DNA of 64,000 nt from Sipunculus nudus (Eukaryota; Annelida; Sipuncula; Golfingiida; Sipunculidae): NCBI GenBank assembly GCA_026874595.1, contig CM049307.1, forward strand, positions 41,792,362 through 41,856,361, in the 5' to 3' direction. Under the pieces are notes generated by a model. The model ran no database searches. It had not been told where the DNA came from and saw only the letters and a program-made list of their open reading frames with translations. Positions 1 through 64,000 of the stretch are shown one piece after another (positions within the stretch are counted from its first letter, which is position 1; each line of letters opens with the position of its first letter). A program made the translations under genes and the position numbers.

Positions 1-64
1 TATATCAAGCAGATTTAAAAAAAAAGAATAATAGTCGCATTATTAGTATTATTAATAGTGAAAT

Positions 65-424
65 TTGTCTATTAGAAAGCGTGTATTGGCACCGTTTGAT
101 ATACATGATCTTGACGAAGCCTTGAGGGCAGCGATGATCAGCGAAATACACTGCAAAGCGGTGAACAGAAGGCTGGTCAGGGAAATATGTTTCCGGCTAA
201 AAGCGGAGGAAGAGCAGGCATTCACGGAGCATTTTCACGAAAAATGGACGTCGGACGTCCGTCGAACTTCACAGTCGTACAGAAATTAATCACGGTGTCA
301 CAATCGATCTCTCACGTACACAAGTGACCGTGATAGAACTAAAAGTGAGTCCTGGCTCTAAATTGTACAATACCTCTTCTGTACAACTCTGCAAATCCAA
401 ACTGTTAAGGAAAAAGAAATCTAA
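65..424 (+). other. Leader upstream of ADPRM, possible non-coding first exon
   Basis: This stretch is richer in CpG than its surroundings. It ends at a good donor site (GTAAGT at 425-430) that could splice to the acceptor AG at 710-711, just ahead of the ADPRM coding exon. A 74-codon open frame at 65-289 begins with TTG, resembles no family I know and is probably chance; from its first ATG only about 50 codons remain. I read the segment as a possible 5' untranslated exon, which is inference. Confidence 0.25.
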
Positions 425-711
425 GTAAGTTTATTATTGCATTAGGGGAAAGCTAGCAGTAACACAGTCCCAAGAAAAGAGAGTGGATCGAGGTATGTTG
501 TTAATCTCAGAATTTAATAAAGTAAATTGATATTGTGAGCCATGTAAGATAAAGGTTGTTAAACGTTATCAAGTACAATTGAGTACATGTACTAAAAAAT
601 AACATTTGAAATGTCAATAGTATCTCACAAAACCTTTTTTATCTTTAGAATGCAAATTGTGAATGCTTTCAAGATGTACTGCATTATGTACATGATTTTT
701 CTTATTTTTAG

Positions 712-1454
712 GAGTGCAGGACAATACATAATTCCAAAACGGTCAATGTCTGAAGCTTTAAAGTTTGACAACCAGAAAATCAAGATGGGGTCAACACAAG
801 AGGAAGGGCATTTGTTCTCGTTTGGCCTGATCAGTGACGTGCAGTATGCTGATCTTGATGATGGACTAAACTATACCAAGACTTGCACACGTTACTACAG
901 ATCATCACTGGACTGCTTGAAGTCTGCTGTTTCCCAGTGGCAGGAAGATTCCAGAGTGTCATTTGTTCTTCAGCTCGGAGATATCATCGATGGATTCAAC
1001 AGGAGGAACAACAATAGTCAGGTTGCCATGGAAACTGTAATAGAGGCTTTTGATTCATTCTCTAAGCCTGTTTACCACCAAATTGGAAATCATGAATTGT
1101 ATAACTTTAACAGGACTGAACTTCTTAAGAGCAAATTGTTCAAAGATTTGAAACTAGAGTTAGAGAACTGTGCATGCTACCACTTCAGTCCTTTCAAAGG
1201 ATTTCGATTTATTGGTATGGATCAGTATGATTTTTCCATGCTTGGCTATGACTCAGACAGTGAAATATTTTGTGAAGCCAGAAAATTCCTATCACCTAGA
1301 AATCCCAATTCTGATCTCAATTCCCCTATAGGACTGTGTGGTACAAACAAGAGGTTTGTCCAATTCAATGGTGGTGTCTCAGAAAGACAGCTACAGTGGC
1401 TGGACCAGCTCCTTACTCAGGCTGATGAAGCAGGAGAGAAAGTTGTGGTTTTTG
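712..1454 (+). CDS. ADPRM: ADPRM coding exon 1
   Basis: The exon runs from a probable acceptor (AG at 710-711) to the donor GTAAGT at 1455. Coding starts at 746. It carries the first three metal-binding motifs and ends in phase 1, splitting the glycine codon of GHLP. The frame is open upstream to 611, but that part lies before the acceptor and contains hydrophobic, non-conserved sequence. Confidence 0.8.
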
Positions 1455-3306
1455 GTAAGTTTGAAAATTTGTTTTCTGTTAAGGTCAAGCAAACGTATTC
1501 CAAATATTATATTATCATGCATAACATAATTGGTTATGAAAAAAATATTTATATAGATTTTACATAAAATGGCCCCATTCCTGGAGGAAAAACATTTTTT
1601 CTATATATTTTTTACTAAAAACATGAGGTTGTGTGATTTGTTCAAAAACTATACGCACATCTATGAGAACTGTCAACTTGGCAGGGACGTCACACACTGG
1701 GGAATCCCTTGTGACTAAAAATTCTAGATCTCAATAAAAACAAAGTATTTCTGCCACTGTCAGTCTCAAATTTTCAACAAAGAATAAAAACAACATGCAT
1801 TACTAGATCTGAGTAGTTGATAAAATTCAGCCCATGATGTCACATGTGTACCAGCCAATCAAATCAGGGCATAGTCTTGGATCTGGATGAAATCCTCCAT
1901 TCACATAACAAACACAAGTGGAATAGGTTTACTAAACCTTCATGTATCATTTTGATATCAAATGGGATAATTCAGAATGGTTTCATATTTATTGCAGAAG
2001 TGGAGTTAGTACCATCAGTGTCATGTATGTAGAGTGTTTATGCTGCTATTCAAGATCACAGCATCTGGGAAATAGTAAAAAGAGCACTGATGCCAAAAAT
2101 ATACCACACATTTCAGCCTAAAAGAATCCTATGTGTAAGAGTCAGCTCTAGGTCTGGCATTAAAAATTGATTATGAGATGTAGATTAATTTAAACTTTTA
2201 TATTTATGTATGACCTCGGCTCTGCCAGAAGTATTTTCAAATACTTAGTAAGTAGTAATCATAATTTTAGGTGATCATGTCATGTATCACCAGGGATGGG
2301 TTAAACCTAGGTTTTAAGCATTAAGCCAAGCCCAGTGGGTTTTTCTTGGTAAACCCAGGTTTTATGGGTTTAATGGACAATATAGTGTCATTTTAAATTG
2401 AATATGATTATATACAGTGGTAAATATGATTCTATGCTTTTATATTTTGTTAGTATAATATTTAAGGACTATGTCTAATATATAATATTTAACATGTTAA
2501 GCAATTAATTATGAAACACTTATAAAAAAAAGAATCTTTAGATGCAGTAAAGACCTACAGTACTCATACCCCAGCCTATCATTTCACTTTTTTCAATGAA
2601 AGTTGATTACTTTGTGGGTGTTTTCACAAATTGATGTAGAAGTGGCTAGTGGCTGTCAAAAACTGGCCACTGGCTATCACTTTATTTTGGATTTGAATAT
2701 AATTAGTAATGATCTGCATTAAGGGCTATCATAATCCCATCCTGATGCTAATAATGATCAACCACAGGCTCCCTGATATCCAATTAACAATTACTATCTG
2801 ATTAAGCTGCTTGGATGCTGGTCTTCATTGATACAATTCATATCACTGAAGACAAGCATCCAAGCTGAATTTAATCAAGTTATTACAGTTATCGATTTTT
2901 TTTGCATATCAACCATAAAGCTATATTTCTCAATGGGTTTCTACATTATTTCAATTTTGTTTAGCCATTTTCGTGTATGGGTGTTATTTTTGTGATTGTG
3001 ATTTTTCTTCTTAATTCAGGCCATCTGCCTGTGTATGAGATGAGTTGCGACATCATGTGTCTGTGCTGGAACCATGAGGAGATGATGAAGACCTTACATC
3101 AGCACCAGTGTGTGGTTGCATACTTTGGTGGTCATGACCATGAAGGAGGGGCAGCACTTGATGGAAGAGCCATCCATCACATCACCCTCCCTGGTGTGAT
3201 AGAGGCGCCACCTGGTGTCCCATGTTATGCAACTGCTCATGTTTATAAAACAAAAATTGAGGTCATAGGGGAAGGAAATATGCAAAGTTATACAATAAGA
3301 TTTTGA
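746..3306 (+). CDS. ADPRM: Mn-dependent ADP-ribose/CDP-alcohol diphosphatase (two coding exons, 331 aa)
   Basis: This is a metallophosphoesterase of the calcineurin-like fold that hydrolyses ADP-ribose and CDP-alcohols and uses Mn. Coding exons 746-1454 and 3020-3306 join in frame (GT at 1455, AG at 3018-3019) to 331 residues, close to the vertebrate length of about 340. All metal motifs are visible: SDVQ at 30-33, GDIIDG at 78-83, GNHE at 114-117, GHLP at 237-240 (formed across the splice junction) and GGHDHEGG at 273-280. The ATG at 746 is the first in frame after a likely acceptor at 710-711; the ATG at 785 is an alternative start. No signal peptide follows the chosen start, so the protein is probably cytosolic. 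The 1,565-bp intron holds short repeat debris, including a hAT-like end near 2290-2390 (CAGGGATGGGTTAAAC). A damaged second copy lies at 19.7-21.3 kb. Confidence 0.9.
3020..3306 (+). CDS. ADPRM: ADPRM coding exon 2 (C-terminal)
   Basis: It follows the acceptor TTAATTCAG at 3011-3019. It encodes the histidine of GHLP, the CVVAYFGGHDHEGG metal motif and the conserved tail HHITLPGVIE. The stop TGA is at 3304-3306. Confidence 0.88.
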
Positions 3307-3689
3307 TGTATATGAGAATAAAAAATTTTAATAGGATTTTAACCTTATATTTTAAGTTAATAGAAAAACTCATTACCATCAGCTGACTGTGATATCACAT
3401 ATTTTAAGTCACCTTTAATGTAAAATAGTGGGAAACTAAGTTCCTAAAAAATGATGTAAATTAACCTGTTAATAATTTAGGGCAGTTACACAAAAAGGGG
3501 TTGTGGTGTGAATATTCAGATGAAAGAAATTGATGTTATGTTTTGCAAGTGTTGCAGCACCATAGTTTAGGAAACTTCTGCTACCTTGCTTAAAGTTTTA
3601 TTTGTTGATACTGTCAAAATAACACCAGTATTCATAGAATGATCTTTATATCTCTGGATTTAGCATGTGTCTTATGTTTATTTATTGTT

Positions 3690-3695
3690 AATAAA
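3690..3695 (+). terminator. Candidate ADPRM polyadenylation signal
   Basis: AATAAA lies about 385 bases after the ADPRM stop. Another AATAAA at 3317-3322 is only 11 bases after the stop. Which one is used cannot be told from sequence. The rest of 3307-3847 is AT-rich with nothing recognisable. Confidence 0.3.
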
Positions 3696-3847
3696 CATGA
3701 ATACTTCAATGAGTATTTAAAAAATAATGCTTTAGATATATAAGACTTGAATGCCAAAAGATTTACATGTGAAATATGATACAAACTTTATTGATTCAAG
3801 CGAATTCATGTGTGCATTCTTATGATATGTTTTAGAAGTGTCATATA

Positions 3848-4583
3848 CAGACAACGCCACTTATTTGCAAGTCGGTTAACAGAAAATGCCGCTTATTTGC
3901 AAGAAATTCTGAAAACCAAAACCATTTCCTATATGTTATCATCAAAAATGCGCCACATAATAGGAAGCCTCATTATCACAAACTTCCGATTAATGCAAGG
4001 GAAAATATGGGCAGAAAGGTAGTAAACTCACGTTAAATGTAAGTACTTCAATGAGTCGGTGAGTTGTGTTTGTGTTATCCCAACAATGATCAATGACCAG
4101 AAGTTCAAAAGTAGCTGCTGTGATAACTGCAGGTGCACGTGTATACGTCACGCATTTTAAACACCTTGATCACAAGAGCAACTCTTAATTAGTCAAACAG
4201 ACTTTGTGTGCTAGCTGTCCCATGGTTTGTTCCTTTGATGATACTCGTAATAAAATTGTCAAAGGCTCTTATATAAACTTACATTGTTAATCCCTTATGT
4301 TCGTTATGTCTTGTCAAAACATCTCTTCTATAAAAAAACAGCAAATTTCGAATCATGTCACTATTCAATCATGAGTGGCAAGCGCAAACACAATGATCTC
4401 TACTTCTTAATCACAATACGAATTACAAAACAAATGCTAAATTAATTAGATATTCGGCGGTCCAATCGATCATTCGGCTTCCCCTAACACATGATAGATG
4501 GTGAACTTCGCCTATATGCAACTTCGGTTAATTGCAACAAATTTGCTTGAAAAAAGCCTCTTGCAATTAAGCGGCTTCGTCTG
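3848..4583. mobile_element. pogo/Tigger-like MITE, 736 bp
   Basis: The element opens with CAGACAACGCCACTTATTTG and closes with a degenerate inverted copy ending TCTG. TA target duplications lie on both sides (3846-3847 and 4584-4585). Subterminal copies of the motif CTTATTTGCAAG and GGTTAATTGCAA occur inside. CAG ends plus a TA duplication fit the pogo/Tigger branch of Tc1/mariner. There is no transposase frame, so it is non-autonomous. Confidence 0.65.
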
Positions 4584-4726
4584 TATTAAGATATTGAGCA
4601 TTCATGCTTAAAAAGTTGACTTAATATGAAATGTGATTCATTTTGTTATAACTTGATCAGGATGATTTGTGGCAATTATTGTTATGATATTTTAACTGCA
4701 ATTAAATGCTGAAAAGATGGGTTGCT

Positions 4727-5960
4727 AATGTAGGGGAACCTGTGAGCTTATGCAATGGACAGGCATTGTCTGTCGTGCATTGTCTGTCGTCTGTCTGTTA
4801 ACCCATACTATATAAAAAACGGCAGGAGCTAAAATCACCAAATTTTATGCAAAAAAATCAGTCATCTAAAAACCTCTTTTCGGATTTTGCTTATTTTTTT
4901 GCTATCTGCATTTACTTAGATTTTAAAGGGAAAAAGCTTAAAAAAGCTTTAAAAATCCTTTTCTCGAAACTGTCAAGCCAAATATTTCAATATTTCACAG
5001 AAATGATCCCTGAAACAATCTTTCTTAAGTTTGTTTGATTGGTTCAAGTTCAGTGAATTTTGGCCAAGTAACAGGAAGCTGAATTTAGTAATTGGCCAAA
5101 ATAGGATACTAAAATTACAATATCAGAAATGGCTGGAGCCATCATCACCTCATTCTATGCAAATGTTGGTCAAATGAGTCATATTTGAAATTGAGGTATT
5201 GGTGGAGCCACCTGCATCGGCCTTTTCTGTACAGGTGTCATTGGTACATTAATCCATAATTTATCAGGAATAACAGGAACTAGCATCCCCAAATTTTATG
5301 CAAAAATCTGTCATACATCAAATTTTGTGAGACTGAGTGTTTTTGGCACCACCTGCATTAACTTACATTTTATGGGGGAAAAGCTAAAAAAAACTTTGAA
5401 AATTTTCTTCTCTGAAATCATTCAGCCAAATAGTTCAATATTTCATAGAAATGATCTCAGGGACCAGCTCACAAGTTTTTTTCAAATGGTTTTGGTCTGA
5501 TGAATTTTGGGCTCAGTTACAGGAATTTGAAATTAGTCATGTGGCAATTAAGCATACTAACATAACAGTCTCAGAAACAAAAGGAGCTAGGATCACTAAA
5601 TTTTGTGCAAATGTTGGTCACGTGATTCATATTTGAAATTGCAGTTTTTGTGGCGCCAACTACATCGACCTGGTTTTTTTTCAGAAACCTTGCAATTTTA
5701 GCCACTTACAGCTTAAAATGTTTTATGATGAAACTCTTTAGCTGAATGGTTTAATTTTTCACAAGAATGTTCAAGGATAGGGTTTCTATAATTGTATAAG
5801 AATAAATTGGGTTCATTAATTTTTGGTTGAGTCATAGAAACCGAAGTTGGGTTTTGTGGCCATAAGTAAGCCTATTTCAAATTGTGGGCTGCAATAGTCT
5901 CCTTCTGCAAAACTATTGTTTCAATTTATGTTCCATTGCACAAAAATGATTCTTAGGTGG
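4727..5960 (+). repeat. R3 repeat, copy 1
   Basis: It begins AACCTGTGAGCTTATGCAAT, followed by a GTCTGTCGT-rich run, then TTAACCCAT and a segment with GGCAGGAGCTAAAATCACC. Internal sub-units recur near 5110 and 5270, each with a form of the GGTGGCGCCACC palindrome, here mutated. The same order of motifs appears at 8660, 9600 and 11655. There is no coding capacity. Confidence 0.7.
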
Positions 5961-6174
5961 CCTTCGTTCAATTTTACTTAAATGATTTTTGGCACAATTA
6001 TAAAACCTTTAAAATGAAAGGACTGCATCTTTTATTATTCTAACTGTTTATTTTAAAAAAATCTCATGAATGCATCCTGCTTAAAAAAAAGCATTTTAGC
6101 CAAAGTCTATCAGTATGTGTATACAGATTTACAAACAGGCCAAGATTGTGTCTGGATCTATTTATAGCTGTGGC

Positions 6175-6925
6175 AGACTGCCAACTGTGTCAGATTATGC
6201 AAAAGTTCAAGGTTTCACTCAGTGAAAGGTACAAGTCAGAAGTTCACTAAGTCTAGCCAGGTGCAGGTCAAGAGATCACTCAGTGTAGTAGCTTGAGCCA
6301 GCAATTTGTTACAGTTCACTGAGGGCAACTGCCTTTCTCACCTAAGCATGGGCAGGCCAGTGCATCAAACTCGAGGGAAGTTTGATGTATTGGCCTAATA
6401 TTTTGACCAGTCTATGCGTCTTGGAGTGCTTTCTCGTTCACAAGACAGGTGTCGCCACCTACAATGACTTTTGCACAGTGTAAGTGCCTGCTTAATTCTG
6501 CGAGGGAATTCGATATATCAGCCTGAAATTGGGCAGAATTTTACATATTGCTTAGCTTTGTCGTATACAAGACCTGTGGCGCCACCTACAATAATTTTTG
6601 CACAATGTGTGTCCCTGCTTCCCTATTTCTCAGGAGGGGTTAGATATATCAGTCTTAAACTTGGGCATATGTATATTTCTGATAGCTTCGTTGTATACAA
6701 GACTGATGGTGCCAGCTACAATCATTTTTGGGTTGTGTTCACCCATGCCAGAATTTCAGCAATGATGTTTGTGTAATTGCTTCTTGTTCAAAATGTTTAG
6801 TACTTGCATTGTTCATATACATGTTACACATGTACTTGAAAAGTAATGGTCCAGCATTGAAGCATTATACCTTGTGTATATCCCATTGCACAGGGTCGCA
6901 TTAGGCCTGTAGGCCTTGTTTAAGT
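6175..6925 (+). repeat. Direct repeat, copy 1 (partner at 13395-14130)
   Basis: This segment matches 13395-14130 in order and orientation. Shared parts are the GGCAGACTGCCAACTGTGTC start, the CAGTGCATCAAACTC segment, three successive sub-units ending GTATACAAGACTG-like, and the tail CCTGTAGGCCTTGTTT. Sub-units resemble R1 internal repeats. Its right part overlaps the reverse-transcriptase fossil on the other strand. Confidence 0.7.
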
Positions 6926-7380
6926 TTTTCTAATCTATTAGTATCAAAGCCCCATATAAGAATTCCATAATTTAATTGTGATAGAATAAATGTATCATTT
7001 CTAATTTAAGTATAGGAATAGGTAGATAATGTTTTCATTTATTCAAGATTCCAATATATTTTGATATTTTTGTTGCAACTTTGTTTGTGTGTGTTTACCA
7101 TTTCATATGTTCGTTCAGTGTTATACCTGAAAAGTTAAAATCTGAGACCCAGTCTATAGGTATATGTTTTTAATTTTAGTTCAGGGCTTCTGTCTTTTAT
7201 GTTCCAATTTCGAGTGTGAAACATCATGAATTTAGTGTTTTTAACATTTAATGAGAGATTTTCTTTGTAGTTAACCAGTTATGTGCTTTGTTTAATCCAT
7301 TATTGATAATGTTTTGATATTTTTGTTTATTGTAATTAGTTAAGGGCTTGAATAATGTTGCGTCATCTGCATAGAGATTA
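6730..7380 (-). pseudogene. Non-LTR retrotransposon reverse transcriptase fossil
   Basis: Read on the minus strand, 7380 to about 7265 encodes NLYADDATLFKPLTNYNKQ and continues into LNKAHNWLTTKK. The YADD box is the reverse-transcriptase active site, and the downstream pattern (L-N-x-A-x-x-W-L) is typical of jockey/CR1-like elements. A frameshift near 7260 is followed by LSLNV and TKFMMFHTR in another frame. Later stops show it is dead. The C-terminal remnant is shared with the 13.9-14.1 kb copy. Confidence 0.7.
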
Positions 7381-7399
7381 AAGAAGTTACTTTGAGATT

Positions 7400-8660
7400 T
7401 CCCCAACAGTCATTTCCATTGAGGACGATGACATTTGTGTGCATGCGTGTGTATGTGCAAGTCCTAATGTGGCGTATTACACACCCTATCCCCTAGACAT
7501 CCCGATAAAGTGTTCTATATTTGGAAAGGAGTAAGGTTAAATTTAACTTTTGCCATTTATGCATGGCATCTTTCACTAATGCGGCGTGTTTTGAGGTTTG
7601 AGGAGAAATAAATATACACAACCAATGATGTTAAAATCAGACAGGACAAAGTACTTCGTGCGTCGTCCAGCATCAAAGGAACCTGCAACCCAATCCCGGA
7701 GGTTTGATTGCTACTGCCCATTGTACTCACAGGGGATGCCCATAATATTCACTGTCTAATTTTTATCTCCTTGCCACAACCAATGAAATTATGTAAAACC
7801 TCACTTGTCTTACTGAAAAAAAGAAGCAGACAAGTTGCGCCACCTATCTTACCGTTTTCAAAGTATAAATAAATGCCATTTTCTCAGGAATGATTTACCG
7901 TATTGGCCTGAAATTGTGCTTGTTCACACATCTAGAACACCTCCATCTCATATTCAAGACTGGTTGCGCCATCTGCAATCATTTTCGTGTAGCGTCCATC
8001 CGTACATTTCATTAAGGTGAAAATAACTCATATCTCGGGAGTCTTTCAATGTGTCAACCGCACAGGTGGCGCCACCTACTTTACCAATTTCATAGTATAA
8101 ATGGATAATCCCCTTTTCTAAAGAGTGATTCACCGTATTTGCCTGAAGTTGAGCGTGTCTATAGATCTTGGACACCTCAATCTCGTATTCAAGACTGGTG
8201 GCGTCATCTGCAATTGTTTTCGTGTAGCGTCCATCCGTACATTTGCTTTAGGTTAAATTTGCTCATATCTCGAGAGTGGTTCAATGTATTGGTCTGAAAT
8301 TTGGTATGTACATACATCTTGGAGAAGAGTGGATGGGTGTATCAGCCTGAAATTTTGGCATGTTTATCCGTCTTTGATAACTTTCTTGTAGACCAGACAG
8401 GTGGCGCTGCCTGTTATAGTTTTTACAGAAATCATTGATGCACATTTTCTCAGTAGTGGTTTGGTGTCTCGGCCTGAAATCTTGCATGGTGTATCCATCT
8501 GTAGATCTGTTTTTGGTGAAAATTGCACAAATATGAGGAGTTAAATTGGTATCACGGGTGCCACAAATTTGAAGTCATATCCTGTCAGGAACATTCCATG
8601 CCTTACTTTACCCATGCTTCTGTGATATGGCCGATACATGTAGTCGCTTGTCGAGAAAAA
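7400..8660 (+). repeat. R1-type repeat array with truncated 3' terminus
   Basis: From about 7810 the sequence is a run of related sub-units, each with a GGTGGCGCCACC-type core (exact at 8065-8076), then CGTGTAGCGTCCATCCGTACAT. The last part (8520-8660) matches the R1 tail: CGATACATGTAGTCGCTTGTCG stops at 8655 without the second hairpin arm and CTAG. The portion 7400-7800 is unremarkable. Confidence 0.6.
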
Positions 8661-9330
8661 AAAATTGTTTTTAGTGAACCTGCTAGCTTATGCGATGGTG
8701 CGTCGTCATCCTTCGTGCGTCGGTGAGTTGTGCGTCGTCTGTACGTTAACCCATGCTATCTCGAAAACAGCAGGAGCTAGCATCACCAAACTTTATGCTA
8801 AATTCTGTCATCTAAAACACTCTATCGGATATCGTTTATTTTTTGGCAATCTGCATTTACTTAGATTTTATAGGGAAAAAGCTTAAAAACTTCTAAAAAT
8901 CTTCATTTCCGAAACTGTCAAGCCAAACTGTCCAATATTTCACAGAAATAATCCCTGGAATAATCTCTCTCAAGTTTGTTCGAATGGTTCAAGTTCGGTG
9001 ATTTTGGGCAATTTACAGGAAGTTGAACTTAGTCATCTGTCCAAAAAAAAAGCACACTAAAATTAAAATCTCAGAAACGGCTGGAGCTATCATCACCAAA
9101 TTTTATGTCAATGTTTGTCACATAAGTCCTATCTGATATTGAGGTATTGGTGGCGCCACCTACATTGATTTTTTTTTACGAGCAAAAATGTAATTTTAGA
9201 CTCCTCTAGCTTATACACTGTTTTTATGATGAAACTGTTAAGATGGTTGGTTTAAACTTTACAGTAATTTTTCCATTGTAGGGTTCTGCCAGATTTATAA
9301 GAATAGATTGGGTAAATGTAGCTTTATAAA
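8660..9330 (+). repeat. R3 repeat, copy 2
   Basis: It starts GTGAACCTGCTAGCTTATGC, followed by the GTCG-rich run and GCAGGAGCTAGCATCACC, and matches copies 1 and 4. The exact 12-bp palindrome lies at 9149-9160. It abuts a truncated R1 terminus, as if one had inserted into the other. Confidence 0.7.
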
Positions 9331-9479
9331 AGCTGTGTAATCAGTTGAAAAAGGATTTCAGTTTATGAAAACAGATTTGACAACATGCCAAGTTTCAACA
9401 TGCCAAGTCAAGAGGTCACTCAGTTCAACCAGGTGAGGTCCAGACATTACCATGGCAACTGACCTGGCTCTGTCTGGCA

Positions 9480-9542
9480 TCTAGAAACATCGTCTAGAAG
9501 TCTAGACATATCGTCTAGATGTCTCGTCACATCTTCTAGACG
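9480..9542. repeat. 21-bp minisatellite of TCTAGA palindromes
   Basis: Three 21-bp units carry five exact TCTAGA sites (9480, 9493, 9501, 9514, 9535) spaced 13, 8, 13 and 21 bases. Each unit is close to self-complementary. Flanking GGCAT (9476-9480) and ATGCC (about 9547-9551) could close a larger hairpin. Confidence 0.7.
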
Positions 9543-9599
9543 CAGAATGCCCTGATTTGACCTAGTGCGCATATCTTTCAACTGTTTGAAAAAACTTGG

Positions 9600-9810
9600 T
9601 TTGGGTTTTTAGCGAATCTGTGAGCTTATGCAATGGTGTGACGTATGGCGTGATGAGTCGTGCATCATAGCTATCTCAAAAAGGCAATAAATAAGTCATC
9701 CAAAAATTCTATCGGATTTTGCTTTTTTCTTGGCTAACTGCATTTTCTTGGATTTTATAGAGAAAAAGCTAAACAAAATTTTAAAATGTTCTTCTCCGAA
9801 ACCATGATGC
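9600..9810 (+). repeat. R3 repeat, copy 3 (fragment)
   Basis: It begins GCGAATCTGTGAGCTTATGC and contains a shortened form of the R3 head. It breaks off near CTTCTCCGAAACCATGATGCC. From 9820 to 10110 I see only AT-rich DNA and one copy of the CCTGTAGGCCTTGTTCAAG tail found at 6918 and 14120. Confidence 0.6.
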
Positions 9811-10119
9811 CAAAAAGTCCGTTCATCTGTCCCAATAATCCTCCCTGGTAAAAAGAACATATCCGAAATATCCTGAATGATACATCCTAGTTTTAAAATG
9901 TCCTAGCTGGTCTGAAACGTTCAGTTGGCTGAAATCGTAATGACTAAGGTAGATATGCAGGATCAATATTAAATTTAAAAATAAACCTCCATTCATACTC
10001 CCACACTTTGCACAGGTTCGCATTAGACCTGTAGGCCTTGTTCAAGTTGATAGATGGAAGAAACCATTGTCGCTTGACAAGTGTCAGTAAATGCTGCTGA
10101 AGATGGGGCCTATTCTCAA

Positions 10120-10729
10120 AAGGGGGGAGGGGGGTTAATTGTCTGGGCATACTATGGCACCTGTGGTGCCAAGAAATTCTAGTTTTAAAATTTTGTCACA
10201 CATTTTTTTCTCTCTATTTTTGAGACCTTCAAATGAAGCAGTCTGGCTTCTATTAGGACATAAACTGTAACCGTCAGACCTAGAATCTTCAAACTGTACA
10301 TCCAGGGAGGTCTTAGGCAAATCTCCTTGGAAACCTGAAGTTAGTTCATAGTGACCTATATTCTGAAAGATATGTGAAAGAACATGATATGAACACCCTA
10401 TTTGACATATTTAGAAGATTGGTTATAGTTGGACCTAGAAACTTCTTATTTGACTAAGATCCAGGGAGGTTGCTGTAAAAATTTATTTGAAACCTGAAAT
10501 AATGTCACTGTGCTCTATATTCTTCAAGCTGTTTGTGGGAACATGATTTTAACGCTCTGTTAGTCACATGGGCACAAATGGTAGCAGCTGGATGAAGAAT
10601 TAGTTCACTGTAACCTATATCTAAGGTCTATTGGCAAAATGCAGGGTTTTGGGCACTCTTGGAGTCATGTTACCCATTTTTTCAATTTTCCCTGAATTCA
10701 GCTGAGCGTAATGGCTCATGGACCACTAG
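10120..10729 (+). repeat. R2 repeat, partial, with 3' terminus
   Basis: It has the R2 sub-unit motifs (TCTATTTTTGAGACCTTC, CTAGAATCTTC, CAGGGAGG, GGAAACCTGAA). It ends CAGCTGAGCGTAATGG followed by a mutated CATGG palindrome and CTAG at 10726-10729, then TTT. This matches the end at 14899-14928. Confidence 0.65.
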
Positions 10730-10993
10730 TTTAAATATAAGCTGGTCTTAAATAGAAGCCTGCTTTGTTTAGACGCCAGGTCAAAGCAGGGTCTGAAAAA
10801 AACATAAACGCCCGGTCGTCTGATCCAGAAAATGCGGTTGTTGGTGTGTCGCATGAGAAACTGGTGATAGTCAACAACAGTCAACAGTCGGACCCCAACT
10901 TTTTCATCCGAAGCAACCTTCTCAAATTAAAGGTTTTAAAACAAAATTTTGCGGCCTGGACCCCTTGCCCCTTCCGGACCTTAGGACCATTTT

Positions 10994-11654
10994 TGGTTCA
11001 GCTGACTGATAGTCATTTGTGCTATTGCGATCACTCTTTGGCCGTCGTCCGTCCGTTAACAGTTCACAAATCGTAACCACTGGACTTAGAATCTTCTTAC
11101 TAAATATCCAGGGAGGTCCATAAAAAATTTCCATAGAAACCTGAAATTAAGTCTCTGTTACCCATATCGTCTCAGGTAAGGGGCTCAGAAGTACCCCCCC
11201 CCCCCAGAATAATGGAAAATTAATACAAAAGCTCCAGTATCTGAACAACTATTGCATTAATCACCATGATTCTTTGCATGGATATTGATCATGGAGTGTT
11301 AAATCAGTTTTTGTAGACTGGTGGCGCCACCTGTGTTTTTTCTATTTTTGAGACCTTAAAAGATGCAGACATCTGTTAAGAGCGCACAAATCTTAATAAC
11401 TGAACCTAGAATCTTCTATCTTGACATGCAGGGAGGCCCATGAAAGTCTTTTTGGAAACCTTAAATTAGGTCTCTGTTACCTTAAACCTCTGAGCTACTG
11501 GGCTTCGAAATACCCCCCCCCCCCCCCAGAATAATGGAAAATTTGATACAAAAGCTCAAGTAACCGAACAGATAATACATTGATCACCATGATTCTTTGC
11601 ATGGATATTGATCATGGAGTGTTTCATCAGTTTCTGAAGACTGGTGGCGCCACC
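10994..11654 (+). repeat. R2 repeat with decayed terminal hairpin
   Basis: It opens with a decayed terminal hairpin (10994-11024, arms ending CAGCTGACT and starting AGTCAT), then a CCGTCGTCCGTCCGTTAAC run and two R2 units. Each unit carries CTAGAATCTTC, GGGAGG and a poly-C tract (11196-11206 and 11513-11527). Exact GGTGGCGCCACC palindromes lie at 11320-11331 and 11643-11654. R3 copy 4 begins at the second palindrome. Confidence 0.7.
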
Positions 11655-12720
11655 TGTATTTTTAGCGAACCTGTGAGCTTATGCGATGGTACGGCGTCGT
11701 CCGTCGTGTGTCGTCTGTCGTGCGTCGCGCGTCGTCTGTACGTTAACCATAGCTATCTCAAAAACGGCAGGAGCTAGCATCACCAAATTTTTTTTGCAAA
11801 TTATCAGTCATCCAAATAACTATATAGGATTTTGTTTTTTTATCTAACTGCATTTTCTTAGATTTTATAGGGAAAAAGCTAACAAAGCTTTAAAAATCTT
11901 CTTCTCCAAAACTGTCCAGCCAAATTGTCCAATATTTCACAGAAATGATCCCTTGAACAATCTTTCTCAAGTTTGTTCGAATGGTTCAAGTTCGGAGATT
12001 TTTGGCCGAGATACAGGAGGTTGAACTTTGTTAACTGTGCAAAAAAGCGTATTAAAATTTAAATCTCAGAAACGGCTCTAGCTATCATCACCAAATTCTA
12101 TGCCAATGTTGATCACATAAGTCATATCTGAAATTGAGGTATTGGTGGCGCCACCTGCATCGGCCTTTTTTGTACAGGGTCATCAGTGCCTGTATCACAC
12201 TGAGGGCTACAAAAAAAAAACTTCTTCTCTGAAACCATATGGCCAAAATGTTCAATCTCACACAGAAATGATCCTAGGGTAGTGCTTTCTGAAGTTTGTT
12301 CAAATGGTCTCTTTTCAGTGACTCTTGGCTAAGTTATGGGAAGCTGAATTTAGTCATATGCCATAACAGCCCATTTTAGCTCAGTGGCTACAAAGATCTT
12401 CTTCTCAAAAACCACTGGGTCAAATTCTTAAATCTCACACATTAATTATCCTCAGATGTTGATAATTCAAGTTTGTTCAAATGGTTTTGGTTCAGTGCTT
12501 TTTGGCTGAGTTAAGGGAAGCTGAACTTAGCCAGTTTGCTGTATCGTCCTATATTATTAACCTGCGAAACGTTTTTCGACTGATTCCACTGAGGCCAGTT
12601 TGTTTAATATTTTACAAGAATAATTCCTACAATAATTCTTATAATAATTGTCATTAATTGTTCCACATGAATGATTTTTGGCTGAATTATGGAGATTGAA
12701 TTGAGTCATTTTACCATATA
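11655..12720 (+). repeat. R3 repeat, copy 4
   Basis: It begins TTAGCGAACCTGTGAGCTTA and then the GTCG-rich run. The order of motifs follows copy 1 almost throughout, including GGCAGGAGCTAGCATCACC and the exact palindrome at 12144-12155. Three further degraded sub-units (TTGTTCAAATGGT-type) follow. The stretch 12720-13230 is AT-rich without a recognisable feature. Confidence 0.7.
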
Positions 12721-13394
12721 TGTTAGCTGTGTGATGCTGTTACATCTAGCCTGGCACCAGTTTATCAGCATCCATTACATCATGCCACTAGACATTTAGA
12801 TTTCAGGTTATCTTTGGTTAATATTGACAAGAAAGTTTTTTTAAAAGCTTTTAAAAAATTTAGATTTATGATTTAAGTTATTCATCATACCAGGCAATGT
12901 TACAATCATTGATATTCAGCTCTCTGTGGCTATATAAAGACATCTGTAGGTGGATTATAAATTAATGGTATCCCTTCTCAACTTAATTCAAGAATTTTCC
13001 ATCAATGAGATATATCTGTATTATAATTTTGCATTCAGTATGCATCCGTAATAATTTTACATATATTCCTGATTTCTTTTTTTTTATAAAAAGTCAGCTG
13101 AAAAGCATTTTGTATTGGGAAAAAAATTTCAAAGTTATTTCAAGTAGGGTCCACTTTTGTGTTCAGATGGCAGCACTTGGTTTACCATTGGCAGATTGCC
13201 AGTGCCTTTATGTTGGCCATTAGCCAAGATGATGTCAGCTCTATAAATAGTTTTGGCATAGTGCCGGGATTGGAAGAAGTGCAGCCAGGTATAGGTCAAG
13301 AGTTCACTCAGTGCAGTAGCTGCATTCTATTTGTAGCTTTGGCAGACTGCTCACTGGATCATATTTGGCACCAAAGATCAGCCTGAATCTATTT

Positions 13395-14130
13395 TTAGCT
13401 TTGGCAGACTGCCAACTGTGTCAGATTATGCAACAGGTCAAGAGTTCACTCAGTGCAGCCAGGTACAGGTGAAAAGTTCAATTAGTCTAGCCAGGTGCAG
13501 GTCAAGAGTTCACTCAGTGCAGTAGCTTGAGGCAGCAATCTGTCACAGGTCACTCGGGGGCAACTGCCTTACTCAACTACGCCTTGTCAGCCCAGTGCAT
13601 CAAACTCTGGGGAAGTTTGATGTATTGGACTGATATTTTGACCTGTCTATGCGTCTTTGTTGGTATTCTCATTTACAAGACAGGTTGTGCCACGTACATT
13701 GACTTTTGCACAATGTATGTGCCTGCTTATTTCTACAGAGGAATTAGATATATCAGCCTGAATTTGGCATATTTATACATATCGAATAGCTTTGTCGTAT
13801 AGAAGGCTGGTGGTGCCATCTACAATAATGTTTGCACAATGTGTGTCCCTGCTTATTTCTCAGGAGGGGTTTGATATATCAGTCTGAAACTTGGCATATG
13901 TATATATCTCTGGTAGCTTCGTTGTATACAAGACTGGTGGTGCCAGCTACAATCATTTTTGTGTTGTGTGCACCCATTCCAGAATTTCAGCAGTGATGTT
14001 TGTGTAATTGTTTCTTATTCAAAATGTTTAGTACTTGCATTGTTCATATACATGAAAAGTAATGGTCCAGCATTGAAGCATTATACCTGGTGTATTTTCC
14101 AATGCACAGGTTTGCATAAGCCTGTAGGCC
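13395..14130 (+). repeat. Direct repeat, copy 2 (partner at 6175-6925)
   Basis: It is colinear with 6175-6925. Upstream, 13230-13560 contains several copies of a short unit AAGAGTTCACTCAGTGCAG. The reverse-transcriptase remnant is shorter than in copy 1: the YADD part is absent. Confidence 0.7.
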
Positions 14131-14139
14131 TTGTTTTAA

Positions 14140-14928
14140 TTTTTCAAGCATTTTTCCCTCTATATTTGAGACCTTTAGAGATGTGGTTATCTGTTAACAA
14201 GAAACAAATCGTAATTACTGGACCTAGAATCTTTCAACTTGACATCCTGGAAGGCCCATGAAAAATCACCTTTGAAACCTGAAATTAAGTCTCTGTTACC
14301 CATATCCTCTGTGCTAAAGGGCTTAGAAGTCCCCCCACCCCCAGAATAATAGAAAATTTGATACAAAAGCTCAATTATCTGAGCAACTAATGTATGATTC
14401 TTTGCATGTATATTGGACATTGAGTGTTTCATCAGTTCATTTTTTATTTTACAGATTTTTTCCTATATTTTTGAGACCTTTGAAGATATGGTCTTCTGTT
14501 AACAGGGCACAATTTGTAACCTTTAGTTCTAGAATCTTTTAACTTGACATCCAGGGAGGTCCGTAAAAAACCTGAAATCGGCACCCCCTAGAATTGAAAA
14601 TTTGATACCAAAGTAGGACACAATTAAATCATAACCTTGGACCTTTAAACTTGACATCCTGAGAGTTCCTCAAAGTTGACCTATACTCTCAGAGTTTCGG
14701 TGTATGCTTGAGCACCCCAGAATTTATGCTTAATACACATAAATTGCCAGATTCTTCATGAAAGGCTGGTTGGATTGTCATCAAATTTGGTGGGCTTATG
14801 GATCTCGATGAACCTAAGCTAATATACATGAACGAAGATGCCACCTACATTATCTTAATTAGTTGCCTGTGCAAGGACATATTGACATCATGTCAGTCGG
14901 CTGAGCGTCATGACCCATGGGTCACTTG
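14140..14928 (+). repeat. R2 repeat with palindromic 3' terminus
   Basis: Two degraded R2 units are followed by the end sequence CGGCTGAGCGTCA, the exact 14-bp palindrome TGACCCATGGGTCA (14911-14924), then CTTG (14925-14928) and TTT. The same order occurs in reverse at 39982-40017 and 21358-21394. Confidence 0.7.
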
Positions 14929-15439
14929 TTTAGGTTTTTCATTGGCTTGGACACCCCCCCCCCCTTTTTCCCCCTAAATCCTGGATCCGCTCCTGGTTAG
15001 AGTTTTTATTTCACAGGCTGATCTCTTGAGGCCATACAAATAATTGCTCTACGCATGCACCGCTCCCGGTTTTCGTGCATATTTTTATTATTATTATTTA
15101 TTTTTTTTTTTTTGCAATTAAAGATAAGGTCCTTGGTCATATTCCTAATTTTCCTGAATGGACAATCACCAGCTTACATTAAGGATCTTATACGGCCTTG
15201 GGCCGTTTCTGCCCACAGGTCAGTTATGCATTATAGTTTTGGAGTACCTTATCTGAAGTCTTGGCAGTTCTGATTCTGTTATACCATATGGAGTAATCTA
15301 ATTTGACACAACTATTGCATGCACCAGAGACTTAATAAATATGATCTTCTCCAACCGATATTCCGTAGATACATAATGTTAGCAACGAATGCAACATGAT
15401 TAAATGATTATGCATAGCCAGGGCGCAGTCGCACCGACT

Positions 15440-15570
15440 GCTTTGGACTAGGGGTGTGCGATAAAATCGATATATCGGTATATCGGAAACAAGGATTCGC
15501 AAATTTTGTATCCCGATATGCATGGTCTACTTATATCGATACTTTTCGATATTTTTCAAACGTGAATGAA
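15440..15570 (+). mobile_element. hAT-like element end
   Basis: TAGGGGTGTGCGATAAAATC followed by several ATCGATAT and TATCGGTAT steps resembles the terminal region of hAT-type elements. I could not find a matching inverted end, so its extent is unknown. The flanks (14930-15440 and 15570-16080) show nothing else I recognise. Confidence 0.35.
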
Positions 15571-16082
15571 ACTGATCTACTATAGTAAAACATGATTTAT
15601 GTTACAAATTTCAAAATCTAAATGGGTTGATTTTGTGAAAGGCTGAAAGTGAAAGCCACCACCGTGTCGATAGACACTCCTCGGGATAATTTACCTTTTC
15701 CTGTTTACATTTATTTTAGATTTTCGACAAAAAATCCGGCACTATTATTTTTCTTTACTTTACTTTTCAACACTTCACACTGAGAGGATTTGCTTAAGAG
15801 TATTGGGAATCTTTCAGATATAAAATTAAATATGTGCACAGTATGTTTGACCTGAGACAATCCAGCAACATGAAGGTGTTCTAGGTGTCAATTTTGAGTG
15901 CGCTTTAGTGAGCCTGTAAACAGTAAATGGTTTTTAGGAAATTTCAAGTCGGCTTGATGGACCATATGATCAAAGTCCGTTCCTGGGGAATTTGAAATTG
16001 TAGTCGATGACTCATTGGTACTGGTATCAAAAAAAGAAGAAGTGCCACAAAAAAAAGAAAGAAGTGTTGAACATTGTCAAAA

Positions 16083-16480
16083 CTAGAAAACGGATAGTCG
16101 ACACGCGACTTCAGGTATCCGCTAAATTACAGAGGCATAGGTAGAGTAAGGTATTGAATGTTCCTGATATTGCATGACTCGAGAGTAGTGGCATCAGGGA
16201 TAAACTCCTCATAAATGCATGTGCATTTTTTAACAAAAAAAAAAAAAAAAAACAGATCTACAGATGGATAAGAGGTGAAAGGATGTAGAAGGCCAAATAG
16301 AATACTAAGATGCCGGCTTTTCTGTGGATGGTGTGCCGTATTGGCCTGAAATTGTGCGTCTTTAAATCTTGGATAGCTCCATCTCGTACTATAGATTGGT
16401 GGCGCCATCCGCAATCATTTTCGCGTGGCGTTCATCCGTGAGTTTGCTTTTGGTGAAAATACCTTATATCTCAGGAGTTG
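16083..16480 (-). mobile_element. R1 element 3' terminus (minus orientation) and adjoining tail
   Basis: Read on the minus strand it ends GTATC(C)..., then a hairpin-like GTCGCGTGTCGAC, then CTAG (16083-16086) followed by TTT. The tail (GATGCCAC, ATTCAATACC-like) matches the truncated ends at 8520-8660 and 17700-17862. Sub-units related to those near 8.3 kb continue to about 16800. Confidence 0.55.
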
Positions 16481-16805
16481 ATGGATGTATCAGCCTGAAA
16501 TTTTGTCTGTTTATCCGTCTTGGATAGCTTTGTTTTCGACCAGACATGTGGTGTCACCTACCTTCTCGTTTTTCTTAGAATACATTGATGCCTTTTTGTC
16601 TATTGCATGTACATCCGTCTTTGGTAGATTTCTTATTCATGAGACTAGTGGCACCACCTACAATCACGTATTTCTGAATACGTTCTTGCATTTATCTCAG
16701 GATCGTTTCAATTTATCAGCTGGAAATTTCTTATGTCCACAGATTTTTTTATCTTGGAATGGTTTATCATGTATACAAGACTGCTTGGGCCACCTACAAT
16801 TAATT

Positions 16806-17689
16806 GTATCCGCCAAAACAAAGTTTTGTGGATACTTTGTTTTTGACTGGGTCCCGCCGCCTCGTTCGTTTCCGGAATAAAACTCTGAGACCACTGGACA
16901 GATTTTCTCAAAACTTTACACGATTATCGGGTCACATGTGAAATGGTGCGTTGACCTCTGACCTTTCCTCTCACCAGTGCGTCCATCTGAGCGTCTGTTT
17001 TGACACATTAACCCACATATCTTCGGACTCGCTTGACCAATCAGCAAAAAAATGTTTTGCACAAATGTAGCCCTTGGATAGCTTTATAATATACATAAAA
17101 ATGGTGGCGTCACCTGCAACCATTTTTGCAAAGCGTCCGTCTGTTTGTCTGCCGTGGGACAAAATAAATCATATCTCGGCAGTGAATGGACTTGTCTGCC
17201 TAAAACGTTGCATGTATATACATCTTGGATAGCTTTCTCGTTTTGTGGCAGTAGGCGCCACCTACATTCACGTTCTGGCTGCAGAAATCCAGGCTTATAT
17301 CTCAGGACTGGTTTGACGTATCCTCCCGAAATTTTGCAAGTGTATAGATTTTACATAGCTCTTTATCATACGCGAAACTGGTGGCGCCACCTGCAATCAT
17401 TTTTGCAGAGCTTCCGTCTGTTTGTCTGCCATGGGATAAAATCACTCATATCTCGGCAGTGTAATGACTTATCTGCCTAAAATTTTGCAATTGTATACAA
17501 CTTGGATAACTTTCTTGACTTTGTGGCAGGTGGCGCCAACTTCATACACATTTCGGCTGCAGACGTCCTGGTACTATGCAACACACCTCTCTCTATTTCG
17601 CCTTGCAACTCAATCCATGCCTCACTTCACCCGGCCCACTCTGGTTTCGGCGGATACCCGTAGTCGCTTGTCGACTACCCTTATTCTAG
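16806..17689 (+). mobile_element. R1 Helitron/Helentron-like non-autonomous element, 884 bp
   Basis: The 5' end is itself a hairpin (16806-16835: GTATCCGCCAAAAC, short loop, GTTTTGTGGATAC). Several roughly 200-bp sub-units follow, with an exact GGTGGCGCCACC at 17380-17391. The 3' end has GGCGGATAC (17650-17657), a perfect 7-bp-stem hairpin GTAGTCGCTTGTCGACTAC (17660-17678), seven bases, then CTAG (17686-17689). The flanks are T on both sides. A 3' hairpin shortly before CTRR is the Helitron signature; T|T insertion and inverted GTATCCGCC near both ends fit Helentrons. No Rep/helicase frame is present. Confidence 0.7.
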
Positions 17690-17699
17690 TTTCATCTTG

Positions 17700-17862
17700 T
17701 ATCCAATTGTAGATCTGTTTTGGTGAAAACTGCACATATATGAGGAGTTAAATTTGCATCTCTGATGCCACACATTGCGAGTCATGTCATGTCAGGGATA
17801 TTCAATGCCTTTCTTTTAACACCCCTCCTTGATTCGACGAATACTTGTAGTCGCTTGTCGAA
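17700..17862 (+). mobile_element. Truncated R1 3' end
   Basis: GAGTTAAATTTGCATC, a GATGCCAC step, ATTCAATGCC and CTTGTAGTCGCTTGTCGA (about 17846-17863) match the tails at 8520-8660 and, in reverse, 16083-16220. The second hairpin arm and CTAG are missing. A poly-G tract lies at 17899-17912. Confidence 0.5.
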
Positions 17863-17984
17863 TGCCATTGCAGTACCTTCCCCTTTTTGCCTCCGCCGGG
17901 GGGGGGGGGGGGGATTTAGCGTTCAACTCCGTACGTGTGTTTGTTTGTGTATGTGTTTTTGAGCTTGTTCCCTAAATGCTTCAC

Positions 17985-18118
17985 GTAATCATGGACGAAA
18001 TCCCATGACATTTTCAGTTTAGTTCGGGAATGGAAAAAAGAGAAATCGATTAGATTTTGGTGTGAATCCGGAACATTATCCGGATCCAGGAACATTATCA
18101 TTGAATATTCATAAAAAT
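17985..18118 (+). repeat. Inverted repeat pair, left arm
   Basis: It contains CGATTAGATTTTGGTGTGAA, CGGATCCAGGAACATTATC and GAATATTCATAAA. It matches the reverse complement of 19471-19604. Both arms adjoin GT/CA-rich simple sequence. Confidence 0.65.
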
Positions 18119-18828
18119 AACAGTTACTTATGCACGGATAAAACTGGGAATATGGGCCGAACATGTGACCGTTAACACGATTACACGGAGCATCGCAGAT
18201 TAGGTACCAACCACATAGTGGAGGCTTGCATTCCTTTGAATGCAGAATTCTAGTAATAATCTGTGATTTTTACTCTCTTCCACCTCCCCACCCCCGGTCA
18301 ATATATGTAATTGATGAAGTTTTTGAATCCTCAGTGTTTACATAGCAACCACGTAGACTGACATAAAGTTCACGCATGACTGATATGTTACACCGGTCCT
18401 GTGTCTTAAATTGTCCCAGTGGGCTCGAGCGTGTGATTCGCACCATAACAGGTGTATACTCTGTTTCGTGTGTAGTTTCATGTCATATCTGTATGTCAAC
18501 ATTTGGAGAGAGAATTTACAGCTGTTGTATTTTGACCCTTCACATTTATTTCACTACCCTTCTCCATTTCGTTTAATCACGATATCAGATTTCGTGCACG
18601 GTAAGTACTTTGCCGTCCAGAGATTTTAGTGCTAATCCTTCATATGTGGAAGGTTCGTCATGGTAAATATAATATCATTAACTGGTGGTTTCTACAGATA
18701 AACCGCATGCTCGTGGCTAACATCTGCTTCACATTGTCTGACAAATCAGTATACTTGATGTTTCTTGGTTGGCATATGGAAGAACTGTTCCAACAAACTT
18801 CAGTCGTTCTCCTAGAAGCTCGAAAACA

Positions 18829-18876
18829 AGATTTGAAAACAAATTTGAAAACAAATTTGAAAACAAATTTGGAAAC
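18829..18876 (+). repeat. 12-bp tandem repeat, four copies
   Basis: Four units of AAATTTGAAAAC (first and last slightly changed). It sits in otherwise unremarkable DNA (18120-19260). Confidence 0.85.
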
Positions 18877-19470
18877 ATGGCCTCTCCTGTTCCATGGGTT
18901 AATAATAAATGTTAACTTAAAGACAGACCTGTCAATATATACAAAGACAATATATATAGTTTAGCTCTCTAGCCAGGCGTTGGTTTTGATTCTCCCATAT
19001 ATCGCAAGCAGCACTTAGAACAAATATTTTATTTTTATTGTGGCTTCAGCTACCCCGCGGGTTCTATCGTATTCAGTTCCCCCGCACGGTTCTGTATTTA
19101 TTGCACAATTTGCGACTTAAACTTATCCTTTTATGAAAACGCAGACGCAGTTTTGAAACAGCCTGTATATAAACATTTTATAAATGTATATGATCTTTTT
19201 GTCATTTCAGGAAGACATGGTATTCCAGGTGCTATTCTTGTGAAGTAATAAAATTTGCCAACTAGATATCTGCATTCTAATGATTGCAAGCCTCCGCCAT
19301 TCATACTTCTAAGTTTCCAATATTTCATTCGTGCTTGAGTGAATGTAAATTAATGAATATCCCTTGATGACGCTTCTCATGAAACTAGAAATATGTATTC
19401 TAATGAATTCAAGCCTCCGCCATTCACATATTCGGCATATATTCCTAAGTTTATTCGTTCTTAAGTGACT

Positions 19471-19604
19471 GTACATTTATGAATATTCATAGAGCACGTT
19501 CCTGAATCCGGATCATGTTCCGAAACCAAATCAAAATCTAATCGGTTTTTCATTGGCCCATTTCGGAAATATACTGAAAATTCCATGAGATTCTGTTCAT
19601 GACA
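19471..19604 (-). repeat. Inverted repeat pair, right arm
   Basis: Its reverse complement matches 17985-18118 (GATTAGATTTTG, CGGATTCAGGAACG, GAATATTCATAAA). Just left of it, 19270-19480 holds two tandem copies of a segment with CAAGCCTCCGCCATTCA. Confidence 0.65.
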
Positions 19605-19704
19605 GTGTGAGTTATGTTGTGAACAACACACACACATACACACACACACGAACGGAGATGAACACATATACCCTCCTGGTGGGTTAACTAGACATAAGAG
19701 ATAG

Positions 19705-21321
19705 GGTCAGCACAAAAGGAAGGGTACTGGTTCTCGATCGTTTGGCCTCATCAGTGACGTGAAATATGCTGATATCGACGATCGGCCGCATGATACTTTA
19801 CTACAGAACGTCTCGTTGGACTTCTTGAGATCAGCGCTTCCCCAGTGCATGGGAGGAAGATTCCAGAGTGTCGGTTGTACTTCAGCTCGGTGATATCATT
19901 GATGGGTTCAATCTGAGGAACAACAATAGTCAGGTTGCCATGGAAACTGTAATGGAGGCTTTTGAGTCGTTCTCCAAGCCTGTTTAATTGACAATTAATT
20001 TAACCACGAATTTTATACCTGTACAAGGAAGGTTAAGGTAAAGGTGGGGGTTTATAGTCTGATATCACCGACGATATCAGTCTCATCCGACTTAACATGC
20101 ACTTTGCCTTCCTGGTCTTTCGGGCTTATTCATTCTTGTAGCTTTTCTTGGCTATCTGCGGAGCATACAACCCAAGCAGCCATATCAGGTGCTAGAAAGT
20201 TATTCGTTCTACATTTTCCTTCATCCCATGACCAGTACCCATACACTCCTAGGTCGAGAAAGCATACCCTTGTGGTAAAGACTTTGTCCTGGAGTCAGCG
20301 CAGACGGCGGTCAGAATGGGACGCGAACCCACAACCTTGCGTCAACCTTGTAACGCCACAATGCTCGGCAAATATAGACAGAACTTCTAAAGAGCAAATT
20401 GTTCAGTCTTAAAACCAGAGTTAGAAAACTGCGCCTGCTACCATTTTAGTCCTTTCAAAGGATTTTTTTTTTGCCATGGATCATTATGATTTGTCTATGC
20501 TTGGTTATGACACAGACAGTGAAGTATTTTGTGAAGCCAGAGAATTCTTGACAGCTAGAAATCCCAATTCTGGTCACAATTCCCCTGCAGGACTGTGTGG
20601 TACAAACAAGAGGTTTGTCAAATCCAATGATGGCGATTCAGGAAGACAACTACAGTGGCTTGACCAGCTCCTAACTCAGGCTATTGAGGCAGGAGAGAAA
20701 GTTGTGGTTTTTGGTAAGTTGGGAGAACTCGCTGAATCGTGTTGCATATTGAATTGAAAAAAAAAATAGTTTTCAGAGACCCAGCTCTTGTGTTTACACT
20801 GTGCCATTTTGTACATGATAATGGATAATCAAGGGCTGAAAATAAAAGGAAATGGATTGTGCCATTCATATCGGTGCCTTATCTACCAGGTCGATCATCG
20901 TATGGGTAGCGATCCTCGTGTAATTCTAATTTGCATCAGAACCAGAATTGCCTGGTGGTCATAAATAAGATTGCAGAAGGCAGTCGGGGCCTAAGTAACC
21001 GATTAAGAGTAACAGACTGCCTTCTAACTGGCATTATATCACTCCAGTTGCGTTTGGTTTGGTAACATCAATGTTTATTCTAAACTGTTGAACTCCAGGC
21101 CACCTGTCGATATATCAGATGAGTGGCGACATGATGGGTCTTTGCTGGAACCAGGAGGAGGTGATGAAGACCTTACATCAGCACCAATGTGGGGTTGCGA
21201 ACTTTTGTGGTAATGACCACGCAGGAGGAGCAGCACTTGATGGAAGAGCCATCCAGCACATCACCCTCTCTGGTGTGGTAGAACACCACCTGGTATTCAT
21301 TGTAATGCAACTGCTCGTGTC
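19705..21321 (+). pseudogene. Decayed second copy of ADPRM
   Basis: Three blocks align to ADPRM: 19705-19987 (residues about 15-109), 20377-20713 (about 125-236) and 21099-21321 (from 237). Block 1 has frameshifts (an extra base near 19738, others near 19795 and 19845) and ends in TAA where the functional gene continues to GNHE. The GNHE region is gone, replaced by an unrelated insert at 19988-20376. The donor GTAAGT (20714) and acceptor CTCCAG (21093-21098) are intact and at the same codon as in ADPRM, so the copy arose through DNA and not from mRNA. Block 3 reads GNDHAGG for GHDHEGG, losing a metal-binding histidine, and has a one-base deletion near 21278. Homology stops about 35 bases before an R2 terminus. 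Confidence 0.88.
19988..20376 (-). mobile_element. Insert in the ADPRM pseudogene, tRNA-derived SINE candidate
   Basis: On the minus strand, 20329-20318 reads GGTTCGCGTCCC, a good match to the RNA polymerase III B box. About 35-50 bases upstream, GCCGAGCATTGTGGCG (about 20372-20357) could be a weak A box. The remainder (GGAGTCAGCGCAGACGG region and beyond) would be the body. There is no clear tail or target duplication, and the host lost about 13 codons at the site. Confidence 0.45.
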
Positions 21322-21357
21322 ACTGTTATACATGTGTCACAAGTTATACATGTACAA

Positions 21358-21394
21358 CAAGGGACCCATGGGTCACGGTGCTCAGCTGATTGTG
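21358..21394 (-). mobile_element. R2 element 3' terminus fragment
   Basis: CAAG followed by GGACCCATGGGTCA and a CTCAGCTGATTG stretch is the R2 end (compare 14899-14928) in reverse. It lies just after the point where ADPRM homology stops. Confidence 0.6.
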
Positions 21395-21399
21395 ATTGG

Positions 21400-22883
21400 G
21401 CTATAAATGTTTCTCCATTGTGATACTATATCGAGTCGATAAAACTTATGAATATCATGGACATGTTGAGTTATTATAAAGGAATGTAATGTAATATGTG
21501 AGTAAATGATAAATGAAATAACCTGACTGATGGATTAATAGAGTAAAATATAGTGGTTTATTTTTTATCTATTTAGGAGGGGTTGAAAATTGCGATATAT
21601 ATGAGCAAATATGAATGCAATGACAGCAGTAATAAGCAGTAGTAGAATGATAATAAGGCTATTTGTTGAAGGATCTATAGTGTATGGAAGTCTGCAAGAT
21701 TTCAATTTGACACATATGATGTTATGATTTACTATGCTGATGAAGGGATTTGATGAATTTGTGACTATATGACACAATATCTCTTCAGTCTTGACAAGGT
21801 ACATTATTTTGATGCCCACTATGTCTACATTTTACACAATATTGAAATAATTTCTGGCATGTACAAAGGTACCTATGGACGAATAGTTATACAAAATATT
21901 AAAATATGAATACATCTGATTCATCTTGTTCTTGTTTACTGAGGCTGACATTGGGACGGGGTTTGGAGAAGGGAACAGTGAGGGCAGCAAGGAGGTGGAT
22001 GTAGAGAGAAAAGGAGAGAGGGAGAGAGACAGACAGAGAGACAGAGTTACAGAGAGAGGGGATGAATCATTCAACAGTACTTAAACACCTGGAAGGTTAA
22101 AATCTAAAATATTATGAAAAGTAGATAAAGTCTGATCGGAAAAGGTAATCTTGGCAATGGTTGGTTGATATGAATGAAGAAATTGTTGCAAATAATATTT
22201 TGAGATCCGACCATGTGTTTCCATTGGTTACCTTTTTGATAAGCTGTTGACAGTTCAACAGTTTACACATTTGTCTAATGAGATCCAATTATTTTAATAA
22301 ACCTATTTTTCTATTTTATCATATGTATACAGTAGCCATAAAGTCCCCACTTAACAGGTGGAAGGATTGATGGGGGAGGGGGTTATGATGGGAGGTCCAA
22401 CGCCTCAGTCTCTCTGTATATATTATCTTTAATTTTTAAATTTTATGGAATAGCAATAGAACTATTGTTCACAGTGCCAAAGAGCAAGGACTCTATGGGG
22501 TGGGGGAAGGGGATGATGGGAGTTACAGCACCCTTGCATATTCATACAGGATATGAAATTTAATTCAAGTGTTTACAGGGAAAAAAAGTTTTTTCATAAT
22601 TATTAAATATTTACACAGGCAGAAAGGTGCAGAAACAAAGCAAATCATTATAATTCTGATTCTACTGAACCAGGAAAAATTAACAATATTTGCCTTAATT
22701 CCTTTTTTTCAATACATTATTTTTTCCAGGTTTAAAAATGTAACTTCACATTTACAGTATAACACATATATATGAGTATTTCAGTTGATTCACATTTCTA
22801 AATTGCTTCAACATTCATAGCTAATTAATCTGGTTTATAGAACCTGTCAACAGAAAGGGCTGCAGGGAGGATGGGAGGCTTAG

Positions 22884-22937
<54 letters not shown>

Positions 22938-22963
22938 AAGAGAGAGTGAGCTAGACTGTCATG

Positions 22964-23011
<48 letters not shown>

Positions 23012-24600
23012 CTGCCAGAGAGAGAGAGAGAGAGAGGCTCTCTGGTAATTACTGCCTGACCCAGCCTGACCCAGACAATCACAGAGGCAGTAGCTAGGTC
23101 AGAAGCTGAACCGTTTCTGTAACACGTTATGTAACACTTCTTCCATCACACATTTCACTGACTTGATGAAAACAATCAAGACATGGTGCTTGAAAACTTG
23201 AATGACATCTACAGTTTTTGATCAATTGGTTTCAAATTTCAGATTTTAACAGTTGAAATGCTTATGTGTACATGCTGTGAAAATTAAAGCCACAGCACTA
23301 ACACTAGTAACAGGAAATAAATGTCCACTGTAAGTCATGTTAATTATCATGCATGCTTTTTAAAAAGGAGTTAACTGTTATTCAATAATTACAAGTTGCC
23401 CATAGCCAACTATTCATTAAAAATTAATTGGAATTATTTGGCACAATATAATTTTAATAAAAAAATATTAACAGTAACATCTGAAAAGATTTCTTTTAAT
23501 ATTATAATTGAAATAAATGATTATTAAAATATTATAAAATATATTCATGAATGCATTAATGAATACATTTTGAAAGTATTTGCACTCAAATTCTTTCTTT
23601 TTACCTGTATTAGTATTTGTATTAATTTTCATTATCGAACTATTTTTGTTAATTCATATTTGAATACAATTATAAAGTATTCACTCAATGTCTCATATTT
23701 ATTCAGTTTCAGTCGAATGAAACTGTTGAGAATCCAGTATCCAGTTTTTCTGGCTTTAATTTATAAAAAAAATATTATATTCACTTCTGAATACTTTCAC
23801 ATCACTGTCAAGACACTTATGAAAATTATTAACATTACAGACATCATAATAAGAACTTGTCTTTAAGATCTGATTTTTTTTTCACAATGGAATTTTTTTT
23901 TAAATATGTATCAGAAAAAAAGAAAATAATCTCAGCTATGAAACTAATGTGTTAAAAATAACCAAAGGATCAAAACAAACTAATATATTATACAAGGAGC
24001 AAACTGGATTTGGGAATGTTTAATTTTATTAACTGAAATAAAGGTATCAGAAATATAAATTTTGATTATTTACTCAGTATCATGTAACAGCTGATACAGC
24101 CATGAGTCTTAATGTTGTTAGTCAAACATATTGACATCTATAATGAGCACTTGTCTGTGTAATTTTTTTTAAATTTTTGACATATTTCATTTTTTTAAAT
24201 TTTGTAATAAAAAATCAACACACAAATTAAACACCTGGAAAAGACCTGGAAATTTAGATTACTTTAATATGATCAACTGCATCCTTGTCTATCATTAACT
24301 TGCTTCACATAATCCCTTATAGTAAACATCGATTTTATTTAATTATTTAATTTTCATTTTTATGATTGAAATTAAAAAATTCCCAATGGTGACTGCATGG
24401 TGTCATTAGAAATATATTTTCAGCGATCCATGAAAGATCCATAAAACATCAGTAATTGCAAGGTCCCTGTTACTCATAATAACTTGTAAAATTTGAAAAA
24501 TGCAGATCTAATTTTCGACATACAATTGAATCTTGATTAAATAATGTTATATCCCTGAAAAAAAAGTCTCTAGCTTCAGCCATTCTTATGTTAAGTGAGT
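21400..24600. other. AT-rich intergenic DNA, no gene seen
   Basis: No coding exon, RNA gene or long repeat is recognisable. It contains a GA microsatellite (entered separately), a GA/GAC-rich stretch at 21990-22060 and two similar GGTGGGGGAGGGGATGATGGGAG-type segments near 22365 and 22500. The open frames here are short and low-complexity. Confidence 0.6.
22887..23038 (+). repeat. (GA)n microsatellite
   Basis: A long AG run, interrupted by GCAAGAGAG, TGAGCTAGACTGTCATGG and CTGCCAG segments, covers about 150 bases. Confidence 0.95.
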
Positions 24601-24619
24601 AAATATATTTCCTGATTTT

Positions 24620-25005
24620 TTTATGAGGTGCATTATGTTCGGGCCCATAACTTCAACAAATTACGCAATACTGACCTAATTTTTGGTATGTACATAGAAA
24701 ATGTATTGGAGAATATGCATATATACTATGATCAAATTCAGATCAGTGGTTTTGATATTAGGCAGTCTTATAGTGTAACAATGTTTTTTTTATGGAAAAT
24801 GGAGGTTTTTCCTTAATATCTCAAAGGAACGAAGTCCTAATGATCCAATTTTCGGTATGGTAGGAGATTTTGGGAACATCTAACTGTATGCCAAATTTCA
24901 GATTCATAGGTCTAACTGTTTCAAAACGTGCCAGTTTAACGGACGGACAGCCGACAGACAAAGGACCACGACTATAGCTCAGATGACTTATAGTCAGCTG
25001 AGCTA
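24620..25005 (-). repeat. R2-related element with intact terminal hairpin
   Basis: On the minus strand it starts with the hairpin TAGCTCAGCTGACT, loop ATA, AGTCATCTGAGCTA (25005-24975), then a GTCTGTCGGCTGTCCGTCC run and GTTAAACTGG. The inner sequence differs from the 335-bp units, so this is a sub-family sharing only the end. From 25010 to 27540 I see AT-rich DNA with a tandem 34-bp duplication at about 25420-25487 and no gene. Confidence 0.6.
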
Positions 25006-27541
25006 ATAAAACTCTGATGTATGTAAGCATTTAGAAATTTAATATGATTTTAAACTTTAAATTTGAAGTTCATTGATAAATAATGACTTGTAACTGACCT
25101 GTGATATGCCATATTTGGTATGATATTTTACATAGCACATCAGTAATCAACCATGTGAAGAAATATTAACTGCCATTTTAAGAATGAGGAAAAAGAGAAA
25201 AACATTGGAAAAAGAACAATATTTTTTTTACCTTTATTTTCTTTTAATGAAAATGGTTAACATGAAGGTGACAAATGATCAAACATGAACCTCTGACATT
25301 TCCTAAGAATCAGCAAGCACCACTCAATACCAATTGCCTTAAATATAATGAAACATTCCAACAAGAGTATAAACACTCCTTGAACACTGTATCAAACATC
25401 TGAACAGTAATTGGAACATTTGATATGTTGAATGAATTATTCAACCAATAATATGATATGTTGATTGAATTATTCAACCAATAATTTAACATTTTTACAC
25501 AGTAAATGGACATTACTTTGTTAGTCCTGCAGTTTTTATATTCATCCAACAAAGAACTCCAAATTCATTCATTAAATCATGGACCATAGTTCATTACCTT
25601 TATGGGAATTCCAGCGGTTCTACATTTATCAATCTGTAGCCCAAGTAATTCACTTTGCATCAAATTTAAGCAATTCATTTTGGCTGCATACATCAGTGAT
25701 TAATCAGCATATTAAAATACAGTACAAGAAGTAAACTAATGATGTTCATTGAATATTTGAATCTGGCAGTAGACGGGTACCTGTAAAGCTGGAAAATTAG
25801 GTCACAGTAACCCAGTTGTCCATGTGACAGTGGAACAGTAACACATTTGCATAAATATCAAATACTAAGTGTTTGTTGCTCTGACAGTGTCAAGTAAAGT
25901 GCCTCTAGTGAGGACATTATCTCCACAGTATTAGTTAGGTGTTAAATGTTGTGTTTACTACTTAAAAAAAGGTCCTTGATACAGAATGCACTTACGACCA
26001 AATATGAATAAAGAATACTCATTAGTTCATAAAAGGTGGAGTAAAGTCAAGTATTATTGTAATAGGAGATACTAAGATTACAGGAAACATAGGTTTTTGA
26101 AGCCGAGATATAATTTTAGGTTCACATGGTGCTCTTTACAAGCACATATAGCAACATGAGATAAACCAACAGTAAATGTATAACATAGACAATATAAATG
26201 TATTTTTCATTAGACAAAGCCTCAAGTATGTTTCTCCAGTACTTTAAAGGTCTTTGGCAGAGTGATACATAAACACTGTAGAGCTTTATGAAGAAACAGT
26301 TACAGATATGGGGTAGAGAAACTGTTATGAAGGCACTGAGGAAGCACAGGTATGATGAGCCAAACCAGTGAAAGGTAAGAGTTGCAAGTGAATACCGAAA
26401 TAGCTGACTAATTAGAAGATATACACACACACAAACAAATTTCACGACCATTCCATCATTTTTTTTAATATAGACTGATGAATATGCATGATGATAGGCA
26501 AAAATGAGGTAATGTTAGTGTACACATATGATTTATAATGAAATCTGAGCTACCCACCTTTCAATTGCATACATCACAGAAAAGCATGGATGTTATGTAG
26601 CAGCAGTTACCAGTCTATTGTACAGAAGGAACCAGTCTATACATATACAGTACCAATGGAAACAACTACCTACATCAAACCATTACAGTCCCTCCCCAAT
26701 GATATTTCATATTAATAGCGCAAGCAAAATACAATCAAAATAAATTATGCAGCCTATTAATGACTGAATTCTATACATATATATAACACATATCCTGATT
26801 CTGCAGTGAGAATACTGTTTTTCAGGTCACCATGTTAATATAACTTATCCTACCAATAACCCTTTACCCAATTACCTATTAGGTTATAATTATGCATAAC
26901 CTGTAATAAAGCCAGTCAAGACTGTGTGGAAAGATTAATATTTTGTTTACTTGTGGTTATTTTGTTATTAATAGTATGTACAGATGTAGTTCATGCACAC
27001 AAAATATCATCATCAGATTATGTATAGATCCATAAGATGTGAAGAGGTGTCAGCTAACACTGCATGGCAAGAATAACACTTTGTACAGTGTCATGCACAA
27101 TGTAATAAGCAACATGGCAGTGTAAAAACACTGGACTCCTGAACCCAAGTTCATCTCTTACTTTAGGTTGTCCAAACTACCATAATTTTTTAACTTTTAA
27201 ACACTGGAATCAAATTATTCTTATTCAATGACATGGTCCTTCTTTCTTTGGGACACTGTAGGCATATGATGCAAATTACCTAGTACTTTTTTTAAAGGAA
27301 ATACTAATAACATTTCCCCCATCTCTTGACATATATTATGATATTTCTTGTAGGTGATAATTCTTAATATTTCTAATTTATGTTTTCCCTAGTATAAGGC
27401 AGAATGTCATTGAATCTTATTGCCCCAAAACAATTCAAGTTTTAACATGTCAGACTTTAAGACCATGTCATGTGGGCACTACTATCATATGTTACAGTAA
27501 TGTAACAGTGATAATGATGTAATGATACATCAGTTGTGTAT

Positions 27542-27865
27542 ATATAATGATACATCAGTTGTGTATTTCACTCTATCAGCAGTGTATTTCACTCTATCAG
27601 TTGTGTATTTCACTCTTATCAGTTGTGTATTTCACTGTCTTTTGTGTTTTTCACTCTATCAGTTGTGTATTTCACTCTAACAGTTGTACATTTCAATCTA
27701 TCAGTTTTGTATTTCACTCTATCAGTTGTGTATTTCACTCTAACAGTTGGACATTTCACTCTAAAAGTTTTGTATTTCACTCTATCAGTTGTGTATTTCA
27801 CATTATCAGTTGTACATTTCACTCAAGCAGTCATGTATTTCACTCAATCAGTTGTGTATTTCACT
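27542..27865 (+). repeat. 21-bp minisatellite adjoining the E4F1 stop codon
   Basis: About fifteen copies of TCAGTTGTGTATTTCACTCTA. On the minus strand the first unit begins TAGAGTGAAATAC, and its TAG is the E4F1 stop codon (27868-27866), so the array starts at the end of the coding sequence and should lie in the 3' untranslated region. The unit is seven codons long, which produces spurious open frames on both strands. Confidence 0.93.
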
Positions 27866-28657
27866 CTAGCTAATTTGTTCTTGTGCTATTGTCTCTGTTT
27901 CCATCTGTAGTGCAACATGTGCTTTACTGTCATCAGCCAGTTCATCCACATCCATCAATACTCCATCAACCTCTTGAACCTCCTCTGTTGTTATTACGAC
28001 CATCCTGGCATTTCCATCAGGTGGCGCCTGTAACGTCTGCGCCTGGCTGGTTGGCGCGAGTTCATCAACAAGGGGTACTTCTCCTAATGTTTCGGTGACT
28101 TGGGAGTACTGTTGAGATGGCACAGTGATTTCTTGTACTGTCACCATCATTTCCCCATTATTCTGTGTTAGATCATCAACTGATATAGTCTGTATATCAG
28201 CCATAGAGGAGCTGTGGCCTGCTGCATTCTCAACTGGGGCTTCTGCTGTTGTAGACTGCTCTGGCTGTGCAATAGCAGTCTCTACAGCATCAGCAACAGC
28301 TTGTTGCACTGATGCATCAATCACTTCCTGCTGTTCCACCTGAACAGCATCACCTGTTTCCATGGCAACTGCTTCCACTTCGGCAGCCTGTTCTGGTATC
28401 ATAGTAACCATTTGTGCACTGCCAACAGTTGCCAAGTCCATTAACCCTTCAAGTCCCTGAGCTGCAGACACGGTGAGAATTTCCCCAGAGTCCTGGTTAA
28501 AGAGTGTAAGTTTATCATTGTCCCGGCCAAGGACGATGTACTGCTGTTGACTCTCTACGTTCTGAATGGTTGAGTCTTCTGTAGCCATGATCTGTATATT
28601 CTCTGCCTCCTGTGCTCCCTCCACTCCTTCTTGTAAAGTTACAATTAGTGATTTTTG
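27866..28657 (-). CDS. E4F1: E4F1 coding exon 19 (C-terminal, stop)
   Basis: It encodes 263 residues rich in Gln, Glu, Ala, Val and Thr, resembling the acidic C-terminal region of E4F1. The acceptor is TCATTTCAG at 28658; the stop is TAG at 27868-27866. No folded domain is visible. Confidence 0.9.
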   Translation of the reverse strand, partial: QKSLIVTLQEGVEGAQEAENIQIMATEDSTIQNVESQQQYIVLGRDNDKLTLFNQDSGEILTVSAAQGLEGLMDLATVGSAQMVTMIPEQAAEVEAVAMETGDAVQVEQQEVIDASVQQAVADAVETAIAQPEQSTTAEAPVENAAGHSSSMADIQTISVDDLTQNNGEMMVTVQEITVPSQQYSQVTETLGEVPLVDELAPTSQAQTLQAPPDGNARMVVITTEEVQEVDGVLMDVDELADDSKAHVALQMETETIAQEQIS

Positions 28658-31600
28658 CTGAAATGATAAAAGGCAGTCGAATACATGTAAACATGTAACA
28701 CATTGGCCAGTTGACACAAAATACAGTTCTGTTCAACCATGACACCATTTTCATTAGTTGCACAAGTATTGGTAAAAAAAATTAAAATTATAGGTAAAAA
28801 TGAACCTATGGTCATACCAATTTAATGAAAATCAGACATATACCTCCAAATTTCTTTAATATCATACCTAATCCTGTACTCTTCATCATATACTGAACCA
28901 ACCAACAGCAGAGGTAATAAAATATTATGTTAGCAGGCATGAGCTTTTTCCGGGAATTCGTGGAATTCCGAGATTTTCAAAAACAATCTGTTTCCTCAGA
29001 TTTGTCAAGATCTGAAATGAAACTGCAGTCAATTAAGCCATTCGCCACTAGCGGTGCTTTGCCTGGTGAAGTCTCCTTTGGAGATATGTGTGTTCTTGTT
29101 TACATGAATATGCGGTAGCCAAAACGTGACCTGAACGTGTATAAAATTGATAGCGTGGTTGCCATTTGGGTGATGAATGATGCAAAAAATGTGCTTCATG
29201 AACTGACTGTAAGGGCAGAATTTCCCTTATAAGCATACGCAACTCTTCCCAGAGCGAGGATTCTGCCCCCAAGCTAATGAAAACTCGGCAATAGTGGGAT
29301 TCCTGCATAACAATTGGGTATTACCATTGTGTGTGACGTGACTGACATTTTTTTTACACATGGGTCCTGTTTTCTGAACTTCTGTGGCTGCTATTGGCTA
29401 ACATCATGTCACATGTCTTAATTTGAATAGGTTTCCTTCAAAAATATTCATGAATAACCCACAGTCTCTTTGATCAGAAAATTTCAAATGCCTTCCCTTA
29501 GCCGAATTCATATGACAGAAATACAATGCTTAAAGTGATTTAGGTTTACCCACGTTAACTAAAACATAATTGAACCAATAAACTACGTTTATATACCAAC
29601 TCGAATGTATATATTATACTATTCAGACAGGTTTGTCTACCGGCTAAATATGGTGGGCTGTGTCGCTGCGGCCAATAGTGAAGTGTGATTGTACACAGAT
29701 GCTGCTTGCAACATCTGCATGGTTCATGAACGATTGTTTTCCTGATTTGAAAGAATTGATTGAAAGCTGAATGAACTTTTGCGTATGTTATTTGCGTATG
29801 TTATTTGCGTATGTTATCTGTATAGTTCCTCCTAATTGATAGCTTTGTGTGACACACTTTCAGCCTCGATATAGGCCCTACGTACTTGGTTTAACCTTTT
29901 ACAGTAGTCAGCAGTTTTAACTTATTTTCTTATAGAGATTCACAGTAAAGTGCGTTTGCATCAGACTTGCTATAAACATGTTCTTCAGAGACTGTCACAT
30001 CATTCCCTGCTTTGTGACACATGAGGTGAAGTTCAACTATCAGCAGGAAACAAAATTAAGAACAGCTTTTGGTGTCAATACATTTGGAAAAGTCAGAAAA
30101 AAATAATATTGTAGGATTACATGCATTACAGCATCACAGATTAAGACATTTGTATCCAATGGGTGTAATTTTATTTATGAACAAGTATGCATTTCTTTTC
30201 AAATTTCATTGAAGACTTCCAATTATCAATTGCTTCATCAGTTTATTACTTAATCAGATAAATGAAGTATCAAAACACTTATATTGACAAACAATTATAT
30301 ATTTAATCAATGAAAAAAATTTCTTTAAATAGAGCACTTTCTGTCTTTCTCAGCATATGATTACTAAAATTTTTTGGGAGGACTTAATTTCTTATCTAAT
30401 CCTGGAAATAAATGTTGCTTGGAAGGTTATAAATAAGGGTAAAAATAGCTACTATTGACAAAGTGATTATAGAGCTTTTAGAGGAAAATATTAATGATAA
30501 CATCAATGTCTCTTGTGGATGTTTCAAACATGAAGCCCTGTTTTTTATGGAGTAGGAAATACATAGATGTCAAAAATATTTAGTGGGAATAAATTCAAGA
30601 AACCTGCAGGCTTCCAGTGTTTTAGAGCAAATGTGTTTTAAGTTTGTTACAGTCACATAAGGACCAAGTGATGCAGTCTAAAAGCTGATAAGCCCTTGCT
30701 GATATATTTATCAAATAGACCTCCAGGTATGCTAAGACTGCACCATAGAGCATCGAAAAACACCAACATTTTCCCCAGACTACTGGCCAAAAGGTGTTTG
30801 GTCCAAGCAGTCCAAGCGGTCCAAGCATGTATGTTCAGAGATTTTTTAGAAAACCTAGGCTCATGTCTGATGCTAGATAATTACAATATAGCAGAATTTC
30901 TTAAATAAATGCAGGGTTAGTGGTCCCTATGACAAAGCAGGGATGCTGAATAGGCCTAGACTGATTTCATTTTTATATAGCTAGCATGATTTTTTAAGGG
31001 ATTAACCTGTTTTTAACCTGTTTTTTAAAGATTCACTTGGTATATAACTCCTGTGCACACCTGCTGTTTCATTTTACTTAAGTCCATCCTGTGAACATTC
31101 ATAGCAGATCATACAGAATGCATGCAAAATGTTACATAAAAATATGTGCTTATTTCCAATTTTCTATTGCCTTTTGAAGTCAAAGGTAAATGGCCTTACC
31201 TCAGAGTCTGTAATAATGTATTGTTGTGCGTCTGTAACAACCTTGGAGAACTCTGTGAGGAGTGTAGGATATTTCTTTATAGAGTCATCCTGGACCTCGT
31301 CGCCCTCCACCATGACCTGTTTTGTACAAGGCACTGGAGAACAGGAAAACAATAATTTATCATTTATCTCAGGTTATTGTTTCTCTTATACAGATCTTTG
31401 GGGAAAACACCAAATCACTTACCTGTCCTTAACTACTGGTATATGATTATTAAAGGGGCCTATTCAGGTATCCACAGTTTTTGCAATGGACATTCAGCAA
31501 CTAAACTCTGTTCCAACACCCGTGTCCACCTTATTTTTTTGTGATATTTCTTTCAAATATAATCTGTTTGCCACTACAAATTAGCATTTATCAAAGGAGG

Positions 31601-34600
31601 TCATGTTGCGATTTATGATGATTTAAATAAGCATGAAATAAATATGTTTACATTGCGATGCCGGGACAGAGTTGACCTAGCTGTCGAGAAAGAGCTGCAA
31701 AAATGATATTGTCAGTTCAAGTGGCCATGTCTGTTTATTCATGCAACGTAGGAGGGACGTGTGACGTAACAAATATTTGACGTACAAATACCAATGTGAC
31801 GTCATCACTTTGACTCGTCAAGTTCATGTAGTTTTAGTCGGTCATCTTAGGTTGTCACTGATATGTTGCAAGCCATACATCTGTTCAGTCATTTTTTTTC
31901 TTTCTGAATTAATCATACGGAATCCATACATGTGAGAGTATTATTTTGCTGTTAGATGATCATCACATTTGTTTGAGTTGCCTCGGGAATAAATAAAGGT
32001 AATTATAAGTTTAAGTGCACTGTATAAAAATGATCAGGAAAAATTAAGTGGACATGGGTGACTGAATGGAGTAAAGTGACATTTCAACTTCTGCACAAAT
32101 GCAACTAACCAACCTTAGCTTACCGGTACATGTTTTTTCTGTTTGTCAACATTGGCACATGAACTGTGTTTACAATTTACACAGAAACAAGCTCATACTT
32201 TCAAAACTGAGGCATTATAAGAACTTTTCTTAAAAGGAAATTCCTATGGTTCATTAATATGTACAAAGCATGTAAAAAATCACATAAATTCTACAGAAAA
32301 GGTAGGTGGATAGCTGGCTTTAATCTTAATCACCTTAAATAGTTGCATAAAAAATAAATATGAGTGACATTTTCAAGTAAGTTATCACCTATATTAGACA
32401 CAAATGGAAGCATCCCTATTTATTTCAACAATGTAGTCCCAATACAATTGATATTTTTGTTATAAATAATTATATCTTTGTACGAATCAGTAAACACTTG
32501 TCAGTGATTTTCTGGCTCACCTTTGGCTTTGAGATGCCTGTTAAGAGTGCCGTGTTCAGCAAAGGCTTTACCACAGTATTTACACTTGTACGGCCGCTCT
32601 CCCGTGTGAGTCCTCAGGTGACGGTCCAGAGATCCTTTCTCCCGGAAATGTCGATGGCAGTATTTGCATCCATAAGGCATGAAGCATGTGTGGGTCCTCA
32701 TGTGGACTTTACAAGCATTCTACAGTGGAGTATTATAAATAATAATGATGATTTTACAAAGGCTCCAGTTTAAATATGTCATAACCAGTTAAAACTTACA
32801 AAATGACAGAGGTATCTGTAAACTCCTTCAGGAAGACAAAAAGTAGGACTGAACATCCTGGATTTAAAGCTCTCACAATAAGGGTCCTTTTTTTATTATT
32901 TCTATTTAAAACTTTAATATTTAGCAAAGAAAATATCAACAATATTTGTAATTATTCCAATGACCAGATTTCTGCAGCTATAAAATCTTTACTAGTTTAG
33001 AAAACGCAAATTACATCATGAACAATGTAGTAATTTTTATTTTAATTTATAAAATAAGCCAAATAAAGTGTTAAAAAGATAACAGGGTTTCAATGATTAT
33101 GTTCCATGATCAGCCTCCTGAAGTGCTTGTAAGAATGAAAGGTTTCTTTAAGTATTGTAAACCTAATCCAGATCCCAAGTGTGCATAAGATTATGTACAA
33201 TTTACCCAAAAGTGTGTCCCATGAAAATATACAGTACTACAGAAAAAATGATCAGGTAATGACTTAACTGACTACAGTGAGGGAGAGATGACTCACCGCT
33301 GTTTTGAATGCCTTGTCACAGATGCTACATGGGAATGGCCTCTCGTTGGTGTGGATCTTTAGGTGTTCTCGTACGTGTGAAATCCGTTTAAACATCTTTC
33401 CGCATTCCCCACACTTGTACTGTCTCTCGTCAGAATGCGAGGTCAGGTGCTTCATCAGAGCATCTCTCGTCGTGAACTTCTTCTCACAAAGGTCACATTT
33501 ATGTGGCCGCTCACCTATACCGTCAAATAAGAAAACTGTCAACTCAAAAATGGCTATGCAAATAAATTAAACTAGAATACTGGTAGTCCACAAGCGATGT
33601 GTATCCGCCAAAATCAGAGTGGGACGGGTGAAGTGAGGCATAGATTGAGTGGCAAGGGGAAATAGAGTGAGATGTGTTGCATATTAGCATGGATGTCTGC
33701 AGCTGAAATGTGTATGTAAGTTGCACACCTACCATAAAATCCAGAAAGCTGTCCAAGTTGTTTACATAGGCAAAATTTTAGGCAGATAAGTAAAACCACT
33801 ACAAACAGAAGGAGGCTGTGCAAAAATGGTGGCAGGTGGCACCACCAATCTTGTGTATGATTAAGAGCTATATGAGATATATGCACATGCAAAATTTCAG
33901 GGAGATATGTCAAACCATCCCGAGATATAAGCCTGAATGTCTGCAGCATAAACATAAATGTAGGTGACACCACCTGCCACAAAATCGAAAAAGCTATCCA
34001 GGATGTATAAACATGCAAAATTTTAGGCAGATAAGTCAAACCACAACTGAGATAAGAGTGATTTTAGCCCATGGCAGACAAACAGACGGACACTGTGCAA
34101 AAAATTGTTGCAGGTGCCACCACCAGTTTTGCGTATGATAAAAAGCTATGTGAGATCTATACACATGCAAAATTTTGGCCCAAATGGTCAAACAGTTCCC
34201 TAGATATATGCAAAATATCAGGGGGATATGTCAAACCAGTCCCGAGTTATGAGCTTGGATGTCTGCAGCGTAAACTAGAATGTAGGTGGCACCACCTGTC
34301 ATAAAATCAAGAAAGCGGTCCAGGATGTTTTCACATTCCAAATTTCAGGTGAATAAGTCAAACCACTGCAGAGATATGAGTGATTTTAACCCAAGGCAGA
34401 TGGACAGATGGACACTGTGCAAATATAGTTGCAGGTGGCGCCACCATTTTTTGTGTATGTTATAAAGCTATCTAAGGGCTACATTTGTACAAAATTTTTT
34501 TCCTGATTGGTCAAACGGTTCCCAAGATATGTGGGTTTATGTGTGGAAACAGACGCACAAATGGATGCTGGGCAGAGAGGAAAGGTCAGAGGTCAATGCC

Positions 34601-37600
34601 AATTGGTCAGGCACCAGTTCACATGATAATTGGTGAAGTTTTGGAAAAATCAGTCAAATAGTCTCAGAGGAGTTCTCCGGAAACGAACACTGCGGCAGCG
34701 GCAGCAGTGGCAGCAGCGGGGGGAACCTGGTCTAAAACATAGTATCCGCAAAACTTTGTTTTGGCGGATACAATTAAATAATAGGAGTAGTTAATGTTCT
34801 AGAGAACCTAACATAACATCACCTGTGTGGCAACGCAGATGCAGTCTGAGGTAGCTGCTACCGCGGAAGTTCCTCTTACAGATGGGGCACTGAAACAGGG
34901 GCACCTCCGCATCTTTGCTGGCTTCATCAGCCCCCTGGTCCTTCAGGTCCAAGAACTGCTTCAACGCAATGGCTGCTTGTGTTCTGAAACAACACAGTTC
35001 TTCATTAAAAGCTGATAACATTTAATAAATATTATTGATCACAGACCTAACTGAAAAATGATACATTATTATTATATAAATATATATCTAGACCCACTAG
35101 ACCCAAGTGTTGGATTCTGTGCAGAACAAATTTTGTTAATGTGTAGTTCATATAAAATTTATATTTAAAATAAATTCATTGCAGATTGAATTATGGAGAA
35201 CCTGTGATCTCTGGATGAAAATTAATACCAAGAACACAACTTGCATGACATTTAGTGAATGTAACTGGAAGTGTATACTGAATCATGAATTTGAAGATGA
35301 ATGTAATTTATATTTTCCCAACAACTCACAACACTAAGCAGAACTAATACTGAACTACTTGTAAAAATTGAACCTTTTCTCTGCTTCCTCTGGAGAGACC
35401 TGTGTTTCAGCGTTCTCATTTTCTACTCCCTCCTCTGGTGTCTTGTCCACCTGGGCTCCACCCTGCGGCTCTGTCACCAGCCTCTGTACAGTGCCGTCTG
35501 GGTGCTGCAGCAGCACTGTGCTGGTGAGACCAGCCTCGCTTTCATTAGCTGCCTGGATGAGGCTGGTGGCTGTAGCATCTCCTCCACCAACAGCCTTCTC
35601 AATATGTGAGTCCTGGATAATAATTTACAAACAAAAACATCACAAGAAACAGCTTTCTTAATTAATTTTTTGTTCTATGCACAAGGGTAGGCAAAATTGA
35701 AAGGTCCATAATATATCAGAGCAGATCTTCAGTGTTTTCTTTATTTGCTTGGCAGACTTTATTGGGATTTTGTGTGGTATATACTACATGGCAGATGAGC
35801 CTTGCACATGTGATTAATACTCACTACCAGCAAGCTTTGTTTGGTTCAAACTCACTGGTGATTTGGCTTTGTGTGGTTATAATGTGTGGAAAATATTCCA
35901 TGTTTAATGGCAGCTGGGTATACTTTTTGTTGTTAATACTCTCTGGCAGATGAGTTTTTTTTTGTTGTTGTTGATACTTAGTGGCAGTTAAACTTTGTAT
36001 GGTTGATACTCACTGCCAGTTAAACTTTGTTTAGCTGATACTCACTGCAAGTTAACCTATGCATGGCTGTTACTTACTGGTAGTTGAGCTTTATGAATTT
36101 CTTGCATATGACTGTCCAATTTGTCCTTAGATGAACACAGGAAGGTACAGAGGCCACAGCGGAATGGGAGTTCACTTAAATGCAGGTTCAGGTGAGCTTT
36201 TAAGGTATCAGTATTCTCTAACACAGCAAGGCAGGCCTACAACAGCACAGATCACAAATATTATTGATGGTCTAATCACTTCAATGTGAGTTTATCATCG
36301 ATACCACTAACAGAAGAAACTAGTGTTGTTCCATAATAATATATATGTATATGTGTACATTATATCAAGACATTACTGGTAAATCAAATCAAATGGACTG
36401 CATATTTCTCATGATATTTTAACTAAAGCATTAATAATATTAGAAGAATAGCACTTTAATACAACATTTAATAACAATATCTAGGATGAACCAAATAGAA
36501 CATCTAAGCTTTGTTTCAAAATTATGTATGTTTCTTACAAAGACAATAATTCACAAAATAGATAGAATGTTCATTGTGAAGATTAAAAGATGTGATAAGA
36601 CTTTCTGGAAGTAAGCTCAACAGGAATATTTCATGCAGTGAAGTTGGGTATAATGCATACATTACCTCAGCATAAATACCTTTTAGTTTTTTCAATATGT
36701 GGTTATACTTCAGAGGTTCCTGTATTGAATTGGGTAACATTTTTACATACATTAATATTTCTATACATCACAGAATTTAAATTATGTGAAACAAATCAGC
36801 TCCTTGACAGTTCTTCATATGTGGACATCCTCATCAAATGCAAGATGAAACACAGGTGGATGGTAAGGACTACACCAAAATTAATGACAGCGTGGTTCAT
36901 GCATCAGTTGAACTTGGAAAAGACTCGGATCACACAGAGAATTGTATCAAACAGGAGCACTAGACGACCCTCACGATCAATGAAAGTAAGACTTTTAATG
37001 AAAATCAGTGATGTAGTTGAGTCTACATAATTCGAGTCAGAGTGCAAAGTCCAAGTCCAGGCTAATTGAGTCCTGCCAAAGGTTAATGACCAAAAAAAAG
37101 AGTTAGTCCTCAGGTAATAAAGAGTGAAAAAAGAGTAAAATTAGTGTCAGTTCCAATTTTTTATCACTTACTAAATGAAGATGTAATTCTCATACCAAGT
37201 AAGTGCATATATATTGTCAGAAGTCAGAAACAAACACTGCACCTCCCCCTGTATGAAGATAAGGGTATTTTCCACATGTTGTGACACATGCTGGACATTT
37301 GCACACACATAAACTGTGAAGTGTCCCATTCTTGTTCTTACTAGACTGTCACAGCAGGAGAGAAATAGTATTTATCGAATTTTTTTCCACTGAAAAAAAA
37401 GAGTAAAAAAAGAGTGCTGCTAAAAAGAGTGAAAAAAAAATAATTAGCAGCATTTTCAGAAATCCTATAAAAAGAGTGACTCTTTTTAAAAAGAGTGATT
37501 TGGCAGTCCTAAAGTGGCATCTGGCCTGCAAGTCTTTGTTTGAGTCCAATAAAAATCTCCTTACTGAAAGGAATTTGAAATGGAAATCTGATTACCAAAT

Positions 37601-40600
37601 GCATACTTGTTAGTTTACACATGCTTTTATTTAAATGTTTAATTACACTGAGCTCCTGATGCAGACATTAAGCTTGGTATATAGTGTTTTTTTGTGATAT
37701 TCAGTTAGTAGTTTGCACATGTATATTTAAAAATGACTTTTTGGTATGAGACAGAACTTTGGTCTCATTTCCAGGGTCTTAAGGAAGCATTCTCTAGTCG
37801 CAAAAAATCAGCTGTACACATGATGTGCATGTTTTTTAATCTTATTTAGTTTATAATCTCTAGTAAACCTTGTATCTGAAAAATTAATCATGACAGTTCA
37901 ATCTGAGCTCTTTTTTCATAACCTGTTGTTTCAACAGGATGAGTGACTTCTGTATAATAAGTCATCATTTTCAACAGATATTTTGTCGTTTTCAAGTGCA
38001 TTTGTATGAGCCATGACTTAGCTGATCAAGATGTGCTGCTGTGTGTGTAAACAACAGATTACTTGCATCCGATGCACAGACACACCACACCCGTGCATTA
38101 TTTGGCCAGTTGAGCACCTGGGGCCGAAAAAGATTGGGCAAAGGGATTATTTCTCAGATCTCAAGCATTTTGTGACAGGTTCATATGTTAGTAAATTTTT
38201 ACCTAATTAGATGCATCTTCTTTAACCTCTGAGTATGAGTAAAAGTTTGAGTCCTGGACCCTTGTGTCAAAGTCTTGGTAAAAAGTGGAATCTAGTCCAG
38301 GTCTGGACTCAAGAGCTCCATCAGTGATGACAATATTAGAATTTTTAAATATCTGTCAGTAATTTAACAACAACCTCTGGTCTTACTGTCTGTCATGTGT
38401 ACACTCACCCTGCATTGGTTAGGGTCTAAGTTCACCTCCTCCACTGCCTCTGCCACAGGTTCTAGGTCAAGCTCCCCAGCATGGTCATCTGGAGGCTCCT
38501 CCTGTGTGTAAAGAACAGAACAGCCCTTATATACAATATAACTGATACAGCAAAAACAATTAAACTTACACAGTCTAAGTATAATATTGGTACATGTTTG
38601 CCCTAAAATTCAAAGCAAAGAGTTTTGACTTGTAATTGTTGACCTGATTTCAAAAGCAAAAGTTACTGAGAGAGTCTGGGTGTGACCTGTAGTTGCTTTT
38701 TCTTTTAACCTTTATTTAAATGTATCATAACTCTGATCTCTTTAAATATGATTTAAATAATAAATATAAAAACTTTAAAAGCAGTGATAATTAATCATAT
38801 AGTAGGCAGTATAACACATGAATAATGGCATCTGTTACAATCTATTGCTGGTGCCTACCTGAGGCTGAGGCTGTCCTTCATGCTGGTCTGGCCCTGACCC
38901 AGCCTCTGTCACAGCCTGTACAGGCTGCACGCTGCCATCAGGAGCCGGCCCTTTATACGAAGGATGACTAAGGTCCACCTTAGATCCATAACGAGGCAGG
39001 TCGGCATCAGACTTCTCTGTACATGATGTCCTTCAGGTACACAAATCAACAGATCTATATATTAGTAGCACACTTAATTAATGATATCCTTATAAAGTGA
39101 CTCATTGTGATATCTCAATTACACGAGCGGACCATAGAGAACACCAGATGAAAATGGCTTCACGTTTCTTGTTCATATAAAACTATGACATCACTTTTGG
39201 TCACTCTCCGGGCATAAATATTCATTAAAGAAGTTCTCCCTGCATATACATGTTTTCTATGAGTGGCTCAAGTGTGTTTGTATACATGGGTGTGAATGTG
39301 TGTATGCCTGTTTATATGAACTGAATCTGGACTAAAGTTATTTTACCTCATTCATGATATCAGACCTGAAATGCAAAAATATCCTATATTAAATGCTAAT
39401 CCAAAATGCAAATAAAATTATTTAGACCTGCATTACTGACCGTAGGTCTGCTCATATATGTCACTATGATACATCTTTGAATACTGAGTCATTCTCACCT
39501 GGATTTGAGATGCCTGGTCAGTGCCCCAGATTCACCAAATGATCTGTTGCACAAGTCACACTTGTACGGTCGTTCACCTGTAAATTTCAACATAGTCATC
39601 ATGTAAAGATATCTTATATTCCTGGAACAATTATTTCTTGAAGTGATTATCCATTTAGATAAAATATGTTTAATGTACTTTCAACAGTAATTAGGATTAT
39701 CTTATAAGAAATCAACAGATGCCTACCAACTGACCATCTTGGAATTTGCTTCGTACTTCATGTAAATAATAAAATGATATTTCAAGGTACAAATTTCTAT
39801 TTGATAATACATTCTCCATGTACTTTTCTACAGCTTTATATTCAAAGGATTCAAAGATTTTAAATAAATAACAGTCAGACATATATCATTATACACAATA
39901 CATCCTTCATGATATGACACATATAAGATTATTATAGATTAGATTCTGAGTCAATGGGTTTTTTTTGTCAATAGAAAAAAACAAGTGACCCATGGGTCAT
40001 GACGCTCAGCTGACTGGAAAGAGATTCACAAAAGGAAATTTTATCATCAGAATGGTAGTATATACCCATTCAACTGAAGCATCAAACAGATTAACCAACA
40101 GGCCAAGATTTAGTCTGTATTTATATATCTCAAAAATAGAGAAAAAATGTGTAAACTTCAAAAACTAGAATACGGGTAGCCGACAAGTGACTACGTGTGT
40201 ATCCGCCAAAATCAGAGTGGGACGGGTGAAGTGAGGCATGTATTGAGTGGCAAGGGGAAATAGAGTGAGGTATGTTGCATATTAGCATGGATGTCTGCAG
40301 CCTAAATGTGTATGTAGGTTGTGCCACCTACCACAAAAATCCAGAAAGCTGTCCAAGTTGTATACATATGCAAAATTTTAGGCAGAAAAGTCAAACAACT
40401 ACAGCCCACGGCAGACAAACAGACTGACGCTGTGCAAAAATGGTTGCAGGTGGCCCCTCCAGTTTTGTGTATGATAAGGACCTAGGTGAGATCTATACAC
40501 ATGCAAAATTTTGGCCCAATCATTCAAACAGTTCCCGAGATATGAGCTTGGATGTCTGCAGCATAAGCTAGAATGTAGGTGGCGCGACCTGTCATAAAAT

Positions 40601-43600
40601 CAAGAAAGCTATCCAGGATGTATAAAACTGCAAAATTTTAGGCAGATATATCAAACCACTGCCGAGATATGAGTGACATTATCCCATGGCAGACAAACAA
40701 GACAGATGCTGTGCAAAAATGGTTGCAGGTGGCCCCTCCAGTTTTGCGTATGATAAAGAGCTATGTGAGATCTATACACATGCAAAATTTTGGCCCAATC
40801 GGTCAAATGGTTCTATCCTGGATGTATACGCATGCCGAATTTCAGGTGAATTAGTCAATTCACTGCAGAGATATGAGTGATTTTAACTCAAGGCAGATGA
40901 ACAGATGGACACTGTGCAAACATGGTTACAGGTGGCGCCACCATTTTTGAATATGTTATAGAGCTATCCAAGGGCTACATTTGTATAAATTTAATTACCT
41001 GATCAGTCAAACGGTTCCCAAGATATGAGCTTGGATGTGATCAGCGTGAACGTGAATGTAGGTGGCGCCACCTGTCATAAAATCAAGAAAGCTATCCTGG
41101 ATGTATACGCATGACGAATTTTAGGTGAATTAGTCAATTCACTGCAGAGATATGAGTGATTTTAACCCAAGGCAGATGAACAGATGGACACTGTGCAAAC
41201 ATGGTTACAGGTGGCGCCACCATTTTTTGTGTATGTTATAAAGCAATCCAAGGGCTACATTTGTATAAATTTTAATTCCTGATCGGTCAAACGGTTCCCG
41301 AGATATGAGGGTTTATGTGTGGGAACAGACGCACAAATGGACACTGGATAGAGAGGAAAGGTCAGAGGTCAACGCAAATTGGTTAGGCACTAGCTTTGGC
41401 GGATACAAAAATACAGGTGGCTCCACCAGTCTGCAGAAACTAATAAAAACACTTAATGGTCAATATCCATGCAAAGAATCATGGTGATCTCTGCATTAGT
41501 TGTTCAGATACTTCAGCTTTTGTATCAAATTGTCCGTTATTCTGAGGGATACTTCAGAGTCCTATAGCTTGAAGGATATGGGTAACAGAGACCTAATTTC
41601 AGGTTTCAATGGAGACTTTTCATGGGTCTCCCTCTGTGTCAAGAATGAAGATTCTAGGTCCAGTCTTTATGATTTGTGCCCTGGTAACAGCTGTTCACAT
41701 TTTTAAAGGTCTCAAAAATAGACAAAACAATTCGTAAAAATTGAAAAATACAGGTGGCGCCACTAGTCTGCAGGTGGCGCCACCAGTCTGCAGAAACTGA
41801 TGAAACATCTCATGATCAATAAGTATGCCAAAAATCATGACCATCAGTGATGTAGTTAATGAGATATTGAAGTTTTTGTATGAAATTTTTTACTATTCTG
41901 GGGGGTACTTTGAGGCCCCATAGCTCAAAGGATATGGGCAACAGAGATCTAATTTCTGGTTTCCATGGAGATTTTTCATAGGTCTCTCAGTGTCTCGAGA
42001 ATGAAGATTCTAGGTCTAGTCGTTACTATTTGTGCCATGTTAACAGATGAGCATCCTTAAAGGTCTCAAAATAGAGGAAAAAAATCGTAAAAAATCGAAC
42101 AATGCAGGTGGCGCCACCAGTTTGCAGGAACTGATGGAACATCTCATGATCAATATGTATGCCAAAAATCATGACCCTCAGTGATGTAATTATTGAGATA
42201 TTGAAGTTTTTGTATGAAATTTTTGACTACTCTGGGGGGTACTTTGGGGCCCCATAGCTCAAAGGATATGGGTAACAGAGACCTAATTTCTGGTTTCCAA
42301 GAAGATTTTTCATGGACATCTCAGTGTGTCAAGAATTAAGATTCTAGGTCCAGTCTTTACGATTTGTGCCTTGTTAACAGATGTTCCCGATTTAAAAGGT
42401 CTCAAAAATAGAGAAAAAAATTCGTAAAAAATTGAACAATACAGGTGGCACCACCATTCTGCAGGAACTGATGGAACATCTCATGATCAATATGTATGCC
42501 AAAAATCATGACCATCAGTCAAGTAGTTATTGAGACATTGAAGTTTTTGTATGAAATTTTTTACTTTTCTGGGGGGTAATTTTGGGCCCCATAGCTCGAA
42601 GGATATGGGTAACAGAGACCTAATTTCTAGTTAGCAAGGAGATTTTTTATGAAATTCTCAGTGTGTCAAGAATTAAGATTCTAGGTCCAGTCTTTACGAT
42701 TTGTGCCTTGTTAACAGATGTTCACATTTTTAAAGGTCTCAAAAATAGAAAAAAAATCATTAAAAATTGAAAAATACAGGTGGCGCCACCAGTCTGCAGG
42801 AAGTGATGGAACATCTCATGATCAATATGTATGCCAAAAATCATGACCATCAGTCAAGTAGTTAATGAGATATTGAAGTCTTGTATGAAATTTTTGACTT
42901 TTCTGGGGGGTACTTTGGGGCCCCATAACTCGAAAGATATGGGTAACAGAGACCTAATTTCTGGTTTCCAAGGAGATTTTTCATGGACCTCTCAGAATCC
43001 CAAGTTACAAGGTTCTAGGTCCAGCGGTTATGATTTGTGCCTGGTTAACGGACGGACAGACGGACAGACAGACGGACAACGGACAAAGAGTGATCGCTAT
43101 AGCTCAGATGACTTTCAGTCAGCTGAGCTAAAAATCCTCTCATGTTCATTAATAAATGAAATATTACTTGCCCATAATTTTCCAGAATTATCTAGAAGAC
43201 AGAAACTAGCAGGATTTTGCTCTTTGTGACCCAGCTTATGACATCCAGCATTTAGTGTGTATGCAAGATGGCAGACACAAAAGTTGAATTTGAGAAACTG
43301 GGAGAAATAAAGCTGTCAGGGTTAGAAACCCGGAAGTACTCCAAGGGCAGCGTCCTGGTAGGAATTTATCTGAGAAGGGAGTTTGGTGGCAAGTGGGCAT
43401 GTATTGGCAAAGTACGGGGCGGAATAACTTTTCTGGGACCACACCCACATCCTCAAATTACAGTAGGATGCATCTGAAACAGACACATTCTATAACCACG
43501 ATAATAGTTCTGTATGTGTTCATAAACATCAGGTATATTCAGTAGACTGGCTCCACTGCACTTACCAGTATGTCTCCTCATATGTCTTTTAAGTGATCCC

Positions 43601-46600
43601 TTGGTTTTGAAGGCATATGAACAATTCTCCCATGGACAAATGTAGTCCCTGTGTTCAGAATGTGTGACCATGTGGGCCTTCAACACACTGGCCTGGGAAA
43701 ATAAAACATATTGCATCAAAACATGAAACTATAATGATATCAGTGAAATGAACCCAACATTCTGATGGTATCTGGCTCTTTAATGTGTATGTACACAGTT
43801 AAAGGAAAGCAACAATTTTTATGAAATCTACACCTAGCTACAAACCGTCATCTAATTAAGGGCATAGTGCTGAAAATTCATGATTAACTGATTAATGCAG
43901 GACTTGATATGCTGCTAGACAGAAATCAACTGTTGTAAATATGTACAAAATTGTACACATAATTGAATCCCATAATACATTAAACATCTTGGTAATAAAA
44001 TGTTTATAAATTGATATGCACATTACATCACATACTTCAGTTGGGGATTATAAATCCTGATTATCAGGAACTAAATAAATTATTAAATACACTCACAATG
44101 ATCATTTTTAAACCTAGAGCACTCTGATCAAAAGGGCTTTTATATATCAATAAACAATCTGACAATAAGATTTTTATATTGCAAGATCCTTTACACCATG
44201 GCATGTAAAATTTTATTAGTGTATCCATTACACAGTTATTATTGCACCCACCAACACCAATTTTTTCTTTTATAATAGCCCCATTTACACATGTTTTTCT
44301 GGAGCCCTCTACATTGTTTAGCGCGCGCCAAGTCCCCCAAAGGCACCAGATTTTGAGGATTTTTGGTCTGGAGCGCGCTACATTTTGACCACCAGTTTGA
44401 GTCGGTTCTAGATTCTAGCGCGCGCCAGACTGAGTCTGGCGCAGCCTACATTTGTGCTTCCAACCTGTGTAAACATAAGTGGAACGTGCTATCTTTATAG
44501 CGCCCTCCAGCAAGACTCGGCTGTCATGTGAATGGGATATACCCATGCAAGCAAGGAGGAATCCAATCTAGACCACGCTAGCTTGCAGTATCCACATGTA
44601 AACGCAAAACACATTCTAGGCCTGGCCAAGCGCAATGACAGGGTAGCGCGCTCTACATGGTAACTTGTTCCAGCACAGTGTGCACGCAAGTTAAAATGTA
44701 GCCCACTCCACATATTTTTGGACCAGTCTAGCGCACGCCACATTTTGCTAGTGTAAATTGGGCTTATATGTATCATTTAAACAAGCTTCATGATCTTATC
44801 CCTGGACATATACCCCATTCTGATCCCATGACTAATAACCCAGCACCAAAGTATCAGCTATGTTAGCATCTCCCACACTGACCTCTTTAAACCGTTTCTG
44901 ACATATCTCACAGAGGAACGGTCTCTCTCCCAGGCCATCGCTGTCATCAGGTCCCTCGTAGTCTCTTGCATGCATCACAGGTTCATACTTCCCGTAGTCC
45001 AGGTTTTCTTTCTTCCACTCCTTGTCCTCTGGATATCATAAAATACAATGTAGTCTATGTGATACAACAGAAACCAGCAGGCTGGAATTAGAGGTTTGCT
45101 AGGGAGGGTTAATGTTGAAGATGAAGGACATTCATTAAAGTAATTTTAAGCAGTTAAGGTAAGCAGTGAAAATGTCATATGGGCATTCAAAATAGTTCTT
45201 TAGGAAAACTTGAATTACAAGTAAGTATATGAATATAAATCATTCAGCATTAAATTTAACAAACATGGCAAATTACAGGTCCTGGCCTAGTTCTTTGAAA
45301 TTTGATTGGTTCAGTGTTACACAAAGAACTCATAAAACACAATAAAAAACACACATTCTCAGGCATTTAAATTCAATCTTATGGGTGACTGCCTGTTCAC
45401 ACTCAATGCTAACAAGACTCACTGACTTCCAATCTATGAGTCACCATTAAAAAGCTCTGAATGTAACATAATGCAAAGTTGCTTCACTGTCTGTTTTATT
45501 GTGTAATGTATACATGCCAGAATTGAGGATTATCCTTGTTGGTTTATTACATACAGATAGTAAATAGGATATACATATTGACCTCATTTCTAGTGTACTA
45601 AAATGGAGGTCTTTGATGGGTTGGACTAGTAGATATTATGAATAAGGCGGATAACATGAAATATGTAACTAAAGATGACTATGATAGCATCTGATGCTAC
45701 ATACCTTGGAACTGCACTAACTCCCCTTCATCATCATTATCATCATCATCCTCACTTCCCTTCGTGGTTTCATGATCGTACTGCTGGTGACGCTTTAACG
45801 TGGCCTCCCGGTTAAATGAGCGATCGCACTGACTGCACTGGTACCTCTTCTTCTCAGTAATGATGGCATCTGGCTCAATGCCAAGCTTCCTTTTCCTTTT
45901 TGCTGCAAGTACCCAAAGGAAATGATAGTCTCTGTGGGATACAACCTGGTGGTTCAGTCATTGAAATTCTGAGTTAAAGTCCATTTATCAAAAGCCACAA
46001 GAACCCTTAAAATGTTCACAATGATAGACTCAAACTTTCAGATAATCCTAATTTTATTCTTTCAGATAATTCTAATTTAATATGTATAAAACCTGAACTA
46101 TGGTTTTATCTGAGCCACAAAAATTAGTCTGATTGTTCCTATATGCGTGGAACAATCGGTACACTCATGCAAGAGAGGAGAAAAATGCCAGGAAAATAAA
46201 CCTACCAATGTTCATTACTGGGGCAAAACAGTGGGCACAACCGCCTGCAAAAATATTGAGCAATTAGAAAAGGTTCTGATTTGACTACAAATAAAGCAGA
46301 AGCTATTCCCTGTCGCATTTGAAAAAAGTTTTCTCCACATTCACACTGTCAATGGCCGATGTGGGCATTTAAACCATGTGACACGTTGAACTGCATAAAC
46401 ACATGCCTTGACAGGCTGGCCCACACAAACAATCTTATCATTGGCAGAGCAGTCACGTGTTATAAGCAGAGGGCCAATAAGAGGTTCGTAATAAAAATTC
46501 ACCCCATGTGACTTCATTCATGACTATTTTGGCGGGAAAATGTTCAATGACACCGTGTTACTTACGGTGGTTATAATTTTCAGCTGCCGTGACGGTAGCA

Positions 46601-49600
46601 CAGTGAGTATATAACTGACGTATGCAACTGATAATGTCTAATGCACAATCTCCACAAATTAGATGTTTGGTATTCCAAAAATTACTTGATTTCATCAGCA
46701 AAACTTTGGTAGCAAAGGTTTGCTACCATGCAACAAACATAGGTAGCAGATCATAAAAGTTGGTAGCAAATGCTACCGATGCTACCGCTTAGCAAATGCT
46801 ACCAATGCTACCGCTAATTTCAACCCTTGTATAATAGCCAACACTTTAGAAGTAACAAAAATCAGAACAAATGACCCCAGCAACCTTAATCCTTGAGCTC
46901 ATACATTTACACACTTTTTTTTATGAGACTTTCACACTATCACAATTCTACACAAACCTCTCCTCAAATCATCTTTGGTTTTCTCTCCTTGGAGTGTGCT
47001 GTTGGTGTTCTCTCTTTGTTCTGGTGTGACTCCAGTCTCTTCCTTGACCTTGATCTTTGGTATGAGTATCTTGTGTTGTCCTCGCTGATAAATCACTTTA
47101 CAGTTGTCTTTGGCTAACTTGTGTTTCACGTAATCTTCCAGTGAGTGGAATATGAGCTTACACTTGCCACAACAGTGGGTATCACCGACCTCACCCTCAA
47201 TGGGTAATAATGTTGGTCCTTTTTTGTTGTTGTCTTTGGCATAGCTGTGTAACTGACTGGTGCCAGTCAGGTGATTGTGAACTTCTGTAAAGTATAGAGT
47301 TAAACGGTATAGTACATTATAAATATTGAAATCTAATGCAGTAGAATCAAGCTAAAACAACAAATTCTTAGGCAAATGTGTTACACAACTGGCTAAATTG
47401 TTGTTACTTTAGGTATACATAAGAGCAACTCTGCTTTTAAAAGTACAATTGGTATTTGGAATTAACCAGAGATGCTCAAATGCTGTACAAACAGATCACA
47501 AAACACCTAATATTGACAAATGTGGTACTGCTAATTTTTGTTTGTGCTTACTCTTGACATTTTGCTGCAATCATGGCCTGATCTAAGCAGCATAGCAGAA
47601 ATTAAATTTCAAAAGTCTACAGGATACACAGCACTTGATTCAGCCTGTCTTACCTTCAATTTCTGTCATACTACAAAGTCTTAAAACATTTCCTAATGCT
47701 CCTGGCATACTTCCAGTATCTGCAAGTAGTCAGAGAAAATGTAACAGTACATCACATAAACAATGAGTGACAAACTGTGACAGTACATCACATAAACATG
47801 GAGTGACAAACTGTGACAGTATATTATATAAACATGGAGTGACAAACTGACAGTACATCACATAAAAATGGAGTGACAAACTGTGAAAGTACATCACATA
47901 AAACATGGAGTGACAAACTGTGACAGTACATCACATAAACAAGGTTGACAAACTATGCCAGAACCTCACATAAACATGGAGTGGCAAAGTGTGACAGTAC
48001 ATCACATAGACCAGGAGTGACTATGTGTGACAATGCATCATATAAACACTGAGTGACAAACTGTGACAGTACATCACATAAACAAGGTTGACAAACTATG
48101 CCAGAACCTCTCATAAACATGGAGTGGCAAAATGTGACAGTACATCACATAGACCTGGAGTGACTATGTGTGACAATGCATCATATAAACACTGAGTGAC
48201 AAACTGTGACAGTACATCACATAATCAAGATTGACAAACTGCGCAAGAACCTCGCATAAACATGGAGTGACAAACTGTGACAGTACATCACCTAAACTGG
48301 AGTGACAAAGTGTGACAGTACATAACATAAACAAGATTGACAAACTGTGCAAGAACCTCACATAATCATGAAGTGGCAAAGTGTGACAGTACATCACATA
48401 GACCTAGAGTGACAATGTGTGACAGTGCATCATATAAACATTTAGTGGCAAACTGTGCCAGAAACTTTCATACACATGGAGTTGCAAACTGTGCCAGAAC
48501 TCACATAAACAAAGAGTGACACACTGTGCCAGTACATCGCATAAACATGGGGTGACAAACTGTGACCTAACATCACATAAACTGGATTGGCAAACTGTGA
48601 CAGTACATCACATAAACATGGAGTGACAGAATATGCCAGACTACCAGAACATTACATAAACATGGAGTGACAAATTGTGCCAGAACATCACATAAACATT
48701 AACTGTTACAGTACATCACATAAACATGGAGTGACACACTGTGACAGTTCATCACATAAACATAGAGTGACAAACTGTGACAGACATCACATAAACATGG
48801 AGTGACAAACTGTTACAGCACATCACATTAACCTGGAGCTTTCATAATAAATATACCTTTTATCACAAAGTAATAAAAATCTCCAAGCAATTAACATAGT
48901 ACCATCCACAAGTTGCATGCCTGCCTCCAGAATGGACGAAAGATATCTTTACAATGTTATCACAAGCTAGGGCCTTTGCTCTTTTTTTCAGTTTACTGGT
49001 ATGACTTTGAAGAACATATGATATATCTTCCTAAAAAAGTAAATACTCACTCTGATTGGCTACTTGATTCATCTCCTCTGATCGACTGCAATACTTGCTT
49101 CGTTCATCTGCAGGTAATGTTTCCCATGCCTCCCAAAGCCTGTAAAGATACAAGTTTTTATGTATACATACATATATAAACTTGCCAATAATCCAAAGTA
49201 AAATTATGGTCATTTATAAAACACCTGAAGATTATCATTAAATGTTCACACCAAATGACTGCTGGTACTTATTTTAACACAAGATGACTATTTAAAACAA
49301 GGTTACTACTTACTTTAACACAAGATAGTCAGGTTTGTTGACACAAGATGGATCTTTTTTCACTCAAGATTATTACTTTTTGACGCAAGATAATGACATA
49401 TTTTGACACAATATGACTACATATGTTGACACAAGATGGCTACCTTTTTTCACACAACATTGCTACTTAATTTTGACACAAGACGGCTACTTATTTTCAC
49501 ACAAGATGACCACATATTTCACACAAGATGGCTACTTATTTTCGAAGAAAAGACTTTTTTTCACACAAGTTTGTTTCTTATTCAACACAAGTTGTTTACT

Positions 49601-52600
49601 TTTTTCAAATTAGTTGGTTACTTATTTAACACAAGTTGGTTACTTATTTAACACAAGTTGGTTACTTATTTCACGAAGGTTGGTTACTTATTTCACCAAA
49701 GATGACAACTAATTTCAAACAAGTTTGTTACTTATTTCTCACAAGTTGGTTACTTTTTTAACATAAGTTGGTTACTAATTTCACACAAGTTGACTTGTTT
49801 TTTTACACAAGTTGACTACTTATTTCACACAAGTTGACTACTTATTTCACATAAGTTGGTTACTAATCTCACACAAGTTGACTTGTTTTTTTCACACAAG
49901 TTGACTACTTATTTCACACAAGTTGGTTACTAATCTCACACAAGTTGACTTGTTTTTTCACACAAGTTGACTACTTATTTCACACAAGTTGACTTCTTAT
50001 TCCACACAAGTTGTCTACTTTTTTCACACAAGTTGTCTACTTTTTTTCACACAAGGTGACTAGTTTTTTCACACAAGTTGACTACTAACTCTAACACAAG
50101 TTGACTACTTATTTCACACAAGTTGGTTACTTTATTCACAAAAATTACCTACTTATTTCACACAAGTTGGCTACCTTTATCACACAAATTGGATACCTAT
50201 TTCACACAAGTTGGTAACTTATTTCACACAAGTTGGTAACTTATTTAACACAAGTTGGTTACTTATTTAACACAAGTTGGTTACTTATTTCACACAAGTT
50301 GACTTCTTATTCCACACAAGTTGTCTACTTTTTTCACACAAGTTGTCTACTTTTTTCACACAAGTTGTCTACTTTTTTTCACACAAGGTGACTAGTTTTT
50401 TCACACAAGTTGACTACTAACCCTAACACAAGTTGACTACTTATTTCACACAAGTTGGTTACTTTATTCACAAAAATTACCTACTTATTTCACACAAGTT
50501 GGCTACCTTTATCACACAAATTGGATACCTATTTCACACAAGTTGGTAACTTATTTCACACAAGTTGGTAACTTATTTAACACAAGTTGGTTACTTATTT
50601 AACACAAGTTGGTTACTAATCTCACACAAGTTGACTTGTTTTTTCACACAAGTTGACTACTTATTTCACACAAGTTGGTTACTAATCTCACACAAGTTGA
50701 CTTGTTTTTTCACACAAGTTGACTACTTATTTCACACAAGTTGACTTCTTATTCCACACAAGTTGTCTACTTTTTTCACACAAGTTGTCTACTTTTTTTC
50801 ACACAAGGTGACTAGTTTTTTCACACAAGTTGACTACTAACCCTAACACAAGTTGACTACTTATTTCACACAAGTTGGTTACTTTATTCACAAAAATTAC
50901 CTACTTATTTCACACAAGTTGGCTACCTTTATCACACAAATTGGATACCTATTTCACACAAGTTGGTTACTTATTTCACACAAGTTGGTAACTTATTTCA
51001 CACAAGTTGGTTACTTATTTCACACAAGTTGGTTACTTATTTCACACAAGTTGGTAACTTATTTCACACAAGTTGGTAATTTATTTCACACAAGTTGGTT
51101 ACTTATTTCACACAAGTTGGTTACTTATTTCACACAAGTTGGTTACTTATTTCACACAAGTTGGTTACTTATTTCACACAAGTTGGTTACTTATTTCACA
51201 CAAGTTGGTTACTTATTTCACACAAGTTGGTAACTTATTTCACACAAGTTGGTTACTTATTTCACACAAGTTGGTAACTTATTTCACACAAGTTGGTAAC
51301 TTATTTCACACAAGTTGGTAACTTATTTCACACAAGTTGGTAACTTATTTCACACAAGTTGGTTACTTATTTCACACAAGTTGGTAACTTATTTCACACA
51401 AGTTGGTAACTTATTTCACACAAGTTGGTTACTTATTTCACACAAGTTGGTTACTTATTTCACACAAGTTGGTAACTTATTTCACACAAGTTGGTAACTT
51501 ATTTCACACAAGTTGGTTACTTATTTTACACAAGTTGGTTTCTTATTTCACACAAGTTGGTAACTTATTTCACACAAGTTGGTTACTTATTTCACACAAG
51601 TTGGTTACTTATTTCACACAAGTTGGTTACTTATTTTACTCAAGTTGACTACAGATTTCACACATGTTGGTTACTTATTTCAAACAAGACGATTAATGAA
51701 TTAAACACATGATTATATAATTTTTCATATAATATGGCAACATATTTATATAAAAGATGTTTTCAAAAAGATAAATATACAATTTTAAATAATTTTAAAA
51801 TTTAACAGGAAAATACTGATTTGTTATATATCATATTGCTATAAATTTTGTAATATTATTGACGATAATGACAACAATTGGTATTAAAATATGTTCTAGT
51901 AAATTTTTGATCATAATGAAGTAGTCTGTATAAATAAAAAAAAATCTGCTTTTGACACTTTCTTTATATTATTTTTTACTATTATTTAATTATTTTAAAA
52001 TATTAACAGTTTTATCTTCAATTAGTAATTTACATAATACAGAATACAGATGTTTGAGCTTTCCACATGTACATTATCAATACAGAATTTTTATAAACAT
52101 AGTCATTAAACGATAATCAAAATGGGCATGAAATAATTGATTTATTTCAATTATTGCATTTTCATTCATTTTCATACCTTTTCAGTCTCTAGCTCTTACC
52201 ATGGACCAGATAAACAGCGTTCATGATGAAGTAGCACTGTTATTTAACAAAGAAAGTCACCTTATATTCTTCATTAGATGTTAGCATAATATTAGATGAG
52301 AAGATATAAATATTACTTGGTCTGCATAAATCCTCAGGTATATAATAATCTTAACCTTAAAGCATTTATATCATATCATTATGAGATGAAAACTTTTAGT
52401 AGATATATGTCTCTGACAGTATATTGTGACTGTATACAATAATTGAATAGAGAATCGAATCGAAAGGCAATAATCGAGAATCAAAGACCCCTTAGCAATT
52501 CACAAACCAAATTAGCTCACTTTGTATCAAAGGCCTTGCCGGTAAGGTCTGGATGTTTTTGTTGAATGGACTCATATCTCTCATCAGCAAACAACAGGAA

Positions 52601-55367
52601 GGCATTTGGTTTTTGTTTAACAACAGTTCTGGCCTCTGCTCCAGCTCCATCTACAGATAAGATATGGTACTAAATAATCTGGCATGAAAAGGATCATCAT
52701 ACAATTCTGATCAACATTTGGCAAAATATCAAGATGAACATGGGATATCACCAATGCAGTTTCTAGTGTAAATGGAGGAGAAAAACTGGCTAGCACAACC
52801 AAAAGACAATTTATGCAGGCAAGATCGATTCAGCCAGATAGTCAATAGCACTGACTTATCCGACTATCCCCACTAATTAGCACAAGGTATACATGTATAT
52901 GCAAGGAATACTACGTACTTAATGTGATCAGTGATGGAATATGAGGCTCAATTATTTATCTGCATGATGGAAGGCAAATAAAATGAAACTTGCCAAATAT
53001 GAAGTTTATGAGTAAATGAAAGACCATGTGTAGCGTTGCCCTGAATTATTATGCAAGTCTGTTAAGTTCTATTAAAAGTCATCATTTCTAGGCTTTTTCA
53101 CAATTATGCATGTTTTCATTTAACCTTAAAAAAAAGACTTTAAAGACAAGACAATATTAAATTTATGTATGATTTATAATGAAAATGCTGTATTGAATGT
53201 ACAGCTGTATTGAATGAGTGCTAGTTGTTTGCCTACAGTTTTTAAGACAGGCATATTCTACATATATATTCCACATATATAGAGCTTTAGCTGCAAATAT
53301 AAACATGTATTCATTATATCAGAGCATTTAAAAGCGACAGCCATGTTTTCAGATTTAGGTATGTACAAGTGTATACATCTAATGGTCTGTAATGGAGTTG
53401 TACATTGTCATCTGTACAACATGTGGATCTTTGGCATCCTACCTTCTCATAAAAGGCATTACATATAGGCTTCACTGGCAGTTCAATGTATCAAAACTGT
53501 TTACCATTATCACAACTAATCTCTTTTCTCTCACAAATTCCAGGGCACAGTAATTTCTACACTTAGAATTCCTTAGAATTAGTGAGTAATATGAAACCAA
53601 CCTTGTTTTTGACTATCTCCCTTTTTAGACTTTCTTGAAAACCTGAATTTTTGTACAATTTGAGATAAAACTTCACTCTAGACAGAAAACCTTATGGTAA
53701 ATCATGTTCATATTTTTTGGGGGGTTTGACTGCTATCAGTAGGGCTGAAATGTGAAAAATATACTGTTTTCTGATACTTTTTTTTAATTTTCTTCCTTCA
53801 ATTCGTATTATATTTTTGGATCTTTGTTTCCTTAAATATATAATTTTTTAAGTGTCCAGCTTGAAAAAAAAAGTTCACAAAAAAAAAGAGGTGATGAAAC
53901 AAGTATTAATTATTATCAATTTGTGCACAGGTATATACAGATGTTGCCTTGGTGCAAGGCTGAGAATTACACACCAGGTGACCCGGGCTCCATACTCAGC
54001 CTTGAGTATGTTCTTACGAAATATCGTAGCGGTCCTTCTGATGTATCAGAAGGAAAGAATAAAAGAGTAATTAAGAATAAGATGCAGCTTAAACTATGTT
54101 CACTCTACCTATATATCCTTTATATATCAGTTTCCATACATGTGGAGTCTCCTGTTTATGTTATATATGATATAACAGCATTTTATCATGAAGAGAAGAG
54201 CAGAAGACCATCACTGACACAGCCATGTTGCTGAGGCATGAACTCTGTTCACCCATGACCTGACCTGTGACCTGACCTCTGGTGTACCAGAGTAATTTAT
54301 TGCTAATAAATCTATTTAAAAAATCTTATTTCATGAATAATACTTATGAGTAAATGATAATATATGGCTTCAATAAGTCCTTTATAAGTTTATGGCTATA
54401 TCATTTAAGGTTTTAACAAATTTGCCTATGGAAGTTATGGAAACAATATTTATTATAATTTATTTGGAACAATAATCAGAGGACAACTTTTTTCATATCA
54501 ATAAGGTCAAGGACAGGGTCATGTGACAAAAGATAAACATGACCGCATGGCAGGCTAAAAAAACCACAGGAGTTGAAATCTTAACAATTTCCTTATAAGG
54601 GCACTTCTACATAATTTATTTTTACTCCAGAACAGTTTATTAGCCATTATTGGTAAGAAATTTGCTAAATTGCCTCCATTTTCTCTGTTTATTTTGCAAA
54701 TATCCCAATATACCCTTGCTACGCTTTTCCATAAGAGGATCCCCATAACTGAAATCTCATTTCAGTTATGAACCCATAACAAATACAGATGATAAGTACA
54801 GTGATTATAGTATACACTGTAAAAAACATAGTGATCATCAACAACTTGCAATATTTAACAATCACAGGCCATTTGTAAATTGTGTCTTCAGTTATAGCTA
54901 GATATCCAAGTCAGCCCCTTCGATTAGAAAAATAGTAAATTACCAGATCGAATTCATTTATTGATTTAATAATTAGTTTTAACAATTTTTTTTTAAATAA
55001 TCAATAGTAATTTAGATATTGATAAGTGATACTGATACTGGGACACTCTGTCACAGCAACCGGTCACTGTATATCATTAATTATATCAATATGAATATAT
55101 GTATAAATAAAAGTTAAGCGGGCGTTCATGGCCACACTGGTGTCTTTTGGGTTGTATCTGAAACCGTTCCCATACGACCTTCTTCCAAAAGTTAGCAGTA
55201 TCATCGCTGGTGAACACTAGTTTCGTTGGATTCACAACTGCAAGTGTATTTGACAGTCCTACAAGCCCACAGATAACATGTGCTTTCCCTCCAATATTTG
55301 TTTACAAACCATTGCCATGAGTCGCTGCGTTGTCGACCATCGGTGTGTCGTGATCTGCGGCAGACAT
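27866..55367 (-). CDS. E4F1: E4F1-like transcription factor with N-terminal HMG box (19 coding exons, 1,141 aa)
   Basis: This is the homologue of E4F1, a nuclear zinc-finger regulator and atypical E3 ligase in vertebrates. Nineteen exons join with matching phases to 3,426 nt. Domains: HMG box 31-91; E4F1 C2HC finger 153-176; basic KRKRK 238-242; fingers at C259, C342, C370, C400 (H-x6-C like vertebrate E4F1), C507, C535, then six at C673, C701, C729, C757, C785 and C813 (last again C2HC); acidic/Gln-rich C-terminus 834-1141. Diagnostic matches include [14 protein letters not shown]-like [25 protein letters not shown] and [11 protein letters not shown]. Vertebrate E4F1 is about 780 aa, with about nine fingers and no HMG box; the box and fingers C259, C507 and C535 are extra. 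Introns carry R1, R2 and minisatellites. Exon joining is mine, without transcript data. Confidence 0.85.
31200..31333 (-). CDS. E4F1: E4F1 coding exon 18
   Basis: It opens VPCTK, whose Cys completes the last finger. [17 protein letters not shown] matches the conserved LVEFSSVVADTQEYII after the fingers of vertebrate E4F1. The donor is GTAAGG. Confidence 0.9.
31761..31805. promoter_or_regulatory. E4F/ATF-type binding motifs in an E4F1 intron
   Basis: GTGACGTAAC (31761-31770) is an exact match to the E4F consensus RTGACGTMAC. GTGACGTCAT (31796-31805) contains the full CRE palindrome. TTGACGTAC lies between them. They lie between exons 17 and 18. Whether they are used is unknown. Confidence 0.4.
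32521..32719 (-). CDS. E4F1: E4F1 coding exon 17
   Basis: It completes the previous finger ([10 protein letters not shown]) and encodes [17 protein letters not shown] and [16 protein letters not shown], near-identical to the end of the vertebrate E4F1 finger cluster. Confidence 0.93.
33297..33514 (-). CDS. E4F1: E4F1 coding exon 16
   Basis: It encodes two complete fingers and the start of a third: CDLC, CGEC (with ISHVREH, compare vertebrate IAHVRGH) and CSIC. The donor is GTGAGT. Confidence 0.92.
33572..34771 (-). mobile_element. R1 element filling an E4F1 intron, 1.2 kb
   Basis: On the minus strand it runs from the 5' hairpin (34771-34742, GTATCCGCCAAAAC with its complement) to a damaged 3' hairpin and CTAG (33575-33572), flanked by T on both sides. 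It has several sub-units of about 150-250 bp, each with a GGTGGCGCCACC-type core (exact at 34434-34445). The host intron is 33515-34822, so only about 51 and 57 bases lie outside the element. There is no coding capacity. Confidence 0.75.
34823..34983 (-). CDS. E4F1: E4F1 coding exon 15
   Basis: It ends with the finger [19 protein letters not shown] and HTG, the first of the six-finger cluster. The donor is GTGATG. Confidence 0.88.
35374..35612 (-). CDS. E4F1: E4F1 coding exon 14 (acidic linker)
   Basis: It encodes an Ala/Thr/Glu-rich linker. The donor used here (GTTCAA) is poor. A GTAGTT donor giving an exon end at 35359 would add five codons without changing the frame. Confidence 0.7.
35770..36070 (+). 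repeat. Degenerate tandem repeat, about 34 bp
   Basis: Units resembling GATACTCACTGCCAGTTAAA with CTTTGTTTGG recur with growing divergence. It lies in the intron between exons 13 and 14. The intron at 36237-38408 holds several AAAAAGAGTG runs (37080-37150 and 37390-37500) and nothing else recognisable. Confidence 0.6.
36078..36236 (-). CDS. E4F1: E4F1 coding exon 13, two extra fingers
   Basis: With exon 12 it forms [17 protein letters not shown] and a final His (C507-H527), followed by [19 protein letters not shown] with a final His (C535-H556). Both obey C2H2 spacing and lie between the two E4F1 finger clusters. Confidence 0.82.
38409..38501 (-). CDS. E4F1: E4F1 coding exon 12
   Basis: An acidic linker ending NQCR. 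Its Cys starts a C2H2 finger completed in exon 13. Phase 0/0, donor GTGAGT. Confidence 0.8.
38859..39030 (-). CDS. E4F1: E4F1 coding exon 11 (linker)
   Basis: It opens [17 protein letters not shown], matching the TPCTEK that follows the third finger in vertebrate E4F1, then a Pro/Gln-rich linker. The acceptor is weak (ACCTGAAG), but the conserved Cys supports it. Confidence 0.8.
39499..39577 (-). CDS. E4F1: E4F1 coding exon 10
   Basis: It encodes [20 protein letters not shown] and RHLKS, the third finger of the first E4F1 cluster. The zinc-binding Cys is supplied by exon 11 (C423). Confidence 0.92.
40165..41406 (-). mobile_element. R1 element nested in R2
   Basis: The minus-strand 5' end is GTATCCGCCAAAG (41406-41394). 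The 3' end is GTAGTCACTTGTCGGCTACC, five bases, CTAG (40168-40165). It has exact GGTGGCGCCACC cores at 40931, 41061 and 41210. The flanks are an R2 unit cut at a T run, so the insertion point is readable. Confidence 0.75.
41410..43000 (-). repeat. R2 tandem units, about 335 bp
   Basis: The motif CAGGTGGCGCCACCAGTCTG recurs at about 41411, 41751/41771, 42105, 42439 and 42777, spacing 333-339. Each unit has CATGATCAATATGTATGCC, GGGGGGTACTTTGGGG, GATATGGGTAACAGAGAC and GATTCTAGGTCCAGTC. Confidence 0.88.
43566..43692 (-). CDS. E4F1: E4F1 coding exon 9
   Basis: It encodes [11 protein letters not shown] (end of the previous finger), then a finger with C-x4-C (C370, C375) and [15 protein letters not shown]. 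Vertebrate E4F1 has [10 protein letters not shown] and FRTKGSLIRH here. Confidence 0.92.
44276..44765. mobile_element. CpG-rich MITE with inverted ends
   Basis: It starts AGCCCCATTTACACATG and ends with the complement of AGCCCAATTTACACTAG, followed inward on both sides by TCTGGAGC or GCGCGC-rich motifs. It is strikingly richer in GC and CpG than the intron it lies in (between exons 8 and 9). No target duplication is clear. Confidence 0.55.
44883..45028 (-). CDS. E4F1: E4F1 coding exon 8
   Basis: An acidic linker, then [15 protein letters not shown], the first half of a finger completed by exon 9. The donor is GTCAGT and the exon ends in phase 0. Confidence 0.85.
45705..45902 (-). CDS. E4F1: E4F1 coding exon 7, basic patch and zinc finger
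   Basis: It encodes KRKRK, then the C2H2 finger [19 protein letters not shown] with a second His (x4), then an acidic run. The donor is GTATGT. This finger has no counterpart I know in vertebrate E4F1. Confidence 0.85.
46206..46244 (-). CDS. E4F1: E4F1 coding exon 6, 39-nt microexon
   Basis: It encodes [12 protein letters not shown] (phase 1/1). It is bounded by acceptor TTTTTGCAG and donor GTAGGT. It adds a CxxC pair. Skipping it keeps the frame. Confidence 0.7.
46700..46815. repeat. Cluster of GGTAGCA/TGCTACC inverted repeats
   Basis: GGTAGCAAA and TTTGCTACC alternate at least seven times in about 115 bases, so the strand can fold in several ways. It lies in the intron between exons 5 and 6. 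Confidence 0.75.
46958..47284 (-). CDS. E4F1: E4F1 coding exon 5, atypical C2HC finger
   Basis: It contains [20 protein letters not shown] followed by KLAKDNC. This matches the N-terminal CGRCxxxFxxLEDFVxH of vertebrate E4F1, the region linked to its E3 activity. A basic and acidic linker follows. Confidence 0.87.
47654..47719 (-). CDS. E4F1: E4F1 coding exon 4 (linker)
   Basis: A 66-nt exon in phase 1/1 encoding [20 protein letters not shown]. The acceptor is TACTTGCAG and the donor GTAAGA. It has no recognised domain. Confidence 0.7.
47735..48835 (+). repeat. Minisatellite, about 37-38 bp
   Basis: About 28 copies of a unit close to ACATCACATAAACATGGAG plus TGACAAACTGTGACAGT, with variants that themselves repeat (AGACCTGGAGTGACTATG blocks). 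It lies in the intron between exons 3 and 4. Confidence 0.9.
49051..49139 (-). CDS. E4F1: E4F1 coding exon 3, second half of the HMG box
   Basis: It encodes [16 protein letters not shown], matching the LGxxWKxLSxxEKxxY region of HMG boxes with the core tryptophan. It starts in phase 2, ends in phase 1, and its donor is GTGAGT. Confidence 0.82.
49265..51690 (+). repeat. 22-bp minisatellite, about 110 copies
   Basis: The unit is TTATTTCACACAAGTTGGTTAC with variants. The right part (50940-51650) is homogeneous. The left part is more variable and has a block (GACTTCTTATTCCACACAAG onward) repeated at 49991, 50301 and 50743. It splits the two HMG-box exons of E4F1. The frames through it are artefacts. 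Confidence 0.95.
52521..52650 (-). CDS. E4F1: E4F1 coding exon 2, first half of the HMG box
   Basis: It encodes [20 protein letters not shown] and on to GKAFDTK, the helix 1-2 part of an HMG box (the KPxNAF motif is typical). The acceptor is TATCTGTAG and the donor GTGAGC at 52520; the exon ends in phase 2. Confidence 0.8.
53946..54054. other. Dense hairpin cluster in E4F1 intron 1
   Basis: Three perfect hairpins lie in a row: CATACTCA/TGAGTATG (53991-54010), TACGA/TCGTA (54015-54028) and CCTTCTGAT/ATCAGAAGG (54034-54053). In addition AAGGCTGAG (53956-53964) is complementary to CTCAGCCTT (53995-54003), a pairing that excludes the first hairpin. GGGCTCCATACTC weakly resembles a polymerase III B box, so a SINE is one possible source. 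Confidence 0.55.
55310..55367 (-). CDS. E4F1: E4F1 coding exon 1 (start)
   Basis: The ATG at 55367-55365 has AAAATGT context. It encodes 19 residues and ends in phase 1 at donor GTTTGT. It joins exactly to the HMG exon at 52650 (GAT codon across the junction). The donor is not a strong consensus, so this exon is less certain than the rest. Confidence 0.6.
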
Positions 55368-55520
55368 TTTGCGACAACCGAAAGGCCGCAAGAATATACA
55401 AAATAAAATAACGATCGTTGTCTTCGGGCCGGAACTAACGCTTCAACGACGCGGAATCCAAGAAGGATCCATTTCGGCCCAAACCATATCAACCACGTTG
55501 ATCTTATCCTTCAGCTACTA
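55368..55520 (-). promoter_or_regulatory. CpG-rich region upstream of E4F1
   Basis: CpG steps are frequent here (ACGATCG, CGACGCGG, TTCGGGCC) in contrast to the flanking AT-rich DNA, and it directly precedes the proposed start codon. No TATA box is evident. Promoter function is inference. Confidence 0.35.
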
Positions 55521-56852
55521 AAGATAAGATTTGCAGTCGAAAAGCTCTAGAGTTTAAAGTCATCTATATCAATATTAGATGTGTTAGGTGTATTAATAAT
55601 TAAAGTAACAGCAGTGTTTTATTATAATATTGAGTTTACAATGAGGAAATTTCCCTGTTGATGACAGGACGAAAGGGAACGTCTTTCAGGCTAAAGGCCC
55701 ATCCATAACTGTAATTTACTTTAAATGATTGCATATTAAAGTTACATTGTTAAACTATTGAATTTTTTTTAGATTTCCTTTTATGAAAAAGTTGGACTGT
55801 AAATGAATGAAAAATGTATATGTCATATAAATTAGTTAATGATCATATTCCGTAAATTATAAACCATATTGATTGAAGGCACATAAAACGTTTGGGCTTT
55901 TAATAATAAAGCCTGGTTGCGGGTTTTCATAAATATAGTTACTTACAGTTTACTTACTGGCTTTTGATTTCCAAACTTTTATATAAAGGAACATATATGT
56001 GTTCGGTGAATATATATAATACGTATTTGATAACAGGGATCGAAATTAGTGCCTGACCACGGACATTGCATGCTTGATTTTTGTCGGCCCTCCTTGGACG
56101 AAAAGTATTTTTACAGGGGCCACCATCAAAATTCTGTTTTCGCGAGAAGCACACAAATACTTTATTCACTGTGCAGATAAAAATTATTGCGTCATCAATA
56201 AAGTTAATAAATTCCAATGTGAGCGGACTTTGTGAATTAGACATTAAAATTAATAAGAGGTGTTCATTTTACCATGTATAATATGTACATATACATTACA
56301 CGTTTAACAAAAAATGGCTGAAAATAATAATAAAAAAATTGGACTCGGTCAAATCCTTTGGGGTCCGGTAAATTTTCTGCCTCGACTGACTCTACTGTCC
56401 AGTAGAAAAATTTACCAGTTTCGAGCCTTGGATATAACGTTTGTTTCTGAATGAATATATTCAGGTTTTGTCTTAATAGGAGTGCCGGCAAAAGAGGGTT
56501 TATAGATCACATTTGAATATATGTTAATATTTGACAAAATTTCTCAAATTGATTGAGACAAATGCCTACCACAATGACCTAATATTTCGGGCCTTATTGT
56601 TTTTTTTTCCTTAATAAGCCTTTTCAAGGATTTGTTCATGAATAACCAGCTAATTATTATATTACGAGACACTCTGTCATATTATATATACAATGATTTT
56701 TGTGCAGTAACTATTTTCAGATTTGGCTATATGAGGCATCAGTAAAAAATAGAATACTTTTTTTCATACAAAGTAATTTTCTAAAAGTGTCTGTTAAAAT
56801 GTCTCAAGGAAAAGTTATATTCGAAACCTGGGTAAAAACATTTTTAATATAT

Positions 56853-56971
56853 TAAGGCTGGGTATATTGCCTTTATACAAATTTCGTATATATTGCGTTA
56901 TTTGGTAGCGTATTGCGATATCTATATTGCGATATTTCCATTGCATTAAAAGGAAATATAAGTGTGTTTGC

Positions 56972-57051
<80 letters not shown>

Positions 57052-57532
57052 AATATATATATATGTCTATTGTTATTATTATTATTTTTATAATAGTTCT
57101 TTATCATATATATTAAATATAATGGCACAATAAAGGTTTATGTTGATCAGGCAACATAATATACTACTAATATATATTGTTGAAAATGCCAAAATTAACA
57201 TTTAAAATCAAAGTCTTCTTTATGCCATGTGCAAATAACTTGGATATGAGAGATTTCTGGTCTATTTTTAGACATTATAAGAGGGATAGACGGTGCGCAC
57301 AATTACAGCCATGCATACCATGCCACATCGCATGCAGGGCTGCCGTTCTTAAATTATATAATACTGTAACATTGACACTTGAACTTCCTAAGTTATCATA
57401 AATATTAATATATTAAGGAATGATTAATTATTCTGCCTGTGTTCAGCACTTCTTTCTTTTTGCGTATCATATGTATAATATCTCTCGTATATACAAATAT
57501 AAGTCATCTCGCAAACATGCAAATTCCCTGCA

Positions 57533-57585
<53 letters not shown>

Positions 57586-57836
57586 ATATAAGACTTGCTT
57601 GAAAATTCATTGTTAACTGTCTAAAGACATGGTATAGAGGGGTTTTCACTTTAAGTCTGCATGTCATTAATCCAAAAAAACAGAAAACTTGTTTTTACTT
57701 TTTAAAAAATAAGTTTTTGGCATGTTCACAAAATATCGAAAATTACGATATTTGAAAACTGTATCGCGATACGCAATACGGGAATCACCGCATCGCGATA
57801 TGTACCGAAATTTCGATATATTATCACTCAGCTTTA
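56853..57836. mobile_element. MITE with ATATCG-rich inverted ends, containing TA microsatellites
   Basis: The left end AAGGCTGGGTATATTG and the complement of the right end, AAAGCTGAGTGATAATATA, share a pattern and both lead into ACAAATTTCG/GAAATTTCGG and TATTGCGATA/TATCGCGATA steps. This looks like a hAT-type MITE. TA microsatellites sit at 56980-57064 and 57536-57583. Between 55530 and 56850 I see no feature. Confidence 0.5.
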
Positions 57837-58889
57837 CAATATACATGCATATATAGTATACATGCAGGTGGCCCCGTGAGCCATGCATAATCTAAGAAAT
57901 GCGTCTAAAAGATCAAACCGTATAGTTCCATTTAAGAATATATAAGAAACAATTGACAAGGAATATAAAAGGAATATATATATGTACGGATATATTCAGG
58001 GAAAGAGGGGGTTCAACCCAGGAGGACTAATGAAACCCCTATAAAAAGGTCCCCTGGTCCGGAAAGGGGGATCCAATTTTGTCTGGTTCCCTATATATAA
58101 AAAAAGGTTGTGGAGGATGAAAAGACCCCCCCCCCCCCCCCGACTGTATATTCGATCAGATAGGAGTTGATATAGGAACGCCCTTAAAAGGTGTCATCTG
58201 ACAGAAATGTATTCAGTCTTTAAAATATAAAAATTGTATTTCATGGGAAATATTTCGTGTTTAGCTCTTTCGTTCTGTTTGGGATTTTTGAAAATGTCCT
58301 TGCAGAATTGCTAATAATTATTCTGTGAAAAAATTATATGTATATGTTTTACATATATTATATGCTTTGTCTTAGACGACTTTGACGACAATGACATATT
58401 TATCTCTAAAAATACTGAATTACTTTTTGTATAAAATCGATAAATGGTGATCAGTAATTGGTTGCCCGACTTTTGTTTATATACATAACAAACTTTGAAC
58501 AGACAGCCACAATCATTCCTATATATAGTATCAAACCTGAAATAAAAAAATACACACCATTTGTATGGCATCACCTGTCTGATAAAGTAAATAATTTTAT
58601 TCATATACCACATTACAGTGCATCACCTGTGAATATACCACATTAATTTACGTTTCCTTGGAAATCGTGAATTTAAGATTAAATAATTAGGTTTCTATTT
58701 TGACGAATTTATGACGTATAAAACAAGTTTATATGTATTAATATTATATCCGATTCAAGAGCACTTGGAAAAATAATTGTTATAAGTTTAAACAGTTAAA
58801 AAATGTAAATGCCGGAATTGTTCCTTTAAATCCTTGATTATGCAGAAGTGTATGGGGTGCTGCATGTGATGGCACCAGTTTGTGACAAT

Positions 58890-59540
58890 TAAGGTACAGA
58901 ACAGGTCGATTCGATTTTTCTTGGGTTTTCATGCACAGATTTTGTCCTGTTCCGGGAATGGTTTGCTGAGATGGGGCGGACTTCATGTATATGGGGCGTA
59001 GATATATTAAAATTATAAAATTTTGGAATTATTATTAACCGATTAGTCAGAATGGACTCGCACAGAATAACAAAGAAAAAGTTTGATTGGAATTATCACA
59101 GTAGGAAAAATAGCCGGTGTCCTAATGTTGCAAAAATATTTGATAATATATAAATATGGTAACAATTTTTGAAATTAAAGAGATTTGTTAAATCAATGAA
59201 GCCTTGAAAAATGAGTTTTATTTATTAAAATGATTTTCAGATGCTAATAACAAGCAAACAATAAGGACATTAAAATTGATTAACACAAATTTGGAAACAG
59301 AATCATACTTGAAAATTATTCTTTTTAGTCGAAATAGGTCTCTATAATGGCTCAATTAAGATGCGGTCTGTTGCCTTTAAGAATATAAGACTGGTCGCTT
59401 CCAGAACATTTACGATTCTACCATGCACTAATAAATAACGAAAGCTTAAAGCTAATGGAAGAATTTGTTAATATTGCAATTACAGCGAAGTAAAAGATGA
59501 GATTCAATTTGTATGCCAGTGTCCATTATATAATGCGCCT
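58890..59540 (+). pseudogene. Non-LTR retrotransposon ORF2 C-terminal fossil
   Basis: Fragments in shifting frames give VQNRSIRFFLGFH (58893 on), RMDSHRITKKKFDWNYHS (about 59050), MAQLRCGLLPLRI (about 59350) and KDEIQFVCQCPLYN (about 59495). These follow, in order, the C-terminal part of metazoan non-LTR reverse-transcriptase proteins, ending in the CxxC-type region. Stops and frameshifts throughout show it is dead. Confidence 0.65.
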
Positions 59541-59559
59541 ATATATATATATATACAAG

Positions 59560-61816
59560 CTAGCACATGCAGTGAGTAAAAGGTGTATCTGACTGCAGTA
59601 ATACTGTAAGATCCGCACAATGAGCAAAGGATAACTTTGATAACTAAGTTTATAATATTAAGTAGTTTATTTAAGGGAATATATACTAAATTTCATATAA
59701 TATATTTTATTCATTTTTATTATGCTTTTATACTTTCCTTTTCTGCTCTCTTTTTCCTATTGATCGTCTATTTTGGGGGAGCTGGTATAGATGCATCATC
59801 CCCCCCCCCCCGTGGAACCATTCCTGGTTAAATTCGTTTGATCTTATATATATAGATATACACATTCGAATTCTAAACGCTAAGGAATAGCCTGTACGAC
59901 ATAAATAAAAAAAATATATATATTAATAATACCATGCATGAACTTAAGACTGTTAACTTTTACTGTTAACCTGTAATAAAAACATTGTGCCGCTCCTGGT
60001 GGTGCATCATCCGGTGGCAACGGTGGACCAACTATATCGAGGAGGTCGAATATAACCTGGACTATTAATAGTCTTTGATTAAATTATGTTTCTATTTACC
60101 CTTAAACTGAAATTTTAAACTTTGGTTAAATAAAAATCATTTAAAATTTCATATATCACCAGAAAGATGCACAGAATAGAAGAGAAAAAAAAGTTTTTGC
60201 CATACAGTTTAACACTAATCCACTAAAAGGTGGTTTACTGTGAGTAAGTGCTTAAAATGGCACACCTTTTTAAAAATGTTCAATAAAAAAACTGTTAAAA
60301 AAAGAATATAAAAATGAATGGAAAGTTCAAAAATCGATGTGAAATGAAGCAACTATTGACTGATCTTAGATACAGATATTTTTGCCGGGATGCTACAGCC
60401 CGGGTACTATATAACATACCATGGGGAAGCCATAAACCGTATATATGCATGCATGATATAAAAGTAACTTGATGTAAGCCTATTTTCGCCGCCCTGTGGC
60501 CACTGCAATAAGTGCATGGTGACATTTTGTTCCATATCAAGTACCGGTATTTAATTAATATATAATTATTTGGCATAGTCTTGCCCTTTTGTTTATTTTT
60601 TATTACTAGTATATTTTATATCTCTTAATTCCTCTTCATACATTTGTCGAAACCCTGACATTTGTATAAATGCATTAATTTATAAATTAACATATTAAAA
60701 TAGAAGTTATTTCAGGAAGTACGAGGTACCTTAAGGGTGAGCATTTTTTTTACAAAGTTAATGACTTCTGAGGCTAAAATAAGGTTGGTGTCTCGTAGAC
60801 CGCGCGCGTCAATTTTGAACACTCCCCCCCCCCCCCCCCCCCCGAAAAAAAAAATTAATCTTGCATGATTTTCAGTTCACTTTTCCCAATTTTAGCTTCA
60901 GTCGCTCGGACTTTAATTTCTTTCAAGAATTAAAAATAATAAAATTTCGATCAAGTTTGGTTTTGTCATGATGTGCTTTTTCCCGTTTGGCAAAACAATT
61001 CTGTTAGGTTGTCACCTGACCATTTGAATTTTTAGGCCTACTGAACATTTGTGATAGGGCTAAAAAAAGGGGAACACAAATGAATCGCCTCCCGCACTGA
61101 TTTCTGAATAATTTTAAAAAAGTTGCCAGGAACCCGACTTTTTTTCTAACGCATTTAGTTTAGATTTTGCATTTAAAAACATACCCTTACTAAAAAATGT
61201 GAGTGATAGGGCTTATTAATATGAAAATATGAGATGAAGACCATGAATTTGACGGGAAATCATGTAATTTAGACCTATAGGCCTAAGTAGAATGTGAGAG
61301 AACGTGTAACAAGTAATGTACTCTTATGAAATGATATAGGTCGAATATTGCTCCCTCTGCGTTCTAAAATATTCCTGTCTCTGTAAACGTAAAGGGGAGC
61401 AAATTTCGACCATTTGATAAGAGCACAAATAACAAAAAAACTGCCGTCCGTATGTTGATTTTGTAAAACGCCGACCTCGTATGACACACAGTTAAACTCG
61501 ACCAGAACAAAACTCGCCTAAGAACTTGGCAACGTACCCGTCTCGCATCACTTTCACCATAAACATACAGTGAATAAAAGGTATAATGAAAAGTTACTGG
61601 GACAAAAGACGTTAACATAAATTGAATTATACTACAAATATTTGATTATTTTTATCATTTCGTGTGTTTTGATTCAATCCGTAAGACAGTCTCGGATTTC
61701 GATCGATAATTTTATGAATTTTAATCACCCGGAAGTTTGGGGGAATACGCTCCAGAATACCCGGATGTTCAAAAAATCGACAGAAGAAGCAGAGGTTGCA
61801 TCTTCTGACGTGAAAC
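59560..61816. other. AT-rich spacer before RING1/RNF2
   Basis: No gene is seen. Poly-C tracts occur at 59800-59810 and 60825-60842. The last 500 bases are richer in CpG and include TTCTGACGTGAAAC just before the RING1/RNF2 start, a half-match to ATF/E4F sites. The promoter presumably lies here. Confidence 0.5.
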
Positions 61817-62645
61817 ATGGAACAACCTCCCGTGCCCAGCAAAACCTGGGAACTCAGCTTATATGAGCTGCAGCGAACCCCGCAAGAAGCAATCACTGAC
61901 AATACAGAGATCGCTGTATCTCCGCGTAGTCTGCACAGTGAGTTAATGTGTCCGATATGTCTCGATATGTTGAAAAACACCATGACCACCAAAGAGTGTT
62001 TGCACCGTTTTTGTCAAGACTGTATCATTACAGCTCTGCGGAGCGGTAACAAAGAGTGCCCCACATGTCGTAAAAAGCTTGTATCTAAACGGTCACTTCG
62101 TCCAGACCCTAATTTTGACGCCCTCATATCTAAAATATATCCCAGCAGAGACGAGTACGAAGCTCTCCAAGAGCGAGTGCTCGCCAAGTTCAAAACCCCC
62201 AGCCAAGCGTTTGTGAAGAGTATTGAAGAGGGTCTCAAACTCCAAGCCATGAATAAAGCGCAGAGAGTGAGACCAAAAAGAGCACCAGATGGAACAGAAA
62301 TCCGACAAGATGGACCAACGCCGCCGCTGCCAATGACAGATGTCCCACAAGGCAATGGCACAAACAGTTCCGCCCCAAGTCCAGTTCCTGGAGATGTTCC
62401 TTCCAACGCACCGCGCAAGAAACAGAAGATGACTTCAGAAGATTCCGGTGCAAGTGGTGGGGAAATGTCAGTCGGTGACCCAGTATCAGATAGTCAGGAG
62501 GGCCCACCTCCCGCACCGTTACCCCCCACTCCAACAGTCAGTGAAATTGAGCTAGTATTCAAACCACATCCAGATGAGGAGCAAAATGCCAACACAGAAG
62601 CCCTTGCACAGATCAGATATATAAAAACTACAGCAAATGCTACAG
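61817..62645 (+). CDS. RNF2: RING1/RNF2 coding exon 1
   Basis: It encodes the N-terminal arm, RING finger, linker and the first part of RAWUL. The donor GTATTG at 62646 is not strong, but the homologous protein continues exactly at 63422. The open frame to 62767 beyond it is intronic. Confidence 0.9.
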
Positions 62646-63487
62646 GTATTGCAACAGTATATCATACATTTTATCACTGGAAGTTAATTAAGTGTCAATT
62701 GAAAATTTTGCATTTATTTTCACAGTCAGTTTTTTCATGCAGCACAGTTTGGCTCTCAAGTGGATGAGGATCTACCAGCCTCATACGAAATAAAAAATAA
62801 AACTTAACGACTATTTTTCACAATTTCTGGATCTTCGACCCATAGATTATAGGTCTTCCCCGCTTTGATTGTCATAGATTCCAGGATATGTTCAAACCCC
62901 AATAACCAGTCATTAGCATTTAAATGCATGTCTAAGTGCATGTGACCTTAAATATCAAAAATTTGACTGAAATGTGAAAATTAGGCTGTACTGAGTGGTG
63001 TATATCTTTAACAGTTTTTTAATTCCTTGAAAGTTAATTAGGCCTATAAAAAACATTGCCAAATTTCAAAGGACACCCTTGATAGAACAGACTAGTGTGC
63101 TGTCTGTTAATTTTATGGTTGTTGTGCAATTGGTAAACTCGGTAAATATTGCTGAACAAATGTTTCCTTATGTAAACTAGCACATGAAAATCTGTTTACT
63201 GATCTAAATGTTCTGTGATCTTGTCTTTGTGTTTATATGGAGCTCAGCTTAATATATCAGGTCAAGCTGTAGATAGTTAACTATTTTGTTGGAGGGTGGG
63301 GTAGAAAAACATTTTAAAAAATGTTCAGCTTTCTTTAGTACCATTGTTAGTAGTGGCTGAAAATAATATCTTGTTGGCTAGATTTGTTTGGTTTAATTAA
63401 CATATAATGTATTTATTTTAGTGGACCATCTTTCAAAGTACCTTGAATTGCGCCTTGCCTTGGAAGCTCAAAAGAATGGTGAAACTG
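61817..63487 (+). CDS. RNF2: RING1/RNF2 Polycomb E3 ubiquitin ligase (5' part; runs off the window)
   Basis: This is the catalytic subunit of Polycomb repressive complex 1, which monoubiquitinates histone H2A. Exons 61817-62645 and 63422-63487 join in phase (ACA G|TG) to give 298 residues. The conserved N-terminus [18 protein letters not shown] leads into a C3HC4 RING (C45, C48, C61, H63, C66, C69, C81, C84), then [21 protein letters not shown] low-complexity Pro/Ser/Gly linker (about 165-235) follows. The RAWUL domain starts near residue 240 ([10 protein letters not shown]) and reaches [15 protein letters not shown]. The last 50 or so residues should lie to the right. Invertebrates usually have one gene for the vertebrate pair RING1 and RNF2. 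The start is the ATG used by the family. Confidence 0.93.
63422..63487 (+). CDS. RNF2: RING1/RNF2 coding exon 2
   Basis: Acceptor TTATTTTAG at 63413-63421, donor GTAAGT at 63488. It encodes [20 protein letters not shown], highly conserved in RING1/RNF2. The rest of the window (63488-64000) is intron; I see no further exon. Confidence 0.92.
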
Positions 63488-64000
63488 GTAAGTTTTTTCC
63501 TAGTCTTGCTGTATGCTGTCATTCTTTAAAAAAAATTTGGAAATATAGGTTTGATATTAATTCAGATAATCTGAGAATCTAAACCTTGATGAACATTATT
63601 AGTGTTGGCAACTTGGCAGAGGTCTTCTGTGCCTGGCAGGTCATCTGTCCAGGGCCTTTCCAAACCACAGCTATCATCCCATTCCTTGATTGCAATTATA
63701 GTTCCATTACAATAAAAGGCCTTATAAATACAGTATCACTTATGCAGTAGAATGTTAAATATCAGAACACCATGTTCATCCAAAATAAAAAACAGAGAAC
63801 CAAAATTTTGACCATTTATCCGAATTCTGAACAAAGACAAAAAATTCAGATATAAGAATGGTATAAAAAGTTGTCTGATTCAAAACAAAAGTAGGCACAT
63901 CAGTGGTGATACATATTGCCGACTGAGTGCACCGGAGTATAGGTGTGAGAACATTGCCACGCCGGCCGGGGTTGTCCTCGTTAAGTTTATGTGAATCTCC

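Follow-up and report, generated by a model that had tools for sequence, protein, structure and literature searches.

Mammalian E4F1 has been reported to possess ubiquitin ligase activity and to bind p53 (PMC7916862, PMC8639890). It is described as a controller of p53 that oligo-ubiquitylates its target, the modified p53 being found mainly on chromatin (PMC7916862), and as a factor that the early mouse embryo cannot do without and that governs mitochondrial, metabolic and checkpoint genes (PMC9409040). HMG boxes, for their part, differ in what they bind: a single wedge residue together with a specificity asparagine is given as the mark of the sequence-specific boxes (PMC11430298), while the box of Maelstrom is reported to prefer structured RNA and not to bind dsDNA (PMC4373776). 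The window analysed here, a stretch of 64,000 nucleotides from Sipunculus nudus, appears to bring the two together, in an E4F1-type gene with a diverged and unusually acidic HMG box at the N-terminus of its product.

The gene lies on the minus strand, from 55367 to 27866, and was modelled as 18 exons that encode an E4F1-type protein of 1128 aa. All introns are GT-AG, the phases are consistent, internal stops are absent and the terminal stop is at 27866. From the 5' end to the 3' end of the gene the features are as follows.

55001..55500, no strand: CpG-rich 5' end of the gene and likely promoter, o/e 1.15 with 26 CpG in 500 bases; holds exon 1
55310..55367, minus strand: coding part of exon 1; start codon ATG and an acidic N-tail, residues 1-20
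52521..52650, minus strand: exon 2; codes for residues 20-63 and with them for the N-terminal half of the HMG box
49559..51688, no strand: minisatellite with a 22-bp unit, 96.5 copies, located in intron 2, which separates the two HMG exons
49051..49139, minus strand: exon 3; codes for residues 63-93, with the C-terminal half of the HMG box and its LWEAWETL
47736..48838, no strand: 36-bp minisatellite, 30.9 copies, occupying most of intron 3
47654..47719, minus strand: exon 4 (66 nt, phase 1-1); linker of residues 93-115, in which Met97 and Met110 lie
46958..47284, minus strand: exon 5; residues 115-224, E4F1 C2HC-type finger (about 151-173)
45705..45902, minus strand: exon 6; residues 224-290, one C2H2 finger more than in the human E4F1 used for comparison
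45028-44883, 43692-43566, 39577-39499 and 39030-38859, minus strand: exons 7-10; E4F1 three-finger block, residues 327-413
38501-38409, 36236-36078 and 35612-35374, minus strand: exons 11-13; two more fingers and a linker
34983-34823, 33514-33297 and 32719-32521, minus strand: exons 14-16; E4F1 six-finger block
31333-31200 and 28657-27866, minus strand: exons 17-18; C-terminal part with a 17-residue non-finger stretch, and the stop codon

The critical joints are those that lead from the HMG exons into E4F1. Exons 2-5 are entered at phases 1, 2, 1 and 1, with GT and AG present at each junction, and the four junctions proposed by the sequence-only reading (55310/52650, 52521/49139, 49051/47719 and 47654/47284) recur exactly in the rebuilt model, which also bears out its in-frame connection of HMG box and E4F1 with matching phases and no internal stop. 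Upstream, the reading frame is closed by an in-frame stop 26 codons 5' of the exon 1 ATG; downstream, a single AATAAA lies 3' of the last exon, at 25238. When donors were scored with a simple donor matrix against all minus-strand GTs, donors 2, 3 and 4 ranked in the top 1.1, 2.0 and 0.1%; donor 5 came within the top 9.1%. The donor of exon 1 (ATG/GTTTGT) is poor, with 14.6% of minus-strand GTs scoring equally well, and the worst is that of exon 13 (AAG/GTTCAA, 35366-35376; 46.8%), so that the exon 13-14 junction, which falls in a linker, may be misplaced. Exon 4 combines the donor AAG/GTAAGA with an acceptor rich in pyrimidines and, being symmetric (phase 1-1), could be skipped in frame; intron 3, if retained, gives a stop after 6 codons. 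Introns 2 and 3 consist largely of minisatellite, and gene finders could therefore overlook the HMG exons. Overall, the fusion of HMG box and E4F1 is very likely spliced and translated as modelled.

Further observations concern the repeats and the other genes of the window. The dispersed repeats have a bivalve-like appearance. Introns 8 (40200-43150) and 14 (33600-34800) contain, by eye, related-looking repeats with the recurring motif GGTGGCGCCACCTG. On the plus strand, the pieces 596-1567 and 2965-3306 belong to a metallophosphoesterase gene, presumably of the ADP-ribose/CDP-alcohol diphosphatase kind, and a second similar partial copy was seen by eye ~18-20 kb further on, at 20425-20757 and 21092-21406 (plus strand). 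Pfam Metallophos is matched in the first piece only, the remaining three metallophosphoesterase-like pieces (2965-3306, 20425-20757 and 21092-21406) having no Pfam match.

The assignment of the finger part was made with blastp against a human E4F1 sequence that is not a database record. The C2HC-type finger with its LEDxVxHK motif is identical at 13/25 positions, the three-finger block shows 63% identity over 87 aa, and a third alignment, with 39% over 346 aa, spans the six-finger block together with the C-terminal stretch and takes in the 17 residues outside the fingers. The C2HC, three-finger, six-finger and C-terminal non-finger blocks thus occur in the same order as in vertebrate E4F1 (p120E4F), judged by this human protein, and the earlier identification of the finger part as E4F1 is upheld by the alignment of all three finger blocks. 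The strength of the match in turn suggests that the human sequence used is sound. In the PDB, E4F1 is not named among the 60 of 176 matches listed. Taken together, these alignments support the gene as the E4F1 homologue of this genome. It differs from that human protein in length (1128 aa against 784 aa) and in its extra C2H2 fingers, and above all at the N-terminus: its first 143 residues yield no aligned piece against human E4F1, in which the C2HC finger follows after ~55 residues and an HMG box is not known. To that extent the earlier statement on vertebrate E4F1, that it lacks such a box, is consistent with the human protein used for comparison.

The box itself was recognised by Pfam. Residues 31-90 match PF00505 at 6e-8 when the complete protein is scanned, at 2.1e-9 with its N-terminal 114 aa and at 7.1e-10 with the box alone (33.5 to 39.6 bits, against a curated cut-off of 25.4), and PF09011 (HMG_box_2) is matched at 27.1 to 32.8 bits (cut-off 22.4). 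An HMG box had been read from exons 1-3; its presence stands, but exon 1 supplies residues 1-20 only, and the box sits in exons 2 and 3, whose boundary splits the Lys63 codon. Neither exon is conspicuous by itself. When PF00505 was searched exon by exon across the genome (1.43 Gb, 153 contigs), exons 2 and 3 were absent from the 27 matches at E <= 0.001. An HMM trained on a further 12 HMG boxes of the genome, of which two were assembled from two exons each, places the ORFs of exons 2 and 3 first and second (E = 0.0035 and 0.11) among the 2153 ORFs of at least 20 aa in the window, exon 3 being only just ahead of the third-ranked ORF, which lies elsewhere (0.24). As each half is weak alone, the case for an HMG box depends on both halves together: the spliced box scores 31.5 bits with the own-genome HMM, and none of 20,000 shuffles reaches that score, the maximum being 14.7. 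Across nine aligned boxes, Trp68 (column 39) occupies the sole invariant column, and Phe37 and Phe40 fall in columns that are aromatic in all nine.

Among structurally known proteins the closest relative is HMGB1, the best PDB match (whole chain, E = 4.7e-9 over both boxes). HMGB1 B alone matches the box of the E4F1 gene with E of about 5e-4 over 58 residues at 31% identity. It carries a charge of +5 and a serine at the specificity site, against a charge of -2 and an asparagine there in the E4F1-gene box, which also has a glycine at the second wedge. The aligned columns place Asn35 at the specificity asparagine, Leu38 at the helix-1 wedge and Gly57, which is not hydrophobic, in what we take to be the second-wedge column. 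In having the asparagine in NAF and a single hydrophobic wedge, the box is like the boxes of the same genome that we take to be SOX-like and capicua-like; it differs from these in sequence (17-28% identity), in its fewer basic residues and in Trp65, which replaces the usual glycine.

The charge of the box bears on its likely function, since boxes that bind DNA are usually net basic. With nine K/R against 11 D/E in 66 residues it is net negative (-2), and Gln32, Tyr45 and Ser47 stand at aligned sites where HMGB1 and SOX-like boxes have Arg/Lys. Of the 13 other boxes or part boxes in the genome 11 are positive and two negative (L009, -3; L018, -1), so that a net negative charge does not exclude HMG membership, but it does make strong DNA binding doubtful, and the earlier proposal that the box binds or bends DNA and gives the protein two DNA-binding modes finds no support in residues of this kind. 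There is a substantial chance, if somewhat below even, that the box has lost dsDNA binding and serves as a protein-contact module or binds structured nucleic acid only, as is reported for the box of Maelstrom (PMC4373776). The negative charge in a genome whose boxes are mostly positive speaks for such a loss, as does the tree of 14 boxes, in which the E4F1 box forms the longest branch. Against it, the wedge and Asn positions are retained, and L009 and L018 are negative too, L009 resembling BAF57, presumably a DNA-binding protein. Given the acidic box and the example of Maelstrom, a chromatin contact that is weak or depends on structure seems preferable to a second, strong mode of DNA binding.

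Whether the HMG exons and E4F1 are transcribed as one unit can be approached through their CpG content. Long-term methylation depletes CpG. In most invertebrates methylation is reported to be concentrated on transcribed gene bodies (PMC11292947), and in oyster it is described as rising sharply after the TSS and then forming a plateau along gene bodies (PMC4378273). At the present locus CpG o/e is 0.31 over 27866-55000 compared with 0.94 over 55401-62500, and the depletion begins ~300 bases into intron 1 and continues through E4F1. Every 1-kb bin from 47 to 55 kb has a CpG o/e of <=0.33, against 1.02 at 55 kb, and at 47-49 kb, immediately upstream of exon 5, the ratio is 0.11-0.12; higher bins within the gene occur at 46 (0.47), 44 (0.59) and 29 kb (0.64). 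The HMG part as a whole stands at 0.17 (0.21 without the large minisatellite) and the E4F1 part, the 14 exons 5-18, at 0.35. The far side of the CpG-rich block provides an internal control. There, a homologue of RING2 (Polycomb RING1B) with a large coding exon at 61814-62767 on the plus strand (E = 2.8e-86 to RING2) is arranged head to head with the E4F1 gene, ~6.4 kb apart, and since it starts (~61.8 kb) near the other edge of the block, the block corresponds to the space between two divergent genes. Mammalian E4F1 has itself been named together with BMI1 in print. A single transcription unit of HMG exons and E4F1 starting near 55.4 kb is in this manner supported only indirectly, by sequence signals, and the depletion would also fit a pair of neighbouring methylated genes, provided that the promoter of the second were CpG-poor.

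The translation signals between the two parts point in the same direction. No in-frame ATG precedes the C2HC finger within exon 5, and the first in-frame methionine past exon 4 is Met308, beyond that finger; translation of an E4F1 with an intact first finger must consequently begin in exon 4 or 5' of it. This leaves room for a pair of isoforms, one that is made from exon 1 onwards and contains the HMG box, and a vertebrate-like one that starts at Met97 or Met110 and would depend on an internal promoter or a different first exon. The box would then be optional. Both methionines lie in exon 4 and no sequence feature prevents their use, but the uniformly low CpG bins between 47 and 55 kb, set against the high bin at 55 kb, argue against an internal promoter unless it were CpG-poor, and we regard this arrangement as unlikely. 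That exons 1-3 instead form a separate short HMG gene with its own terminal exon, E4F1 starting downstream and the in-frame join being due to chance (the phase would match in about 1 in 3 cases), is very improbable, for although same-strand adjacent genes could both show CpG depletion, the minus-strand interval that separates exon 3 from exon 5 (49050 to 47285) contains neither AATAAA nor ATTAAA, CpG stays low at 47-49 kb, and exon 5 lacks the ATG that E4F1 would need before its C2HC finger. The best explanation, and probably the correct one, is an E4F1 homologue that forms one unit from ~55.4 kb and encodes an HMG box ahead of its C2HC finger.

The N-terminus of this gene is single-copy in the genome. 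A 171-aa query over exons 2-5 gave, at E up to 10, six matches from 11 candidates, all of which were scored: four are exons of the E4F1 locus itself, and the other two are HMG boxes that match only weakly (E = 2.75 and 7.75; 28 and 31% identity); the TGA counted within the exon 2 match falls immediately past the donor. A retrocopy as proof of the exon junctions was considered and rejected, none of the six matches joining exons. With the closest other boxes only ~30% identical, the E4F1 box did not arise by recent copying of any of the other boxes found in the genome. Its intron position (Lys63, phase 2) has, by eye, no counterpart among the exon ends listed, and no donor subfamily can be named from the 14-box tree, which gives no supported placement (0/11 inner branches well supported, the bootstrap being unsettled). 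In contig collections of prokaryotes and viruses the N-terminal 193 aa have no confirmed relatives (95 and 7 pattern matches), a result that by the make-up of these collections is uninformative on other animals. A single-copy, diverged box is compatible with an old fusion or with fast change.

How such a box might work can be sketched tentatively. The zinc fingers would pick the promoters that E4F1 targets. The HMG box, diverged, acidic and with a single wedge, would contribute a weak, structure-dependent contact to bent or nucleosomal DNA or to a chromatin protein, which would help to keep the N-terminal region on chromatin. It is in this region that we take the ubiquitin-ligase part of vertebrate E4F1 to lie. 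By analogy with mammals, where the modified p53 is mainly chromatin-bound, a chromatin-contact module beside the E4F1 N-terminal region would be plausible.

The fusion combines two known parts and is undescribed in the titles and abstract openings searched; public gene models of other invertebrates may well contain it. Invertebrate E4F1 models may miss two small exons that precede exon 5 at distances of 1.8 and 5.2 kb, beyond introns filled with minisatellite. An HMG box before the first finger would mean that the domain make-up of E4F1 varies among animal groups, it would indicate a chromatin-contact function that has not been sought in vertebrates, and its presence or absence across animals offers a simple comparative test of gain versus loss. 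It is conceivable, if on the doubtful side, that the HMG-box E4F1 is ancestral in a large animal group and that vertebrates lost the box. If this were true, E4F1 would have begun as a two-module chromatin regulator, and the mammalian E4F1 would be a reduced protein.
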